Below, one piece after another: positions 1 to 64,000 of a stretch of DNA of 64,000 nucleotides. The notes beneath the pieces were generated by a model that was given only the letters and a program-made list of their open reading frames with translations, had not been told where the DNA came from and searched no databases. Every line of letters begins with the position of its first letter. The stretch's first letter is position 1. A program made the translations under genes and the position numbers. Source of the DNA: Paenibacillus sp. BIHB 4019 (lineage in GTDB: Bacteria; Bacillota; Bacilli; Paenibacillales; Paenibacillaceae); assembly GCF_002741035.1 (NCBI RefSeq), contig NZ_CP016808.1:4450501-4514500 (forward strand). The letters are read 5' to 3'.

Positions 1-768
1 CCTAATGGCATGATGTTTGATGCTGACGGGAATCTTATTGTGACCGATGTACAGAAAGGCCTGCTGAAGGTATCTCCAGCAGGAGAGGTAGAGGTGCTTG
101 CCGATTCGGTCGATGGCGAGCCGATTTATTTAGCCAATGAGCTTGATATCGCGAAGGATGGCACGGTTTATTTTTCAGATACATCGAATTATGGCAAGGT
201 GAGCTTTAAGGAGTTGGCGGAAAACAAGCCGCACGGACGGCTGCTGAAATATGATCCAGCGACGAAGCAAACCTCGGTGCTGCTGGACGGTCTTTATTTT
301 GCCAATGGAATTGCGCTGTCTGCTGATGAGGATTTTGTGCTGGTGGCGGAGTCGTATCACTATCAGATGACCCGTTATTGGCTTGCGGGCGAGAAGCAGG
401 GGACGGCGGATATTTTTGCTGAAAATATGGCGGGCTTCCCGGACAATGTAACGCGCGATGCACAAGGGAACTTCTGGGTCGGCATTTTCACGACCCGCTT
501 GGCGTTTGCCGATCAAATGCACAGCAGCCCGTGGCTGGCTGGCCTGATGGCTAAAGTGCCGCAAGCGCTGCTTAATGGTGCCAGCGCCCCGGTGAAGCAT
601 GGGCTTGTCGCCAAATACAGCCCGCAAGGGGAGCTGCTTGAGAGCTGGCATGACCCGGAGGGCACGCTTTATGGCATAACGACAGCGGTCAATCATAACG
701 GCTATTTATATATCGGGACAGCGCCGGGCGGCAGCGAAGGCGTGTATCGCGTGCCTTTGTCCAAGTAA
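1..768 (+). CDS. Strictosidine synthase/SMP-30-like lactonase, 5'-truncated
   Basis: The reading frame is open from base 1, so the gene starts outside the window and only the C-terminal 255 residues are visible. The first residues, PNGMMFD, match the blade signature RPNGLAFD of the strictosidine-synthase-like six-bladed beta-propeller family. Further blades are seen as LANELDIAKDGTVYFSDTS, LYFANGIALSADEDFVLVAE and FPDNVTRDAQGNFWVG. Family members are mostly lactonase-type or arylesterase-like hydrolases, and the bacterial substrates are largely unknown. The family call is good; the substrate cannot be told. It stands alone, about 190 bases before the next gene. Confidence 0.8.
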   Translation, partial: PNGMMFDADGNLIVTDVQKGLLKVSPAGEVEVLADSVDGEPIYLANELDIAKDGTVYFSDTSNYGKVSFKELAENKPHGRLLKYDPATKQTSVLLDGLYFANGIALSADEDFVLVAESYHYQMTRYWLAGEKQGTADIFAENMAGFPDNVTRDAQGNFWVGIFTTRLAFADQMHSSPWLAGLMAKVPQALLNGASAPVKHGLVAKYSPQGELLESWHDPEGTLYGITTAVNHNGYLYIGTAPGGSEGVYRVPLSK

Positions 769-960
769 ACTTCCAAAGAGCCCCGACTTTTCTGCGCGCC
801 CAGAGCCACTCGTTTTCGTATTCATTATTTAAATTGGAAAATCAATAATCTCTATTAGACGGCAGCAGGAAACAGGTGATAAGGTGAATTTAACTTAATT
901 CATATTATAATCATGTGAATAGTGGTATATCGACCTTTTATCCTGAGAGGAGCAACAAGC

Positions 961-2025
961 ATGAAATTTGCTTTATTCAGCTTGCTGATGAATATTCCCA
1001 ATGCCGTCACTGGAGAGGCGCTCACCACGCAGCAAAAATTTCAAAATGTGCTAAATCAGGCGGTGCTGGCAGAAAAGCTTGGCTTTGACGCTTATGGGGT
1101 GGGGGAGCGGCATGGCGCGCCGTTTTTGTCCTCGTCGCCTCCTGTCATTCTCACTGCGATTGCCGCCAGAACGTCGCGCATTCGTCTGCTTACGACGGTT
1201 ACCGTATTGAGCGTGCTTGACCCGGTGCGCGTAGCCGAGGATTATGCGACGCTGGACCATCTGTCCGGCGGGCGGCTGGAGCTCATTATTGGCAAGGGAA
1301 ATGATCCGCGGCATTATCCGCTGTTTGGCATTACGGAAGAGGAGCAGTGGGAATCGATGGCGGAGCGGTATGCCCTGCTTAATCGGCTATGGACCGAGGA
1401 AGAGGTAAGCTGGGAAGGTCGCTACCGCACTCCGCTCGACAAGGTGACGACGCAGCCGCGTCCCTTCCAAGCCCGCATTCCAATCTGGCATGGGAGCGCA
1501 TCGAGCCCGCTATCAACGGAGCTGGCGGCTAAATACGGCGAGCCGATTTTTTCCTCCAACAGCTTTCATCCACAGGCGAAATATAAGGCGCTGATTGATC
1601 ATTACCGCGAGCGCTGGGCATTTTACGGGCATGATCCAAAGAATGCGGTCGTTGGTTCGGGAGCAGGCAGCTTATATTTGGCGGACACGAATGAGGAGGC
1701 GGTTCGGCGCTACCGCCCCTATTATAACGCCTTCCAGTCGACGGATTCTGCGAAGCATAATCAATCGCCGTTCAAGGATTTGGAGGATAATATTGCGAAT
1801 GGGCCCGCCCTTGTCGGCAGTGCGGAGCATGTGATTGAGAAGATTTTGAATTATCAACAAGCGTTTGGGCACGAGGTGCTGAGCATAAGCGTGGATGGGC
1901 TGACGGAGGCGGAGCAGCGCGAGCAGATGGAGCGTTTTGCCGCGGATGTCATTCCGGTATTAAAGCGGGAAATTCCGAGCAAGGTTTGGGAAGGCAAGCC
2001 GTTATTCTCGTACCAGAAGGTCTGA
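961..2025 (+). CDS. LLM-class flavin-dependent oxidoreductase (luciferase-like)
   Basis: A 354-residue bacterial-luciferase-like monooxygenase. The N-terminus MKFALFSL, the segment GFDAYGVGERHG, the strand TSRIRLLTTVTVLSVLDPVRVAEDYATLDHLSGGRLELIIGKG and the C-terminal GSAEHVIEKI are typical of the FMN/F420 TIM-barrel family. Firmicutes members use FMNH2 supplied by a partner reductase. The ATG at 961 was preferred over an in-frame GTG 39 bases earlier because GAGAGGAG lies just upstream of it. The gene ends at a strong hairpin shared with the convergent regulator. The substrate is unknown; flavin-dependent oxidation of a small organic molecule is the safe description. Confidence 0.85.
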   Translation: MKFALFSLLMNIPNAVTGEALTTQQKFQNVLNQAVLAEKLGFDAYGVGERHGAPFLSSSPPVILTAIAARTSRIRLLTTVTVLSVLDPVRVAEDYATLDHLSGGRLELIIGKGNDPRHYPLFGITEEEQWESMAERYALLNRLWTEEEVSWEGRYRTPLDKVTTQPRPFQARIPIWHGSASSPLSTELAAKYGEPIFSSNSFHPQAKYKALIDHYRERWAFYGHDPKNAVVGSGAGSLYLADTNEEAVRRYRPYYNAFQSTDSAKHNQSPFKDLEDNIANGPALVGSAEHVIEKILNYQQAFGHEVLSISVDGLTEAEQREQMERFAADVIPVLKREIPSKVWEGKPLFSYQKV

Positions 2026-2054
2026 TAGTCAGGCAATACTGCAACATTTTGCCG

Positions 2055-2117
2055 TCAAACCAAGCAAAGCCAAGAGGAATTTCCTCTTGGCTTTGCTTGG
2101 TTTGAAACGGTTTTTTT
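2055..2117. terminator. Bidirectional intrinsic terminator
   Basis: A perfect 25-base inverted repeat (arms 2055-2079 and 2081-2105, one base between them) is followed by a T-run at 2111-2117. It sits between a plus-strand gene and a convergent minus-strand gene and probably serves both. Confidence 0.88.
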
Positions 2118-2141
2118 CACATTCTATGGCAGCTGGTGAAG

Positions 2142-3215
2142 CTAGTCAAATAAGATTAGCTCGACTTCAATGACGGTTTGCTGCGGCAAATATTCTCCCT
2201 CCATTTGCGATTTAAGCAAGGTGACAGCTGCTTGGGCAAGCCGATTTTCGTTTTGGCTGACATAGGAAATGCCCGGCAGGTCGGGATTATCGAAGGAGAC
2301 GATTTCGGTTTCCCGGCGGTCAAGCTTTCCAAGCGATTGATACGCAATTTGAGCCGTTTCGGCGGATAAAGCGTAGATGGCGCTCACCTCGGGATGAAGG
2401 CTTAGGAACGCCGTGACGTATGGCTCGGCTTGGTCTGTACGTAAAATATCGAGCGGAACATGGCACCACAGTGTTTTGTCAATGGAGATACGTTTATCGA
2501 TATATGCCTTCTCAAAGCCCAGCGTGCGGTCTTCAATCGCTGTATTCGTATTGTCGGGCGAGATTAAAGCAATATTTTGATGCCCTTTGCTCAATAAATA
2601 ATTGATCGTCTCATAGGACCCGGCTGCGTTATCTGAAATAATTTGATAAGTATCAATGTTTCGCAGGTAACGGTCAATAAAAACAAAGGGAAACTTATCG
2701 AGCGATAATCGCAGCAGCGATTCGTTGTATTTCTCGTCCTCGGTAGGGAAAACGATAATTCCCTTTACCCCGATTTCGGTCAATTTGTTAATCGCTTTTG
2801 ACTCTTCCACAGAAGACTCCCTCGTAATATGCAAAATCGTCTGGTACCCGGCTTCCTTCGCATGAAGCTCTACGTAATCGACCAGCTTTTGAATGACCTT
2901 CGTCTTTAGAGTAGGAATAATAAACCCAATAATGTCATTCAAACCTTCGGCAGGCGGACGGCGCTGCAGCTCCGTTTTTACGCTGAGGGCCTCATCGTTC
3001 ACTTGAGCGACGAAGGTGCCCTTTCCTTGTATACGGGTGATCAGTCCTTCCTCCGCCAGCGAGATCAATGCATTTTTCACCGTTATTTTGCTGACCCGGA
3101 ATTCCTCCATAATTTCTTGCTCGGAAGGCACTCTGTCCTTGTAGCGCAATTCGCCTGTTAAAATCCGCTCTCTGTAATAGCTTTGTATTTGTTTGTATAA
3201 AGGCAATTTGCCCAT
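2142..3215 (-). CDS. GntR/LacI-hybrid transcriptional repressor (AraR type)
   Basis: The first ~70 residues form a GntR winged helix (LPLYKQIQSYYRERI, then PSEQEIMEEFRVSKITVKNAL and ITRIQGKGTFV). The remaining ~280 form a LacI-like periplasmic-binding sensor domain. This architecture is that of Bacillus AraR, the arabinose repressor. The ATG at 3215 was chosen over the GTG at 3224 because GAGGTGG (about 3220-3226) is correctly spaced only for the ATG. The gene is divergent from a binding-protein/permease/GH43 operon, so it most likely represses that operon until an arabino-sugar binds. An 18-base palindrome in the shared promoter region is a candidate operator. The effector is inferred from the neighbours. 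Confidence 0.85.
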   Translation of the reverse strand: MGKLPLYKQIQSYYRERILTGELRYKDRVPSEQEIMEEFRVSKITVKNALISLAEEGLITRIQGKGTFVAQVNDEALSVKTELQRRPPAEGLNDIIGFIIPTLKTKVIQKLVDYVELHAKEAGYQTILHITRESSVEESKAINKLTEIGVKGIIVFPTEDEKYNESLLRLSLDKFPFVFIDRYLRNIDTYQIISDNAAGSYETINYLLSKGHQNIALISPDNTNTAIEDRTLGFEKAYIDKRISIDKTLWCHVPLDILRTDQAEPYVTAFLSLHPEVSAIYALSAETAQIAYQSLGKLDRRETEIVSFDNPDLPGISYVSQNENRLAQAAVTLLKSQMEGEYLPQQTVIEVELILFD

Positions 3216-3298
3216 TGGCGCCACCTCAAAAGGTAAGATAATTATAATATAGCATCAAACTAGAGGGAGTTAAAAGAAAAATATAATTAAGTGATTTT

Positions 3299-3316
3299 TA
3301 TAACCAATTGGTTATA
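3299..3316. promoter_or_regulatory. 18-base palindrome, candidate operator of the AraR-type repressor
   Basis: TATAACCAATTGGTTATA is a perfect palindrome in the intergenic space between the divergent regulator and the sugar-transport operon. It is A+T-rich at the ends with a CCAATTGG core, as expected for a dimeric repressor. Binding by the adjacent gene's product is inferred. Confidence 0.55.
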
Positions 3317-3349
3317 TAATATCATTATTTTTTATTCTATAATCCAAAT

Positions 3350-3363
3350 AGAAAGCGGTTACA
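3350..3363 (+). promoter_or_regulatory. cre-like site (CcpA carbon catabolite control)
   Basis: AGAAAGCGGTTACA matches the Bacillus cre consensus TGNAARCGNWWWCA at every defined position except the first T. It lies about 40 bases before the binding-protein start, where CcpA repression of a sugar operon would be expected. Confidence 0.55.
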
Positions 3364-3404
3364 ATTCGAAATGCCCATCCATAACTAAAGCGGAGGTCAA
3401 CAAA

Positions 3405-4751
3405 ATGAGAAAAGTGAAAGCGTTATCAATGGCGAGTACCTTGTTTTTGGCAGTAACGATGTTATCTGGTTGCGGAAGTGCAAGCAATGGCAATGAGGAT
3501 TCCTCCCAGACAGGTGCATCTCCATCGGAGCAGGCGTCCGCTCCTGCTAAAACAGACACAGGCGCGAAAGTTACGCTGAGCGTCGTTCACTACATGGTTG
3601 AGAAGCCGAAGGTAGATACCTTCAAGAAGCTGACAGACAAATTCACTGAGCTGAATCCAAACGTAAGCTTCGATATCTCGGTTATGCCGGTAGATAAATA
3701 CAACGATAACATTAAGTTGAAGGTCAGCGCAGGAGATACGCCTGACATTATATTTGGACGCCCTGCAGGCATGGTTGACATGACGAAGGCCGGAGCCTTC
3801 CTGGACGTCACGAATGAGGCTTTTGTTAAAAGGGTCGACCCGGCCTATATTCCAAATGTCACTTATGAAGGCAAAGTATACGGGTTGCCGATTGACTTGA
3901 TGACGAATGCCGTCATTTACAACAAGGATTTATTTAAAGAGGCAGGCGTTGAGGTGCCGAAAACCTATTCGGAGCTGCTGAAGGCTGCGGAGACGCTGCA
4001 ATCCAAAGGGATTACGCCATTTGCAGCCTCATGGAAGGATGGAGCTTCCTACATGAGCTTTATGTGGCCGGACATGTGGGGGACGCTGCTCGTGAACAAC
4101 CCTGATTATGCGAGCAAAATTATAGCGGGCGAAAAAAGCTTCTCGGACGTTGCTGGATATAAGGACTTCCTGCAGCGGGTAAACCAGCTTAGCGCCTATG
4201 CGAACAGCGACGCGAAAGATATTGATTATGACCGTTCCCTGCAATATTTTGCACAAGGCAAAGCAGCGATGGATATTATGGGCAGCTTTGCGATTGGCAG
4301 CATTCGCAGTTACAATCCGAGCGGCAATTTCGGAGTGTTTATGTACCCGGCGACTGATAATCCTGAAGACAACTACATGACGTATTCCACGGATGACACA
4401 TGGATGATCGGGGCCAAATCGGCGAATGTCGAGCTGGCGAAAAAATTCTTTGATTTTATGGCCTCCGATGAGGGAGCGCAAATTTGGGCGGATGGCGTAC
4501 AGACGATCAGCACCATCTCCAAAGATATTAAACCAGCGCAGCAGGACCCGATCTCGGCTGAGTTCCAAGCCGTTTTCCAATCCGGAAAAATTGTCAACAA
4601 TCAGGTGAAGCCGCTTTGGTACGGCCAATATGACGATACATGGCAAAAAGTGATGACCTTCTTCCTCGTAACCGACCCTGCCGAGCGCAATGTGGATGAG
4701 ACGATTAAGAAGCTCGACGATGGCTTTGCAAAAATCAATAAAATGAATTAA
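3405..4751 (+). CDS. Sugar ABC transporter substrate-binding lipoprotein
   Basis: A 448-residue family-1 extracellular solute-binding protein. The N-terminus (MRKVKALSM) leads into a hydrophobic segment and the lipobox LSGC, so it is a membrane-anchored lipoprotein. The fold is supported by DTPDIIFG, YGLPIDLMTNAVIYNKDLF and WADGVQTIS. The start is the ATG at 3405 behind CGGAGG; the frame is open for another 114 bases upstream, but that extension would precede the signal peptide. It is followed by two permeases and a GH43 enzyme, with no ATPase, as usual for Firmicutes sugar importers that share MsmX-type ATPases. The likely cargo is arabino-oligosaccharides, inferred from the GH43 and AraR-type neighbours. 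Confidence 0.9.
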   Translation: MRKVKALSMASTLFLAVTMLSGCGSASNGNEDSSQTGASPSEQASAPAKTDTGAKVTLSVVHYMVEKPKVDTFKKLTDKFTELNPNVSFDISVMPVDKYNDNIKLKVSAGDTPDIIFGRPAGMVDMTKAGAFLDVTNEAFVKRVDPAYIPNVTYEGKVYGLPIDLMTNAVIYNKDLFKEAGVEVPKTYSELLKAAETLQSKGITPFAASWKDGASYMSFMWPDMWGTLLVNNPDYASKIIAGEKSFSDVAGYKDFLQRVNQLSAYANSDAKDIDYDRSLQYFAQGKAAMDIMGSFAIGSIRSYNPSGNFGVFMYPATDNPEDNYMTYSTDDTWMIGAKSANVELAKKFFDFMASDEGAQIWADGVQTISTISKDIKPAQQDPISAEFQAVFQSGKIVNNQVKPLWYGQYDDTWQKVMTFFLVTDPAERNVDETIKKLDDGFAKINKMN

Positions 4752-4757
4752 CAGCTC

Positions 4758-4800
4758 GAGCTTTTCGGCGCTTGAATCGCATAGGGGCGCCGAAAAGCTC
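4758..4800 (+). promoter_or_regulatory. Intercistronic stem-loop after the binding-protein gene
   Basis: A perfect 14-base inverted repeat (4758-4771 and 4787-4800) with a 15-base loop lies between the binding-protein stop and the first permease. No strong T-run follows. Such hairpins often protect the upstream message, giving more binding protein than permease. It could also be a leaky terminator. Confidence 0.6.
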
Positions 4801-4832
4801 TATATTCTTATTAAAGATTTGGCGGTGAGTGG

Positions 4833-5690
4833 ATGAAGAGACTATACAAAAACAACCTCGTAACCTTTACGTTCCTGATTCCGGCTCTTTTATTTTTTTC
4901 TTTAGTTGTCATTTTCCCCTTTTTCCGCGGGCTGAACATTGCGTTTACCAATTGGGATGGCATAAGCCCAACCTATGACTATGTTGGCTTGCGCAACCTC
5001 AAGCTGCTGTTCAGCGACACCGATGCTATCGAGCCGATTAAAAATACGTTGTTTTTCGCTTTTTCCACGACGTTTCTCGTCAACGTGTTGGGTCTGTTGC
5101 TAGCCGTGGCGCTCAATACCAAATTCAAAGGGGTCAACCTGTTAAAGACGTTCATATTTATGCCGATGGTCATCAGCCTTGTGTTGGCCTCCATTATTTG
5201 GCGCTATATTTACAGTGATATTTATCCGATTCTATTCCACACCGATAGCGGTCTGCTTGGCAATCCTTCAACTGTCATGCTGGGCATTGTCATCATTGCT
5301 GTCTGGAAAGAGGTAGGTCTTGCGATGGTCATCTATTATGCGGGCCTGCAAACCATTCCCAAAGACATGTATGAATCGGCCCGCATTGATGGAGCTGGCA
5401 TCGTACAGCAGTTCCGCAGCATTACAATTCCATTGCTGATGCCTGCCTTTACGTACTGCATTCCTTTGTGGCTCGGTACGGGCTTGAGGCAATTCGATTA
5501 TTCGATGGTTGCGACAAAAGGCGGTCCAGGAACGTCTTCCCAGACGATGGCTATGTATGTCTACAATTACGAATTCCCTTATTTCAAGGCAGGCTACGGG
5601 CAGATGTCCGCCATTGTGCTTTTCGCGTTCATTCTCTTTATTACCGTTCTCGTTACCGGCTATTTCCGCAGAAGGGAGGTGGAATATTGA
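4833..5690 (+). CDS. Sugar ABC transporter permease, MalF/UgpA type
   Basis: A 285-residue integral membrane protein with about six hydrophobic segments, beginning with LVTFTFLIPALLFFSLVVIF. It carries the EAA loop contacting the ATPase (YESARIDGAGIVQQFRSITIPLL). GGTGAGTGG precedes the ATG. The stop overlaps the TTG start of the second permease, so the two are translationally coupled and probably form a heterodimer. Confidence 0.9.
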   Translation: MKRLYKNNLVTFTFLIPALLFFSLVVIFPFFRGLNIAFTNWDGISPTYDYVGLRNLKLLFSDTDAIEPIKNTLFFAFSTTFLVNVLGLLLAVALNTKFKGVNLLKTFIFMPMVISLVLASIIWRYIYSDIYPILFHTDSGLLGNPSTVMLGIVIIAVWKEVGLAMVIYYAGLQTIPKDMYESARIDGAGIVQQFRSITIPLLMPAFTYCIPLWLGTGLRQFDYSMVATKGGPGTSSQTMAMYVYNYEFPYFKAGYGQMSAIVLFAFILFITVLVTGYFRRREVEY

Positions 5691-6532
5691 ACACATCGCG
5701 AGCTGCCAAGCAATCTAAGTGGGTGGAACGAATGCGCATTGCTATCCTTTATGCAATCGGCCTGCTGTTCTTGTTCCCCTTCTATATCGCAATTGTCTAT
5801 TCCATTAAGACGCCGATGGAGACGGCCGAAAGTCCGCTCAGCTTTCCCAAGCACATTTCCTGGAGCAATTATGCGGATGCCATTGAAGCCTCCAACTTTT
5901 TCCTTGCGCTTCGCAACAGCGTGGTGACAACATCGGCGACGGTTGCTCTGACGATTCTCGTCTGCTCCATGGGAGCCTACGTCATTGCCCGAAACAATAA
6001 CCGCTTCTATACGTTTTTCTATTATTTATTTATGTCGAGCATTATGCTGCCGTTTCAGGTGCTGATGTTTCCGCTATACAAAACCTGGGCGGACCTTCAT
6101 ATTTTGAATACGCTGCCGGGGCTCATCACCTCGTTGACGGGCGTGCAAATCGGTTATTTTTGCTTCCTGTATGTCGGCTTCATCAAGACGGTTCCAAGGG
6201 AGCTGGAGGAATCGGCTTTGCTGGACGGAGCTTCACGTTACCGGACTTTTTTTAGCATTATTTTTCCGCTCCTCAAGCCTATTAACATGACGATCATCGT
6301 ACTTAGCGCCTTGGGGGCGTGGAATGATTTCATTGTTTCTATGGTGCTTGTGCAGAAAAAAGCGGTTTCTACGCTGCCGCTCGTGCAATTCCAGTTTTTC
6401 GGCGAATATACGTCTCAGGTAAATATGGCATTCGCAGCTATTATCCTGTCCATGATTCCTATTATGATCTTCTACGGATTCGCTCAGCGCTATATTATTG
6501 GCGGCGTAACGGCGGGCGCGGTAAAAGGCTAA
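5687..6532 (+). CDS. Sugar ABC transporter permease, MalG/UgpE type
   Basis: A 281-residue membrane protein whose EAA loop is seen as LEESALLDGASRYRTFFSIIFPLLKP, and whose C-terminus (QRYIIGGVTAGAVKG) is the family's usual ending. The start is the TTG at 5687: GGGAGGTGG lies just before it, and it overlaps the previous stop in the sequence ATTGA. The same frame is open much further upstream, but that part is the shadow of the first permease. It is the partner of the upstream permease. Confidence 0.88.
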   Translation: MNTSRAAKQSKWVERMRIAILYAIGLLFLFPFYIAIVYSIKTPMETAESPLSFPKHISWSNYADAIEASNFFLALRNSVVTTSATVALTILVCSMGAYVIARNNNRFYTFFYYLFMSSIMLPFQVLMFPLYKTWADLHILNTLPGLITSLTGVQIGYFCFLYVGFIKTVPRELEESALLDGASRYRTFFSIIFPLLKPINMTIIVLSALGAWNDFIVSMVLVQKKAVSTLPLVQFQFFGEYTSQVNMAFAAIILSMIPIMIFYGFAQRYIIGGVTAGAVKG

Positions 6533-6554
6533 CGACGAAATGAGGCTCACAACG

Positions 6555-7538
6555 ATGAAAGATGCAGCTAATCCAGTAAATACACAGCTTTTTCCTAATC
6601 CCTTTATCGAACAAAGAGCGGACCCGTGGGTTTACCGGCATTCGGACGGGTATTATTATTTTACAGCATCCGTGCCTGAATTCGACCGAATTGAGCTGCG
6701 CAGGGCAAAGGGGCTGACGGAGCTTGCCGGAAGTCCGCCAGTCGTTGTATGGACGAAGCCGGACATAGGGCCAATGAGCGCTTTAATCTGGGCACCGGAA
6801 ATCCATTTCATTGAAGAAAAATGGTACATCTATTTCGCGGCGGCGCCTTCGGAAGAAATCGTTGACGGCTTGTTCAACCATCGCATGTTTGTCCTTGAAA
6901 ATGCTTCGTCCAATCCGCTGGAAGGCGAATGGACAGAGAAGGGTCAAATCCGCACCGCTTGGGATACGTTCGCGCTTGATGCGACCAGCTTCTCTCATAA
7001 AGGCAAGCAGTTTTTGGTTTGGGCGCAGAAAGCGCCGCATGTTGCAGGGAATTCCAATTTGTACATTTCAGAGCTGGAAAATCCATGGACGCTGCGCGGC
7101 GAGCAGGTGCTATTGACGAAGCCGGAGCTTCCATGGGAAATGATAGGCTTCAAGGTGAACGAAGGGCCAGCAGTGCTAGAGCGAAACGGCAAGCTGTTTA
7201 TCACCTATTCCGCAAGCGCAACGGATCATCATTATTGCATGGGACTTCTGACAGCAAATGCGGACTGTGATCCGCTTGATGCGGCTGCTTGGAGCAAATC
7301 GCCACAGCCGGTGTTTCAGACGAGCGAGCGGACAGGACAATACGGACCTGGACATAGCTGCTTCACGGTTGCGGAGGACGAGATGGAGGATGTGCTTGTC
7401 TATCATGGCCGGAGTTATAAGGAGATTGTGGGCAATCCGCTGTATGACCCCAATCGCCATGCCAGAATAAAAAAAATCGACTGGGACGAGGATGGAAATC
7501 CGGTATTCGGTGAACCGGCAGCTGACGATCCTTCTTAA
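6555..7538 (+). CDS. GH43 glycosidase, arabinofuranosidase-like
   Basis: A five-bladed beta-propeller GH43 enzyme of about 327 residues. The catalytic triad is visible: general base Asp in RADPWVY, pKa-modulating Asp in ALDATSF, and general acid Glu in VNEGPAVL; WAPEIHF is also a family signature. The N-terminal pattern IEQRADP...GYYYFTASVPE..RIELRRA resembles exo-alpha-1,5-L-arabinofuranosidases (subfamily 26) as I remember them. There is no signal peptide, so it acts in the cytoplasm on imported oligosaccharides. ATG 6555 has TGAGG nine bases upstream; ATG 6540 is the alternative. It closes the transporter operon. Confidence 0.85.
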   Translation: MKDAANPVNTQLFPNPFIEQRADPWVYRHSDGYYYFTASVPEFDRIELRRAKGLTELAGSPPVVVWTKPDIGPMSALIWAPEIHFIEEKWYIYFAAAPSEEIVDGLFNHRMFVLENASSNPLEGEWTEKGQIRTAWDTFALDATSFSHKGKQFLVWAQKAPHVAGNSNLYISELENPWTLRGEQVLLTKPELPWEMIGFKVNEGPAVLERNGKLFITYSASATDHHYCMGLLTANADCDPLDAAAWSKSPQPVFQTSERTGQYGPGHSCFTVAEDEMEDVLVYHGRSYKEIVGNPLYDPNRHARIKKIDWDEDGNPVFGEPAADDPS

Positions 7539-7782
7539 TGCCTTTGTAATGATCAAAAAAATGAAGCTAGCCATGGAATGTCTTCAAACAGGGCGATTCA
7601 CAAACGATGATAGGGAAAAACGGGCTCATCCGCCTAGAACGGCTGGAGCCACGCTATCAATTCCTCGTTTAGTGTTCTAGCGGTTTGAAGACACTTCTTT
7701 TTTTGATTGCGGAATGGAGCGAGAGGTTTTGGTGCAGCTGCTATTTTCAACCCTTCATTGACGAATGGAGGATGGTTGTGAT
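7539..7782 (+). terminator. Structured 3' region with terminator hairpin; otherwise no gene seen
   Basis: TGTCTTCAAAC at 7579-7589 pairs with GTTTGAAGACA at 7683-7693, and the second arm is followed by a T-rich run (about 7694-7704). A nested pair lies inside: CCGCCTAGAAC near 7630 with GTTCTAGCGG, contiguous with the outer arm. This looks like a long-stem terminator of the sugar operon. No coding signal was seen. Confidence 0.5.
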
Positions 7783-7808
7783 TAAATTGTTTCAAAGGAA
7801 ACAATTTA
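7783..7808. promoter_or_regulatory. MarR-type operator copy 1
   Basis: A palindrome with perfect 11-base arms around the spacer AAAG; the core is ATTGTTTC-N4-GAAACAAT. It lies about 95 bases before the nitroreductase start. The same core recurs at 7847 and 8498. Confidence 0.75.
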
Positions 7809-7846
7809 TACGAGGTTTCGCAATTTAATTCTCTTTCTATAGCTGG

Positions 7847-7866
7847 ATTGTTTCCTTTGAAACAAA
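7847..7866. promoter_or_regulatory. MarR-type operator copy 2
   Basis: ATTGTTTC-CTTT-GAAACAAA, one mismatch from the palindrome of copies 1 and 3. It is 37 bases upstream of the nitroreductase start. Confidence 0.7.
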
Positions 7867-7902
7867 ATTTCTGGATTAAAAAAATAAAGGAGGAGTCTTA
7901 CA

Positions 7903-8463
7903 ATGAGCATTGCCGTTACAATTCGTGAAAGGCGGAGCATTCGGCACTTTAACGAAAAGCCGCTTGCGCCAGATATGCTGCTCCAATTGTTAAATGATGC
8001 TGTGTGGGCACCCAATCATGGGCTTAGGGAGCCTTGGCGCTTTATTGTAGCCGAGCGTATGGAGGCAAAAGCCAAGCTGGTCGACCTAATGATGGAGTCG
8101 ATGGGCCATATGAAACGTCTTAAGCTAATGCCTGGAAAGCTGAAGCAAATGATGATGCAGCATTACAGCAAAACCCCTGCATTTTTAATTGTTGTGATGA
8201 AAGCGGACAAGGATGCGCATAAGCAAGAGGAGGATTATGGAGCCGTCAGTTGCCTCATTCAAAACTTTCAACTATTGGCTTGGGAGCAAAGGATCGGGAT
8301 GGTTTGGTCGACGCTCGAATGTATTCATTCTCCTATATTTTCTGAAGGACTAGGTGTCAAAGCGGATGAGCGTATTGTTGGGATATTGCTAATGGGCTAT
8401 TACGATAAAATTCCGAAAGCAAAGTCGCGTACTCCTGCTGAAAAGAAGCTGACCATCCTGTAA
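7903..8463 (+). CDS. Nitroreductase-family FMN oxidoreductase
   Basis: A 186-residue nitroreductase-fold protein. The N-terminal RERRSIRHFNEKPL supplies the conserved Arg residues that hold FMN phosphate, followed by WAPNHGLREPWRFIV and, near the C-terminus, GVKADERIVGILLMGY. AAGGAGGAG lies before the ATG. Family members reduce nitro compounds, quinones or enones with NAD(P)H. Two copies of a palindromic operator in its promoter region, with a third before the downstream MarR gene, imply MarR control and induction by a toxic small molecule. Confidence 0.88.
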   Translation: MSIAVTIRERRSIRHFNEKPLAPDMLLQLLNDAVWAPNHGLREPWRFIVAERMEAKAKLVDLMMESMGHMKRLKLMPGKLKQMMMQHYSKTPAFLIVVMKADKDAHKQEEDYGAVSCLIQNFQLLAWEQRIGMVWSTLECIHSPIFSEGLGVKADERIVGILLMGYYDKIPKAKSRTPAEKKLTIL

Positions 8464-8497
8464 CCTGTAGCGGCAGAGCATCATTTTTATTATTCTA

Positions 8498-8517
8498 ATT
8501 GTTTCTTTGGAAACAAT
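8498..8517. promoter_or_regulatory. MarR-type operator copy 3 over the marR promoter
   Basis: ATTGTTTC-TTTG-GAAACAAT, a perfect palindrome. A TATAAT at 8526-8531 follows it, so the operator covers the -35 region of the MarR gene's promoter. This placement implies autorepression. Confidence 0.75.
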
Positions 8518-8565
8518 ATATGCGCTATAATGAAAGGAGTGAAGCTAACAAAGGATGGGTTAAGC

Positions 8566-9072
8566 ATGGAAAAACACCAGTTGAACAAGCAATATGTCTA
8601 TGAGCTGCTGATTAAGCTGCTGCATCAGATGGAGCAGTTTGAGCAGAATGAGGGCAGCCAGTTTCTAAAGGAGCTGCGCAACAGCCTTGAATTGGATACG
8701 CAGATTAATATGACGGAAATTCATACGATTTCCTGCATCGGGCAACACGAGCCGCTTAATTTGACAACAATTGCCGATAAAATGGCGCTTAGCAAAGGAA
8801 ACGTCTCCAAGGTGACGACCCGGCTTTTGAAAAACGGCTGGGTACGCAGAACACAATTAAATGACAACAAAAAGGAAGTTTTTTTTCGTCTGACTACGCC
8901 GGGCAAGCAGCTGTATGCCATTCATGAAGAGATACATGATAAGGCGCAAGCGCAATTTATGGGGATTTTGCATGCCTATAGCGAGGCCGAGCTTGAAGTG
9001 GTCAAGCGGTTTCTGCTGGATTTGATCGGTTTCTATGAGCAAAGCATTACAAAGATAACGGAGCAAACATGA
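8566..9072 (+). CDS. MarR-family transcriptional regulator
   Basis: A 168-residue winged-helix regulator. EPLNLTTIADKMALSKGNVSKVTTRLLKNGWV is the recognition-helix region, and KKEVFFRLTTPGKQL forms the wing. The start is ATG 8566, with AAGGA about ten bases upstream. An earlier in-frame ATG at 8530 overlaps the TATAAT promoter element and cannot be translated from that promoter. It lies between the nitroreductase and a flavin monooxygenase gene, 30 bases before the latter, so it probably heads a two-gene operon and represses both units through the three palindromes. Its ligand is unknown, perhaps a phenol, quinone or antibiotic. Confidence 0.88.
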   Translation: MEKHQLNKQYVYELLIKLLHQMEQFEQNEGSQFLKELRNSLELDTQINMTEIHTISCIGQHEPLNLTTIADKMALSKGNVSKVTTRLLKNGWVRRTQLNDNKKEVFFRLTTPGKQLYAIHEEIHDKAQAQFMGILHAYSEAELEVVKRFLLDLIGFYEQSITKITEQT

Positions 9073-9102
9073 TGAATAATCGATGGAAAGGTGTGACGAA
9101 AG

Positions 9103-10599
9103 ATGAATTATGGCGTAATTGTGGTAGGAGGTGGACCGGTCGGCTTGATGGTAGCCTCTGAACTGGCATTAGCTAATGTAAAAGTGTGCTTGTTGGAGCG
9201 TTTGCAGGAAACAACGCCTTATTCCCGGGCATTAACCATTCATCCTCGCACATTGGAGATTTTAGATATGCGAGGCATGACGCCGGAACTGCTGGAGAGG
9301 GGGAGACCGATTCCAAGAGGGCATTTTGCCGGCCTCCCGACGCCGTTGGATTTTTCAATTTTGGATTCAGCCTCGAACTATACATTGTTTCTGGCGCAAA
9401 GTGAAACCGAGAAGCTGCTGGAGGAACGGGCAAAAGTGCTAGGGGTAGCTATTTTCCGGGAAACGGAAGTGAAATCGATCCGCCAGCACGATGAAGGTGT
9501 TGAAGTGACGGCGATAGGAGCGGAAGGGGAATATAGGCTGACTGCTGAATACGCTGTGGGTGCTGATGGCGGGGGGAGCCTTGTCCGCAAACAACTGGGG
9601 ATCGCCTTTCTAGGAACGGATGCTACTTTTACCGGCATGCTTGGAGACGTCAAATTGCCAGATCTTGAGCCAGGCAAAACCGTATCCCAATTTACGGAGC
9701 AGGGCGGCATCATGATTGTACCCGTGACTGAGCACATTTACCGGGTTATTGTGTTTGATAACGAGCGGATGGCGATTGCTAAAGATGAACCCGTAACACT
9801 GGATGAGCTGAAGTCCAGCATGCTGCGTGTTTATGGACAAGATTTTGGTATTCGAGAAGCGCAGTGGCTCTCGCGATTCGGCAATGCAACTCGCCAGGCT
9901 GAGCATTTTAGCAAAAACCGGGTTTTCCTGGCCGGTGATGCGGCGCATATTCATCTCCCAGCAGGAGGGCAGGGGATGAATGTCGGTTTGCAGGAGGCTG
10001 TGAATTTGGGCTGGAAGCTGGCTGCCAAGCTGAATGGCTGGGCCCCGGACTGGCTTTTGGATAGCTATCATGAGGAACGTTATCCTGTCAGCACGGCGCT
10101 GCTCCGCAATACCGAAGCGCAGGCTCTATTGATTAGACAGCTTCCGGGCGTAATGGAGCTCAGAAAGCTAATGGCATCCCTTCTGCAAATTCCCGAAGCC
10201 AATGCGCTGCTGTCTGACCAAATTTCAGCCTTTAATGTGGGCTATGCGCCTGACCCGCACTCTCCTTCGCATGCCCTGAATGGACGCCGATTCTCGGAGC
10301 TTACGTTGAGGCTGGAGAGCGGCTCTCTTCTGAAATCCTACAAGCTCATGCATGCTGGCTCCTATGTATTGCTTCACCTTGCTGGTGATTCCCAATTTGG
10401 CGAGCTAGTCGATTGGGAGAAATATGGGCATGTGGAAGGCGTGCAAGCTTCTATAGCTGAAGCGGGTACCGGTTGGGAAAATGTCCATACGGCATTGATT
10501 CGCCCAGATGGCTATATTGCGTGGGCGATTGACCGTACAGAAACGGCGCCGCTGGAGGCGGTCAATGCAGGACTTGCCCGCTGGTGTGAGCCTGGTTAA
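9103..10599 (+). CDS. FAD-dependent monooxygenase (PHBH group, rifampicin-hydroxylase-like)
   Basis: A 498-residue class A flavoprotein hydroxylase. It has the N-terminal dinucleotide motif VVGGGPVGLMVASELA, the DG motif AVGADGGGSLVRK, and the GD motif LAGDAAHIHLPAGGQGMNVGLQEAVNLGWKL. The N-terminal third (LLERL..TTPYSRALTIHPRTLEIL) and the overall length resemble rifampicin and tetracycline-type aromatic hydroxylases from memory. It would use NAD(P)H and O2 to hydroxylate an aromatic substrate. It is downstream of the MarR regulator and likely co-transcribed. A role in detoxifying an aromatic antibiotic is plausible but inferred. Confidence 0.85.
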   Translation: MNYGVIVVGGGPVGLMVASELALANVKVCLLERLQETTPYSRALTIHPRTLEILDMRGMTPELLERGRPIPRGHFAGLPTPLDFSILDSASNYTLFLAQSETEKLLEERAKVLGVAIFRETEVKSIRQHDEGVEVTAIGAEGEYRLTAEYAVGADGGGSLVRKQLGIAFLGTDATFTGMLGDVKLPDLEPGKTVSQFTEQGGIMIVPVTEHIYRVIVFDNERMAIAKDEPVTLDELKSSMLRVYGQDFGIREAQWLSRFGNATRQAEHFSKNRVFLAGDAAHIHLPAGGQGMNVGLQEAVNLGWKLAAKLNGWAPDWLLDSYHEERYPVSTALLRNTEAQALLIRQLPGVMELRKLMASLLQIPEANALLSDQISAFNVGYAPDPHSPSHALNGRRFSELTLRLESGSLLKSYKLMHAGSYVLLHLAGDSQFGELVDWEKYGHVEGVQASIAEAGTGWENVHTALIRPDGYIAWAIDRTETAPLEAVNAGLARWCEPG

Positions 10600-10625
10600 G
10601 TAATCATTGAATGGCTAGTTTAGTT

Positions 10626-10662
10626 CCCCTGTCTCTGCCGAGATAGGGGTTATTTGATTTTT
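10626..10662 (+). terminator. Intrinsic terminator after the monooxygenase
   Basis: CCCCTGTCT (10626-10634) pairs with AGATAGGGG (10641-10649) with one G-U pair, then a T-rich stretch follows. It is the likely end of the marR-monooxygenase message. Confidence 0.6.
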
Positions 10663-10702
10663 CTATCGGTATATTAATTAATTTTATAATTCCGATAAGA
10701 AT

Positions 10703-10733
10703 AGTTGACTTTAAAAAAGTCGACTTGTATAAT
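10703..10733 (+). promoter_or_regulatory. Sigma-A promoter of the first oppA, with inverted repeat in the spacer
   Basis: TTGACT (10705-10710), a 17-base spacer and TATAAT (10728-10733) form a near-consensus promoter. AGTTGACTT (10703-10711) and AAGTCGACT (10717-10725) form a 9-base inverted repeat with one mismatch across the -35 and spacer, a likely repressor site. The leader that follows is similar to that of the second oppA. Confidence 0.75.
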
Positions 10734-10810
10734 GCATAAAAAGGTTGAAACATCCTGAATTTTACATGGAATGAGATTCCTTTTTATTTCTAGCATTTGG
10801 GGAGGAAACC

Positions 10811-12499
10811 TTGTTGAAAAAAGTAAAGATAACAATCGTCCTATTTTCGGTCCTTTTATTATTAGCAGGCTGCACAAGCGCAAAGCAGGGCGCGGGTACG
10901 ACGCCAGCTTCAGCTGAAAGCTCTAGTGCCCCTTCAGAGAGCGTGACGCCAGAAGCGAGTCCTTCAGCGCTGAAGGTGCTTAATTTGGGAAAAGATGTGG
11001 AGCTTGCGTCGATGGATTCCGCCATTGCGACAGACGGTCTGTCCTTTGAAGTGATTGCCGCTACAACAGAGGGCTTGTATACGATTGATGAGGATCGCGT
11101 GGCCCAGCTGGCTTTAGCTGAAAAGGTAGATTTGAGCGAGGATGGCCTGCATTATACGTTTACGCTGCGAGAGGCGAAGTGGTCCAATGGCACTCCGGTT
11201 ACAGCGCATGATTTTGAATTTGCATGGAAGCGCCTTGTTAATCCGGAAACGGCTAGTGAATACAGCTTCATCGCAGGAGTAGCCGGTTTGAAAAATGCCG
11301 ATGCCATCATTGCCGGAGAGAAAAGCTTCGATGAGCTTGGCGTAAAGGCTGTTGATGACAAGACGCTGACGGTGGAGCTTGAACGCCCCATTCCTTTCTT
11401 TAACTCTGTAATTGCTTTTCCTTCTTTCTTTCCTGTAAATGAAGCCTTCTTGAAGGAGAAAGGCACGGAATATGCATTGACTCCAGAAGCGCTGCTGGCC
11501 AATGGCCCGTTCAAGCTGAAAACCTGGGAGGTCGGCGGAACAACCTTTTATTTGGAAAAAAATAATGACTACTACGATGCAGCCAGTGTGAAACTGGATG
11601 GCCTGAACTATAAAATTATTAAAGATACCCAGCAATCTGTCCTCGCCTACGAAAATGGAGACATCGATTATGTCGCCCTCTCTGGCGAACAAATTGCAAA
11701 CTATCAGCAAAGTCCGGAATACCATAGCGTGCTGACAGGCTTCTTATGGTATTTGTCACCGAACCAGAAGGTTCCTGGTCTTGAAAATGTGAATTTGCGC
11801 AAAGCGCTCTCGCTTGCTTATGACAAAACAGCGGTCGTCGATGAGATATTGAAGGATGGCTCCATCGTAGCAGACTTTGCCGTTCCGCAGTTTCTAGCGA
11901 CCGGGCCAGATGGGAAGGACTTTAGGGAAACAGCAGGCAGCTATCCATCAGGCAATAAAGAAGAAGCACTGCAATATTGGGAAAAAGCGAAAGCCGAGCT
12001 TGGCGTTGATGCCATTGAGCTGGAGCTGCTGTTCGAGGATACAGAATCCGCGACGCTGGTGTCGCAGTTCATTCAATCGGAAATTGAGACAGCGCTGCCC
12101 GGCGTAACCTTCGCGCTCAAGTCCCAGCCGAAGAAAAATCGCGTCGAGCTGATGTACAACGGCGAATATGAAGTGGGCCTGACCAGATGGGGGCCAGATT
12201 ATAACGATCCGATGACCTATTTGGCGATGTGGACGACAGACAATCCGAACAATTTTGGCAAATGGAGCGAGAAAGCCTATGATGAGCTTGCGGATCGGGT
12301 GAGCAGAGGCGATCTGGCCAGCAAGCCTGAGGAACGGTGGGAAGCGTTAAAGCAGCTGGAAGCGAAAGTGCTGGAGGAAGCGGTTATCTTCCCTGTATAT
12401 CAGAAGGGCAACGCTATTTTAATTAAACCAGAGGTAAGTGGAGTTAATCTTGGCGCTATAGGTGGCAGCATTTCTTACAAATTAGCTGATAAACAATAA
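10811..12499 (+). CDS. oppA: Oligopeptide-binding lipoprotein OppA, copy 1
   Basis: A 562-residue family-5 solute-binding protein. The signal peptide ends in the lipobox LLAGC, and a low-complexity Ser/Ala/Pro-rich linker tethers the domain to the membrane. Family marks are TDGLSFEVIAATTEGLY, WSNGTPVTAHDFEFAWKRL and NLRKALSLAYDK. Translation probably starts at TTG 10811 with GGAGG six bases upstream; a second TTG follows directly. It is closely similar over its full length to the next gene and stands before oppBCDF, so both copies probably deliver peptides to one transporter. Its own promoter and terminator suggest separate expression. Confidence 0.9.
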   Translation: MLKKVKITIVLFSVLLLLAGCTSAKQGAGTTPASAESSSAPSESVTPEASPSALKVLNLGKDVELASMDSAIATDGLSFEVIAATTEGLYTIDEDRVAQLALAEKVDLSEDGLHYTFTLREAKWSNGTPVTAHDFEFAWKRLVNPETASEYSFIAGVAGLKNADAIIAGEKSFDELGVKAVDDKTLTVELERPIPFFNSVIAFPSFFPVNEAFLKEKGTEYALTPEALLANGPFKLKTWEVGGTTFYLEKNNDYYDAASVKLDGLNYKIIKDTQQSVLAYENGDIDYVALSGEQIANYQQSPEYHSVLTGFLWYLSPNQKVPGLENVNLRKALSLAYDKTAVVDEILKDGSIVADFAVPQFLATGPDGKDFRETAGSYPSGNKEEALQYWEKAKAELGVDAIELELLFEDTESATLVSQFIQSEIETALPGVTFALKSQPKKNRVELMYNGEYEVGLTRWGPDYNDPMTYLAMWTTDNPNNFGKWSEKAYDELADRVSRGDLASKPEERWEALKQLEAKVLEEAVIFPVYQKGNAILIKPEVSGVNLGAIGGSISYKLADKQ

Positions 12500-12840
12500 T
12501 GGGCTGATTCCTTGAAGAGACGGATCGCAGAAGCGGAAGTTCAAGCAGCTGTGATCCGGCATTTTTTTAAAACAAGGTTTGAAGCGGAATACATTGAACA
12601 TTCGATGTAATGAACTGCAAAATCGTTCGGTAATTATTCGATAACTATAAACAAGCTCGTAAAAAACAAGCCTTCCAGATTAATGTTAACTTGTGATGCT
12701 TTAAATAAATGAATTTTGCGAAATAAAACATTTAATGTTTAAACCTAACATTAAACTAACCTATAAGAGTAAGGGAATCTCGAAAATGACATTGAATCCA
12801 TCTAATCTGTCTAATTCCTAACGTTAATAAGTTATATTTA
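12500..12840 (+). terminator. Terminator of oppA copy 1, then AT-rich spacer without a recognised gene
   Basis: CGGATCGCAG (12521-12530) pairs with CTGTGATCCG (12549-12558), one G-U pair, followed by a T-run to about 12568. The rest up to the next promoter is AT-rich with no open frame or recognised motif. Confidence 0.7.
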
Positions 12841-12869
12841 TTGACATAAAATTAACAGGTTTGTATAAT
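12841..12869 (+). promoter_or_regulatory. Consensus sigma-A promoter of the second oppA
   Basis: TTGACA (12841-12846), exactly 17 bases, then TATAAT (12864-12869). Both hexamers are perfect consensus. It lies about 80 bases before the start codon, at the same place as the promoter of the first copy. Confidence 0.85.
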
Positions 12870-12950
12870 TCATAAAAAGGTTAAAACGTCCTAATTTTTA
12901 CATGGAACGTTCTTCCTTTTTATTTTGGTCATTTTGGGGAGGAAACATTT

Positions 12951-14624
12951 TTGGGAAAAGTAAAGGTAGCGTTTTGCATGTTCGCGGTCATTTTGATGCT
13001 GGTTGGTTGTACAAGCGCGAAGACAAGTACGACTGCGCCGGCAGCTTCTGGCGAGCCGTCTGCTAGTGCCTCGCCAGAAGCGAGCACGGGTGGAGCGAAG
13101 GTGATTAATCTCGGCAAGGATGTAGAGCTAGCTTCTATGGACTCGGCTATTGCAACGGACGGCTTATCTTTTGAAGTCATTGCGGCGACGATTGAAGGGC
13201 TGTATACGATTGATACCGATGGCGTGCCGCAATTCGCAATGGCAGAAAAGGCAGATTTGAGCGAGGACGGCTTGAGCTATACTTTTACGATTCGAGATGC
13301 AAAATGGTCCAACGGGACGCCAGTTACGGCGAAGGATTTTGAGTTCGCCTGGAAACGGCTGGTAAGCCCCGAAACAGCGAGTGAGTACAGCTTCATTATG
13401 GGCGTTGCCGGCGTCAAAAATGCCGATGCCATCGTTGCCGGCGAGAAGGGCATCGAGGAGTTGGGCGTAAAAGCGGTGGATGAAACAACGCTGACCGTAG
13501 AGCTGGATCGTCCCGTCGCATTTTTCACTTCTTTGATGGCTTTTCCTTCTTTTTATCCAATCAATGAGGCGTTTTATAACGAAAAAGGTACTGAATACGC
13601 TTTGACTGCGGATGCATTGCTTGCAAACGGCCCCTTCAAAATGAAAACGTGGGAAGTGGGCGGCACGGCCTTTTACTTAGAGAAAAATGCAGATTATTTT
13701 GATGCTGGCCATATCCAAGTGGATGGACTGAACTACAAAATTATTAAAGATACACAGCAATCGATTCTGGCTTATGAAAATGGCGATCTCGATTATGTCA
13801 TGCTGTCCGGCGAGCAAATTGCAAACTACCAGCAAAGCGCGGAATATCATAACATCGTGGCAGGCTATCTTTGGTATTTATCGCCTAATCTGAAGGTGCC
13901 GGGCCTCGAAAACTTGAATTTGCGCAAGGCGCTATCGCTTGCTTACGACAAACAAGCGATTGTCGATGAAATATTGAAGGATGGCTCGATTGTGGCCGAT
14001 TTCGCTGTTCCGACGCTGCTGGCGACGGGGCCGGACGGCAAGGATTACCGGGAAACAGCCGAAAATTATCCGGGGACGGATAAAACCGAAGCGCTGAAAT
14101 ATTGGGAGAAAGCGAAGGAGGAGCTTGGAACGGAGGCTATTGAGCTGGAGCTGCTGTTCGAGGATACGGAATCCGCTACGCTCGTCGCCCAGTTCATTCA
14201 ATCCGAAATTGAAACGGCGCTGCCGGGTGTAAGCTTTGTACTTAAGTCCCAGCCGAAGAAAAACAGGATAGAGCTTATGCAGCAGGGAAATTATGAGGTC
14301 GGCCTGACGAGATGGGGCCCGGATTATGCCGATCCGATGACATATCTTGATATGTGGACGATGGGCAGCCCGAACAACTACGGCTTATGGGAAGATAGAA
14401 CGTACGATGAGCTTGTGAATCGGGCGAGCAAGGGAGACCTGGCCAGCAAGCCAGCTGAAAGATGGGACGTGCTGAAACAAGCGGAAGCCATCGTCATGGA
14501 TCAGGCCGTCATTTTCCCTGTGTATCAGAAGGGCAATGCGGTATTAATTAAGCCGGAAGTAACCGGCATTGAATTTCATTCGGTGGGTGTCAACGTCTTC
14601 TACAAAAGTGCTAATAAAAGCTAA
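12951..14624 (+). CDS. oppA: Oligopeptide-binding lipoprotein OppA, copy 2
   Basis: A 557-residue paralogue of the preceding gene: lipobox LVGC, then the same TDGLSFEVIAATIEGLY, SNGTPVTAKDFEFAWKRLV and NLRKALSLAYDKQAIVDEI blocks. Differences concentrate in the linker after the lipid anchor and in scattered surface positions. The start is probably TTG 12951, with GGAGG about eight bases upstream, as in copy 1. A duplicated leader precedes both genes. Copy 2 has its own consensus promoter and its own terminator before oppB. The two copies may differ in peptide preference or in expression level. Confidence 0.9.
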   Translation: MGKVKVAFCMFAVILMLVGCTSAKTSTTAPAASGEPSASASPEASTGGAKVINLGKDVELASMDSAIATDGLSFEVIAATIEGLYTIDTDGVPQFAMAEKADLSEDGLSYTFTIRDAKWSNGTPVTAKDFEFAWKRLVSPETASEYSFIMGVAGVKNADAIVAGEKGIEELGVKAVDETTLTVELDRPVAFFTSLMAFPSFYPINEAFYNEKGTEYALTADALLANGPFKMKTWEVGGTAFYLEKNADYFDAGHIQVDGLNYKIIKDTQQSILAYENGDLDYVMLSGEQIANYQQSAEYHNIVAGYLWYLSPNLKVPGLENLNLRKALSLAYDKQAIVDEILKDGSIVADFAVPTLLATGPDGKDYRETAENYPGTDKTEALKYWEKAKEELGTEAIELELLFEDTESATLVAQFIQSEIETALPGVSFVLKSQPKKNRIELMQQGNYEVGLTRWGPDYADPMTYLDMWTMGSPNNYGLWEDRTYDELVNRASKGDLASKPAERWDVLKQAEAIVMDQAVIFPVYQKGNAVLIKPEVTGIEFHSVGVNVFYKSANKS

Positions 14625-14641
14625 TCAAATAAACGAGAGCA

Positions 14642-14689
14642 GCCGGATGGCAGGGCGGGCGTTGCTGCAGCCGCTATCCGGCATTTTTT
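14642..14689 (+). terminator. Intrinsic terminator after oppA copy 2
   Basis: GCCGGATGGC (14642-14651) pairs with GCTATCCGGC (14673-14682), followed by a T-run. It separates the binding protein from oppBCDF, either stopping transcription or lowering permease expression by partial read-through. Confidence 0.75.
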
Positions 14690-14802
14690 AAAGATAAGCA
14701 TTAATAAGTTTTGCGCTTATAATGGGCTTGCATTTTATCGCGAAATGATAGCTTTGCCGCCAGAGGACGGCGACATCCGTTTACGCTTGAGAGGTGAAAC
14801 GA

Positions 14803-15744
14803 TTGAGAAACTATGTGTTAAAAAGATTAGGCTTAGCCGTTGTGACGCTGCTCGTTATTTTGCTGGCTCTCTTCCTTATGCTGGAGCTTATGCCGGGCTC
14901 GCCATTTAACGATGAGAAAATTACCCAGGCGCAGCGGGCGGTGCTGGATGCCAAATATGGCCTTGACCAGCCCGTGTTTAATCGCTTCGTCCATTATATT
15001 AAAGCGATGCTGAGCGGTGATTTCGGCGTTTCCTATGTCATTCAGAAAAATATGCCGATTTCCGCCATGCTGGAGGCGCGCCTGCCCGTATCCATCCAAA
15101 TCGGGTTTCAGGCCGTTCTGCTGGGAACGGTGATTGGATTGCTTCTCGGCATTATAGCCGCCCTTAAGCACAATAGCATTGCCGACAGCTTGACAACTTT
15201 TGTATCAGTCATTGGTGTCAGTTTTCCCTCTTATGTATTTGCCCTCGCCCTGTCGTATTTTTTGGGATGGAAGCTCAAGTGGTTTCCGCTCTTGTATAGC
15301 TCTGCATCACCGTTTGTGTCTACCGTGCTGCCAACGATCGCCCTTTCGATGTTTACGATTGCGACCGTTGCCCGTTTTACTCGCTCTGAAATGATCGAAG
15401 TGCTTAGCTCAGAATACATACGGCTATCGGAGAGCAAAGGAGTGGGTAGCGCGAGGCTGATTATCGTTCATGCGCTGCGTAATGCGCTCATTCCCATTAT
15501 TACGGTGCTGGCGCCGCTCGTTGTCGCTTTAATGACCGGCAGTCTCGTTATTGAGCAGATTTTCGCCATTCCCGGCATCGGCAGCTTGCTCGTGACGGCG
15601 ATTCAAATCAATGACTACAACGTCATCATCGCCGTATCCTTCCTTTACAGCATAATGTTTATTGCAATTATGCTGGCTGTAGATATTTTATATGGCGTTA
15701 TCGATCCGCGCATTCGTTTGGCTAAGGGGGAGAAGCATGGGTAA
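14803..15744 (+). CDS. oppB: Oligopeptide ABC transporter permease OppB
   Basis: A 313-residue permease of the DppB/OppB family. The N-terminal LKRLGLAVVTLLVILLALFLMLELMPGSPF is the standard first membrane helix, and the EAA loop is EYIRLSESKGVGSARLIIVHALRNALIPII. The TTG at 14803 is favoured because GAGAGGTG lies about seven bases before it; the GTG at 14794 sits inside that ribosome site. Its end overlaps oppC by eight bases. It should pair with OppC to form the membrane channel for peptides brought by either OppA copy. Confidence 0.9.
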   Translation: MRNYVLKRLGLAVVTLLVILLALFLMLELMPGSPFNDEKITQAQRAVLDAKYGLDQPVFNRFVHYIKAMLSGDFGVSYVIQKNMPISAMLEARLPVSIQIGFQAVLLGTVIGLLLGIIAALKHNSIADSLTTFVSVIGVSFPSYVFALALSYFLGWKLKWFPLLYSSASPFVSTVLPTIALSMFTIATVARFTRSEMIEVLSSEYIRLSESKGVGSARLIIVHALRNALIPIITVLAPLVVALMTGSLVIEQIFAIPGIGSLLVTAIQINDYNVIIAVSFLYSIMFIAIMLAVDILYGVIDPRIRLAKGEKHG

Positions 15745-16756
15745 TCCGGTTCAAGCTTATACAGGTACAGGTGGCGACTTCGAACTTGCTGGCAATAGCG
15801 AGCGCGCGCAAATCGATCATACTTATACGAGCCAGTCGTATGGGAGGGACGCTTTTCTGCGTTTTAAGGCGAATAAAGGTGCGGTTTTTGGCCTTGTCAT
15901 TATTATTATCATTTCTTTTTTCGCCGCCTTTGGGCCGATGATGAATGAGCACACATATAAATCAATCCATATTAAGCATAAAAGCTTGCCCCCGCGCATT
16001 GAAGGGTTAGAGCACTTTTTTATTTTTAATGGGGTAGCCAATGGAATTAATGCTTATGAGCAAAAAGGGCTGACCGACGTCTATTATATTTTCGGCACCG
16101 ATACGCTGGGGCGGGATTTATGGACCCGTACCTGGGAGGGAACGCGCATTTCCTTATACATTGCGGTAATTGCCGTTGCAGTAGATATGATTATTGGCAT
16201 GTGCTATGGCCTTGTTTCCGGTTACTTCGGCCGTTCGGTTGACAATGCCATGCAGCGATTTATTGAAATTTTAAGTGGCATCCCGAATTTGGTCATAGTG
16301 ACGCTGCTCATTGTCGTGCTGAAGCCGGGGTTTGTAACGATAACGCTCGCCTTAATGATTACAGGCTGGATTGGGATGAGCCGGGTAGCGAGGGCGCAAA
16401 TTTTAAAGCTGAAGGAACAGGAGTTTGTGCTGGCGTCCCGAACGCTTGGGGCGGGTCATTTCCGGATTATTTTCAAAGATATTTTACCGAATATTTTTGG
16501 GCAGATCATTATTATGTCGATGTTTTCAGTTCCTAGCGCGATCTTTACTGAAGCTTTTCTGGCTTTTATCGGTCTGGGCATTCCTCAGCCCATGGCCTCG
16601 TTAGGCTCGCTGATTAGTGAAAGCTTCAAATCGATGACGATTTATCCGTATATGATTGTCGCTCCGGTCCTTGTGCTGGCGCTGCTGATGCTGAGCTTCA
16701 ATCTGCTCGCAGACGGGCTGCGCGATGCGCTTGATCCGAAAATGAAAGAAAGCTAG
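15737..16756 (+). CDS. oppC: Oligopeptide ABC transporter permease OppC
   Basis: A 339-residue DppC/OppC-type permease. It has the usual long cytoplasmic N-terminus and a first helix (VFGLVIIIIISFFAAFGP). The extracellular stretch carries GTDTLGRDLWTRTWEGTRISL, a family signature, and the EAA loop is SRTLGAGHFRIIFKDILPNI. ATG 15737 follows GGGGGAGAAG and overlaps the oppB stop, which indicates coupling. A longer upstream reading is only the shadow of oppB. Confidence 0.9.
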   Translation: MGNPVQAYTGTGGDFELAGNSERAQIDHTYTSQSYGRDAFLRFKANKGAVFGLVIIIIISFFAAFGPMMNEHTYKSIHIKHKSLPPRIEGLEHFFIFNGVANGINAYEQKGLTDVYYIFGTDTLGRDLWTRTWEGTRISLYIAVIAVAVDMIIGMCYGLVSGYFGRSVDNAMQRFIEILSGIPNLVIVTLLIVVLKPGFVTITLALMITGWIGMSRVARAQILKLKEQEFVLASRTLGAGHFRIIFKDILPNIFGQIIIMSMFSVPSAIFTEAFLAFIGLGIPQPMASLGSLISESFKSMTIYPYMIVAPVLVLALLMLSFNLLADGLRDALDPKMKES

Positions 16757-16768
16757 GAGGGGAAGCAG

Positions 16769-17872
16769 ATGAGCGAAACGGTGCTTTCAATCCGTAATTT
16801 ATCGATCTCGTTTGAAACGGCAAGCGGGCTCGTAAATGCCATACGCGGAGTGGATCTGGAATTGCGCAAAGGGGAAACGGTCGCGATTGTCGGGGAATCC
16901 GGCAGCGGAAAGTCCGTTACAGTAAAGGCAATCATGCGAATCTTGAGCAGCAATGGCCGAATTAATGCCGGCTCAATCCTATTCCACTATGAGGATAAAG
17001 GCAAGCGGGTGACGCAGGATCTGCTTAAACTGTCGCAAAAGGAAATGCGCTCGCAAATCAATGGCCGGCGAATCGCCATGGTGTTTCAAGATCCGATGAC
17101 GTCGCTGAATCCGACGATGACCGTTGGCAATCAAATTATGGAAAGCATGATCATCCATTTGAAAAAAAACCGCTCCGAAGCGCGCAAGCGGGCGCTGGAA
17201 TTGCTGTATCTCGTTGGCATAAGCGATCCTGAGAAGCGGATGAAATGCTACCCGCATCAGCTGTCCGGCGGCATGCGCCAGCGTGTCGTCATAGCGATTA
17301 TGCTCGCCTGCGACCCGGAGGTGCTCATTTGCGATGAGCCAACGACGGCGCTTGATGTGACGATTCAGGCTAAAATTTTAGAGCTGATAAAAACGATACA
17401 AGCGAAAACAGGCATTTCGGTCATCTATATTACGCATGATTTAGGCGTCGTTGCGAAGGTTGCGGATTATGTGACGGTCATGTACGCGGGAAAAATGATT
17501 GAGCGGGGGACGGTGGAAGAAATTTTTTACGATCCTCGCCACCCATATACATGGGGGCTGCTTTCCTCAATGCCGGACATGGGCTCGCCGAATGAAAAGC
17601 TGTACACGATTCCCGGCAGTCCGCCGAATTTGCTTCATCCCATTACTGGGGATGCCTTCGCGCCGCGGAACGTCCATGCGCTAAACATTGATTTCAAGCT
17701 GGAGCCGCCCATGTTTAAAGTGACGGACACGCATTATGCGGCGACCTGGCTGCTGCATGAGAATGCGCCGAAGATCGAAATGTCAGAGACGCTGAAAGCG
17801 AGATTGGGCAAGGCGGCGAAGGAGGCGGGAAGCGAGTGGGAAGAAAAACCATCTTACGAGTTGCTGATCTGA
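16769..17872 (+). CDS. oppD: Oligopeptide ABC transporter ATPase OppD
   Basis: A 367-residue ABC ATPase. Walker A is GESGSGKS, the Q-loop is in [13 protein letters not shown], the ABC signature is LSGGMRQRV, Walker B is [14 protein letters not shown], and the switch His is in YITHDLGVV. The C-terminal oligopeptide/dipeptide transporter extension is present ([20 protein letters not shown]). The extension usually ligates an iron-sulphur cluster through cysteines; that cluster-binding Cys set is not obvious here. GGAGGGG precedes the ATG. The gene overlaps oppF. Confidence 0.92.
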
Positions 17873-18762
17873 AGCAGCATTTTAGAGTAAGCAAGCATTA
17901 TACAGTGAAGGCGGTAAACGGGGTTTCCTTTGACATCCATGAAGGGGAAACTTACGGGCTTGTAGGAGAGTCGGGCAGCGGCAAGTCGACGATCGGGCGA
18001 ACGATTATTCGGCTGTATGAGCCGGCAGCGGGCATGATTTCTTTTCAAGGTGCGGATATTTCCGGGACGCTTAGGGAGAAGGAGCATACGCTGCTGCGCA
18101 CCAAGATGCAGATGATTTTTCAAGATCCGATGGCCTCGCTTAATCCGCGAAAAAAAGTAATCGACATTATTGCGCAGGGGCTGGACATTCATAAGCTGTA
18201 CCGAACGAAGCAGGAGCGCCAAGAGAAGGTAGAGCGCATACTCGAAAAAGTAGGGCTGTCGCGCGAGCATGCGAACCGTTATCCGCACCAGTTTTCGGGC
18301 GGACAGCGGCAGCGCATAGGCATAGCCCGGGCGCTTATTATGGAGCCGGGACTTATTATCGCCGATGAGGCGATCAGTGCGCTTGATGTGTCGATTCAGG
18401 CGCAGGTTGTGAATTTGCTTAAGAGCATTCAGGAGGAAACGAGCACGGCCTTTTTGTTCATTTCCCATGATTTATCGATGGTCAGATACATTTCTGATCG
18501 AATCGGTGTGCTGCATTTAGGCTATTTAGTCGAGACGGGAACGACGAAGGATATTTTCGAGCGCCCCGTGCATCCGTATACGAAGTCGTTGTTGTCGGCG
18601 ATTCCCCATGCTAATCCGTTGAAGGAAAAAACGAGAGTCACCCTCTCCTACGAATATGCAAGCAGCGGAATCGATTATGAGAGAGGAACGGAGCAGGCCG
18701 TTTCGGCGACTCACAGCGTGCTTGCTACCGAGGAGGAGTTTTCGTTGTGGACCGGCAGATAA
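17836..18762 (+). CDS. oppF: Oligopeptide ABC transporter ATPase OppF
   Basis: A 308-residue ABC ATPase with Walker A GESGSGKS, signature FSGGQRQRIGIARAL, Walker B LIIADEAISALDVS and His loop FISHDLSMV. Walker B reads DEAISALD where DEPVSALD is usual; a small change at that proline is tolerated in OppF proteins. The start is the GTG at 17836, inside the end of oppD (37-base overlap), with AAGGAGG about ten bases upstream. It forms the ATPase heterodimer with OppD. Confidence 0.9.
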   Translation: MGRKTILRVADLKQHFRVSKHYTVKAVNGVSFDIHEGETYGLVGESGSGKSTIGRTIIRLYEPAAGMISFQGADISGTLREKEHTLLRTKMQMIFQDPMASLNPRKKVIDIIAQGLDIHKLYRTKQERQEKVERILEKVGLSREHANRYPHQFSGGQRQRIGIARALIMEPGLIIADEAISALDVSIQAQVVNLLKSIQEETSTAFLFISHDLSMVRYISDRIGVLHLGYLVETGTTKDIFERPVHPYTKSLLSAIPHANPLKEKTRVTLSYEYASSGIDYERGTEQAVSATHSVLATEEEFSLWTGR

Positions 18763-18857
18763 ATGAAAACAAATGGCATGCGATAAAAGGGTCCTTCTTT
18801 GTTCGTTATTATTGATGGGCGGCAGGCTGTCTTCGTCTCCGGCTGAAGCCTTCAAGC

Positions 18858-18888
18858 TTTCTGAGCTAAGGGGATAATGGCTCAAAGC
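18858..18888 (+). repeat. Copy of a ~30-base dispersed repeat
   Basis: TTTCTGAGCTAAGGGGATAA at 18858-18877 is identical to 43925-43944, and the similarity continues with three differences to base 18888. The partner inverted arm seen at 43878 is not found here, so this is a half element. No gene reads through it. Confidence 0.6.
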
Positions 18889-18935
18889 GCTGCGAAACAT
18901 GTGATTATGCCGGAAGGGAGAATGGGGGTTGTCTC

Positions 18936-18995
18936 TTGAACAACGCCCTCATTTCCATTACAATAGAAATGGCCTTATTGATAATGGTTATCAAT
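18936..18995 (+). promoter_or_regulatory. Promoter and Fur box before the first AraC regulator
   Basis: TTGAAC (18936-18941), 17 bases and TACAAT (18959-18964) form the promoter. ATTGATAA-TGG-TTATCAAT at 18977-18995 is a perfect palindrome with the Fur-box pattern GATAAT..TTATC. It covers the start of transcription, a repressing position. Confidence 0.8.
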
Positions 18996-19032
18996 TAAAG
19001 AAAGGCGAATTTTATGTTGGGAGGCAGCAGCG

Positions 19033-20670
19033 ATGATTAGCAAGAAGGAAGCCCATCCCTTTTTTCATCAAACCTTAGTTGAAATCAAGCAGGCCGATAT
19101 TTTGGAGAGCCCTGAAGATTGGCAGCAGGAAGCTTATCCAATCAAAAGCCACACCCTCATATACGTTGTAAAAGGGAAGGGAGAGCTGCAGCTCAATCAC
19201 CGGCCCTCCCAGTTCAGCCCCAAAACAGCATTTATGCTGCTGCCAGGAACGGTTGTGAAATGGAAAGTCGAGCCGGATCGGCCCCTTTTATTATTCCGGC
19301 TGGCTTTCCATTTGTTTCGGATGGGAGATCGAAGCAGCAAGCAGCTGACCTTCGACAAAGAGCTGGAGTTTCCCGTAACGGGAAAGCTGGCTATTGCCCA
19401 TACTGCCGCCATGTCCCGGCTGTGCAAGCAACTGGCAGCTTGTGATTATGCAGCGCCGAGTGTTGATCCTCTGCGCTATCAGCAGCACATGCATAAGTTA
19501 TTTGCCTTGCTAGTTGGCAGCGTTCCAGCGTATGCTGAGCATGCTGATGATCCGATTCAGCGCACGCTCCATTACATGGAGCGTCAATATGCGACGGGCG
19601 TTACGCTGCAGGAACTGGCACAGGTCGCCCAAATGCACCCGACTTATTACTCTGCTCAGTTCAAACTCAGGCTTGGCAAAAGCCCGATAGAATATTTGAA
19701 TCAGCTGCGGATGAACCGCGCTAGGGAGCTTATGCTCACCACGCCTGAAAAAATGCGAAATATAGCCCGCTTGACCGGATTCAGCGATGAATTTTATTTC
19801 AGCCGCCGATTTAAGGCAAGCTACGGCAGCTCTCCTACTGTGTATATGAAGAAGCATCCGCCATTAAAAGTATCCTCCCTTTCTTCCCCGTACACCGAAA
19901 ACTTGCTCGTGTTAGGTATTAATCCCTGTGAAAAGGATAGTAATGGCGAGCTGCTTTCGGAGAAAAAATGGCTTTCCGCCAAAACAGACGGCATGGCGAG
20001 CTGGGAATATAAACGGCGAAGCCTGCTCAGCAGCAAGCCGGATGTCATTTTATGCAAGGAGCACATTTTAAACGAGACGCGAATGTATATGGGGGATATT
20101 GCGCCTATTATTACGGTACCTTGGCTTAGTCTGGATTGCTTTGATCATATGCGGGCAATCGCTAAATTGACGGATAGGGAAAGCCATGCCCAGCATTGGA
20201 TGGAGCAGCATGAAGCGAGGGAGGCGCAGGCGTTAAAGCAAGTGGAGCAGAAAATCGGCCGCAGTTCGGCTGCTATTTGTGTTATTGCCGGTCATAAAAT
20301 CAAAATGTATGGCGGGCGCAACATTGGCCATGTGTTTTATCGCTCCTTGCGGCTGGAGCCGCCGGAGCAAATCCGCCGGGAAATGAACAAGCATGATGCG
20401 GGCACTATTTTTAACTGGCTGGAGGTGCCGGCAGAGCAATTTGGACAATATGAAGCGGATTATTTATTTGTTCTGATTGAACCAAAGGCTGGGGCGCTAA
20501 ATAAGCTGGCGGAATTGCAGGCAACGGAAGGGTGGCAGCGGCATCGGGCTGTCAGAAAAAATAATGTGTTTATGCTGGATTGGTCCCGTTGGATTGGCTA
20601 TTCGCCTTTTTCGATCACCAAGCAGCTTGACGATGCGGTTGCCCTGCTTACTGCTCCGCGCTATGGCTGA
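19033..20670 (+). CDS. AraC regulator with siderophore-binding-like domain (Btr type)
   Basis: A 545-residue fusion. Residues 1-165 form a cupin-like N-terminal region (LIYVVKGKGELQLN). Residues 172-275 are an AraC double helix-turn-helix (TLQELAQVAQMHPTYYSAQFK, NIARLTGFSDEFYFSRRFK, SPTVYMKK). Residues ~280-545 resemble a FhuD/TroA-type siderophore-binding protein. This is the layout of B. subtilis Btr, an activator that senses its siderophore directly. A Fur box overlaps its promoter, and a siderophore-binding lipoprotein gene follows. It probably activates nearby siderophore genes when the ferric or free siderophore binds. Confidence 0.88.
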   Translation: MISKKEAHPFFHQTLVEIKQADILESPEDWQQEAYPIKSHTLIYVVKGKGELQLNHRPSQFSPKTAFMLLPGTVVKWKVEPDRPLLLFRLAFHLFRMGDRSSKQLTFDKELEFPVTGKLAIAHTAAMSRLCKQLAACDYAAPSVDPLRYQQHMHKLFALLVGSVPAYAEHADDPIQRTLHYMERQYATGVTLQELAQVAQMHPTYYSAQFKLRLGKSPIEYLNQLRMNRARELMLTTPEKMRNIARLTGFSDEFYFSRRFKASYGSSPTVYMKKHPPLKVSSLSSPYTENLLVLGINPCEKDSNGELLSEKKWLSAKTDGMASWEYKRRSLLSSKPDVILCKEHILNETRMYMGDIAPIITVPWLSLDCFDHMRAIAKLTDRESHAQHWMEQHEAREAQALKQVEQKIGRSSAAICVIAGHKIKMYGGRNIGHVFYRSLRLEPPEQIRREMNKHDAGTIFNWLEVPAEQFGQYEADYLFVLIEPKAGALNKLAELQATEGWQRHRAVRKNNVFMLDWSRWIGYSPFSITKQLDDAVALLTAPRYG

Positions 20671-20750
20671 GAAAGTACAAGGCTAAAAATCATAAAATAT
20701 GCTATGGAGCATCGCCGTATAGCTATCTATAATTCAATTGAAGATGATGA

Positions 20751-20765
20751 TGATAATCGTTATCA
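20751..20765. promoter_or_regulatory. Fur box before the siderophore-binding lipoprotein
   Basis: TGATAA-TCG-TTATCA is a perfect palindrome of Fur type, about 40 bases before the start codon. A TATAAT at 20728-20733 lies just upstream, so the box would sit near the transcription start. Confidence 0.8.
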
Positions 20766-20804
20766 AAAAAAATGGGCAGGTATAATCCATAGGAGGAACA
20801 CAGC

Positions 20805-21755
20805 ATGAGCAAGTTTCATCGCATATTTATTTTAATGCTGCTTGTTATCGTTACAGCTTGCGGCGGCAATGCAGGAACACAGCCGGAAGGGGCGGCAGCG
20901 GATGGGGCAGCGACTGCAAGCAGCTCGCCAGCAGCGGCAGTAGACACAAATTCAGCAGGCGATAAACGCATTGTATCGCTGTCGATTTTGCATACGAGCA
21001 ATTTATTGGCGTTAGGCATTCAGCCTTATGGTGCCGTTACGCAAGCAGGGAAGGATTTTCTGCCTCATGCAGCCCCATTGCTGGAAGGAACGGTGAATTT
21101 GGGAAATTCGCAAGAGCCGAATTTGGAGGCCATTGTGGATGCTGCTCCCGATCTCATTATCGGGCAGGATGAGCTTTTGAAAGGGAATCGGGCAGAATTG
21201 GAGAAAATAGCTCCGGTTTATTCGCTTCCGGCATTTGGCGAAATGACTTGGCGCGAACAACTGCTTGAGCTTGGCAAAGAGACAGGACGCGAACAAGAGG
21301 CGCATCAATTCATGACGGATTACGATGAGAAGCTGGCAAAGGTGAAGGCAAACGTTAAGCAAGCGATTGGCGAGGATACGGTATTGGTCATTCGGGTTAT
21401 GGCAAAGGAAATCAGGCTGTATGGACTTGACCGCAGTTACGGTTCGCTGCTATATGAGGATTTGGGCTTGAATCCGGTTGCTGGACTTGAGAAATTCCCG
21501 GAAGGCCCGCAGGCGATTTCCCGAGAAGTGCTGCCCGAATATGATGCGGATCGCATATTGCTGGAAGTAGCGAAAGCAGATGAGGCGCAGGCGCTTTATG
21601 CAGAGCTCCAAAACAGCGCGATTTGGAACAATATGAAAGCTGTGAAAAATGGACATATTTATATGATTGAGCAGCAGCCTTGGCTGGATTATTCGGCATT
21701 AGGCATGCTGAAATCGCTGGAGCTTGCGGATTCTCTCCTAACCTCCAAAGAATAA
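20805..21755 (+). CDS. Iron-siderophore-binding lipoprotein (FhuD/FecB-like)
   Basis: A 316-residue binding protein. The short signal peptide ends in VTACGG, a lipobox with Thr-Ala before the Cys. An Ala/Ser-rich linker is followed by the fold's markers RIVSLSILHTSNLLALGIQPYG, EPNLEAIVDAAPDLIIGQDE and a C-terminal WLDYSALGML. It has no permease of its own; the nearest FecCD pair is at 33369-35356 with another binding protein. It follows the Btr-type regulator and has its own Fur box, so it probably captures the siderophore that this regulator senses. Confidence 0.88.
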   Translation: MSKFHRIFILMLLVIVTACGGNAGTQPEGAAADGAATASSSPAAAVDTNSAGDKRIVSLSILHTSNLLALGIQPYGAVTQAGKDFLPHAAPLLEGTVNLGNSQEPNLEAIVDAAPDLIIGQDELLKGNRAELEKIAPVYSLPAFGEMTWREQLLELGKETGREQEAHQFMTDYDEKLAKVKANVKQAIGEDTVLVIRVMAKEIRLYGLDRSYGSLLYEDLGLNPVAGLEKFPEGPQAISREVLPEYDADRILLEVAKADEAQALYAELQNSAIWNNMKAVKNGHIYMIEQQPWLDYSALGMLKSLELADSLLTSKE

Positions 21756-21786
21756 GCACATCATTGAATAAAGCGCATTATCATTA

Positions 21787-21843
21787 AAAAGAGCCTGTTC
21801 TCCTGTCATGATCTAAAATGACTGCGGGAACAGGCTTTTTGGT
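21787..21843. terminator. Bidirectional terminator
   Basis: AGCCTGTTC and GAACAGGCT form a stem flanked by A-runs on the left and a T-run on the right (about 21786-21841). It lies between the plus-strand lipoprotein gene and the convergent sbnE-like gene. Confidence 0.75.
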
Positions 21844-21867
21844 GCTTAAACGGGAATTGAGCTGTTC

Positions 21868-23661
21868 TTATGATTCATCTCTGCGCATTGGATTTGGTAT
21901 TTCCACATATAAGGGTGTTTCGCCGCGCTGATGAAAACGGCTGAGCAGATTTGCCTTTGCCGGGAGCGTAGCGCTGGTTAATAAATCTTGAATAAGATTG
22001 TGCAAAAGCGCATGGGAGGATGTTTGCTTGATTTCTTGCAGCATGTCGCTCGCGATCGCCCAGTACACCTGCTCTTCCTGCCCGCTATAATACGAAATTC
22101 GTGCAATTAGATGGGAGAGATGGTTAACGAAAAAATAATATTTTAAGCGATGGCGTGCTTGCTCCTCGGAATAGAGGACAGGGCTGTCCTCCCGCAGCAA
22201 GGTGTTAATCCAGCCCCGCTGCTCGGCGATTTCCATGTTAATGCTAATACCCTCAAGATCTCTGACATAAAAAGTGCCGGGCATGCCTTGGTGCAAGCGC
22301 AGCATCGCATTTTGCACATGCGCTTCCAGGCTTATGCCTGTTTCCGCGTATAAATGCAGCAGCGGCTTCATCGACAGGTGCAAATATTGGCGCAGCCAAT
22401 TTGTCCAGTCGGGCAGCTTCGGATATAGCGCTTGGCGCACAGCTCGGAATAGCAGCGGCTCGCTATGTCCGGGAGGGACTTCGAGCAAGGACGCGATGAC
22501 AAATGGCGGCTCCTCGGCAGAAGTGCATTCTTCCGGCGCCTCGCGCACAATCATAGAAAAAGCAGACATTAACTCCTCGTTCAAGCTTTGCCCGGCTTCA
22601 GGTATACGCAGCGTGCGGTAACCTTCCTCTAGCAAAAGCTTAAATGACTCCGTCGTATACTCCTTCCGAATAGCATCAATCGCTCTTGAGGCGTCAAGCG
22701 TTCGCAGCAGCTGTTCGGGCGTATTCTCACGAATGAAATTCGTAATCCGAATGTGCAGCGACAGCTTGTAAAAGCAAGCTTGCTCCGGGTTCCATACCGT
22801 TCGCACAGATGAGGTTGGGTATACGAGTGGCCCGGTATCCCCTAAATCTACAAGCAGCCCTTGCTCCAGCAATTTTTGCACAGGCGCAAGGCTGCGTACA
22901 TATTCTGCCTGCCAAGGATGGCAAGGCAGAAGCCTATAATCGCCGCTCGCCGCGCCAAGCTTCGCTTCGGCTGCCGCTTTCATCGCAGGCGGAATCCACG
23001 CGAAGTGCTCCTCATTCGATTGTTCGCCAAGCCAATCCTCCGCAATATATTCAGCTGCCGCAGCAAAGCAGTGAAGCGTGAAGGCAGCGCCGAATTCCGG
23101 CGAATAAGCCTGTGAATCGCTGTCCGAAAAGCCTTGCAGGCTTTTTGGAGTCGGATGAAAGGGATGTCCGCAAAGCAGCGCCTGCTCCAAATAGCGGAAA
23201 TCAAGGAGCCGCTCCCCTTGTTCGCGCTCTTGCTCAGCGGCAAAAGCCAAATAGTGATTTAAACGCTGCTGGCTGTTATGAATAAGGGCTTCCAGCTCCG
23301 CCCGTTTTTGCGATTTAGACGATGAGTCTGCCTGGGCGAAGCAAATTTCATCCAGCACGAGCTGAATCACTTCGGCGAACGAGTTTTTTTTCCACTGCTG
23401 TGCATCCTTTGTATAAAAATGCTCCCCAAACACATGATGGCCGCCCGCAGACAAATGCAGAACAGTTCCGTAGATTCCAAGCTTCGTGTGTGGGAGCCAA
23501 ATGACTTTCGTTATTTCAGGATGAAAAAAGGAAACATCGCTAGGCTCGAATTGCCCTGATTCGCGAAGATAGGCATTTAACAAGCGGGTGATGCTTTCTT
23601 TTTCCGAGAGCTGAACGGATGGGCTAGATAAAGGATCTTGGTTAATTTGGGCTTGCGGCAT
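21868..23661 (-). CDS. NIS siderophore synthetase, SbnE-like
   Basis: A 597-residue IucA/IucC-family synthetase, which couples a carboxylate such as citrate to an amine through an acyl-adenylate. GHPFHPTPKS (165-174), LLPCHPWQAEYV, YPTSSVRTVW, ISLEAHVQNAML and YVRDLEGISINME are the nucleotide and substrate signatures. These variants match staphyloferrin B SbnE, as I remember it, better than SbnC or SbnF. SbnE joins citrate to L-2,3-diaminopropionate. The gene is second in a minus-strand operon after the MFS exporter, with AAAGGAG before the ATG. It is divergent from sbnA-B-H and two SbnF-like genes. Confidence 0.85.
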   Translation of the reverse strand: MPQAQINQDPLSSPSVQLSEKESITRLLNAYLRESGQFEPSDVSFFHPEITKVIWLPHTKLGIYGTVLHLSAGGHHVFGEHFYTKDAQQWKKNSFAEVIQLVLDEICFAQADSSSKSQKRAELEALIHNSQQRLNHYLAFAAEQEREQGERLLDFRYLEQALLCGHPFHPTPKSLQGFSDSDSQAYSPEFGAAFTLHCFAAAAEYIAEDWLGEQSNEEHFAWIPPAMKAAAEAKLGAASGDYRLLPCHPWQAEYVRSLAPVQKLLEQGLLVDLGDTGPLVYPTSSVRTVWNPEQACFYKLSLHIRITNFIRENTPEQLLRTLDASRAIDAIRKEYTTESFKLLLEEGYRTLRIPEAGQSLNEELMSAFSMIVREAPEECTSAEEPPFVIASLLEVPPGHSEPLLFRAVRQALYPKLPDWTNWLRQYLHLSMKPLLHLYAETGISLEAHVQNAMLRLHQGMPGTFYVRDLEGISINMEIAEQRGWINTLLREDSPVLYSEEQARHRLKYYFFVNHLSHLIARISYYSGQEEQVYWAIASDMLQEIKQTSSHALLHNLIQDLLTSATLPAKANLLSRFHQRGETPLYVEIPNPMRRDES

Positions 23662-23689
23662 GTTGGATTAGCTCCTTTCAAACGCTAAT

Positions 23690-24919
23690 TTATTGGGCGG
23701 AAAAATGTTTTTGCTGCCGAATATGGGCAGCGGGAAACCAGACAAGCATAGAGGCGAGCAGCATGAAGCCTCCCATCACCAAAAAGACAGAGGACAGGCC
23801 TAGCTGAGCGCCAATAAAGACACCGATGGTTGGCCCGGAAATTTGGCCCGCCATGAGGAGGCTGTTTGTTGCCCCGATTTTAACGCCTCTGTCATGGTCG
23901 GATGAGGTTTTGAGGACAGACAGCATGACGGTTTGCAATAATGCACTGTAAAAAAAGCCTTGCAGAAAACGGACAATAAAAAGCCAGATCAAGCCAAAAG
24001 GCAGCGTCTGGGCGATGATGCAAAGGGCGCATAATAGCCCGGCTGCGGTGAAATTGCGTGCGGGCTGATGGTTATCATTTCTTTTCCCCCACCATGGGCC
24101 GCCTATTAATTCTCCAGCAGAGGAAGCGGCAATAAGTACGCCTACCGCCGTCGCTGCTTTAGCAGGCGAATCAAGCAGCTCCCGCATATACGGCGTGAAA
24201 ATCGTGAAGGTTGCGAAGTCCGCAAGCTTGAACAATATGCCGGCAGCGATAAAGGAGCGTGCTACAGGGTGCTTCAAAAGCGCAGCAAAAGCAGCGAATA
24301 TGCCGCTTCGCATAGAGGGGGGGATCGCAGCTTTTGGCTTTTCCTGTGCAGAGCCGGGTAAAACAAAGGCAGCAATGATGGCAAATGAAGCGGTTAAAGA
24401 GGCGGTTATGAACAGCAAGGGACCGCTTCCCCATGTATTTACGCAAAGGCCGCCGAGCAAAGGGCCAACGAGCAGTCCTGCCGCGGAAGCGCGTTCCATT
24501 TGCCCAAGCGCCAATCCTTGCTTCTTAGGCGGAGCGTGGGTTCCGATGAACGCACTGCTTGCATCGGAGATGCCGCCGAACGCGCCCTGGCATAGCCGAA
24601 ACAGAAAAAATTGAAACGGCGTTGCGGCAATGGACATCAGGAACATGCTTAACGCCAGCCCTAACAAAGCTCGGACTACCATCCATTTTCGACTCCAGCG
24701 GTCGCCGAGCTTGCCCCAGAAAGGAGTAAGCAGCGCATAAGAAACAGCTGGCGCCGACACGGCAAGTCCGGTCCACATGAGTACTTGGGAGGGGCTTCCT
24801 GCATGAAGAGACTCCATGTAGTACGGAATAAATGGGCTAATGCCTGTTAATCCTGCGCTGGTAAGGAACCTTCCTCCCCATAATACACGTACACTCCTAT
24901 TCCAAGATAATTGCTGCAT
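23690..24919 (-). CDS. MFS transporter, probable siderophore exporter
   Basis: A 409-residue, 12-helix major facilitator protein. The loop 2-3 motif is FWGKLGDRWSRKWMV, with a second, similar loop after helix 8. It starts at ATG 24919, behind AGGTGAGG. It shares a Fur-controlled promoter region with the siderophore genes and precedes the SbnE-like gene by 28 bases. Its position equals that of SbnD, the staphyloferrin B exporter; function in export is inferred from context, since the family also exports drugs. Confidence 0.82.
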   Translation of the reverse strand: MQQLSWNRSVRVLWGGRFLTSAGLTGISPFIPYYMESLHAGSPSQVLMWTGLAVSAPAVSYALLTPFWGKLGDRWSRKWMVVRALLGLALSMFLMSIAATPFQFFLFRLCQGAFGGISDASSAFIGTHAPPKKQGLALGQMERASAAGLLVGPLLGGLCVNTWGSGPLLFITASLTASFAIIAAFVLPGSAQEKPKAAIPPSMRSGIFAAFAALLKHPVARSFIAAGILFKLADFATFTIFTPYMRELLDSPAKAATAVGVLIAASSAGELIGGPWWGKRNDNHQPARNFTAAGLLCALCIIAQTLPFGLIWLFIVRFLQGFFYSALLQTVMLSVLKTSSDHDRGVKIGATNSLLMAGQISGPTIGVFIGAQLGLSSVFLVMGGFMLLASMLVWFPAAHIRQQKHFSAQ

Positions 24920-24969
24920 TTTATCCTCACCTGCCTTGTCTAACGTGATAAATAATCAAATACCACCCA

Positions 24970-24998
24970 AGATTAGCAACAATGATTATCAAAGTCAA
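24970..24998 (-). promoter_or_regulatory. Promoter of the MFS-sbnE operon with Fur box in the spacer
   Basis: Read on the minus strand: TTGACT (24998-24993), a 17-base spacer and TAATCT (24975-24970). The spacer contains TGATAATCATT, a Fur-box match at 24981-24991. Fur would block RNA polymerase directly. Confidence 0.75.
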
Positions 24999-25034
24999 TA
25001 AAATTAAAGAAAAATTATACAAAATAAAAATATA

Positions 25035-25102
25035 TTGACAGGTAAAAAAAGGAATCGCATAATGGAGCCTATGTCGCTATGTGATATTAATAATCATTAT
25101 CA
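25035..25102 (+). promoter_or_regulatory. Promoter and Fur box of the siderophore biosynthesis operon
   Basis: TTGACA (25035-25040), 17 bases, CATAAT (25058-25063). Downstream, TAATAATCATTATCA at 25088-25102 matches the Fur 7-1-7 consensus TGATAATNATTATCA at all but one position. Start codon at 25153. Confidence 0.8.
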
Positions 25103-25152
25103 TCCAGGCGTGTAAGCGACATTGAAAACTAGAGGAAAGCTGGTGTTCATGC

Positions 25153-26190
25153 ATGGAACAAAACGCTTTGCAGGTTAAAGAAAGATCGCCGAAAATAGCC
25201 AATACGATCATCGATTGTATCGGACGAACGCCATTAGTACGCTTAAATTCGCTGTTTGCTCCCCACGGGGTATCTATCTTCGCCAAGCTAGAGATGATGA
25301 ACCCAGGCGGCAGCATGAAGGATCGGCCTGCCCGCTACATTATCGAGAAAGGGCTGAGGGAAGGGACGATTCAGGCGAATACCCATCTGATCGAGAGTAC
25401 GTCGGGCAATTTGGGCATTGGCCTCGCACTCGCTGCAAAGATGTACGGGTTAAAATTCACCTGTGTGGTAGATCCGAAAATTACCTCGACCAATTTGCGA
25501 ATGATTACTTATCTGGGTGCCCAAATCGACATGGTTAAGGAGCCTGATGAATTTGGAAGCTATTTACAGTCACGAATAAGCAGAGTAAAGGAGCTTGCGA
25601 GCCAGGATCGCCATGCTTACTGGATCAATCAATATGCGAATCCGCTTAACTGGGAAGCGCATTATTATGGGGCAGGAGAGGAAATCGTGGAGCAAATGGA
25701 CAGCCCAATCGATTATTTAGTGTGCGCTGTGAGTACAACTGGCAGTATACTCGGAATTTCTCGCCGCGTAAAGGAGGCATTTCCACGGGCCAAAATTATT
25801 GCGGTAGATGCAGTAGGCTCCATTATTTTCGGAACACCGGCTGCTCAGCGTGAGCTGCCTGGCATCGGAGCAAACCGCGTGCCCGAATTATTTGCTTCGC
25901 TTGAGGTCGATCAGGTCATCCATGTCAACGATCGCGAATCGGTGCAGGGCTGCCGCAAATTGCTGGAGCGCGAAGGGATTTTTGCTGGTGGATCATCGGG
26001 CTCCCTTGTAGCCGCTTTGCAAAAATTGCTTCCGACCTTGCCGCCTTCAGCCAACGTAGTAACCGTGCTGCCAGACCGGGGAGAGCGTTATTTGGATACG
26101 GTATACGATGAGCGATGGGTACAGCAGCTGCCGCTTGGCAATGATTCAGCAGAGCAAAACCAATACGAGCAAGGAGTGGTTAAAAAATGA
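25153..26190 (+). CDS. sbnA: SbnA-like N-(2-amino-2-carboxyethyl)-L-glutamate synthase
   Basis: A 345-residue PLP enzyme of the cysteine-synthase fold. The PLP lysine is K56 in NPGGSMKDRPA, the substrate loop is STSGNLGIGLA, and AVSTTGSILGIS is the phosphate-binding loop. In staphyloferrin B biosynthesis SbnA condenses O-phosphoserine with glutamate, and SbnB then releases L-2,3-diaminopropionate. The next gene is SbnB-like and overlaps it as ATGA, which argues strongly for this role rather than cysteine synthesis. It opens a five-gene operon under a Fur box. The ribosome site is weak (GAGGAAA, far upstream of ATG 25153). Confidence 0.87.
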   Translation: MEQNALQVKERSPKIANTIIDCIGRTPLVRLNSLFAPHGVSIFAKLEMMNPGGSMKDRPARYIIEKGLREGTIQANTHLIESTSGNLGIGLALAAKMYGLKFTCVVDPKITSTNLRMITYLGAQIDMVKEPDEFGSYLQSRISRVKELASQDRHAYWINQYANPLNWEAHYYGAGEEIVEQMDSPIDYLVCAVSTTGSILGISRRVKEAFPRAKIIAVDAVGSIIFGTPAAQRELPGIGANRVPELFASLEVDQVIHVNDRESVQGCRKLLEREGIFAGGSSGSLVAALQKLLPTLPPSANVVTVLPDRGERYLDTVYDERWVQQLPLGNDSAEQNQYEQGVVKK

Positions 26191-27206
26191 ATCAGGTACA
26201 GGAGCATGAAATTTTATATTTGAGCAAGCAGCATATTGTGGAGCTTGGCGGAATGCATTCAGCGCCATATGTCGCAGCGGTAACCCGGGCGTTTGAGCTT
26301 CATGCCAAGGGAGAATTTATGCAGCCGCTAAAACCGTATTTGCGGGTGAACGGGGATGCAGGCCATATTGCCGATCGTATCATCGCTATGCCGGCTTATG
26401 TCGGCGGCGAGGTTGCCGTAAGTGGACTGAAATGGATTGGCAGCAAGCACGACAATCCGGCAAAGCGCAATAAGGAGCGGGCAAGCGCACTCATTATTTT
26501 GAATGATCCCGAGTCCAATTATCCGATTGCCGTCATGGAGGGAAGTCTCATAAGCGGCATGCGTACAGCAGCGGTGACCGTCATTGGGGCAAAGCATTTA
26601 GCCAAAAAAGATTTTGGTGCGGTTTCGGTCATTGGCTGCGGCGTCATCGCGAAGATGCAGATCACCTCTTTGGTCGAGCAATTTGCGGCCATTCATACCG
26701 TTCGACTATTCGACTTGAACCGAGAAAATGCCTTGCGGCTAGTCGAAGAGCTGCGGGAGCAGTTCAAGCAGGTTGAGTTCAAGGTAGTGGAATCGGCGGA
26801 GCAAGCGGTTAGGCAGGCGGAAGTGCTCGTCACAGCGACAGTAGCCTCAGCGCCGTATATTCCGTATGAATGGCTGAGCAAAGGGACGTTCATCAGCAAT
26901 ATCTCGATTATGGATGTGCATAAGGACGTATTCGTTCATGCAGATAAAGTCGTTGTCGACGATTGGGATCAATCCAACCGCGAGAAAAAAACGATTAACC
27001 AGCTTGTGCTGGAGGGCAAGTTTTCGCGTGAGCAGCTGCACGCTGAGATGGGTGAAATCGTAATCGGCAGCAAGCCGGGGCGTGAAAACGATGACGAAAT
27101 TATTTTGCTCAATCCGATGGGAATGGCGGTTGAAGATATTTCAAGCGCGGCAGAAATTTATGCGCAGGCTGTGAAGAAAGGGATAGGTACGCGTCTATGT
27201 CTGTAA
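26187..27206 (+). CDS. sbnB: SbnB-like N-(2-amino-2-carboxyethyl)-L-glutamate dehydrogenase
   Basis: A 339-residue member of the ornithine cyclodeaminase/mu-crystallin family. The Rossmann nucleotide loop is VIGCGVIAKM (148-157), and GLKWIGSKHDNP and SGMRTAAVTVIGAK are family signatures. SbnB oxidatively cleaves the SbnA product with NAD+ into 2-oxoglutarate and L-2,3-diaminopropionate; both are staphyloferrin B building blocks. The gene overlaps both neighbours (ATGA start; 10 bases into the decarboxylase gene), so it is tightly coupled in the operon. Confidence 0.87.
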   Translation: MNQVQEHEILYLSKQHIVELGGMHSAPYVAAVTRAFELHAKGEFMQPLKPYLRVNGDAGHIADRIIAMPAYVGGEVAVSGLKWIGSKHDNPAKRNKERASALIILNDPESNYPIAVMEGSLISGMRTAAVTVIGAKHLAKKDFGAVSVIGCGVIAKMQITSLVEQFAAIHTVRLFDLNRENALRLVEELREQFKQVEFKVVESAEQAVRQAEVLVTATVASAPYIPYEWLSKGTFISNISIMDVHKDVFVHADKVVVDDWDQSNREKKTINQLVLEGKFSREQLHAEMGEIVIGSKPGRENDDEIILLNPMGMAVEDISSAAEIYAQAVKKGIGTRLCL

Positions 27207-28447
27207 CTACAAGCGGCGTACGTTCAGAAATGCAGAACATCGTTCCTTATATTCAAAAGCTGAAGGCCGAGCAGCCTGGACTATTATGTGCCTATGTGCG
27301 TGATATGGATGCGTTGCGCAGCCATGTGGGGGTGCGGGTGCAATCGCTGCCCCGGCGCTGCAAGCTATTTTATGCGATTAAAGCCAATTCGGAGCGCGAG
27401 GTGCTTGCTGCCCTCGCTGAAATTGTGCACGGCTTTGAGGTCGCATCGCTAGGTGAAATCAGAAAAGTGCGTGAAATATCTTCAGATATTCCGATTTTAT
27501 TCGGCGGACCTGGAAAGACGGAAGAAGAACTGGAAGGCGCAATCGAATACGGTGTCAGTCTCATCCATGTGGAGAGCGGGCATGAGCTGAATAAGCTGAA
27601 TGCGATTGCTGAAAGGCGCGGCATTGTAGCACCGGTTCTGCTGCGCATTAATTTGCGGGGCCCGCTTCCGCAAGCGACGCTGGCCATGGGCGGAAAGCCA
27701 ACTCAGTTCGGCATTGACGAGGAGTCGCTGCCGGAGGTAATGGGGCAATTGCAGAAGCTGCGGCATGTCCGCGTGGAAGGGTTCCATTTTCACTCCCTAT
27801 CGAATAATTTGGATGCCGAGCAGCATGTTCGCCTAGTCGAATATTATTGCGAAATTTCTCGGCAGTGGGCTGCAAAATACGGCTTAACCTTGAACTATAT
27901 CAATGCTGGCGGCGGCATCGGTGTCAATTATGCGGATTTGGAGCAGCAGTTTGATTGGGATGGGTTCGTCAGCGGCTTAGCGCCAATGCTGGAAAAGGAG
28001 CTGCCGCCAACGACTACCATTCTTTTTGAATGCGGGCGTTATCTTACTGCCGCAAGCGGCTATTATGCTGCGGAGGTGCTGGATATTAAGCGGAATCACG
28101 GGAAGGATTATGTCATTATTCGTGGAGGCACCCATCATTTTCGGCTTCCGGTTTCCTGGAATCACAGCCATCCGTTTGAGCGGATTGCCATTGAGCATTG
28201 GCCGCATTCCTATGAGCGTCCGGCGCTTTATGACGGTTCGGCTACCATAGTCGGCCAGCTATGTACGCCGAAGGATGTGCTGGCACATGAGGTTGAAATA
28301 AAAGAGGTACGCGTAGGCGATATTCTGCTGTTTCGTTATGCGGGCGCATATGGCTGGGCGATTTCGCATCATGACTTTTTGAGCCATCCGCATCCTGAGC
28401 ATAAATATGTCGAAGGCCTGAACTCTCTTTTTGGAGGTGGCGTATGA
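27197..28447 (+). CDS. sbnH: SbnH-like PLP decarboxylase
   Basis: A 416-residue type III PLP decarboxylase of the ornithine/diaminopimelate decarboxylase fold. The PLP lysine is K62 in FYAIKANS, the phosphate-binding glycines are in NAGGGIGVNY, and the second-subunit cysteine motif is GQLCTPKDVLA. In staphyloferrin B synthesis SbnH decarboxylates the citryl-diaminopropionate intermediate to citryl-diaminoethane. Placement between sbnB and NIS synthetase genes supports this over lysine or polyamine metabolism. Start and stop overlap the neighbouring genes. Confidence 0.85.
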   Translation: MSVTTSGVRSEMQNIVPYIQKLKAEQPGLLCAYVRDMDALRSHVGVRVQSLPRRCKLFYAIKANSEREVLAALAEIVHGFEVASLGEIRKVREISSDIPILFGGPGKTEEELEGAIEYGVSLIHVESGHELNKLNAIAERRGIVAPVLLRINLRGPLPQATLAMGGKPTQFGIDEESLPEVMGQLQKLRHVRVEGFHFHSLSNNLDAEQHVRLVEYYCEISRQWAAKYGLTLNYINAGGGIGVNYADLEQQFDWDGFVSGLAPMLEKELPPTTTILFECGRYLTAASGYYAAEVLDIKRNHGKDYVIIRGGTHHFRLPVSWNHSHPFERIAIEHWPHSYERPALYDGSATIVGQLCTPKDVLAHEVEIKEVRVGDILLFRYAGAYGWAISHHDFLSHPHPEHKYVEGLNSLFGGGV

Positions 28448-30261
28448 GCCAGATAGGTTTGACATTGCTGCACTCGAATGAGCGGATTCAAGTAAGAAGG
28501 CGAATTTTTCGTCAACTGATAGAGTCGCTGTTGTATGAGCGAATTGTAACCGGGCCCGCTATCGCCTACGGTGCAGAATCAGAATATGAGCTTCACGGAA
28601 AGACCGACTCTGGGGAGGAGGTTGCTTATCGGTTTAAAGCTTCCCGTAAAAAAAGCTTTGGCCGCATCCGCTTGTCGGAGGAGCCCGTTGTGCGCTGCAC
28701 GGCAGGTCGCGCCGCAGAGGCGGATTCTCTGCCTCGCTTTCTGCTGGAAATCGCGCCCGCGATAGGGACGACGGAGACCTTATTGTCTGTCTTTATCGAT
28801 GAAATTCAGCAAACGCTGCTGAAGGATACGATGGCTGTCCAAAAGCTGCTGGAATTGCAGCAGCATAAGCCAGCCGATTATGACGACTGGGAGAGCTATG
28901 TGCAAGCGGGCCATCCGTATCATCCCTGCTATAAATCAAGAATCGGCTTTACGCTGGAAGACAATTTGGCCTATGGACCGGAATTTAAGCCGGAGCTGAA
29001 ATTGGCTTGGGTGGCCGTGCACCAGGAAGCTGCGAGTTTTTCGATCGCTCGCATGCTTGATATTACTAGCTATATGCAGCATGAGCTTGGAGCCGATTAC
29101 GCCGCATTCCAAGCGACAATAGAGGCTGCTGGTAAAAACCCCAGCGAGTATGTGCTGCTGCCGGTTCATCCTTGGCAGTGGGAGCGATTCGCGGCGACCG
29201 CTTTTTTCGAACAAATGGAGACGCAAGAGATCATTTATTTAGGCTATGGCAGCGATAGCTACGTGCCCCAGCAGTCCATTCGTACCCTCAGCAATCGGGC
29301 GGACAAGTCCAAGGCATACGTTAAGCTGCCACTAAGCATTACGAATACATCGTCCGGCCGAATATTGGCTCGGCATACGCTGCTTAATGCAGCGCGCATA
29401 TCGGATTGGCTTGGCGAAATGGTGGCAAGCGATGCTTTTTTACGCGATGAGCTCAGGCTCATTATGCTGAAGGAGGTGCTGGGTGTTTCTTATCAGCATC
29501 AGAAGCTGCCAAACCTGCTTGAGCAAAAGGTCTATGGCGCGCTTGGCGCTATTTGGCGCGAAAGCTTGCATCCGTATTTGGAGCCAGGCGAGGAAGCTCT
29601 TCCTTTTGGCGCCTTAAGTTATCTTCAAGCGGACGGGACACCGGTCATCGATGGCTGGATTCAGAAGCATGGCATGGAGCGCTGGGTGAAAAAGCTGCTT
29701 AGCGTCTCGGTCGTACCTTTGATTCATTTGCTGTACGCGCATGGAACGGCGCTGGAGTCCCATGCGCAAAATATGATGATTGTACTGGAGCGGGGGCTGC
29801 CGACACGTATCGCTTTGAAAGATTTTCACGACGGCATTCGCTATTCGCCTGCCGTTCCCAATCCGCTGGGCTATCCGGACATTATGTATCCTCCATCCAA
29901 TCATCAACGCGTCAACCGCAATTCATTCATTGCGAAGGAAGAGGTCAAGGAGGTCAAAGACTTTTTGCTCGATGCGTTTATGTTTATTAATTTAACCGAG
30001 CTGGCCTTCTTTCTGGAACAGCATTATGGCTTGCCCGAGGAGGCATGGTGGCAAATGACGGCTGAGATTATCGTGGGTTATCAGGAGAAATTCCCAGAGC
30101 TTCAGCATCGTTTTGAGCTGTTTGATCTATTTGCTTCTGAAATCGAGGTGGAACAGCTGACGAAACGCCGATTATACGTAGGCCCGAACGATTGCGTTCA
30201 TAGCGTAAGCAACCCGCTGTATGCGTTCCACCCGAAGCACCGCACATTAGTAGGGGAGTGA
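28444..30261 (+). CDS. NIS siderophore synthetase, SbnF-like, copy 1
   Basis: A 605-residue IucA/IucC synthetase. GHPYHPCYKSRIGF (156-169), LLPVHPWQWERF, QQSIRTLSNR, PLSITNTSSGRIL, LESHAQNMMI and IALKDFHDGIRY are the nucleotide/substrate signatures. They are the SbnF variants, as I recall them. SbnF adds a second diaminopropionate to the decarboxylated citryl intermediate. Its ATG overlaps the decarboxylase stop as ATGA. The next gene is a paralogue with the same motifs. Confidence 0.85.
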   Translation: MSQIGLTLLHSNERIQVRRRIFRQLIESLLYERIVTGPAIAYGAESEYELHGKTDSGEEVAYRFKASRKKSFGRIRLSEEPVVRCTAGRAAEADSLPRFLLEIAPAIGTTETLLSVFIDEIQQTLLKDTMAVQKLLELQQHKPADYDDWESYVQAGHPYHPCYKSRIGFTLEDNLAYGPEFKPELKLAWVAVHQEAASFSIARMLDITSYMQHELGADYAAFQATIEAAGKNPSEYVLLPVHPWQWERFAATAFFEQMETQEIIYLGYGSDSYVPQQSIRTLSNRADKSKAYVKLPLSITNTSSGRILARHTLLNAARISDWLGEMVASDAFLRDELRLIMLKEVLGVSYQHQKLPNLLEQKVYGALGAIWRESLHPYLEPGEEALPFGALSYLQADGTPVIDGWIQKHGMERWVKKLLSVSVVPLIHLLYAHGTALESHAQNMMIVLERGLPTRIALKDFHDGIRYSPAVPNPLGYPDIMYPPSNHQRVNRNSFIAKEEVKEVKDFLLDAFMFINLTELAFFLEQHYGLPEEAWWQMTAEIIVGYQEKFPELQHRFELFDLFASEIEVEQLTKRRLYVGPNDCVHSVSNPLYAFHPKHRTLVGE

Positions 30262-30265
30262 GAAG

Positions 30266-32140
30266 ATGGAATACGGAAAGACAGAAGTTTTGACAGCGCT
30301 GCCGGTAGAGGGAGCGAGGCAGGAAAACAATTATGCGCTGGCGATGCGCTCAGCTCATTATGTTCAAGTAAGACGCCGGATTTTTCGGCAGCTGGTTCAG
30401 TCCATGCTCTATGAAGGAATTGTCGAAGGCTTGAAGTCGGAGCCGGGTAATCGCTGGTCCTGTGAAATTCAAGGGGTGAGCGAGAGCGGGGAGGCGGTCG
30501 CATATATTTGCGGGGGCACGCGGCATCTTACGTTTGACCGCTTGCGGATGGATGGCCAGCCGCTAAGGCGCCGAATCCATAACAGCGAAGCCGAGGCGGA
30601 TTCGCTTTCGCTATTTCTGCTTGAGACGGCTGCGGGGAGTGGAGCAGATGAGGCGCGGACGCTGCATTTTATCCAGGAGCTTGAACAGACGCTAATTAAC
30701 GATACGCTTGCCCAATATGAACGGCATCAAGTGGCCATTCCTATCCATCAGCAGCCTTATGAGGACTGGGAAAGCTTGATTATGGATGGGCATCCGTATC
30801 ATCCGAGCTACAAATCGCGTATTGGCTTTAATGTTTCGGATCATTGGGCGTACGGACCGGAGTTTGCTAAGCCAATCGAGCCTCTATGGGTAGCTGTGCA
30901 GCGGGAGTTCGCAAGGACAAGCAGCTCAGCCACACGCCAAAATGCCCATTCATCGCAAACTGACCTGAACGAATGGATTAGCACACAGCTGGATGAGGGG
31001 AGCCGTTCCAGATTCGCTGCTTATTTCAAGCAGGCTGGCGTTGATGCAGATTCCTATGTGCTGCTGCCCGTCCATCCATGGCAATGGCACAATAAATTAA
31101 CGTCCGTATTTGCAGCGCCTATTCGCGAGGGGAAAATCATGCTGCTCGGCACGGCAGGGGAGCTTTATACCGCCCAGCAATCGATTCGCACGCTTGCCAA
31201 TCGGACAGCTCCGCATAAAGCCTATATCAAACTGGCCTTAAGTATTTTAAATACATCAACCGGAAGGATTCTGGCTCCTCACACGGTTGAAAATGCACCT
31301 GCCATTACGGATTGGCTCCAAGGCTTGGCAGCTGAAGACAGCTATTTACGCGAGCAGCTGCGTGTCATCCTCTTAGGCGAGGTGGCGGGGGCGGCCTATG
31401 TCGATGCCGATATTCCCGCTGCTTTGCAGCCGCAAAGCTATGGCGTGCTCGCCTGCATATGGCGGGAGAGCCTGCACCCGCTGCTGCTGCCGGAAGAATC
31501 GGCCGTGCCGTTCAATGCGCTATGCGCAACGGATTTAGACGGCGCGCCAATCATTGATCCATGGATTAAGCAGCATGGAGCGGAAAACTGGTTGACCAAG
31601 CTGCTGAACGCGAGCGTACGCCCGATTATTCATTTTCTATTTGCCCATGGCATCGCTCTCGAATCTCATGCTCAAAATATGGTATTGATTCATCAAGCGG
31701 GACTGCCGCAGCGGGTTGCACTGAAGGATTTTCATGACGGCATTCGATTTATGAAAGCGGCACTAGTCCAGCCAGACAAGTGCCCGCAGCTAGTGCAAGT
31801 TCCGGAATATCATCAACGGGTCAATCGCAATTCGTTTTTGGAAACGGATGACCCGGCCGCTGTGCGCGATTTCGTCCATGATGCCTTTTTCTTTATTAAC
31901 TTAGGGGAACTGGCGTTGTTTATGGAGGAGCATTACGGCTTCGCCGAGGAGAAGTTTTGGCAGCTGGCTAAACGGATTATTGTGGAGTACCAGCAGCAGT
32001 TTCCAGAGCATGCAGAGCGGTTTGAACGCTTCTCGCTGTTCGATGCAGTCATTGGCGTTGAGCAGCTGACGAAAAGAAGGCTGTTCCCGGATAATGAGCT
32101 CCGCATTCATCAAGTACGCAATCCTTTAGCCGATCACTGA
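30266..32140 (+). CDS. NIS siderophore synthetase, SbnF-like, copy 2
   Basis: A 624-residue paralogue of the preceding gene: GHPYHPSYKSRIGF (175-188), LLPVHPWQWHNK, QQSIRTLANR, ALSILNTSTGRILAPHT, LESHAQNMVLIHQ and VALKDFHDGIRFM. It has about 20 extra N-terminal residues and an extra Ser/Thr/Asn-rich stretch after VQREFARTS. It starts four bases after copy 1 ends. In staphyloferrin B the third synthetase is SbnC, which adds 2-oxoglutarate; here a second SbnF-type enzyme takes that place. It may act on a different acceptor or amine, so the product may differ. Confidence 0.85.
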   Translation: MEYGKTEVLTALPVEGARQENNYALAMRSAHYVQVRRRIFRQLVQSMLYEGIVEGLKSEPGNRWSCEIQGVSESGEAVAYICGGTRHLTFDRLRMDGQPLRRRIHNSEAEADSLSLFLLETAAGSGADEARTLHFIQELEQTLINDTLAQYERHQVAIPIHQQPYEDWESLIMDGHPYHPSYKSRIGFNVSDHWAYGPEFAKPIEPLWVAVQREFARTSSSATRQNAHSSQTDLNEWISTQLDEGSRSRFAAYFKQAGVDADSYVLLPVHPWQWHNKLTSVFAAPIREGKIMLLGTAGELYTAQQSIRTLANRTAPHKAYIKLALSILNTSTGRILAPHTVENAPAITDWLQGLAAEDSYLREQLRVILLGEVAGAAYVDADIPAALQPQSYGVLACIWRESLHPLLLPEESAVPFNALCATDLDGAPIIDPWIKQHGAENWLTKLLNASVRPIIHFLFAHGIALESHAQNMVLIHQAGLPQRVALKDFHDGIRFMKAALVQPDKCPQLVQVPEYHQRVNRNSFLETDDPAAVRDFVHDAFFFINLGELALFMEEHYGFAEEKFWQLAKRIIVEYQQQFPEHAERFERFSLFDAVIGVEQLTKRRLFPDNELRIHQVRNPLADH

Positions 32141-32247
32141 CGTTCATGGATAAAAATGGGTATATTTTCACTGATATTAAAAATAATGCATGAGATCGAC
32201 AGCTTATTGCATGGACAGCTTGCCGGAAGGCTTGGTATTCTTATTAT

Positions 32248-32262
32248 TAATGATAATCATTA
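32248..32262. promoter_or_regulatory. Fur box before the siderophore uptake operon
   Basis: TAATGAT-A-ATCATTA is a perfect 7-1-7 palindrome, part of a longer TTATTAATGATAATCATTA stretch. It lies 24 bases before the start codon, over the likely transcription start. Confidence 0.82.
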
Positions 32263-32285
32263 TTAATCGCAGGGAGATGTCGTAC

Positions 32286-33269
32286 ATGCTAGGAAGAGCT
32301 TTAGACAAAAAACACCGTTTTACGATTCATTTTGCAGGGTTTATGATTTTGCTCCTTATTTTATCGGGCTGCGGCAATGCGGCTTCTGGCGGAACCAATA
32401 CCGCCTCGCCGGATGCAGCCTCACCTGAAAGCACAAGCAGCGCGGAGCCAGCGGCAACGACCCGGGTAGTCAAGGATACATATGGCGATGTTGAAGTACC
32501 TGCGAATCCAGCGCGAGTTGTTGTGCTTGATATTGGGGCTTTGGATAATTTGCTGGAGATGGGCGTCAAACCAGTCGGTGCTCCTTCAATATTGGCCGCT
32601 GGCGATCCTTATCCTGCCTATTTGGCAGGAACGGATGGCATTGAAAATATTGGCTCGGTCAATGAGCCGAATCTTGAAGCGATTGATGCGCTGAAACCTG
32701 ATTTAATTATTGGAAATAAAGATACACACGATGCGATTCATGATCAGCTGGCGCAAATTGCCCCAACCGTATTCGTAGAAACGCTTGGCGTAACTTGGAA
32801 GGAAAACTTGCAGCTGCATGCGGACGCTGTGAACAAGCAGGCTGAAGGCACAAAGCTGCTTGAGGGCTACACGCAAAAAATAAATGAGCTGAAAGCAAAA
32901 GTCGAAGGCAAGGAAGTTTCGCTCTTCCGTCCGCGTCAGGATAAAATCCAAATTTATTTGGAAGGCACATTTGCTGGCGGCATTATGAAGGAAGCGGGCA
33001 TCGTTCGCCCGGCCGCGCAAACCGATGAAGGTTTCTCTAAAGATTTAACCGAGGAGCAGATCGCTGACCTTGATGGCAATGTTATCCTTTGGTTTGATCG
33101 GGAGAAGGATGCATTTGCCAAGCTGGAAAGCAGCCCGCTATGGAAAACCTTAAAAGGAGCGCAAAACAATAGCGTCCATCCGGTAGATTGGGAATATTGG
33201 ATGAGTGGCCTAGGTATTCAAGCGGCTACTAAAGTGGCTGATGATATAAACACTTATGTTGCTGGCTAA
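32286..33269 (+). CDS. Iron-siderophore-binding lipoprotein
   Basis: A 327-residue binding protein with lipobox LSGC. The markers are TYGDVEVPANPARVVVLDIGALDNLLEMGVKPVG, EPNLEAIDALKPDLIIGN and WKTLKGAQNNSVHPVDWEYWMSGLG. ATG 32286 has AGGGAG nine bases upstream; an in-frame ATG at 32277 is too close to it. It starts an uptake operon with two FecCD permeases, directly after the siderophore biosynthesis operon, so it most likely binds the ferric form of the siderophore made here. Confidence 0.88.
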   Translation: MLGRALDKKHRFTIHFAGFMILLLILSGCGNAASGGTNTASPDAASPESTSSAEPAATTRVVKDTYGDVEVPANPARVVVLDIGALDNLLEMGVKPVGAPSILAAGDPYPAYLAGTDGIENIGSVNEPNLEAIDALKPDLIIGNKDTHDAIHDQLAQIAPTVFVETLGVTWKENLQLHADAVNKQAEGTKLLEGYTQKINELKAKVEGKEVSLFRPRQDKIQIYLEGTFAGGIMKEAGIVRPAAQTDEGFSKDLTEEQIADLDGNVILWFDREKDAFAKLESSPLWKTLKGAQNNSVHPVDWEYWMSGLGIQAATKVADDINTYVAG

Positions 33270-33295
33270 AAGATTCGCGAATATCGTTTCACTGA

Positions 33296-33330
33296 AGATT
33301 GGGTCTCCCGCATTGGCGGCCCAATCTTTC
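33296..33330 (+). terminator. Terminator-like hairpin between binding protein and permease
   Basis: AGATTGGG (33296-33303) pairs with CCCAATCT (33320-33327), then TTTCT. It is weak as a terminator and may reduce permease expression relative to the binding protein. Confidence 0.5.
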
Positions 33331-33368
33331 TGTATGATTATACCGTTTTACGTTCGGAGGTAGAAACA

Positions 33369-34358
33369 TTGAGGGGCAGAATGACCGGTTTGGCAGTACT
33401 GCTTGTTTTACTTGTGCTGGCATGGGCTTCCAGCATTATGTTTGGCATTGTACGGGTGCCTTTTGCAGCAGTTATCGATGCTTTTTGGGCTTTTGACGAA
33501 TCACGGGATCAGCTCATCGTAAGGTCGGTCCGATTGCCGCGGGCGATGATCGCGATGCTGGTTGGCGGCTCATTAGCAGCAGCGGGCTGTCTGATGCAGG
33601 CGCTTAGCCGCAATGCGCTCGCTGGCCCGGAATTGTTCGGCATTAATTATGGAGCCGCTTTAACGACCGTTATCGCGTCATTCCTTTTCGGCACAACTTC
33701 GCTGGTTTTGTTTACTTGGTCAGCCTTTGCGGGCGCTGCTATAGCTGGTTTTTCGGTATTTATGCTGAGCTCCATCGGCAGACAGCCGCTAACGTCGGTC
33801 AAGCTGGTGCTAGCAGGGGCCACGATTAATTTGCTGCTGGCTTCGCTGACGCAAGGCATTCTTATTTTAAATGAACAATCGCTGGATACGATGCGCTTCT
33901 GGCTGGCCGGCTCGATTACGGGTCGGGATATGCAATTGTTTTTAACGGTGCTTCCTTATATGCTGCTTGGTTTGGTTGGCTCCTTTTTATTAGCAGGACA
34001 CATGAATGTCATCAGCCTAGGGGAGGAGATGGCCCAAGGCTTAGGTCAGCGGGTCATATTGATCAAGCTGCTCTGTATCGGCGTCATTATTATTTTAGCC
34101 GGAAGCGCTGTTGCCATTGCGGGGCCCATTGCTTTTATAGGGCTGGCGGTTCCACATATTGCCCGGTTCATGGTTGGAACCAATTATCGCTGGATTTTGC
34201 CTTATGCCATCGTATTAGGCGCGTTGCTGCTATTGCTGGCTGATATCGCAGCCCGGTTTATATTGCCTGGCGAGGAGCTGCCTGTAGGCGTCGTGACTGC
34301 TTTTCTGGGAGCGCCCTTTCTCATTTATTTGGCACAGCGAAAGGGGGGAGCGAAATAG
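33369..34358 (+). CDS. FecCD-family siderophore ABC permease 1
   Basis: A 329-residue permease of the BtuC/FecCD family, with about ten hydrophobic helices. RLPRAMIAMLVGGSLAAAGCLMQALSRNALAGPELFGINYGA is the family signature, and the cytoplasmic coupling helix is near PIAFIGLAVPHIARFMVG. The start is TTG 33369, with GGAGG eight bases upstream. Its partner follows directly; no ATPase gene is found in the window. Confidence 0.9.
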   Translation: MRGRMTGLAVLLVLLVLAWASSIMFGIVRVPFAAVIDAFWAFDESRDQLIVRSVRLPRAMIAMLVGGSLAAAGCLMQALSRNALAGPELFGINYGAALTTVIASFLFGTTSLVLFTWSAFAGAAIAGFSVFMLSSIGRQPLTSVKLVLAGATINLLLASLTQGILILNEQSLDTMRFWLAGSITGRDMQLFLTVLPYMLLGLVGSFLLAGHMNVISLGEEMAQGLGQRVILIKLLCIGVIIILAGSAVAIAGPIAFIGLAVPHIARFMVGTNYRWILPYAIVLGALLLLLADIAARFILPGEELPVGVVTAFLGAPFLIYLAQRKGGAK

Positions 34359-34402
34359 TTTCTTCTATTATAAAGGGACGCTACTGGGGAATCATTTTAC
34401 TC

Positions 34403-35356
34403 TTGCTTGGACTAAATCTGCTTGTTCTGCTTTTGAGCATCGTGCTTGGCGAACGCGCGGTGCCTCCCTTCGAAGCCATTCGAACGGCGCTGCATGTCGG
34501 CAATGATGAATTTGCGTTTACAATCCGCGGGGTCCGATTGCCGAGAGTGCTCACTGGCTTCTTAGCTGGCTGCGGGCTCGCTGTATCCGGCATGATTTTA
34601 CAAATCATTACTCGCAACCCGCTTGCCTCGCCAGGCATTATTGGGCTGAATTCGGGAGCAGCCGCGGCTGTTGTCGCTGTCATGGTGCTTGTGCCTGCCT
34701 ATCCGATGAGCCAGCTGCCGTTTGCCGCTTTTGCCGGAGCTGTTATAGTAGCCGCTTTAATCTATTGGTTGTCCTGGAGCAATGGCATATCAATCATTCG
34801 CTTGCTGTTAGTCGGAATTGGCATTTCAGCTATGGCAGCAGCATGCATTACTTATTTGCTGACACTTGGCAATATATTTCGCGTATCCCAAGCGTCGGTA
34901 TGGATGGCTGGCAGCTTGTACGGGCGGACATGGGAGCATTTTTGGCCTTTGCTGCCGTGGATGGCAGTGCTGCTCCCTTTGGTGCTGTTAAGCGTACGCC
35001 AGCTTGATCTGTTTCAATTAACTGATGATTCAGCCAAAGGGCTGGGCATGCGCCTGGAGCGGATGAGATTTTGGTTTATTCTCATGAGCGTTGCGTTAGC
35101 GGGATCTGCCGTATCGATGGCGGGGACGATTGCGTTCGTTGGCCTAATCGCCCCTCATATGGCTGTGCGATTAGTTGGTACGCGCAGCATAAGACGGCTG
35201 CCCGTTACGGCTTTGCTTGGCGGTTTAATCGTTATCGTTGCAGATTTAATAGGGAGAAGCATCTTTTCTCCTTATGAGATACCAGCTGGTCTAGTTACCG
35301 CATGTATTGGCGCGCCTTATATGATCTATTTGCTGATGAGACGTAATACTATATAA
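34403..35356 (+). CDS. FecCD-family siderophore ABC permease 2, start uncertain
   Basis: A permease of at least 317 residues, with RLPRVLTGFLAGCGLAVSGMILQIITRNPLASPGIIGLNSG and GTIAFVGLIAPHMAVRLVG. The TTG at 34403 has only a weak ribosome site (GGGGA twelve bases away). The frame stays open upstream across residues such as KGRYWGIILLL, which look like the normal N-terminus, but no ATG, GTG or TTG is available there; a non-standard ATA at 34355 overlaps the previous stop. The true start may lie upstream. It is the heterodimer partner of the preceding permease. Confidence 0.85.
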   Translation: MLGLNLLVLLLSIVLGERAVPPFEAIRTALHVGNDEFAFTIRGVRLPRVLTGFLAGCGLAVSGMILQIITRNPLASPGIIGLNSGAAAAVVAVMVLVPAYPMSQLPFAAFAGAVIVAALIYWLSWSNGISIIRLLLVGIGISAMAAACITYLLTLGNIFRVSQASVWMAGSLYGRTWEHFWPLLPWMAVLLPLVLLSVRQLDLFQLTDDSAKGLGMRLERMRFWFILMSVALAGSAVSMAGTIAFVGLIAPHMAVRLVGTRSIRRLPVTALLGGLIVIVADLIGRSIFSPYEIPAGLVTACIGAPYMIYLLMRRNTI

Positions 35357-35401
35357 TAGAAGAAATTGTCACGGTTTTACGAAAGGTCGGTGCTAAACCG
35401 A

Positions 35402-36982
35402 ATGCCGTTGCGTTCTTCGAAGACGAATCAGCTCTATTTATTTTCATCGTTGCGGAAACGGAAGTTTCCGGTTCATCAAGGAGCAGGCAGCCATAGGATA
35501 GGCGTGCATGTGCTGTGTTTTATTTTGGAAGGCGAAGCAAGCCTTTTAATAGATGGCGTATTGTGCAGAATTCGCCCCTTCGAGCTGTATCTATTAGTGC
35601 CGGGAATGATCATTGATGTTCCGGACCGCTGCAGCCTGATTACGTATTACGGCCTTTTTTTCCAGCCTGTTATGCTCGTGAAGGAAGGCAAGAAGTTTGA
35701 AGGGGTAAAATCATTATCGCTGTCTGGCGCTTTTTTGCCGGGCCATATTGCTATTCGCCAGCCGCAGCAGGTGCTTCAACGATTGCTGCATATGCATGAC
35801 CAAAGCAGAGGGGCAGCGAGAGCGGATGCTTTTTCCTTGCGGCTGCTGTTAGAAGAATTTATCAGCTTTATTATTACAAATGCACCGGAGCAGCGTGAAG
35901 CGAGCGATGAGCGAATTGAGCGCAGCATTATTTATATGAAAGAAAACTATACGGGGAAAATAAGCATTGACCATTTGGCAGAGGCTGCCGAAATGACGAC
36001 AACCGCTTACTCGCGCCTTTTTCGCAAAATGAAGGTCGCAAGCCCTATTGAATATTTAAATCAAATCCGGATGGATAAGGCGAAGCAATTACTCGATCAG
36101 GAAGATCGGCGCGTGAAGGAAGTGGCTGATTTCGTCGGCTTTCGCAGCGAGTTTTATTTCAGCCGCATGTTTCAGCGTTTAGTCGGCGTATCGCCAACCG
36201 TTTATATGAAGCGCGGAACGATGAAAATCGCGGTCGCTTCTTCACTTGGCTTTCACGAGCATTTGCAGTCCATCGGCATCGAGCCTGTATGCGTCGTCGA
36301 TTTGTTTCAATATCCAGGTATAGGGGAACAGGCGTATAGCAAACAGTTGATTGAGCAGCTTAGCGAGCTAAAGCGTTCCAAGTGCGATTTAATTATTGCA
36401 GACCATTACCATTTGCATCTTAAGGACAGCTTTAAGCAAATCGCAACTCCGTATTTTCTCGATTTTTCCGTGTGGGATTGGAAACGAAACTTTGTGAAAA
36501 TTGCCGAGCTTGTAAATCGGGAGCGTGAAGCCGAAGCGGTGCTGACCCGTCTGGATTTAAGCATTGAAGATGCCAAGCGGCTGCTGCACCATTCGATGGG
36601 CGAGGAACGGATTACGGTTATGCAGGTTAGTCACCGGGCGGTTGGCATTCAAGGAAAAACAGACCATCCCCTCAATGAACTCATTTATAAAGAGCTTGCT
36701 CTAAAGCCGGGTGGACAAGTGCCTGAAGAGATGTGGAGGCTGGAAATTCCGCCAGAAGCGTTGCCTGTACTGGACACAGAGCATTTGTTTATTCAGAAGC
36801 ATCATGTGCTGGCAGGCAGCGAGGAAATATTCAAGCGGATGACACAAACAGCTGCGTGGCAGGAGACAGGTGCCATTCAAGAGGGAAATATACATGCGAT
36901 TCCTAACTGGTTCGTCATGAGCTGGACACCGTTAGGAAGGCAGCATATTATAAAAAAGCTCATTGATTTGCTGGCAAAATAG
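35402..36982 (+). CDS. AraC regulator with siderophore-binding-like domain, second copy
   Basis: About 526 residues from ATG 35402. A cupin-like N-terminus (LCFILEGEASLLIDG) is followed by an AraC helix-turn-helix pair (ISIDHLAEAAEMTTTAYSRLFRKM, KEVADFVGFRSEFYFSRMFQRLVG, SPTVYMK). The C-terminus resembles a siderophore-binding fold (SIGIEPVCVVDLF, then CDLIIADHYHLHLKD). In-frame TTG 35366 and GTG 35390 are alternative starts; no start has an ideal ribosome site. It follows the FecCD permeases by 10 to 46 bases and is likely in that operon, sensing the imported siderophore. Confidence 0.85.
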   Translation: MPLRSSKTNQLYLFSSLRKRKFPVHQGAGSHRIGVHVLCFILEGEASLLIDGVLCRIRPFELYLLVPGMIIDVPDRCSLITYYGLFFQPVMLVKEGKKFEGVKSLSLSGAFLPGHIAIRQPQQVLQRLLHMHDQSRGAARADAFSLRLLLEEFISFIITNAPEQREASDERIERSIIYMKENYTGKISIDHLAEAAEMTTTAYSRLFRKMKVASPIEYLNQIRMDKAKQLLDQEDRRVKEVADFVGFRSEFYFSRMFQRLVGVSPTVYMKRGTMKIAVASSLGFHEHLQSIGIEPVCVVDLFQYPGIGEQAYSKQLIEQLSELKRSKCDLIIADHYHLHLKDSFKQIATPYFLDFSVWDWKRNFVKIAELVNREREAEAVLTRLDLSIEDAKRLLHHSMGEERITVMQVSHRAVGIQGKTDHPLNELIYKELALKPGGQVPEEMWRLEIPPEALPVLDTEHLFIQKHHVLAGSEEIFKRMTQTAAWQETGAIQEGNIHAIPNWFVMSWTPLGRQHIIKKLIDLLAK

Positions 36983-37011
36983 CCGATCAATGAGCTTTTT
37001 TTTCATGCATA

Positions 37012-38208
37012 TTAACGGGATTCCGATTTCAAGCGGCGGCCGCTTATGCGTACAACCGCAGCAGCGGCAAGCAATAATAAGGCGCACATGCTGTACATAA
37101 CGGAGTAGGATAAATGATCGGCGACTGGTCCCATCGCCATGTTGCCAAGCACAACGCCGAGATCGGACATGGCAATAAATAAGCCAATGAGCGTATTTCG
37201 GGAGGCGGCTGGCAGCACAAAGGTCAGATAGGTCATTAAGGTTGGATAAAGCAGTGCCATGCCAAGCCCGATTAGTCCGGCTGCGACATACATATAGGCG
37301 GCTCCCAAATCAATGGACAACGCTAGCAGCTCGGTACCTATCGTCATACACAGCAGCAAACTAATCGTTAAGCCAGCAGGCCACTTGCCGTCGGAGGGCA
37401 GCTTTGTCCGCAGCGCAAAGCGGGAAACGACAATGATGCCAGCCTGAATCATGAGATAAATGCCGGCATCGCCAACACCGCTTTGCTTCGTATATAGAGC
37501 AATAAAAGTGACGACAGCACCAAAGCCGATAGAAGCAATAAGCATGGCTATACTGCACACGAGAAAAGCCCGATTGCTCCATAATTGGTTAAGCTGCGCC
37601 AGTGTAGAGCTTGTCTTCGCACCAGTGCTAGAACTGGCCAAGCGGGAAGGAAGGGGGGAGCTATACCCCACAAAGCCTGCTGCAATGCCAATAATAAGCA
37701 TGGCGGCTGCGAAGGTGTGCAGTTCGCCCCAATTCCATAAATAAAGGGCAGCCATAGGCAGAACAACGGTTGGCAGCATGCCAGCTAACAAATATAGCGA
37801 CAGTCCTTGCGAACGCTCCTTTTCAGGCAGCGTATCGACAATGCCCATCTGCAGCGCCAAGGAAAAAAAGGCGGTCGTCACGCCCTGCAGCGCACGCAGC
37901 AGAAAATACCATTCCAAGCCGAGAAGCGAGTATAACGCCAAAATAATAAAGTTTGCGAGCAATAATAAACGCAGCACAAACTGTGGGCCAAAGCGGGCGA
38001 CCACATTGCCTGCCCAGGGCCGAAGCAGCATGCTGGTAAGCATATAAGCGCCCATCATCATGCCAATTTCGCCATTGCTTGCTCCTTCGTCTTTCCCGCG
38101 CAGCGGAACAACGATATTAATAATCGGATTCGCGCTGAAAAATAAAAAGGTTACAATATAAAGCCGCATAAAAGGCGGGGATACGGATACAGCTATGTTT
38201 TTGCCCAT
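37012..38208 (-). CDS. MFS transporter, possible metallophore exporter
   Basis: A 398-residue, 12-helix major facilitator protein. The beginning, LYIVTFLFFSANPIINIVVPL, and a central RALQGVTTAFFSLALQMGIVD are visible. It starts one base after the stop of the NikA-like gene upstream (TAA A ATG), so the pair is translationally coupled. A coupled nickel-type binding protein plus MFS exporter resembles the CntA/CntE pairing of opine-metallophore systems, but no CntL or CntM biosynthetic genes are seen. A general drug-efflux role is the alternative. Confidence 0.75.
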   Translation of the reverse strand: MGKNIAVSVSPPFMRLYIVTFLFFSANPIINIVVPLRGKDEGASNGEIGMMMGAYMLTSMLLRPWAGNVVARFGPQFVLRLLLLANFIILALYSLLGLEWYFLLRALQGVTTAFFSLALQMGIVDTLPEKERSQGLSLYLLAGMLPTVVLPMAALYLWNWGELHTFAAAMLIIGIAAGFVGYSSPLPSRLASSSTGAKTSSTLAQLNQLWSNRAFLVCSIAMLIASIGFGAVVTFIALYTKQSGVGDAGIYLMIQAGIIVVSRFALRTKLPSDGKWPAGLTISLLLCMTIGTELLALSIDLGAAYMYVAAGLIGLGMALLYPTLMTYLTFVLPAASRNTLIGLFIAMSDLGVVLGNMAMGPVADHLSYSVMYSMCALLLLAAAAVVRISGRRLKSESR

Positions 38209-38209
38209 T

Positions 38210-39847
38210 TTACGGATTTAGTTCGAGCCCTTCGAAAGGATGATCCCAACGGCTGGCTGGAAATTTGAAGTTTTTCAAGTTTTTCTGGTAAACGACGGTT
38301 TGTTTAATATAAGAGATCGGCAAAATAACCGACTGTTCATTTAACGTTTTTAAAATGGACGTATACAGCTGCTGGCGCTCGGCTTCGTCCGTGGAAGCGA
38401 GTGCTGTGACAATTTGCTCATCCAGTTCCGCTTTCATCGGGAGGCTGCTATGTGCTTCCGATATGCCGAAGCCCGGCTCCCTGACCGAATTAATAAGCGT
38501 ATGCGGATCATAAGGCACACCGTAATTGAACCAGAAATGGATGTCGAAGGTGCCTTCCCGCAAGCGCTGAGGAATCATCGCGAGTTCAACAGCATTGAGG
38601 TTCAGCTTGACTCCAATTTCGGCCCACCCGGATTGAATCGTTTCGGCCATTGCTTTCTGAATCAGATCGCCTTTATCGTACATTAATTCAAGCTCAAGCT
38701 GCTGGCCGTCTTTTTCTCTTACCGTTTTACCAGCTTCGAGCTTCCACCCGGCTTCATCCAAATAGGCATTTGCTTTGGCGACATCGTAACCGATAGGCTC
38801 AAAGTCGATATTGGAGTAAGGATAGTTTTTGGACAAAATGTTGTTGGCTGCTTCCTCAAGGCCACCCGTTACGCCATCTACCATGGTTGCTTTGTCAAAG
38901 CCTTGCTGAAGCGCAAGCCGCACCCGGTGGTCAGCCAGCTTGTCGTTTAGCGTATTGAGCAGCAGGCTTCTTGTGCCAACAGGCTCGGATAGCCCCGTCT
39001 CATATTTGCCTGAATCCTTTAATTGCTGGAAAGCATCCATACTGATTGCGCCCTCGCCAAAAATCAGATCCAGCTCGCCTTTCTCGAAAGCGAGAACCCG
39101 TGTTTCGCCATCCGGTATAATTTTGACTGTTATTTTGTCGAGCTTCGGCATTTCTCCCCAGTAATTCGGATTTCTGGTGAAAACCGCATATTCATCTTTC
39201 TTATAATCAGCGAGCTGCCAAGGTCCGGTGCCGATCGGCTGCTTGATATCCTTCGTCGTATCTCCGTCATCCGGGAACCCGGCTTCAGCAAGAAAACGGA
39301 AAGGCCGCACAATCGCCAAATCCTGCAAGGTTGGATAGTAAGGAGCGGTCAGCGTTATTTTAAACGTAAATTCGTCGACAGCTTCCGTTTTTTCAAGCAC
39401 TTTGACGAGTCCAATCCAGCTGTGGACGCTTTTGTTAAGCATGATTGCATCAAAGTTTTTCTGGACAATGGCTGCGTTAAACGGCGTTCCATCCGCGAAT
39501 TTGACATCTTGGCGGAGCTTAAACGTATATTCCTTGCCATCGGTTGAAATGACCCATGACTCAGCGAGCAGCGGTTTGAGCTCTCCGCCTTCGTTGTAGC
39601 TGACCAATGGCTCATAGAGCATAGACTGTGCGAATAATTGCGACGGATAGTAGACATGAGGATTGAGCGGACCTATATCTCTAAGCCAAGCAACGGTAAT
39701 CGCTTGTTCCTTAGGGGCGGCTGTGCTTGTTCCCGCCTCGTTGCCATTGGAGGCCGACTCTTGCTGCGAGCATCCCATTGCGAGCATGACTAATACGAAC
39801 AGAACGGAAATCGTCTGCAGGGTGGTATTTCTTTTTATTCTGGACAT
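38210..39847 (-). CDS. NikA/CntA-like metal (metallophore)-binding lipoprotein
   Basis: A 545-residue family-5 binding protein with lipobox LAMGC. The segment GPLNPHVYYPSQLFAQSMLYEPLV is nearly the same as that in E. coli NikA, as are APYYPTLQDLAIVRPFRFLAEAGF, IGTGPWQLADYKKDEYAVF, GVPYDPHTLINSVREPGF and ILPISYIKQTVVY. This places it in the nickel/metallophore subgroup rather than among peptide-binding OppAs. No permease or ATPase accompanies it. A Fur-like box lies in the promoter, which suggests iron or metal control. The product may supply nickel for the urease encoded 7 kb away. Confidence 0.83.
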   Translation of the reverse strand: MSRIKRNTTLQTISVLFVLVMLAMGCSQQESASNGNEAGTSTAAPKEQAITVAWLRDIGPLNPHVYYPSQLFAQSMLYEPLVSYNEGGELKPLLAESWVISTDGKEYTFKLRQDVKFADGTPFNAAIVQKNFDAIMLNKSVHSWIGLVKVLEKTEAVDEFTFKITLTAPYYPTLQDLAIVRPFRFLAEAGFPDDGDTTKDIKQPIGTGPWQLADYKKDEYAVFTRNPNYWGEMPKLDKITVKIIPDGETRVLAFEKGELDLIFGEGAISMDAFQQLKDSGKYETGLSEPVGTRSLLLNTLNDKLADHRVRLALQQGFDKATMVDGVTGGLEEAANNILSKNYPYSNIDFEPIGYDVAKANAYLDEAGWKLEAGKTVREKDGQQLELELMYDKGDLIQKAMAETIQSGWAEIGVKLNLNAVELAMIPQRLREGTFDIHFWFNYGVPYDPHTLINSVREPGFGISEAHSSLPMKAELDEQIVTALASTDEAERQQLYTSILKTLNEQSVILPISYIKQTVVYQKNLKNFKFPASRWDHPFEGLELNP

Positions 39848-39866
39848 CTTTGCAGGTACCCCTTTT

Positions 39867-39895
39867 CATCTATTGAGAATGATTATTACGTTCAA
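39867..39895 (-). promoter_or_regulatory. Promoter with Fur-like box before the NikA-like gene
   Basis: On the minus strand TTGAAC (39895-39890), 17 bases, and a weak -10 TAGATG (39872-39867). The spacer holds a 15-base Fur-like palindrome at 39874-39888, 13 of 15 matches. This repeats the arrangement of the 24970 promoter. Confidence 0.6.
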
Positions 39896-40041
39896 TAATA
39901 CTAAGGATTCTTCACTTGGCTAGCAATAGAGAAATGTCTGTTTTTTTATTGGACAAAATGAAGAGCGGGCGCGGATGTTTCTTGATAGCCCATTTATATT
40001 CCGATATACTAATACAATTATGATGAGAAGGGGGCACGCCG

Positions 40042-41703
40042 ATGGATGAACATTCCTTGATAAAACCTGATGAAACATCAGCTTCCCTATCGCTGCCTTA
40101 CTTATATATTCTTACGTCTGTTAACATAGTAGATTGTGCATTTGACCGGTCGATTCATACATTGGAAAGCGAAGGACATCGCCTCATTGCTTTTGCACAA
40201 AGCGGGGGCAAGCTTCATCTGGAGGGCCACTCTATTTATGCCGAAAAAGGGGCGTGCTTTCTTCTTGCTCCTGGGGCAAAGGCGCAAGTGGAAGGAAGTG
40301 AGCCGTGCGATCATCGGGGAGCGGTATATGTGATTGCTTTCGATGCTTATCGAGTGGGAGAACGGGAGCCAGCGCAAGAAATAGGCTTAACCTTGCCCTA
40401 TGAGACGAGAATTGATGTGACTGCGATGGCGCGGCTCGTTGATTTGCTGGAGCAAGCTGCTGAGGGGGCTGCAAATCATCAAAGCTGCAAGCAAGTGGAC
40501 CAATTCAAGCAGCAAATTAGGCTGCAGGAGCTTCTTGTGTTGCTGATGGAGCATGTGGCAGCTTCGCGTTCCTCATCGGATGCTAAGCTGGCCGTTCAGG
40601 AAAGCATCGCTTATATGGTGGAGCATTACCGAGAGGAGATAACCGTGGAGCAGCTGTCCAAAATGTCCGGTGTAGCCCGCTGGCAATACAGCGCATTGTT
40701 CCAAACGTTAACTGGCAAAAAGCCGCTTGATTATTTGACGGAGCTCCGTTTGAATCGGGCGAAGGAACTGCTGCTGCTAACGAATGATCCTTTACGTGAA
40801 ATTGCCCGCCAGGCAGGTTTCAAGGATGAATATTATTTTGCCCGCAGGTTCCGGCATGCCATGGGGCTGACTCCGAAGCAATATGCTAAAACTCGCGGCG
40901 TCAGCCATCCGACGATTAAGCAGGATGGTAGCCCTTTCTCACGAATCGTTGTAGTTGGTTATGTGCTTGGCGATTTGCTTTCTCTAGGCATTAGGCCAGT
41001 AGGCGCCGACATGACGGTTATTGGCCGAAAGGTCGTTTATCGCAATGAGCTGAAAAATATTTCAGATATTGGCTTGCTGGGGGAGCTCGGCAAGGTGAAG
41101 GCGCTATGCCCGGATTTGATTCTCTACAGCAGCTTCCGGCAGGATCGAATGGAGGAGCTGTCCAAAATAGCACCTACCGTATCGATTGATCGCTTGCAGC
41201 CGACCTATGACCGGCTCATGCAGGTGGCGGAGCTGTTCGGGAAGGAAGAACAGGCGAGGCAATGGATTGAACATTATGAGCGCAAAGCCGGAGAGATGTG
41301 GCGGCATTTGGCTTTATATACGAAGGAAAGGGAAACGGCTGCTATTTTTGTCCTAGTAGATGGTGATTTGTATGTCATGGGCATGAGAGGCATTGCCTTG
41401 ACGCTTTACCATCCGATGGCGTTTGAGCCAGCAGACAAAGTAAGGCAATTAATTGAAGCAGGAATTCTTTTCCAAGCGATTGCTCTGGAGCAAATGAGTG
41501 AGTATCATGCTGACCGCCTATTCTTATTAGTAGGGGAGAGCGAGCGGTCTAGAACCGAGGCGGCGCGCATTACAAAAAGCGCGTATTGGCAGTCGTTGGA
41601 CAGCAGCCGGGTTTATGTAACGGAAGCCAAATGGAATTTTGATGATCCCATTACAAGGGACAGGCTTTTGCCCGCGTTGCCGCGAATTTTCCGCTTGCCG
41701 TAG
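40042..41703 (+). CDS. AraC regulator with siderophore-binding-like domain, third copy
   Basis: A 553-residue fusion: cupin-like N-terminus, AraC helix-turn-helix pair (ITVEQLSKMSGVARWQYSALFQTLTGKKP, REIARQAGFKDEYYFARRFRHAMG, TPKQYAK), then a binding-protein-like domain (LSLGIRPVGADMTVIGRKVVY, ALCPDLILYSS). AAGGGGG precedes the ATG. It is divergent from the NikA-like/MFS operon and so probably controls it, with a ferric siderophore or metallophore as effector. It differs from the other two copies along most of its length. Confidence 0.85.
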   Translation: MDEHSLIKPDETSASLSLPYLYILTSVNIVDCAFDRSIHTLESEGHRLIAFAQSGGKLHLEGHSIYAEKGACFLLAPGAKAQVEGSEPCDHRGAVYVIAFDAYRVGEREPAQEIGLTLPYETRIDVTAMARLVDLLEQAAEGAANHQSCKQVDQFKQQIRLQELLVLLMEHVAASRSSSDAKLAVQESIAYMVEHYREEITVEQLSKMSGVARWQYSALFQTLTGKKPLDYLTELRLNRAKELLLLTNDPLREIARQAGFKDEYYFARRFRHAMGLTPKQYAKTRGVSHPTIKQDGSPFSRIVVVGYVLGDLLSLGIRPVGADMTVIGRKVVYRNELKNISDIGLLGELGKVKALCPDLILYSSFRQDRMEELSKIAPTVSIDRLQPTYDRLMQVAELFGKEEQARQWIEHYERKAGEMWRHLALYTKERETAAIFVLVDGDLYVMGMRGIALTLYHPMAFEPADKVRQLIEAGILFQAIALEQMSEYHADRLFLLVGESERSRTEAARITKSAYWQSLDSSRVYVTEAKWNFDDPITRDRLLPALPRIFRLP

Positions 41704-41746
41704 CAGATGTGGTACAATATTTTCAAAAACGTAGGGGGAACTATCG

Positions 41747-42139
41747 ATGTATGCTCGCACTTCAAAAGGACGGCTTTGGACATCCTGGATTATGAGCGGT
41801 TTGGTTATTTTGTTTATGCTGTTTGATGGCATTATGAAGCTGATTAAGCCTGCGGTTGTAGTGGAGTCAACACTCGAGCTCGGGTTTCAGGAGCATCATA
41901 TTGTCATTTTGGGCGTCCTTGCGCTCATTTCCACGATTTTATATGCGCTGCCGCGTACGTCGTTTCTCGGCGTTGTGCTGCTGACCGGTTATTTCGGCGG
42001 GGTTATCGCGACGCATCTGCGCTTGGATGCGCCATTGCTGAGCAACACATTATTTCCTGTATATCTTGCTGTGCTTGCTTGGGGTGGCATTTGGCTGCGG
42101 AACGAGCAGGTGCGCAAATTAATTCCTTTTCAAAAATAG
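41747..42139 (+). CDS. DoxX-like small membrane protein
   Basis: A 130-residue protein with four hydrophobic helices. Markers are FDGIMKLIKPAVVVE, the conserved GVLALISTILYALPRTSFLGVVLLTGYFGG and THLRLDAPL, as in the DoxX_2 group. AGGGGGA precedes the ATG. The function of the family is poorly known; it is linked to redox or thiosulphate metabolism in some members. It sits 43 bases after the AraC regulator with a terminator behind it, and has no evident link to iron. Confidence 0.78.
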   Translation: MYARTSKGRLWTSWIMSGLVILFMLFDGIMKLIKPAVVVESTLELGFQEHHIVILGVLALISTILYALPRTSFLGVVLLTGYFGGVIATHLRLDAPLLSNTLFPVYLAVLAWGGIWLRNEQVRKLIPFQK

Positions 42140-42168
42140 AAGAGGAATAGAATGAAATAGCTAGCCTA

Positions 42169-42238
42169 AACAGCCTTATTTTGCTCTCGCCCAGAACGAT
42201 TACGGTTCTGGGTCGCCGAGAAAATAAGGCTGTTTTTG
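42169..42238 (+). terminator. Long-stem intrinsic terminator
   Basis: AACAGCCTTATTTT (42169-42182) pairs with AAAATAAGGCTGTT (42221-42234) around a nested CCCAGAAC/GTTCTGGG stem. A TTTTTGTTT run follows. It ends the DoxX-like transcript. Confidence 0.85.
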
Positions 42239-42449
42239 TTTGCGGCCCATCTATATGGGGGCCATCGAAGGCAAACCGTCTAGTAAAACTTGCATGGTTG
42301 GCTAGGCAAGCGGATGAGTCAAATCATAGCTTTAAAGAATAGAGTATCAAGAGGGATATTCTAAAACCCTTAATACCTGTATGAACCTCATGAATAATCA
42401 TAGTGTTATTATATCTGACATTATTTGAGTGGAGATAGGAGTGGGTGTT

Positions 42450-43499
42450 TTGTATTTTGAGCGGTTGGAGCAATATGATGTGGAGCAGCTCATTTTTGGT
42501 TATGATCGCAAATCGGGCTTAAAGGCAATTATCGCTATTCATGATACGACGCTTGGACCGGCGCTTGGCGGTACTCGCATGTATCCCTATGCAACGGAGG
42601 AGGCCGCCGTCCACGATGTCGTCCGGCTTGCGCGAGGCATGACCTATAAATCGTCCGTTGCAGGGCTTAATTTGGGAGGGGGCAAGGCGGTCATTATCGG
42701 CAACCCCATGACGGATAAAAGCGAGGAGCTGTTTCATGCGTTTGGACGATTCATTGGGACATTGAACGGGCGATATATCACGGCGGAGGATGTAGGGACG
42801 ACTGTGGCGGATATGGATTTTATTCGTCAGAAGACGAAATTCGTTACGGGAGTATCGCCAGAGTTTGGCAGTGGGGGGAATCCTTCGCCATTTACAGCAC
42901 TCGGTGTATTTCACAGCATCAGAGCCGCCGCCCTTGAAGTTTTCGGGTCAACTGATCTAAAGGGAAAAACGATTGCGGTACAGGGTGTAGGCAGCGTTGC
43001 CTATCATTTATGCCGCTATTTGCATGAAGCGGGCGCAAAGCTGATCGTGACCGATGTCGTGAAAGCAAATGCAGAGCGCGTTGTCCTTGAATTTGGGGCA
43101 ATAATGGTCGGCGTGGATGATATTTATGGCGTCGAATGCGATATTTTTGCTCCATGCGCGATGGGCGGAATTATTAATGATGATACGCTTCCTCTGCTAA
43201 AGGCAAAGGTGGTTGCTGGTGCTGCCAATAATCAGCTGAAGGAAGAAAAGCATGGCGATCAGCTTGCGGCCCAAGGCATATTATATGCTCCAGACTACGT
43301 CGTCAACTCCGGCGGCTTAATGAATGTCGCTGACGAATTGTATGGCTATAACCGGGAGCGTGTGCTCAGCAAGGTAGAGGGAATTTACAGCCAGCTCCAG
43401 CGTATTTTTGAAATATCGAAAGAGCAGCAAATTCCTTCTTTCCGTGCAGCGGATCGTCTGGCGGAGATGCGGATAAATAAACATCGGGTCTCTGATTAG
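42450..43499 (+). CDS. Leucine dehydrogenase
   Basis: A 349-residue Glu/Leu/Phe/Val dehydrogenase. [24 protein letters not shown], the catalytic-lysine loop LNLGGGKAV, and the NAD loop [11 protein letters not shown] are all present. It converts branched-chain amino acids to 2-oxo acids with NAD+ and feeds branched fatty acid synthesis. The start is probably TTG 42450: AGGAG lies eight bases upstream, and the resulting [13 protein letters not shown] aligns with the usual MELFKYMETYDYEQ-type N-terminus. GTG 42429 would add seven unsupported residues. Confidence 0.9.
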
Positions 43500-44007
43500 T
43501 GGTGGAATTACGCGAACGCAATGGATAGAGCTGCAACCGTCCTAGGTCTGCTTGCCCAGTTTGCGCCAATGCCAGCACAGCCTCCTTATATGGCTCATAG
43601 GCTGCTGATTATTCCGGGAGTGGTTACGTTCTTGATGCCCCGGATGAGAATTTAAAGTTAATCAATGGGAAAACTGAGTTTTTCAAGATGCCTAAAAGCA
43701 TCCGCAAGCTTCTTATGATAGCTGTAATAACTTTCTTTATTTCCTGGGGAATTATTAGCTTGTGCGCATCAGCTATCCCGATGTATTTAGAATTCATACT
43801 GATTTCGCCATGCGTCTTTCCGCCGCAATTGTATCGTTCATGCGAAACGCTGCTGCTGTTTTTTTGCGCTTTGCTAAGTTATCCCCTTAGCTCAGAAACG
43901 TTGTGCCATATAGTGCGCAGACATTTTCTGAGCTAAGGGGATAACGGCCTAAAGCAATGGAAACCCCAATACAACTCCCGGATGCGCCGTTGAAAGAAAA
44001 GGGAGAG
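43500..44007. repeat. Intergenic region with a 21-base inverted repeat element
   Basis: Arms at 43878-43898 and 43925-43945 are perfect 21-base inverted repeats around a 26-base centre, and the right arm recurs near 18858. The layout suits a small palindromic mobile element or a terminator serving both convergent genes, but no T-run follows. An 82-codon frame at 43688-43936 runs into the element and lacks a ribosome site. Nothing else was recognised. Confidence 0.6.
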
Positions 44008-45252
44008 CTAAGCAGCAGATTTCGGCAACCGGGTTGCCGCCCAAAAAAGGAGTGCTATAGAGCTAACGCCTGCCCCGAGCCAGCATACTCCGCCCCAGCC
44101 TGCATAAGCGTAAATGCTAGTAGAAGCAATAGAGCCGGCTGCGCTTCCTATGGAATAAAATACCATATAACCGGCAGTCAGTCTGCTTCGCGCCTCCGGC
44201 CGAATGCTGAGGATCATGCTCTGATTGGTGACATGTACAGCCTGTACGGCTAAATCCAGCAAGATAATACCTATTATTAATGGAAAAAGAGATTGGTCGC
44301 CATAACGAATGGCCAGCCAGGAAATAAGCAGCAGCGCAAGCGCGATGCCTGTTGTTCGTTGGCCAAAGCCGTGGTCAGCAAGCCGTCCTGCTCTCGATGC
44401 GGCTAAAGCTCCAGCCGCGCCAGCAAGACCGAAGGCGCCAATTGCGGTGTGCGAAAGCGAGAAGGGCGGAGCGCTAAGCGGCAGTACCAAAGACGTCCAC
44501 AATATGCTGAAGGCGGCAAAAATGAGCAGCGCTAGCACAGCACGGACGCGAAGCACCCGTTCTTCCGCAAATAAGGTGGGTACAGAGCGCAGCAGCTGCC
44601 AGTACGATAGGCTGTCACGCTGCCGTTCATCGCGTGGCAAGATGCGATACAGCGCGACAGCCATCATAAGAGTAAGGGCTGCAGAAGCTAAGTATACAGA
44701 GCGCCAACCAGCGATGTCTGTCAAAATGCCGGCAAAGGTGCGAGCAAGTAAAATACCCATCACGATGCCGCTCGTTACAACTCCAACGATTTGTCCACGT
44801 TCAGCAGGTAAAGCTAGCGCCGCTGCGAATGCGACCAAGGTTTGGGTGACAACAGCAAGCAGTCCGACAATGGCAATACCTGCAAACAGTACAGCCGAGC
44901 TTGTGGAGAAGCCCACGACTAGCAAGGCGATGACGGATAGCAGCATTTGCGTGGCAATCAGTGTGCGGCGATTTATTAAATCGCCAAGCGGCACCAGCAA
45001 CAGCAATCCAAGCGCATAGCAAATTTGGGTAACCGTAATGACCGCGCCTATCGAGGAGGCGGCTATGCCCAGCTCGCCCGAAATAGCGTCCAGCAAGGGC
45101 TGGGCAAAATAAATATTGGCTACGGCAAGCCCGCAGGCGAAGGCGAATAATAACGCTTTTTTTCGCGATAAAACCGGAATGGGGCTTTCTTTGGACTTAC
45201 CTCGTACAGCTGCGGCGTCGAAGTTCGCAGACGGTGTTCTTTTTTTCATCAT
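44008..45252 (-). CDS. MFS transporter
   Basis: A 414-residue, 12-helix transporter of the AraJ/YdhP-like sugar- or drug-efflux group: FACGLAVANIYFAQPLLDAI, LLLVPLGDLINRRTLI, and IDLAVQAVHVTNQSMILSIRPEARSRLTAGYMV. The ATG at 45252 is chosen because AAGGAG lies nine bases before it; a longer frame to 45297 has no ribosome site. It is divergent from a TetR gene whose likely operators lie between the two, so it is probably induced by a toxic compound sensed by that TetR protein. Confidence 0.83.
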   Translation of the reverse strand: MMKKRTPSANFDAAAVRGKSKESPIPVLSRKKALLFAFACGLAVANIYFAQPLLDAISGELGIAASSIGAVITVTQICYALGLLLLVPLGDLINRRTLIATQMLLSVIALLVVGFSTSSAVLFAGIAIVGLLAVVTQTLVAFAAALALPAERGQIVGVVTSGIVMGILLARTFAGILTDIAGWRSVYLASAALTLMMAVALYRILPRDERQRDSLSYWQLLRSVPTLFAEERVLRVRAVLALLIFAAFSILWTSLVLPLSAPPFSLSHTAIGAFGLAGAAGALAASRAGRLADHGFGQRTTGIALALLLISWLAIRYGDQSLFPLIIGIILLDLAVQAVHVTNQSMILSIRPEARSRLTAGYMVFYSIGSAAGSIASTSIYAYAGWGGVCWLGAGVSSIALLFWAATRLPKSAA

Positions 45253-45311
45253 CAAAAATAACTCCTTCATGGCTTCGGTTTTGTGAGGGTCATTCATTGC
45301 CTAATATAAAA

Positions 45312-45323
45312 TACTGATCAGTA
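45312..45323. promoter_or_regulatory. TetR-type operator 1
   Basis: TACTGATCAGTA, a perfect 12-base palindrome near the MFS promoter. A related sequence occurs at 45425. Confidence 0.6.
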
Positions 45324-45424
45324 CATAATTATGCTTGATTACTATAATTTCAAAACCGTACCCTTGTCAAGGTATGAATGTTTTCACATTGACAGTATGC
45401 CTTTTCAATTTTAAAATAATAAAA

Positions 45425-45436
45425 TACCGATCGTTA
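45425..45436. promoter_or_regulatory. TetR-type operator 2
   Basis: TACCGATCGTTA, an imperfect palindrome sharing TAC-GATC- with operator 1 and the same preceding AAAA. It is 18 bases before the TetR start codon, fitting autorepression. Confidence 0.55.
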
Positions 45437-45453
45437 TTAAATTGGAGGTTGCT

Positions 45454-46038
45454 ATGGCCCGATTACGCGAATTTAATGAGGAGCAGGCATTGGATGCGGC
45501 GCTGCAAATTTTTTGGGAGAAGGGCTTTGAAGCGACTTCTTTAAGTGATTTGACTGCGGCGATGGGAATTCAGCGTCCAAGCATTTATGCGGCTTTTGGC
45601 GATAAGAAGTCGCTGTTTGAAGCTGCGCTGCGAAAATATACAAGGGAGCATGCCGCTCATGTACGTGCGAGCCTGCAGAAGAAGGCTTCGGTTAAAGAAG
45701 CGTTTCGTGCTTTTTTTGAGCAAAAGCTGAATAAAGAATACCGGGAAGGCCCGAGTATGGGGTGCTTTTGCCTTAATACAATGGTGGAGCTGTCCCCTCA
45801 TGATGAGAAATTCGAAATTTTGACGAGAGAGCATCAGATGTACCTCACTGTTATTTTTGAGGAGACGATTGAACGAGGCATTAGTACGGGCGAGCTTGAT
45901 TCCAATATCAACGCCAAGGGGTTGGCCCAAACGCTGGTTGTGTCGCTTATAGGACTTACGGTTTTGATGAAAGCCCGCCCAGATCGTTCTTTTGTTGACA
46001 ATAGCATGAATATGATTTTGAGCTTGCTAGATTCATAG
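45454..46038 (+). CDS. TetR-family transcriptional regulator
   Basis: A 194-residue regulator. The N-terminal helix-turn-helix is ALQIFWEKGFEATSLSDLTAAMGIQRPSIYAAFGDKKSLFEAAL. The C-terminus (GCFCLNTMVELSPHDEKFEIL, AQTLVVSLIGLTVLMKARP) is of the AcrR/TetR_C type with a Cys-X-Cys pair. ATG 45454 has GGAGG seven bases upstream; an earlier in-frame TTG overlaps that site. It probably represses the divergent MFS gene and itself. Confidence 0.87.
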   Translation: MARLREFNEEQALDAALQIFWEKGFEATSLSDLTAAMGIQRPSIYAAFGDKKSLFEAALRKYTREHAAHVRASLQKKASVKEAFRAFFEQKLNKEYREGPSMGCFCLNTMVELSPHDEKFEILTREHQMYLTVIFEETIERGISTGELDSNINAKGLAQTLVVSLIGLTVLMKARPDRSFVDNSMNMILSLLDS

Positions 46039-46061
46039 CCATTAGGGGAAGAGGGATGAGG

Positions 46062-46484
46062 ATGTCGGCAGCGCAGGTTGTACGCGAATTTTTTGAAAAG
46101 GTGCGTTCAGGCAAGGAGCTTGAAGCGGTACATGGCGTAATGGCGGAATGCGTATTGGCCCATCAGGTTCAATCGGAAAAGGAAGTGACGGTAGAGCGGT
46201 CGCCAGCAGATTATGCTGCTCATGTCCGCGAAATGATGCAAATATATGGGGAGTTTACATTAACCGTTGAACAATTTTTAGTACAGGATGACCAGGTTTA
46301 CGTGCGCTGGAAGCAGGTGGGTAACCATTTGGGCGAAATAGACGGTGTTGTGCCGACAGGAAAACCGATTGTTGAAATAGCAAGTGCGGTTTATCGGGTT
46401 GAAGCTGGAAAAATCGTTGAATATTGGATTCAAATCGATCGTGAAGGCATTCGTGCCCAATTGGAGCAAAATGCTAAACTTTAA
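46062..46484 (+). CDS. SnoaL-like polyketide cyclase/NTF2-fold protein
   Basis: A 140-residue protein of the SnoaL-like ester cyclase group: VVREFFEKVRSGKELEAVHGVMAECVLAHQV, WKQVGNHLGEIDGVVPTGKPIVEIASAVYRVEAGKIVEYWIQID. The fold is used for cyclases, isomerases and unknown roles. It is 23 bases after the TetR gene and probably co-transcribed. ATG 46062 has GAGGG six bases upstream; ATG 46056 is an alternative. The substrate is unknown. Confidence 0.78.
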   Translation: MSAAQVVREFFEKVRSGKELEAVHGVMAECVLAHQVQSEKEVTVERSPADYAAHVREMMQIYGEFTLTVEQFLVQDDQVYVRWKQVGNHLGEIDGVVPTGKPIVEIASAVYRVEAGKIVEYWIQIDREGIRAQLEQNAKL

Positions 46485-46657
46485 GTTAAAGGTTAACGGC
46501 AGTAAGGTGGCCTTCACTGAGGTGAATTAGATGGCGCATAAGAAGCTTTCAGAACTACGAATCTCGTGGGACTGGAGGCTTTTTTATATGAGGCTGGCTG
46601 GCGTTCGGACGCAATATTTATTTTTTTGTTCAAAATATCCAAAAATAAGGGTTTTCA

Positions 46658-46674
46658 TGTTAGTATATATGACA
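46658..46674. promoter_or_regulatory. GlnR/TnrA box before the urease operon
   Basis: TGTTA-GTATATA-TGACA is an exact match to the TnrA/GlnR consensus TGTNA-N7-TNACA. It lies 55 bases before ureA. It implies activation or relief of repression of urease when nitrogen is scarce. Confidence 0.75.
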
Positions 46675-46728
46675 AGAACAATATAGTTTATACAACATGG
46701 GAAGATGACGCTATAAAGGAGTGTAGCT

Positions 46729-47055
46729 ATGTATTTGCTGGAGAGAGAGAAGGAAAAGCTGTTTATCGTGCTGGCAGCCGATTTGGCACGGAGAAGGCAA
46801 GCTCGCGGCCTGCGTCTTAATTATCCTGAAGCCGTTGCCATTATTACTTATGAGATTATGGAAGGTGCAAGGGACGGGAAGACGGTAGCTGAGCTTATGA
46901 GTTACGGGCGTACCATTCTTGCCGAGGAAGATGTGATGGAAGGTATCTCGTCGATGGTTCATGAGGTGCAGGTCGAGGCCACTTTTCCAGATGGAACGAA
47001 GCTAGTTACGATTCATGACCCCATTGTTCCGCGAAGGAAGGGGAGTGAACAATGA
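46729..47055 (+). CDS. ureA: Urease gamma subunit UreA
   Basis: A 108-residue urease gamma subunit. [56 protein letters not shown] is the highly conserved core, and [21 protein letters not shown] the C-terminal segment. AAAGGAG precedes the ATG. The stop overlaps the next start as ATGA. It forms the trimer-of-heterotrimers enzyme with the fused beta-alpha product of the next gene. Confidence 0.95.
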
Positions 47056-49100
47056 TTCCCGGCGAGGTAGTTCCGAAGCAGGATGTCGTTTGGCAAAATA
47101 CAGGTCGCATAGTAAGAGACGTATTAGTAATGAACTGTGGGGATCGGCCGATTCAAGTAGGGTCGCATTTTCCATTTGCACAAGTAAATCCTAAGCTGGA
47201 TTTTGACCGTGCCGCAGCAGAAGGCTTCCGCCTCAATATTCCATCTGGAACGGCTGTGAGATTCGAGCCAGGCGAGGAAAAGCCGGTTCAGCTCGTAGCT
47301 TATGGCGGAGCGGCCTCGCCGTTAAGTACTGAGGGTGAGGATAAACAGGTGGGTTTGCCGATTTCTAGAGAAGCCTATATCAGCATGTTTGGACCGACGA
47401 TAGGCGATCTGGTGAGGCTCGCTGATACAGAGCTGTTTATAGAAATTGAACGCGATTATGCCCATTATGGCGATGAATGCAAGTTCGGCGGAGGCAAGGT
47501 GCTGCGGGATGGCATGGGGCAGTCAGCCTTTCGCACTCGGGATGAGAATGTGCTCGATACGGTTATTACCAATGCTGTCATTATTGATTACGCTGGTATT
47601 GTGAAGGGTGATATTGGCATTAAGGATGGGAAAATCATCGCTATCGGCAAGGCGGGCAACCCGGATACGATGGAGGGCGTTCATCCTGAGCTCATCGTAG
47701 GCGCTTCCACAGAGGTCATTGCCGGAGAAGGGAAGCTTATTACTGCAGGTGGGATCGATACGCATATTCATTTTATTTGCCCGCAGCAAATCGAGACGGC
47801 GCTGTCTTCAGGCGTGACGACGATGATTGGCGGAGGAACGGGGCCAGCAGAGGGAACGAAAGCAACGACTTGTACACCGGGCAGCTGGCATATTCATCGC
47901 ATGCTGGAGGCGGCTGAGGAATACCCAATGAATATCGGTTTTCTTGGCAAAGGCAACTCATCCGGCCTGGATACGCTGCGCGAGCAAATAGCGGCGGGGG
48001 CGATTGGCCTTAAAATTCATGAGGATTGGGGCTCAACGCCAGCTGTTATCGACGCGGCGCTCACAGTCGCGGATGAAATGGACGTCCAGGTAGCGATTCA
48101 TACCGATACGCTGAATGAAGCGGGCTTTGTGGAAGAGACGATTAAAGCCATAAACGGACGTACAATTCATACGTACCATACCGAAGGGGCGGGCGGCGGC
48201 CATGCGCCGGATATTATTACACTCGCAGGGCATCCGAACGTCATTCCGTCATCTACGAACCCAACAAAGCCTTTTACGATTAATACGATAGAAGAGCATT
48301 TGGATATGCTGATGGTTTGCCATCATCTTGATCGCAACATCCCCGAGGATGTCGCTTTCGCTGACTCACGCATACGTCCTGAAACAATTGCAGCGGAAGA
48401 TATTTTGCATGATTTGGGGGCGCTTAGCATTATTAGCTCTGATTCGCAGGCGATGGGCCGAGTGGGAGAGGTCATTTCCCGTACTTGGCAGACGGCCGAT
48501 AAAATGAAGCGCCAGCGTGGCCCATTGGCTGGAAATGGTGGGGCTGGCGAGGATGGGAAAGCGGGAGAGGTAAGTCCCAACGACAACAGCAGGGTAAAGC
48601 GTTTTGTAGCTAAATATACGATAAATCCAGCCATTGCCCATGGCATTTCTAAATATGTAGGCTCGGTAGAAGCGGGGAAATGGGCGGATCTCGTCTTGTG
48701 GAAGCCAGAATTTTTCGGGACGAAGCCGGAGCTGGTACTGAAGGGCGGCATGCCTGCCTTCGCAATCATGGGTGATCCTAATGCCTCGATTCCAACGCCG
48801 GAGCCCAAAATCGGACGGCTCATGTTCGGCGCGCATGGCAAGGCGAAATACAGCAGCTGTATTACCTTCGTATCGAAAGCAGCAGCTGAAGCTGGAATTA
48901 AACAGCAGTTGGGCCTTGGGAAGCAGGTACTGCCGGTATCGGGCTGCCGCACGATTGGCAAACGCGATATGCTGCTAAATGACTTAACGCCGGAAATTAC
49001 CGTTAATCCAGATACGTACGAGGTGCTGGTCGATGGCGAGCAGGCAATCTGCGAGCCGCTGAGCGTGCTTCCGATGGCGCAGCGATACTACTTATTTTAG
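47052..49100 (+). CDS. ureBC: Urease beta-alpha fusion (UreB-UreC)
   Basis: One 682-residue frame encodes two subunits. Residues 1-85 are UreB ([17 protein letters not shown]), 86-104 a linker, and from about 105 UreC ([21 protein letters not shown]). Every catalytic residue of UreC appears at a constant offset of 104 from Klebsiella aerogenes numbering: nickel ligands H238/H240, carbamylated lysine K321, H323 beside it, H350, H376 and D464. Urease hydrolyses urea to ammonia and CO2. UreB and UreC are normally separate; no stop or frameshift is seen in the linker. UreB position 41, usually His, is Pro (HFPFAQVN). Confidence 0.93.
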
Positions 49101-49127
49101 AAGCTCGCTTGGAGGGAGAAGCCAAGG

Positions 49128-49862
49128 ATGATGTCTTTTTTGCAGGTAGCACAATTAGTAGACTCGGCTTTTCCGACAGGGGCATTTTCCCATTCCTTTG
49201 GCCTGGAAACGTATGTGCAGGAGGAGCGAATCCGAACTATTCCTGATTTTTTAACATGGATGGAAGGTTATATTCAAGGCACCGTTTCCCCTATTGAAGG
49301 CACTGGCGTGTATTGGAGTGCCATTTGGGTGCCAGCCTACTTGCAGCAGTCCAGGCAGCAGTCTGAGAAGCAGGAGCAGGACAAGATTAAGTCGAAGCTG
49401 CTGGATTTATCGCGCCGGATGACGGGCACGCGCCTGGCACGGGAGTCCAGAGAAGGGGCAAGCAAAATCGGCAAACGCTATTTGCATACTGTGCAGGCGG
49501 TATACCCCGAAACGCTGCTTGGCGATTATGCGTCTTGGATCAAGCATGAACGCGGGGACGCGAATGCGGCGATCGTTCATGGCTGGATTTGCGCGTTTTT
49601 GCAGCTAACGCCTCATATGGCGGTGCTCAGCTTTTTATATCAGACGGTTAACAGCATGCTGCAAAATTTAATTCGAATGTGGAGCCTGGGCCAGACCGAT
49701 GGCCAAAAAATAATGACCGCCTTGTTTCCGCTTCTGGAGCGCGAGGCGGCGGCGATAACAGCGGAGCCGCTTTTGCCCAGCCAGATGTATACCGCGAACG
49801 TCATGCAGGAAATTGCAGCTATGCGCCATGAAAGTCTGTATTCCCGCTTATTTATGTCTTAA
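49128..49862 (+). CDS. ureF: Urease accessory protein UreF
   Basis: A 244-residue all-helical UreF. LVDSAFPTGAFSHSFGLETYVQEERI is the family signature near the N-terminus, and the C-terminus contains NLIRMWSLGQTDGQKIM. An unusual Gln/Glu/Lys-rich insert (LQQSRQQSEKQEQDKIKSK) lies near residues 71-89. UreF gates GTP hydrolysis by UreG during nickel insertion. It follows the ureBC fusion directly; ureE, normally next to ureF, is absent. Confidence 0.9.
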   Translation: MMSFLQVAQLVDSAFPTGAFSHSFGLETYVQEERIRTIPDFLTWMEGYIQGTVSPIEGTGVYWSAIWVPAYLQQSRQQSEKQEQDKIKSKLLDLSRRMTGTRLARESREGASKIGKRYLHTVQAVYPETLLGDYASWIKHERGDANAAIVHGWICAFLQLTPHMAVLSFLYQTVNSMLQNLIRMWSLGQTDGQKIMTALFPLLEREAAAITAEPLLPSQMYTANVMQEIAAMRHESLYSRLFMS

Positions 49863-49921
49863 TGGTGGATGAAGCTAGCCATCGCGTTAGCAAGTAATAA
49901 AGATGAAGGAGAGATAAGCAT

Positions 49922-50638
49922 ATGTGTGGAGGAGCAAATCATAGCCATGCCCATGATAGCTGGAACAGCACGCCGTTTCAAGGAGGAAGAGCGCTGCGTA
50001 TCGGAGTTGGCGGTCCTGTAGGCTCAGGGAAAACAGCGCTGTTGGAGAAAATCAGCGAAATCATGTATCCGGACTATAGCATCGGCATTATTACTAATGA
50101 TATTTATACGAAAGAGGATGCGGTCATTTTGACCAAAACAGGCGTTTTGCCGCAGGAGCGCATCATTGGAGTGGAGACAGGAGGTTGCCCGCATACCGCT
50201 GTTCGCGAGGATGTATCGATGAATATGGAGGCGGTCGAGGATCTGGAGGAGCGTTTTAGCGATCTGGATCTGCTGTTCATTGAAAGCGGCGGCGACAATT
50301 TGGCGGCAGCATTCAGCCCAGAGCTGGTCGATATGTTTATCTACATCATTGATGTTGCCCAAGGCGAAAAAATTCCGCGTAAAGGAGGGCCTGGCATTAC
50401 CCGCTCTGATCTGCTCGTCATTAATAAAATCGATCTCGCCCCTTATGTCGGAGCAAGCCTTGAGGTGATGAGCGAGGATTCCAAGCGGATGCGCGGGGAC
50501 CGTCCATTTGTAATGACCAATCTCAAAAGCGAAGAAAGTGCAGCTAAAGTTGTGGAATGGATTATCGCAGCTTGCCCAGCGCTAAAGCATAGCCATACTC
50601 ATCACCATCATCACGAGCATCATCACGACCATGCATAG
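49922..50638 (+). CDS. ureG: Urease accessory GTPase UreG with histidine-rich ends
   Basis: A 238-residue SIMIBI-class GTPase: P-loop [15 protein letters not shown], the metal-binding CPH motif ([14 protein letters not shown]), [14 protein letters not shown] and the base-binding [11 protein letters not shown]. The extra ends are striking: an N-terminal [12 protein letters not shown] and a C-terminal [15 protein letters not shown], about ten histidines. In most bacteria UreE carries such a nickel-storing tail; no ureE is present, so UreG probably does this itself. It overlaps ureD by eight bases. Confidence 0.92.
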
Positions 50639-51470
50639 CCGATGGCAGGGTGAAATTGATTTTATTAATGGAAAAAATGTTTTAAGCTATTCGGCTCATC
50701 AAGCACCGCTGAAAATTACCCGCCCGTTCAAAGGGCCATCCGGCGAGATGATTATTTATTTAATGGAATCATCTCCCGGCCTGTTCGGCGGAGATGTTCA
50801 GGAGCTGGATTGCCAAGTAGGGGAAAACGCACATCTGCTGCTAACGACCCAGTCATCGTGCAAGCTGCATCCGGGAATGGGCGAGTCGACGAGCGGACAG
50901 AACAATCTTTTTCGAGTCGGGAAAGATGCTGTGCTGGAGTATTTTCCAGGGCCGCTCGTTCCTTATAAGGATGTCCGTTATAAAGGGAATACGGAAGTTC
51001 GTCTGCAGCGGGGGGCACAGCTTTTGATGAGTGAGATCATTACGCCTGGCCGTGCGGGTTACGGAGAAACGTTCGAATACGAGATGCTGCACAGCGAGCT
51101 GGCGGTGTATTGGGAGAATCGGCTTGTCGTATGGGACCCATTAAGGCTGGAGCCGCGGAAGTATCCGCCCCAATCGGTGCTCGGGGGTTATTCTCATTTC
51201 GGTAATTTTTGGTTTTTATCTGAAAAGATTACAGCAGAGCATGTGGATGCGGTGCGGCGTATACTGGACAGTTATTCGAATGTGAAGCCGTCAAATAGTA
51301 GTAGATTAGGGCAGGAGATTTATGGCGGCGTGTCGCTCTTGGAGGCAAATGGCCTAGTCGTGCGCTGCCTTGGCAATAGCGGAGCAGAGCTTGAGGCGCT
51401 GTTCCATGTCATTTGGAGCGAGCTGCGCCCGCTGCTGCTTGGTAAGGATGCTTTTCAGCTGCGCAAGTAG
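50631..51470 (+). CDS. ureD: Urease accessory protein UreD (UreH)
   Basis: A 279-residue UreD. Markers are [56 protein letters not shown], and [20 protein letters not shown]. UreD binds apo-urease and provides the route for nickel delivery together with UreF and UreG. The ATG lies inside the end of ureG. It is last in the chaperone set and is followed by a nickel permease. Confidence 0.9.
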
Positions 51471-51503
51471 CGGATATAGATATGAAAAACAGGGGGTCAT
51501 GAA

Positions 51504-52160
51504 ATGGATGCAGGTATACTCTCTGTGCTAGCGATCGGGTTTCTGCTGGGCATCAAGCATGCGCTTGAGCCGGATCATGTCATTGCGGTATCCACGATTG
51601 CGATTAAAAGCAAGCATATTGTTAAGTCTGCCTTTTCCGGCGTATTTTGGGGGATCGGGCATTCGCTGACGCTGTTTATTGTCGGTTTTATCCTCATGGC
51701 CATGAGAAGCGAGATGACGGAAAAATGGGCGATGTCGCTAGAATTTCTTGTCGGTGTCATGATCGTCGTGTTGGGCGTAAATACGATGATTTCGCTTAGA
51801 AACAGGCGTGCGATTGCGGGTGCGAAGGATAGTCAGCATTTTCACGGCTCTTATCGTAAATCTTTGCTGATTGGCTTCATTCATGGTCTCGCTGGCAGCG
51901 GAGCGATGGTCGTTTTGACGATGAGCACAGTGAACAGTATTAGCGAAGGGCTGATCTATATCGTCGTATTTGGCGTTGGTACGGTAATCGGCATGTTATG
52001 TTTTACTACCTTCATCAGCATTCCGTTTATTCTTTCTTCCAGCCGCTTCAAGCTCAATCGCGTCTTAATTGGGGCAACCGGCGTCGTTAGCGCTGTATTT
52101 GGTTTGTATTATATGTACAACCTAGGCGTGAATGAAGGATTGTTTGGATTATGGGTATAG
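51504..52160 (+). CDS. NicO-type nickel permease (urease-associated)
   Basis: A 218-residue membrane protein with about six helices. The N-terminal GIKHALEPDHVIAV carries the HX4DH metal-recognition motif of NiCoT/UreH-type transporters, and GFIHGLAGSGAMVVL is the second helical signature. AGGGGGTC precedes the ATG. As the last gene of the urease cluster, it most likely imports the Ni2+ for the enzyme; cobalt transport cannot be excluded. Confidence 0.87.
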   Translation: MDAGILSVLAIGFLLGIKHALEPDHVIAVSTIAIKSKHIVKSAFSGVFWGIGHSLTLFIVGFILMAMRSEMTEKWAMSLEFLVGVMIVVLGVNTMISLRNRRAIAGAKDSQHFHGSYRKSLLIGFIHGLAGSGAMVVLTMSTVNSISEGLIYIVVFGVGTVIGMLCFTTFISIPFILSSSRFKLNRVLIGATGVVSAVFGLYYMYNLGVNEGLFGLWV

Positions 52161-52204
52161 CTTGTTAGAAGCCTAGGTGTAAGTGGGATTTGAAAAAAAC
52201 ACAG

Positions 52205-52240
52205 ACAAGCTCAAGACCACGTGGTCTTGAGCTTGTTTGG
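52205..52240. terminator. Bidirectional terminator of the urease operon and the SLH gene
   Basis: ACAAGCTCAAGACCAC (52205-52220) and its perfect complement (52221-52236) form a 32-base palindrome. A-rich and T-rich runs flank it on each side. It lies between convergent genes. Confidence 0.85.
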
Positions 52241-52249
52241 TTTGAACAA

Positions 52250-55069
52250 TTATTGATTCGGCTGTTGGATCAAATAATCCATCAGTCGCGTGATGACGGC
52301 TGCCATTTCAGCGCGCGTCAGCGTTTTATCCGGCTGGAAGCTTCCGTCAGGATAGCCTTGGAAGATGCCAAGCTCGATCGCTTTCTGAATGCCATCGGAG
52401 GCCCAAGCTGGAATGGAAGATTGATCTTTAAAGGATGAAGCCGCATTATTTTGTGCTGCTGGCAAAATCCGTCCCAGCATAGCAGCAAGCTGTGCCCGTG
52501 TTATGGATTCACTGCCTTGGAAGCCTTGCGCGCTGCCGAGCATAATATTATTTTGCAGCAGGGCGGCAACTGCCGGTTTTGCCCATTCTGGAATGCTGCC
52601 AGAGTCGGGAAGGCTGTTCAGCGCTGTGACGTCAGTGCTTGCCAGTGGTAAACCCAACACTTTCGCCATCATAACCGCCATTTCATAGCGGTTGGTCACT
52701 TGATTAGGCTTGAAGGTTTGATCTTCATAGCCTTGAATAATATTCAAGCTCATCAGCTTTAATATATCTTTATTGGCCCAATTGCTTGCCGTATCGACCG
52801 GCTGATAGACGCTTTGATTTTCGATAACCGCAACCCAGCTTTCAGCAGGCATATCGGCATGGAGCGTATTGCCGTCGTGCTGCGTAGGCAGCGCGATCCA
52901 TTGCTTGTATTTTGGATCATAGTAGTAAATAAGTGCTGCCGAGCCATTTTGGTTAGCAGGTAATGTGATGATTTTTTCCTGTCCCGTTTTAAATGGAACA
53001 GTAATTACATTAACCTGAGCGGAATTTGCGATTATTGGTGCAGTTTCGCCTGGGACGACCACGGGATTGGATGGTGTCGTTGTCGGGCTTGGCTGATTGC
53101 TGCCTGTATGTGTTTGGGCGCCAGTAGAGAAATTCCAATAGGAATCATCATGCCCAATGAGAGGGTTCCCGTTGAGGTCGGAAAGGGCACCATTGGAAAA
53201 ACTAATGAAATAAGAGGTAAAACCATCTAAATCTATATCTGGATTTAAAATGAATGAATTGCCGCTAAAGGAAGCGGAAGCCCCGCTGATATGGCCATTA
53301 GAGATAGTGAATTCACGAGCAACCTGCAGATTGTCTGTTCGGCGAATGGAAATCGTACCGTTGTTTAATTGAACAGGCTCATTAAAAAGAAAGCCAAGTT
53401 CGGTATTCGTCGGCAACCCAGAGAGTGATTGCTGCAAGAAATTCATAAGGAATGGTTCTTCATCCATAGTCGTAAAATGCCAAGAGGAAGAATCTAATAG
53501 TCCGGCGAAAGGGTTATGGGATCGGTCGACAAAGGTGCCGGAAGTGATGTGTATATAATAATCGGTTTCCTGCTCAAGCCTTACATCAGAAAAAAGAAGA
53601 ATGGTGGCACCGGAATGAGAAGCGTAATCGGCATAAGAATTAGGAGAGCCGGAAATCGCAAAGGTTTGAATAGGTGTAGTTACGCCTTGTTTAAAAAGCT
53701 GGATTTCACCGTAACCAAATAAAACCTCCTCGTTAAACTGAAGCATGTAGCCTCCAGATACAGGAGCGATGCTGTCGCCGTTTTCTGGGAACGTATAGGT
53801 TAGGACGGGTGGCGTAGAATCGCCGGTTGAAAAACTCCAGTAGGAATCAAAAAGCCCAAAGAAAGGGTTGCCGTTCAGGTCAGTAATGGCTCCACTTGTA
53901 ATGTTAATAAAATAAGTAGTAAAATCGTCTAATTTTGAGTCTGGATTTAAAATGAACGAATTGCCGCTAAAGGAAGCGGAAGCCCCGCTGATATGGCCAT
54001 TAGAGATCGTGAATTCACGAGCAACCTGCAGATTGTCTGTTCGGCGAATGGAAATCGTGCCGTTGTTTAATTGAACAGGCTCATTAAAAGAAAACATGAG
54101 ATCCGTATCTGGATTAACAGGTAGCCCGGAAAGTGAATAGGGTCCAAAGCCTATTAGCTCGGGGTATTCATCCATAGTCGTAAAATGCCAAGAGGAAGAA
54201 TCTAATAGCCCGGCGAAAGGGTTATGGGATCTGTCAACAAAGGTGCCAGAAGTGATGTGTATATAATAATCGGTTTCCTGCTCAAGCCTTAAGTCAGACA
54301 AAAGATGAATCGTGGCACCGGAATAAGACGCGTAATCGGCATAAGAATTAGGAGAGCCAGAAATCGCAAAGGTTTGAATAGGTGTAGGTACGCCTTGTTT
54401 AAAAAGCTGGATTTCACCGTAACCAAATAAAACCTCCTCGTTAAACTGAAGCGTATATCCCCCGGATACAGGGGCGATGCTATCGCCGTTTTCTGGGAAA
54501 GTGTAGGATAGGACGGGTGGCGATGTATCCTCTGTTTTAAAATACCAAGAAGCATTTTCATTACTCAAAAAATGATTGCCATCTGAAAATATGAAAAGTC
54601 CACTAGATACATCGACATAATAATCTGTATTTTCCTGAAGTTCTAAATTAGGATCTATAACTACCATGTTGCCGCTTAATATGAGAGATGCACCGTTAAT
54701 AGTGCCACTAGAGATGGTAATGAGTTGTTCAGCCGTACTGTTAATATCACGATAGATCGCTATCGTTCCGTTCCCTAAATTAACCGTTTCGTTAAAGAAG
54801 AGCATTATATTTGAATCTACGGGTACTCCACTTGATACAGGGGAAAAGTCTATAAGATCCAAATATGAGGGAGAATTAAGAGAATAAATTAAATTTGGTG
54901 AATAAGTAATTTCAGATACCGAACTCGTCAATGATGGTGTAATCATAGGGGGCTGCGAAGAAGCATAAAGCACGAAAGGGGCAAACATGTTTGCAAGTTG
55001 CGTAGAGGCTGCGGTTAGTGTGATAATTTTTTTCGTACGGCTAAGTGTGAATTGATTCATTTTTTTCAT
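52250..55069 (-). CDS. S-layer-homology surface protein with bacterial Ig-like repeats
   Basis: 939 residues. A signal peptide occupies about 1-36 (cleavage near VLYASSQ). Then come five Big_5-like Ig domains of ~115 residues (75-180, 184-298, 300-415, 420-535, 538-650), each built on the pattern LxFNExVxLxxGTIxIxR and closed by W.FxT. A Ser/Pro/Thr linker (655-675) precedes a ~75-residue unassigned domain. Three SLH domains (763-810, 820-870, 880-930) anchor the protein to cell-wall polymers. Residues 183-417 and 419-652 are nearly identical. The SD sits in the end of the upstream gene, so the pair is an operon. Probable adhesin or cell-surface structural protein. Confidence 0.88.
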   Translation of the reverse strand: MKKMNQFTLSRTKKIITLTAASTQLANMFAPFVLYASSQPPMITPSLTSSVSEITYSPNLIYSLNSPSYLDLIDFSPVSSGVPVDSNIMLFFNETVNLGNGTIAIYRDINSTAEQLITISSGTINGASLILSGNMVVIDPNLELQENTDYYVDVSSGLFIFSDGNHFLSNENASWYFKTEDTSPPVLSYTFPENGDSIAPVSGGYTLQFNEEVLFGYGEIQLFKQGVPTPIQTFAISGSPNSYADYASYSGATIHLLSDLRLEQETDYYIHITSGTFVDRSHNPFAGLLDSSSWHFTTMDEYPELIGFGPYSLSGLPVNPDTDLMFSFNEPVQLNNGTISIRRTDNLQVAREFTISNGHISGASASFSGNSFILNPDSKLDDFTTYFINITSGAITDLNGNPFFGLFDSYWSFSTGDSTPPVLTYTFPENGDSIAPVSGGYMLQFNEEVLFGYGEIQLFKQGVTTPIQTFAISGSPNSYADYASHSGATILLFSDVRLEQETDYYIHITSGTFVDRSHNPFAGLLDSSSWHFTTMDEEPFLMNFLQQSLSGLPTNTELGFLFNEPVQLNNGTISIRRTDNLQVAREFTISNGHISGASASFSGNSFILNPDIDLDGFTSYFISFSNGALSDLNGNPLIGHDDSYWNFSTGAQTHTGSNQPSPTTTPSNPVVVPGETAPIIANSAQVNVITVPFKTGQEKIITLPANQNGSAALIYYYDPKYKQWIALPTQHDGNTLHADMPAESWVAVIENQSVYQPVDTASNWANKDILKLMSLNIIQGYEDQTFKPNQVTNRYEMAVMMAKVLGLPLASTDVTALNSLPDSGSIPEWAKPAVAALLQNNIMLGSAQGFQGSESITRAQLAAMLGRILPAAQNNAASSFKDQSSIPAWASDGIQKAIELGIFQGYPDGSFQPDKTLTRAEMAAVITRLMDYLIQQPNQ
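53114..54523 (-). repeat. Two near-identical ~708-base tandem repeats inside the SLH gene
   Basis: The segment coding for residues 183-418 (54523-53816) is repeated in tandem as 419-652 (53815-53114). Long stretches are identical at DNA level (e.g. 54001-54070 and 53288-53357). The period is 236 codons, two Ig-like domains per unit. Such a repeat can vary by recombination. Confidence 0.85.
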
Positions 55070-55078
55070 CCTGAGCGT

Positions 55079-56914
55079 CTACTCCTTTTTATGATTCGTA
55101 AAGTCGTCAATAATAACATTCAAATTATGAAAATAGGGTTGGATCATTTTGTAATCTTCATAACATTCATATAAATACTGCCCAAATCCAGACAATAACA
55201 AATCTTTCTTTTTATTTATATCGGTTTCAATCTTTATATTCATAATATAGCTGTATAAAATTTCGTATTTTACTCTTGTTAGTGGATGGAGGATAAATTT
55301 GAAAAATAAATTGTCTTGTAAAGATTTAAAAGCAAAATCAAAAGATTGGAATCTGCTTTTTTCAGGACTAATCTGAATATCCGCCATTGTTTGCTGTAAA
55401 GTAGCGAAAATGGGAAGTATTTGACTCTCCTGTTCAAGCATTTGCTGCTGACGTTGTGTTAAGTAAGAAAATTGAATTGGATTTGTCATTGAATGCGCGA
55501 ACCATTCTTTATTGATTGCATTTGGTACGAGTATCGTATCAATGACGGAAGATAACGTTTGGAATGGCGCACCGTCAATTTTTGCTCCTCCTTTTGTTGT
55601 ATTAATAATAGTTTGACTTGGTTTTAGTCGGATAACATATTCCATTTCTTTGCGCATAGCGTTTAAACCGGGGTTGGTTTCCAACAATGTGTTTTCTACG
55701 CTGATAACTTGTTCAACTACCTTGGAATCAGCTGCCTCATAAGGAACGCCAGCCGCATAATATTGTTTGTCACGCAAGGCGAAGTTTTGGCCTACTAGAA
55801 TAATTGAAGAACAGTTCATCAGCATGAGTGCTTGCAGAGCCACAATGGCAATGCTGCTTGCATCGCTCAATACGGGTGTTTGTTTACTGCCACTTATGTA
55901 AAAGCCATAAAGCATGTCTTGGCTCATTGGCAAATGAATTTTTTTCCAAGGGAACTGTGCGACTACCCCCGTTCCCACTGAAGTGCCAAATACCATTGGA
56001 AAAGGGGACTTGTTTTCTGTGATGGCTTTTTGAAAAACTTTATAATTTAATTCGCTTGGATCATATGTAAAGGCGGCATCAGGTATAATTTTAAACTCAA
56101 CTAGTGTATTTATAGCAGATCCTACTGATATGATGTAAGCGGAGCGCTGCTGCTTTATGATACGTAATTGATCTATTTCGTCTTGCAGGGATGGTCCTGC
56201 GGCAACCAGCAAAGCGGGCTTATGTTGAAAATGGTTGCGGAAATCAAATAAATTAGGTGTATTTAGCGTAGCTGCAAAATTCTCAAAGCTGTTAGTGATC
56301 CATTTTTTTTCATAACGTTGGCTAATGCTTAGATTGATCTTTTTTTGGTGAATGACTGTTTGAATTAACTTGAGAAATTTATTATGGGCTATAGGGAGAA
56401 TTTTTAGGTAAGAAGGCAAGGTAATTAAGGTAAAGCTTTTAGGGATTTGATACAGAATTGATTTTATTTCTTTCAAATTAAATTGGTTTTTAGGTGATCC
56501 TAAGCTAATATTTCGAAGCATTGGAATATTCAATTCCTTAATATCAACATAAGAAAAGAAGGCAATTAGGATTTTAGCAGAAGGCTCAAAAATAGAATAA
56601 GGAACGTTAGGATACATTTGCGTGAACTTTCTAATATGATGTCCCAAACCAGTACCATAAAAAATGACATGGTGCTTCTGCTGGTTTATTTCTTTTGCGA
56701 CTTCAAGCAGGATTTTGTCGGCCTCTTGTACAGGATTTTCCTCTAGGTGCAAGCTTATGGACTGTTGATTTATTTCGCAAATAAGATTATTTAAATTCTT
56801 TGAATCTTGCTTTATAGACAATTCATCCATCTGAGCGATTTGTTCTAAGTGCTGTATGTTACGAAATAAATCAGGACGATGTTCTTTGATGGCGGTCAAG
56901 TTTTGTAGAAACAT
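55079..56914 (-). CDS. DUF115/MptE-like (motility-accessory-factor type) protein
   Basis: A 611-residue member of the DUF115 family, with YGTGLGHHIRKFTQ, LLVAAGPSLQDEIDQLRII, ISVGSAINTLVEFKIIPDAAFTYDPS and MNCSSIILVGQNFALRDKQYYAAG as markers. Archaeal members make a methanopterin precursor; bacterial ones (Maf) act in flagellin glycosylation as nonulosonate transferases. There are no flagellar genes here; the partner is an SLH surface protein nine bases downstream, so transfer of a sugar onto that protein is plausible. The gene is clearly richer in A+T than its surroundings. Confidence 0.78.
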   Translation of the reverse strand: MFLQNLTAIKEHRPDLFRNIQHLEQIAQMDELSIKQDSKNLNNLICEINQQSISLHLEENPVQEADKILLEVAKEINQQKHHVIFYGTGLGHHIRKFTQMYPNVPYSIFEPSAKILIAFFSYVDIKELNIPMLRNISLGSPKNQFNLKEIKSILYQIPKSFTLITLPSYLKILPIAHNKFLKLIQTVIHQKKINLSISQRYEKKWITNSFENFAATLNTPNLFDFRNHFQHKPALLVAAGPSLQDEIDQLRIIKQQRSAYIISVGSAINTLVEFKIIPDAAFTYDPSELNYKVFQKAITENKSPFPMVFGTSVGTGVVAQFPWKKIHLPMSQDMLYGFYISGSKQTPVLSDASSIAIVALQALMLMNCSSIILVGQNFALRDKQYYAAGVPYEAADSKVVEQVISVENTLLETNPGLNAMRKEMEYVIRLKPSQTIINTTKGGAKIDGAPFQTLSSVIDTILVPNAINKEWFAHSMTNPIQFSYLTQRQQQMLEQESQILPIFATLQQTMADIQISPEKSRFQSFDFAFKSLQDNLFFKFILHPLTRVKYEILYSYIMNIKIETDINKKKDLLLSGFGQYLYECYEDYKMIQPYFHNLNVIIDDFTNHKKE

Positions 56915-57404
56915 AGAACCTCTTCTTTCTTGTTAAATATGGGTAATTTATCATGAACTACTTCCTTTATACTACAAAGTTCAACATATTACATTCTTTT
57001 CTGCGAAAATAAATCGTTCGAATTCAAAACTTTGGAGCTAAAATGAGCGATAGTATGTCTGCAGAATTATTAGCGAGTCCCGCAGCGGAGCGGGTGGACC
57101 GGAAGCTGCCTAGACATTAATGTCGGCAACGTTTGAGATCGAAGAGCAGCCATTGGCGCTTAACGGTGCGACTAAAAGGGAATGCGAGGGGTTTAATGAA
57201 GCTCCGAAGCATTCCCTTTTTTTCATTGTCCATTTATATAGCCCTTACATTGCAAATGTAAGGGCTTTCCTGCCATCTTTTTTTGAATTAAGCTTTGTTT
57301 TCTCGACATATCTGATACAATGTTATAAAAGCTATCATGAAAAGGGTGTTTGTAAGGAATAATCGCATGGCAATTTCGATGCTGTCAGATTTGGAGTGAG
57401 GATT
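56915..57404 (+). other. Intergenic region with two hairpins
   Basis: An AGGGAATGC/GCATTCCCT hairpin followed by seven T (about 57177-57223) is a plus-strand terminator with no recognised plus-strand gene before it. An AGCCCTTACATT/AATGTAAGGGCT hairpin (about 57240-57266) follows. An 80-codon frame at 57120-57362 spans both and lacks a ribosome site. A short RNA ending at the first terminator is possible; nothing else was seen. Confidence 0.4.
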
Positions 57405-59675
57405 ATGTCAAAAAATTGGTATCGCAGATTGCTATTTTCGTATTTTCCGATTTTTATTTTAACGATATCTATTGTCATTTTCCTCTCCTTCCTCATTGTG
57501 AATGAGATTTCGAGAAATGAAACGGAGAAGGCGAATCGCATTTCCACCTCCTATGTCGTCGATAGTCTCGACAGAGCGGTCAATCAAGTCGAGATGGAAA
57601 TATTGCGTCAAATGGAAAACGACCCGGTCTACGGACAATTTCTTGCGGGTGATGTGGAGAAGGGCGGTCCCGAATTTATGGAGCTCGCTAAAAAACTGTG
57701 GGTTTTGGAAAGCAACAATGAGCTGCTTGATTCTGTGTATATATACCGTCTGTCCGATCATCGCATCGTTAGCAAATATGGATTTACGACGCAGGAGGTG
57801 TTTGCTGATCGTGCTTATTTGGAGCAGGCGCTGGATGAACCGTCCTTTCAGCGCTGGTCGCAAATTCGTTCCTTCAAGCTGCTGGAATCCGACCAGCCGG
57901 AGGAAGTGATCAGCATGCATAAACGCTTGCCGCTTCCCTTCGGCCAGGAAGGCGTTTTAGTCATTAATCTCGGCGTCTATCCTTTAGGCCGAATGATTGA
58001 TGATATGACGCGCAGCAACGTTTCCTTTCTTCATGTAACGGGCAAGGAAGGCGAAACTATTTTTCCAAAAGGCAATTTAGGAACGGGGAGTATTGACGAT
58101 AAGGGTACTGTGCTAACGACGCTAGTATCTCCAAAGCTGGGCTGGACGTTCAGCAGCGGCTTGCGTGCCGGGCAGCTATTCGCGTGGGTATCCGTCATTT
58201 CTTATGTATGGATTATTATTGGGCTGGCTACCTTATTGCTAGCCGTCCTCTATATCATTTATATTACGCGCAAAAACTATAAGCCCATTCAGGTGATGAT
58301 GAGCCGTATTCAGGCGCTTCCCGCGCGCTCCTCCGATGTCACGACCAGGGACGAACTGGTGTTAATTGACCACGCGCTGGAGCAGCTTATTCAGCAGACC
58401 GCAGATTATGAGATGCAGCATCATGAGAATCTGCTTATACGCAGGCGGCAGTTTTTTATCGATTTAATCGAAGGCAATGCTCAAGGGGATCGGGTTGAAA
58501 AATGCCGCTCCTTAGCCGTGCTGCAGGCGTCGGAGCATGCGGTGCATGCCGCAGTCGTCATTGCGGAAATGCATGATTTTGATGCCTCCTACGGCGATTT
58601 CTCCCATCAAGATCAGCAAACGTTCCGGTTGACGCTTATGAACCTTTTTCAGGAGCTGGCACGGGAAAGGGAGCTGGACAGCTGGGCGGAATGGATAGGC
58701 AGCAGCCAGTTGGGCATTATTTTTACAAGTGGTGCCGCAGAGGAAGCAGAAGATGATGATGAAGCTTTCAAAGACATGCTGCGATTAGCCGTCAAGAGCT
58801 CACACCAGTGGGCCGCGAACCAATTCGAGCTGACGATGAAGTTTGGTATCGGCATTGTGGCGAATTTGGATAGCGCCTTAAGCTTAAAGGAATCCTACCA
58901 ATCCGCCGGATCGGCGCTGCAATATGTATTGTCACTGGGTGAAAATGAAATGGTGTTTGGCTCGGATGTGCCGCTGCAGCCGCATATGGAGTCCTATAAA
59001 TATTTCCCGATCATGGCTGGCATCGTCAAAATGTTTCGCTTGACCAATCAGGAATGGCGGGAGCAGGTGCATACGCTGTTTCAAATGGTCGGCTCCGAGC
59101 TGCTTGCGGATCATGACATTCGCATGCTCATCCATTGGCTTAGACAAATGCTGGGCAGAGAGCTGATGGACCTCTCAGACAATCTGAAGGATTATTTCGT
59201 CGGACAGCAAGCGCAGCTGTGGCGGGCAGAGCTGGATAAAGCACAGCGGCTGCCCGAGATGGAAGCTTTGCTGCTGGAAATGATGAATGAGGTTTACCGA
59301 GTATATGTATCGACTAATGAAAATAAAAGCTATCGGGCGATGATTAGTGAGATGAAAGCTTACATTGAAGAGCATTATACGAATCCGGATTTGTCCCTTA
59401 CGATATTGAGCGATCGCTTCCAAGTATCTGCGAAATATGCGAGCCATTTGTTCAAGGAAGAGTTTAATACAAAATTCGTTGATTTTTTGGCGCAGCTGCG
59501 AATTGTGCATGCCCAAACTTTGCTGAGCCAAACGGACGAGGTTATTCAACAAATCGCTTTGCGGGTGGGCTACGCCAATTCCGTTACCTTCGGACGTGTG
59601 TTTAAAAAAATAGTCGGTGTCACGCCGGGAGACTACAGAAAATACGAAATGAAGCCAGAGCATGCAAGTGAATAA
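57405..59675 (+). CDS. Membrane sensor/AraC-family regulator of a sugar ABC transporter
   Basis: 756 residues. The first helix (LLFSYFPIFILTISIVIFLSFLIV) and a second one near residue 275 (VSVISYVWIIIGLATLLLAV) bracket a ~240-residue extracellular sensor of Cache type. A ~370-residue cytoplasmic region follows, and an AraC helix-turn-helix pair ends the protein (DLSLTILSDRFQVSAKYASHLFKEEF, QIALRVGYANSVTFGRVFKKIVGVTPGDYRK). ATG 57405 has GGAG nine bases upstream. Such proteins in Paenibacillus regulate adjacent LplA/LplB/YtcP transporters, which is the arrangement here; the ligand is unknown. Confidence 0.85.
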   Translation: MSKNWYRRLLFSYFPIFILTISIVIFLSFLIVNEISRNETEKANRISTSYVVDSLDRAVNQVEMEILRQMENDPVYGQFLAGDVEKGGPEFMELAKKLWVLESNNELLDSVYIYRLSDHRIVSKYGFTTQEVFADRAYLEQALDEPSFQRWSQIRSFKLLESDQPEEVISMHKRLPLPFGQEGVLVINLGVYPLGRMIDDMTRSNVSFLHVTGKEGETIFPKGNLGTGSIDDKGTVLTTLVSPKLGWTFSSGLRAGQLFAWVSVISYVWIIIGLATLLLAVLYIIYITRKNYKPIQVMMSRIQALPARSSDVTTRDELVLIDHALEQLIQQTADYEMQHHENLLIRRRQFFIDLIEGNAQGDRVEKCRSLAVLQASEHAVHAAVVIAEMHDFDASYGDFSHQDQQTFRLTLMNLFQELARERELDSWAEWIGSSQLGIIFTSGAAEEAEDDDEAFKDMLRLAVKSSHQWAANQFELTMKFGIGIVANLDSALSLKESYQSAGSALQYVLSLGENEMVFGSDVPLQPHMESYKYFPIMAGIVKMFRLTNQEWREQVHTLFQMVGSELLADHDIRMLIHWLRQMLGRELMDLSDNLKDYFVGQQAQLWRAELDKAQRLPEMEALLLEMMNEVYRVYVSTNENKSYRAMISEMKAYIEEHYTNPDLSLTILSDRFQVSAKYASHLFKEEFNTKFVDFLAQLRIVHAQTLLSQTDEVIQQIALRVGYANSVTFGRVFKKIVGVTPGDYRKYEMKPEHASE

Positions 59676-60060
59676 GCATTAGCTGCGAGGCGGCTCCCGA
59701 ACATATTCGGGGGCCTTTTTTAACTATAAGAATGTATAAGTTTCACACGTATAAATAGGCTTATATTTCTCGGACTGAAACACGCCGCATTGCCAGAGGA
59801 TGGTGACAGCCGTTTCACCTTGGATGGCCAATTCAAGCGAATCGGAAAAAGGTCTGTTTACAGGAAAGGCGTCACATCAGCGGAAATACAGGGTTTACGA
59901 CGATTTTCCACCTGATTTTTGAGGTGGAATTCTGTTTATTGTCAGATTTCCTGTCATCATGTCATACTTGGCTCATCTCCACAAGCGGCATCGTCAAGCG
60001 AGGTTAGGAAAGCTTACCTCTATAGGCGGGGCAAACCAAACAAAAAGGGGCTGTGAACAA
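59676..60060 (+). terminator. Terminator and promoter region before the LplA-like gene
   Basis: GGCTCCCGAA (59692-59701) pairs with TTCGGGGGCC (59706-59715), one G-U pair, and is followed by six T. The rest of the region leads to the binding protein and should hold its promoter, but no clear consensus was found. No gene is recognised. Confidence 0.7.
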
Positions 60061-61659
60061 ATGAAGCGTAGCAAAAGTAAAATGGCGGTCAAAAAATGGA
60101 TGGCGGGTACGTTCGCATTAACTGTACTGGTTACGGGCTGTTCAAACGGAGGCGGAGCAACACCGGCCGCAAGCTCAGGATCGAATGCAGGCGGCGCAGC
60201 GGCTTCTTCATTAAAAGTAGAAATTTTCGATCGCGGCAATACGCCGCAGGGCTATACGATTACAGACAGCTATTTGACCCGTTACGTGAAAGACAACTTC
60301 ACCAAAACGAGCAGCATTGATGTTCAATTCGTGCCGATCCCCCGTTCTGAGGAAATTGCCAAGCTGAACGTGCTCATGGCAAGCGGCGATGATGTGCCGG
60401 ATATCGTATTTACGTATGATCAAGCCGTATTTGAGCGTTATGCCGAGCAAGGCGGCCTTACAGACTTGTCGGACTTATTAAATGAGCACGGATCAAACCT
60501 TAAAAGTTTTCTAGGTGACGATACGCTGGCCTATGGTCAACTGGGAGGAAAGCAATTTGCTATCCCGGGCAAAAGAATGTTAACCGAAAGATATTCCTCT
60601 TGGATTCGCAAGGATTGGCTGGACAAGGTGGGCTTGCCGATGCCTGCGACAACAGACGAGCTTTACGAAGCGCTTAAAGCATTTAAAGAAAAAGATCCCG
60701 GTGAAACGGGGGGCAGCGTTATTCCTCTGGGCATGACGATTGAGCCGGCTCAGTTTGAGCCGCTGCTCTGGTCATTCATTCAGCCGCAAAGCTCATTAAC
60801 GACGGACGAGCAGCTGGCGAACCGTGATTATTTGCCAGTGCTTCCGGGCTTTAAGGAAGGCCTGCGCTTTATGAACAAGCTTTACAATGAAGGGCTGATG
60901 AGCAAGGATTTTGGGCTCGACCAAGATAAAAAGCAGCTGACGCAGGATATTCAAAGCGGCAAAATTGGGATGTTCAGCGATGACTATCCAAATATCTATT
61001 ATAAAGATGGGGTATATGCCAGCCTAGTGGCCAACAGTCCGAATGCTATTCTCGAACCAATTGATCCGTTCACGAATGCAGAAGGCTTGCATGCAAAACC
61101 GGAATATGCACCTAACGCCCTGTACATTATGGTTCCGAAATCAAGCAAGCACGCAGTCGAAGCGATTAAATATTTGGACTGGATGTCCGCGACGAATGTG
61201 CTTATTGATATGCAAAATGGTGTATTAGGCGAGAACTACGAGCTGAAGGATGGCATACCGGTTACATTAGATAGTGCATCGAAGGAAGCGACGGACAGAA
61301 TCTATAACTTTGGCGATATTGTCATTGTGGCTAACGGTAAAGTCGGAGGCGATGAAGAGCAAAACAAGAAGGCCTTTACGTTCAGCGTGGAGTCTAAATT
61401 CCAAAAGGATTTTGCACAATCGATGGAATTTGCTAATACCGATACGATTGCACCGGTCATATTCAATCGCCCAATCACTAGCAAAACCAAATATGGCACT
61501 ACGCTTGATAGCAAGCTTGATGAAATGATCGTTAAAACAACGATGGCGGCTCCAGATAAATTCGACAGCACTTTCGATACTGCTATGGAGGATTACATGT
61601 CTCGTGGTGGCAAGGAAGTGATGGACGAGCGTACGGCAGCTTATACAGAAGCGAAATAA
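60061..61659 (+). CDS. Extracellular solute-binding lipoprotein, LplA-like
   Basis: A 532-residue binding protein. The signal peptide (VKKWMAGTFALTVLVTGCSN) ends in the lipobox LVTGC, followed by an Ala/Ser/Gly-rich linker. Markers of the LplA group are SGDDVPDIVFTYDQAVFERYAEQGGLTDLS, and GKRMLTERYSSWIRKDWLDKVGLP. The ATG at 60061 follows AAAAAGGGG; the frame is open a further 100 bases upstream. Two permeases follow and an AraC sensor precedes. The sugar is unknown; relatives bind complex oligosaccharides. Confidence 0.87.
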   Translation: MKRSKSKMAVKKWMAGTFALTVLVTGCSNGGGATPAASSGSNAGGAAASSLKVEIFDRGNTPQGYTITDSYLTRYVKDNFTKTSSIDVQFVPIPRSEEIAKLNVLMASGDDVPDIVFTYDQAVFERYAEQGGLTDLSDLLNEHGSNLKSFLGDDTLAYGQLGGKQFAIPGKRMLTERYSSWIRKDWLDKVGLPMPATTDELYEALKAFKEKDPGETGGSVIPLGMTIEPAQFEPLLWSFIQPQSSLTTDEQLANRDYLPVLPGFKEGLRFMNKLYNEGLMSKDFGLDQDKKQLTQDIQSGKIGMFSDDYPNIYYKDGVYASLVANSPNAILEPIDPFTNAEGLHAKPEYAPNALYIMVPKSSKHAVEAIKYLDWMSATNVLIDMQNGVLGENYELKDGIPVTLDSASKEATDRIYNFGDIVIVANGKVGGDEEQNKKAFTFSVESKFQKDFAQSMEFANTDTIAPVIFNRPITSKTKYGTTLDSKLDEMIVKTTMAAPDKFDSTFDTAMEDYMSRGGKEVMDERTAAYTEAK

Positions 61660-61778
61660 AGCAGTTTGCGCTTTGGGTTTTAGGCTATGAGGGCAAGTAA
61701 AGAGCAGGAGGGCGGAGCGGGCCGAAGCAGGCTCCCTCTGCGCCAACTGCCTATGAAGGAAAGAAGGGGCGAACAACA

Positions 61779-62681
61779 TTGAGCACAAACATTTATTTCC
61801 GCAGGTATTGGCAGCTTTACGCGCTGATTTCACTCCCGCTCCTTTATTTTCTGGTGTTCAAATATGGACCGATGTGGGGCGTGCAAATCGCATTCAAGGA
61901 TTTTAACCTGTTTCAAGGCATTTCGGGCAGTGAATGGATTGGCTTTGATGCTTTTATTGAAGTTTTCAAGATGAAGGATTTTTATTTGACGCTTCGCAAT
62001 ACGTTAATGCTTAATATTTTGGATTTATTAGTATCCTTCCCTGCTCCATTAATTTTAGCGATTATGCTGTATGAAGCGAAATGGGTTTGGTTCAAAAAAA
62101 TATCGCAAACGATTTTGTATATTCCCCATTTTATATCATGGGTCATTATAGGCGGCATTGTATATCAAGTATTTGGCACGCAATCCGGCATGATTAACAA
62201 TTTTTTAAGCTCGCTTGGCTTTGATGCCATTCCGTTTTTAACGGATAAGAAGGATTGGCTGGTCACGTATTTGGCAACAGGCGTGTGGCAAAGCGCAGGC
62301 TGGGGAACGATTTTATATTTGGCCGCATTGACCGGCATTAACCGCGAGCTGTTCGAAGCGGCGGAGGTTGATGGCGCGGGGCGCTTTAAACGGATTTGGC
62401 ATATTACCCTTCCAGGCCTCAAAACGACAATTGTAACGCTGCTCATTATCAATCTTGGCAATATGATTACAATAGGCTTTGAACGGCCATATATTATCGG
62501 CAATTTGGCGGTTCGCGAATATTCGGATGTACTGAGCACCTTCGTATACCGCGTCGGTATTCAATCTGGTGAATATACGCTGGCGACGGTCGTTGGTTTG
62601 TTTCAGGCTGTTGTAGGACTGATCTTCGTCCTCGGCGCCAATTATGCATCTAAAAAACTAACAGATGAGAGCATACTGTAG
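61779..62681 (+). CDS. Sugar ABC transporter permease, LplB-like
   Basis: A 300-residue permease with about six helices. YFRRYWQLYALISLPLLYFLVFKYGPMWGVQIAFKDFNLFQGISGSEWIGFDAF is the family N-terminus, and the EAA loop is ELFEAAEVDGAGRFKRIWHITLPGL. Translation probably starts at TTG 61779, with AAGGGGC upstream; no ATG is better placed. It pairs with the next gene. Confidence 0.88.
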   Translation: MSTNIYFRRYWQLYALISLPLLYFLVFKYGPMWGVQIAFKDFNLFQGISGSEWIGFDAFIEVFKMKDFYLTLRNTLMLNILDLLVSFPAPLILAIMLYEAKWVWFKKISQTILYIPHFISWVIIGGIVYQVFGTQSGMINNFLSSLGFDAIPFLTDKKDWLVTYLATGVWQSAGWGTILYLAALTGINRELFEAAEVDGAGRFKRIWHITLPGLKTTIVTLLIINLGNMITIGFERPYIIGNLAVREYSDVLSTFVYRVGIQSGEYTLATVVGLFQAVVGLIFVLGANYASKKLTDESIL

Positions 62682-62707
62682 CTCTTACGGAAAGGTGCGG
62701 AGGATTC

Positions 62708-63583
62708 ATGAATGAACGTACGGCAAATCGCGTATTTGATACGGTAAATATTGTTTTGCTTGCACTCGCAGTAGTCGTTTGTATTTTGCCGTTTCTGCAT
62801 ATTATTGCGGTATCGCTCAGCTCGAATTTGGCAATAACATCGGGCAGGGTAACCCTCTTCCCGGTCGGATTTAACTGGGATGCGTACGGCAAGGTTTTTT
62901 CGGATATGACGATGATTCGATCATTGGGCTTTACTGTTTTTCTGACGGCACTTTGTGCCGCGCTATGTATGGCGATGACGATTGTTGCTGCCTATCCGTT
63001 AACAAAATCGCAGCTTAAAGGAAGAAAGCTGTTTATGATTTTAATCGTCATCACGATGTTTTTTACAGGGGGCATCATTCCGGAATATATCCTCGTGCGT
63101 GACCTGAATTTGCTCAATACGGTGTGGGCGCTTGTGCTGCCGGGTCTGATTAGTCCTTTTTATCTGATTATTCTGATTTCATTCTTTAATGGCATTCCGA
63201 AAAGCTTAGAGGAAGCAGCTGAAATTGATGGCAGCTCGCATTTTGGCACGCTGATGCGCATCATATTGCCGCTTTCCCTGCCTGTTATGGCGACGCTTTG
63301 TCTCTTTTACGCCGTCGGGCGCTGGAACGGCTTTCAGGATACGCTCATGTATATTTCCAAGCCGGAGCTGTACCCGATTCAGCTCAAGCTGTATCAAATG
63401 ATTCAGAACAATATGGTTTCAGAGCTGGCCATCCTTGAAGGCCACAGCGGTACGCAGCAAATTACGCCAGAAAGCTTGAAATCAGCGAGTGTTATTTTTG
63501 CTACAGTTCCGATATTGCTCGTATACCCATGGCTGCAGCGTTACTTTGTCAGTGGCGTAATGCTTGGAGCAGTGAAAGGATAA
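62708..63583 (+). CDS. Sugar ABC transporter permease, YtcP-like
   Basis: A 291-residue permease, partner of the preceding gene. VCILPFLHIIAVSLSSNLAITSGRVTLFPVGFNWDAYGKVF is the signature N-terminal segment, the EAA loop is SLEEAAEIDGSSHFGTLMRIILPLS, and it ends with FVSGVMLGAVKG. ATG 62708 has AAGGTGCGGAGG before it. As in the first sugar operon, no ATPase is encoded, so a shared MsmX-type ATPase is assumed. Confidence 0.88.
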   Translation: MNERTANRVFDTVNIVLLALAVVVCILPFLHIIAVSLSSNLAITSGRVTLFPVGFNWDAYGKVFSDMTMIRSLGFTVFLTALCAALCMAMTIVAAYPLTKSQLKGRKLFMILIVITMFFTGGIIPEYILVRDLNLLNTVWALVLPGLISPFYLIILISFFNGIPKSLEEAAEIDGSSHFGTLMRIILPLSLPVMATLCLFYAVGRWNGFQDTLMYISKPELYPIQLKLYQMIQNNMVSELAILEGHSGTQQITPESLKSASVIFATVPILLVYPWLQRYFVSGVMLGAVKG

Positions 63584-63594
63584 TCAACCTCATC

Positions 63595-64000
63595 ATGAAT
63601 GACGCGAAAAAAATGCTGCTAAAGCTGCGAGCCTTGTACTTGTTTACAGGGCTCGCTGGCGGTTTGTTCAACCCTTATTTAACGACGCTGCTCGTTCATC
63701 AAGGCATGTCGGCGGGTCAGGTAGGCATGATGATGTCTCTCGGCACGCTGCTGTCTATCATCGTTCAGCCATTCTGGGGCTACATGGTGGACCGCTACCG
63801 CCAGACGAAGCTGGTGCTTGTATGCAGCATCGGAATGCCCGCGGTGCTCGCTTACTTTTACAATGTTCAAATTTTTGCGCTGCTCGTCATCGTGTATACA
63901 ACGTCGATTATTTTCAGCGTGACGCAAAGCCCGATCGCCGATTCCTATGCCGTTACCGCTGCCCGCGAAGGGCGCACCTCCTATGGCACGATTCGCAGCC
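63595..64000 (+). CDS. MFS transporter, 3'-truncated
   Basis: The first 135 residues of an MFS protein run off the window end in an open frame. LRALYLFTGLAGGLFNPYLTTLLVHQGMSAGQVGMMMSLGTLLSIIVQPFWGYMVDRYRQTKLVL contains helices 1-3 and the loop 2-3 motif GYMVDRYRQTK, similar to the oligosaccharide/H+ symporter or YwbF-like group. It starts 12 bases after the last permease and is likely the next gene of that operon. The ribosome site is distant (AAAGGA); the start may be later. Confidence 0.75.
   Translation, partial: MNDAKKMLLKLRALYLFTGLAGGLFNPYLTTLLVHQGMSAGQVGMMMSLGTLLSIIVQPFWGYMVDRYRQTKLVLVCSIGMPAVLAYFYNVQIFALLVIVYTTSIIFSVTQSPIADSYAVTAAREGRTSYGTIRS

Follow-up and report, generated by a model that had tools for sequence, protein, structure and literature searches.

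The window analysed here is a 64,000-nucleotide stretch of the genome of Paenibacillus sp. BIHB 4019, in which seven uninterrupted open reading frames occupy positions 21868-32140. Three of the encoded proteins, NIS1, NIS2 and NIS3, carry the PF04183 and PF06276 domains of NIS synthetases (IucA/IucC family), and the others carry MFS_1, PALP, OCD_Mu_crystall and Orn/DAP/Arg decarboxylase domains. NIS3, a type A, SbnE-like synthetase (21868..23661), and an SbnD-like MFS exporter (23690..24919; PF07690) are encoded on the minus strand. The plus strand carries SbnA, the L-2,3-diaminopropionate (Dap) precursor synthase (25153..26190), SbnB (26187..27206), an SbnH-like PLP decarboxylase (27197..28447; PF02784 and PF00278), the SbnF-type synthetase NIS1 (28444..30261) and a second SbnF-type synthetase, NIS2 (30266..32140). 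The unit continues beyond 32140 with uptake and regulator genes at 32190-36982, all on the plus strand: a substrate-binding lipoprotein (listed as 32190..33269, with the real start probably near 32275-32287; NF008501, 138 bits, below the cut-off of 320), two ferric-siderophore permeases (33369..34358, best model NF007760 at 279 bits, and 34403..35356, best model NF007871 at 284 bits, each below cut-off) and a fusion of an AraC-type regulator with a periplasmic-binding domain (AraC-PBP), recognised by its Pfam domains (35366..36982). No ATPase gene was seen at the locus. Two plus-strand neighbours precede it, a further AraC-PBP fusion that lies outside the conserved layout described below (19033..20670; PF12833, PF00165 and PF01497) and a siderophore-type substrate-binding lipoprotein (20805..21755; PF01497).

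Matches to the core that we take to be the Fur consensus number 12 in the window against 4.0 expected, a count reached in none of 100 shuffles. Fur-box-like sites lie upstream of the neighbouring regulator (18979..18993, plus strand, one mismatch) and of the neighbouring lipoprotein gene (20751-20765), in the divergent promoter (24977..25102, with sites at 24977, 25082 and 25088 having three, two and one mismatches, the last two overlapping), and, as two overlapping plus-strand sites with three and one mismatches, upstream of the lipoprotein gene of the locus (32245..32265). These sites suggest that the conserved locus is probably iron-regulated.

By homology, SbnA and SbnB are L-Dap supply genes of the staphyloferrin B type, both lying over curated NCBIfam cut-offs (TIGR03945, 434 bits against 350; TIGR03944, 395 bits against 327). 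A preliminary description of this DNA had proposed equivalents of SbnA, SbnB and SbnH, and the first two are borne out by these scores; the putative SbnH is assigned by gene context and by comparison with the SbnH proteins of four Staphylococcus-like loci, to which it is 51-54% identical, with no dedicated SbnH model in the profile set and no outside decarboxylases in the tree. The host genome is a single contig of 7.25 Mb, in which a PF04183 search returns three NIS genes, all at this locus, and in which the same search together with the SbnC model finds no SbnC-clade synthetase, ruling out an SbnC concealed elsewhere. No SbnG relative was matched at E 0.001, and no SbnI relative was found, in searches of this genome with the respective proteins. 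The altered synthetase set first described, with one SbnE-type enzyme (NIS3), two SbnF-type enzymes (NIS1 and NIS2) and no SbnC, is therefore confirmed along with the MFS exporter, the absence of SbnC and SbnG extends to the whole genome, and the SbnC-clade synthetase that had been named beforehand as evidence against that description is not present. The Paenibacillus-like host it proposed agrees with the 92% identity of NIS1 to a P. algorifonticola protein.

Of the 394 genomes sampled from the family, at least 22 share this eleven-gene layout, including the uptake genes and the AraC-PBP regulator, and we refer to it as type I. The window gene order is repeated in 21 further fetched loci, a recurrence which indicates that the arrangement is not due to chance. 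NIS1, NIS2, the exporter and the regulator are found in all 21, with NIS1 fragmented in one and the regulator truncated by the end of the stretch in five. No type I genome among the 22, which include many drafts (one, G114, is 88% complete), yielded an SbnC-clade synthetase; the best SbnC-model score is at most 98.9 bits in every one, and all five Staphylococcus-like genomes score 922-1043 bits. Four other loci of the same genus, which we call type II, likewise lack SbnC and carry a pair of SbnF-type enzymes. SbnE is fused to SbnH in three of the four, and the type II pair stems from a duplication independent of type I.

The SbnF model gives NIS1 609 bits and NIS2 589 bits, each below its 900-bit exception cut-off, and the SbnC model gives them 85 and 96 bits, respectively (cut-off 700); with the model for the rhizoferrin synthetase FslA, scores at the locus are 87-112 bits, far below the cut-off of 1000. 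The trees were thinned, retaining 100 of 145 SbnF-type rows in one, 77 rows in another and 59 in the most careful. The phylogeny, proposed earlier as a check, groups NIS3 with staphylococcal SbnE in one clade, separate from hydroxamate-type enzymes (its nearest solved relatives are IucA and AcsD), and places NIS1 and NIS2 in separate SbnF-type clades. In the 59-row tree NIS1 belongs to a clade of its own with support of 99/99 and NIS2 to another with 97/94, and a single clade of the type I NIS1 and NIS2 sequences is rejected (AU p 8.7e-5), which rules out a recent tandem duplication as their origin. The tandem SbnF-like paralogues of the preliminary description are thus indeed two SbnF-type enzymes, but represent two old lineages rather than a fresh pair.

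One explanation for the missing SbnC is that the ligation of alpha-ketoglutarate has passed to NIS1 (or NIS2) and that the product is staphyloferrin B (448.144), as SbnB should release alpha-ketoglutarate and the remaining set of A, B, E, F and H is all at the locus. The synthetases themselves argue otherwise. At 20 columns separating SbnF from SbnC (19 of 20 SbnC rows counted), NIS1 of the window has the SbnF state at 19 and the SbnC state at none, and NIS2 has the SbnF state at all 20; among 28 NIS1 rows the SbnF state occurs in 6 rows at one column and in 25 rows at three, and one column shows the SbnC letter in 3 rows, another in 1 row. Together with its low SbnC-model score, this gives no support to NIS1 as an SbnC-like enzyme. 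Furthermore, a NIS1-clade enzyme also occurs next to SbnC in Tumebacillus and Archangium, so that NIS1 is not simply a substitute for SbnC, and we regard the production of staphyloferrin B by this route as distinctly unlikely.

NIS1 and NIS2 both look selected and catalytically intact, with dN/dS in two comparisons of 0.14-0.20 and 0.15-0.17, respectively, and with 14 motif columns, chosen from what we take to be the active-site motifs, invariant in 28 of 28 NIS1 and 22 of 22 NIS2 rows. A dead copy, the other observation that had been named as contrary evidence, is not supported. The distances of NIS1 and NIS2 correlate across loci at 0.978, which follows equally from shared ancestry. If the pair were redundant, the siderophore would be uncapped Dap-citryl-diaminoethane (Dap-citryl-Dae, 320.133), a reading in keeping with the small number of fixed differences between the NIS1 and SbnF groups. 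An excerpt of PMC9301485 describes a Methylobacterium sbnC mutant with a weaker CAS reaction and normal growth, so an uncapped intermediate may suffice. Redundancy does not explain the retention of NIS1 and NIS2 over 22 loci at 43-48% identity between the two, however, and we consider it the least probable of the readings weighed here.

The solved protein closest in sequence to NIS1 and NIS2 is AsbB, and the NIS1 structure model (pLDDT 90.8) also has AsbB as its best fold match (TM 0.91), followed by DfoC and DesD and then AlcC; solved SbnC, at 0.78, scores close to IucC (0.75-0.77), so the fold search separates the types only weakly. Grouping by sequence with SbnF and AsbB, in agreement with the fold comparison, NIS1 is classed as a predicted type C synthetase in the type A/B/C scheme that we presume to apply to these enzymes. 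For SbnE and SbnF the scheme follows statements in PMC3179956. The rank of DfoC, DesD and AlcC, and the presence in citryl-Dae of an amine alongside free carboxylates, would be compatible with an extra enzyme that oligomerises or cyclises citryl-Dae in the manner of the alcaligin and desferrioxamine type C enzymes, with a product such as a cyclic dimer (432.149). As this would leave the other SbnF-type enzyme, equally conserved in 21 of 21 loci, with no clear role, we deem it very unlikely. The residues fixed in NIS1 yet nearly absent from SbnF number only five (L153 was excluded because its genes are fragmented), so a difference in substrate is not obvious. The NIS1-only residues include P483 and N486, which fall in the least certain stretch of the model (blocks 481-500, pLDDT 68-70). 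This leaves room for an extra enzyme that attaches to the Dap-citryl-Dae core some other product of primary metabolism, be it an amine distinct from Dap and Dae or a different carboxylic acid; with no gene supplying such an amine or acid among the 11 conserved genes, this too appears unlikely.

Gene order suggests that NIS2 is the SbnF equivalent, a choice the tree does not settle. In the SbnE-F-G-H order of L063, L183 and L184 and the SbnE-F-H order of L158 it is a NIS2-like copy that takes the SbnF place, with NIS1 located elsewhere. In the 59-row tree the single SbnF of SbnC-containing Paenibacillus loci groups with NIS1 and type II (98/96), and staphylococcal SbnF likewise lies on the NIS1/type II side, although this branch is not strong (89/95). 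The SbnF proteins of four Staphylococcus-like loci are slightly nearer to NIS1 by BLAST (472-488 bits) than to NIS2 (455-472 bits).

In common with the staphyloferrin B locus sbnA-I of Staphylococcus, the window locus has SbnA, SbnB, an MFS exporter, enzymes of the SbnE and SbnF types and probably one of the SbnH type, but it lacks SbnC, SbnG and SbnI, has one additional SbnF-type synthetase and an AraC-PBP regulator, and has SbnE and the exporter divergent from the operon. Within the same genus, four clusters (L040, L043, L051 and L052) share SbnE, SbnF and SbnH with it, and the first three also SbnA and SbnB; unlike the window locus all four contain SbnC and SbnG with a single SbnF, and the first three carry an additional SbnH, while in L052 an aminotransferase and an ATP-grasp gene replace SbnA and SbnB. 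A protein search found no SbnI in these four genomes either. The four-synthetase clusters of Tumebacillus (L183 and L184) and Archangium (L063) have a NIS1-clade enzyme but keep SbnC and SbnG, with a second SbnH directly after NIS1. The Bacillus badius plasmid locus L158 and the Aneurinibacillus-like L182 have SbnA, B, E, F, H and NIS1, as in the window, and SbnC was found neither at the L158 locus nor in the L182 genome; they differ in keeping an SbnI-like gene and, in L158, in gene order. Compared with the petrobactin system of AsbB, the locus genes examined include Dap-making genes in place of dihydroxybenzoate genes. Triabactin was rejected as a parallel, its operon having one NIS synthetase according to an excerpt of PMC10080011. 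Among titles and abstract beginnings in the open-licence PubMed Central literature we found no characterised product for a type I locus, nor is the locus mentioned in the excerpted text of PMC13293324; the nearest accounts, in excerpts, are PMC3179956, which gives the product of the sbnA/sbnB homologues of Paenibacillus sp. JDR-2 as 'Unknown', and PMC4209062, which credits P. polymyxa CR1 with a 'staphyloferrin-like' synthetase.

We propose, with middling confidence, a model in which the conserved locus makes, exports and re-imports a citrate/Dap carboxylate siderophore without the SbnC/alpha-ketoglutarate step, probably under iron regulation, and in which the additional SbnF-type synthetase would contribute another citryl unit. 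SbnA and SbnB would form L-Dap, with SbnB releasing alpha-ketoglutarate, NIS3 would join citrate to L-Dap, and the SbnH-like decarboxylase would convert citryl-Dap to citryl-Dae. One SbnF-type enzyme, NIS2 if gene order is a guide, would then place a second Dap on the other arm of citrate. The remaining enzyme, we think NIS1, would speculatively act at one more step, in the place that SbnC has in staphyloferrin B assembly, with citryl-Dae as the donor that acylates the free Dae amine and the second citrate replacing the alpha-ketoglutarate ligand. The cluster product is probably a related molecule so far undescribed, and Dap-citryl-Dae-citryl-Dae (536.208), or a close variant of it, is a tentative and speculative candidate. 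Somewhat more doubtful still is the possibility that the NIS1 clade forms a separate functional class, using a citryl-Dae donor to join two citryl units in citrate/Dap siderophores without alpha-ketoglutarate, an SbnF-type enzyme having taken the place of SbnC at least twice (type I and type II). The model leaves the alpha-ketoglutarate expected from SbnB unused, which counts against it.

The type I locus is widespread and conserved to a degree that a single window could not reveal. If the model is correct, a 'staphyloferrin B' label drawn from SbnA, SbnB and SbnF matches would give the wrong product name. The choice of donor and acceptor by NIS synthetases is as yet unreadable from sequence, and loci of types I and II, taken together with those that contain SbnC, would provide a natural series on this choice. 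Finally, a recurrent locus of the Paenibacillaceae would be connected to a carboxylate siderophore that has so far not been described.

The seven open reading frames of the window locus are all open, and their domains agree with the gene set claimed in the preliminary description: the SbnE-like synthetase NIS3 (21868-23661) and an MFS exporter (23690-24919) on the minus strand and, on the plus strand, SbnA, SbnB and an SbnH-like decarboxylase, in that order before two SbnF-type synthetases, NIS1 (28444-30261; 609 bits with the SbnF model, 85 with the SbnC model) and NIS2 (30266-32140; 589 and 96 bits). SbnA and SbnB pass curated profile cut-offs. On the 3′ side of the synthetases, profile and domain searches place a gene for a substrate-binding lipoprotein, then two permease genes, then a regulator that joins an AraC domain to a periplasmic-binding domain. 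Three such regulator fusions occur in 23 kb (19033-20670, 35366-36982 and 40042-41703). Fur-box-like matches to a consensus core, with up to three mismatches allowed, number 12 in the window against 4.0 expected, a count reached in 0 of 100 shuffles; eight lie within 18979-32265 at five separate spots (three pairs overlap), namely 5′ of the first regulator, 5′ of both lipoprotein genes and two in the divergent exporter/SbnA promoter. One such site, with two mismatches, is at 39874, in a region where a solute-binding protein family 5 gene adjoins a second MFS gene (37012-39888).

The claimed lack of SbnC and SbnG extends to the whole host genome, a single contig of 7,246,671 bases, in which the only three NIS genes are those of this locus and no SbnG or SbnI relative is found at E 0.001. 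When 32 genomes were searched with the SbnC model (cut-off 700), all five Staphylococcus-like genomes scored 922-1043 and G561, G542, G532 and G597 scored 363-459, while no SbnC was found in 22 type I genomes, which share the window's 11-gene layout (their best scores do not exceed 98.9 bits, which is what SbnF-like enzymes reach); G491, the genome of the Aneurinibacillus-like locus L182, which carries the type I gene set, scored 103. SbnG relatives occur in 10 of 31 genomes searched; within the 22 type I genomes matches are confined to G149 and G170, where they are partial (38-39%) and far from the locus. SbnI relatives occur in 5 of 31 genomes; all 22 type I genomes lack them, but so do the four genomes of the genus that contain SbnC, and the lack is therefore not peculiar to type I.

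Both SbnF-type copies appear to be under constraint, with dN/dS of 0.14-0.20 for NIS1 and 0.15-0.17 for NIS2 in two comparisons, and similar values for NIS3 and SbnH. Fourteen chosen motif columns are invariant in 28/28 NIS1 and 22/22 NIS2 rows, and at 20 diagnostic columns separating SbnF (43 rows) from SbnC (19 rows) the window NIS1 matches SbnF at 19 and SbnC at none, and NIS2 matches SbnF at all 20. The predicted NIS1 structure (pLDDT 90.8, pTM 0.91) is nearest to AsbB (TM 0.91, 38% identity), then DfoC and DesD, among solved folds; solved SbnC (7cbb) aligns at TM 0.78 and 17%, about equal to IucC (0.75-0.77). Five positions fixed in NIS1 (G324, Q353, E360, P483 and N486) are nearly absent in SbnF and a sixth, I480, is conserved differently; model confidence is lower around 481-500.

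The two SbnF-type genes do lie side by side, as described, but they are not sisters: a constrained-tree test rejected a single clade of NIS1 and NIS2 from type I and L182. In a careful 59-row tree, NIS1 groups (99/99) with one SbnF-like enzyme each from Archangium, two Tumebacillus, a Bacillus badius plasmid, Aneurinibacillus and P0267, NIS2 groups with the other Aneurinibacillus copy (97/94), and the pair of the same-genus type II loci is a duplication of its own (100/100). NIS3 and its Aneurinibacillus counterpart group together within a clade containing staphylococcal SbnE. Deep joins among SbnF-type enzymes are weak and differ from tree to tree: one tree joins NIS2 to SbnF of Brevibacillus, Archangium, Marinithermofilum and Pseudonocardia (81-89), a grouping absent from the 59-row tree, in which the sole SbnF of SbnC-containing Paenibacillus loci groups with NIS1 and type II (98/96) and staphylococcal SbnF lies on that same side (89/95). 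Gene order favours NIS2 as the SbnF equivalent, the NIS2-like copy following SbnE in L063 (Archangium), L183 and L184 (Tumebacillus) and L158 (B. badius plasmid), the place of SbnF in Staphylococcus-like loci, whereas the 59-row tree points in the opposite direction, and our assignment of NIS2 is thus a preference rather than a result.

NIS genes are present in 25 of 51 same-genus genomes, six of which have the type I arrangement with SbnA and SbnB. Type II, with SbnA, SbnB and two SbnF-like genes, occurs in four (G002, G004, G037 and G048, the last holding both types), with FMN monooxygenase genes downstream; in three of the four loci SbnE is fused to SbnH (L032, 2914-6180; L034, 12023-15067; L055, 4058-7528), and no SbnC was found in the genomes of these three. 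SbnA and SbnB accompany SbnC in G024, G030 and G045, and G046 has SbnC with a locus lacking SbnA and SbnB; the SbnC genes of these four genomes give 386-449 bits, and each genome also contains SbnG. In L049 and L050 SbnA and SbnB stand with a single SbnF-like gene beside genes of hydroxamate type (monooxygenase, GNAT, PLP decarboxylase, class III aminotransferase), and their products are possibly mixed L-2,3-diaminopropionate (Dap)/hydroxamate citrate siderophores. A 394-genome family sample added at least 16 tandem pairs, all fetched. The window's gene order recurs in 21/21 fetched type I loci, 19 of them with no gene in pieces, the regulator running off the stretch end in five. The exceptions are L149, with one broken permease, and L153, in which NIS3, SbnB and NIS1 are in pieces and the remaining genes open, through either ongoing loss or assembly errors.

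We propose a pathway in which, by homology, SbnA and SbnB would supply L-Dap and SbnE, then SbnH, then SbnF would act on citrate with L-Dap. In staphyloferrin B synthesis SbnE and SbnF use L-Dap on citrate with SbnH acting between them, and alpha-ketoglutarate is the substrate of SbnC (PMC3179956); the type II fusions are consistent with the step from SbnE to SbnH. Titles and abstract beginnings in the open-licence PubMed Central literature yielded no characterised product for this locus. As SbnC is lacking, the step capping diaminoethane (Dae) would be either missing or taken by an SbnF-type enzyme. SbnH is present twice in each of the Archangium and Tumebacillus clusters, alongside four NIS synthetases, and on the B. 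badius plasmid SbnA, B, E, F and H are accompanied by NIS1 and an SbnI-like gene. That NIS1 coexists with SbnC, with the second SbnH directly 3′ of the NIS1-type gene in L063, L183 and L184, speaks for chain extension by NIS1 over pure replacement of SbnC. We favour, from sequence comparison, a reading in which the extra SbnF-type enzyme would add a second citrate unit from citryl-Dae, both because it retains features of enzymes expected to use citrate monoamides and because types I and II independently couple a second SbnF-type enzyme with the lack of SbnC.
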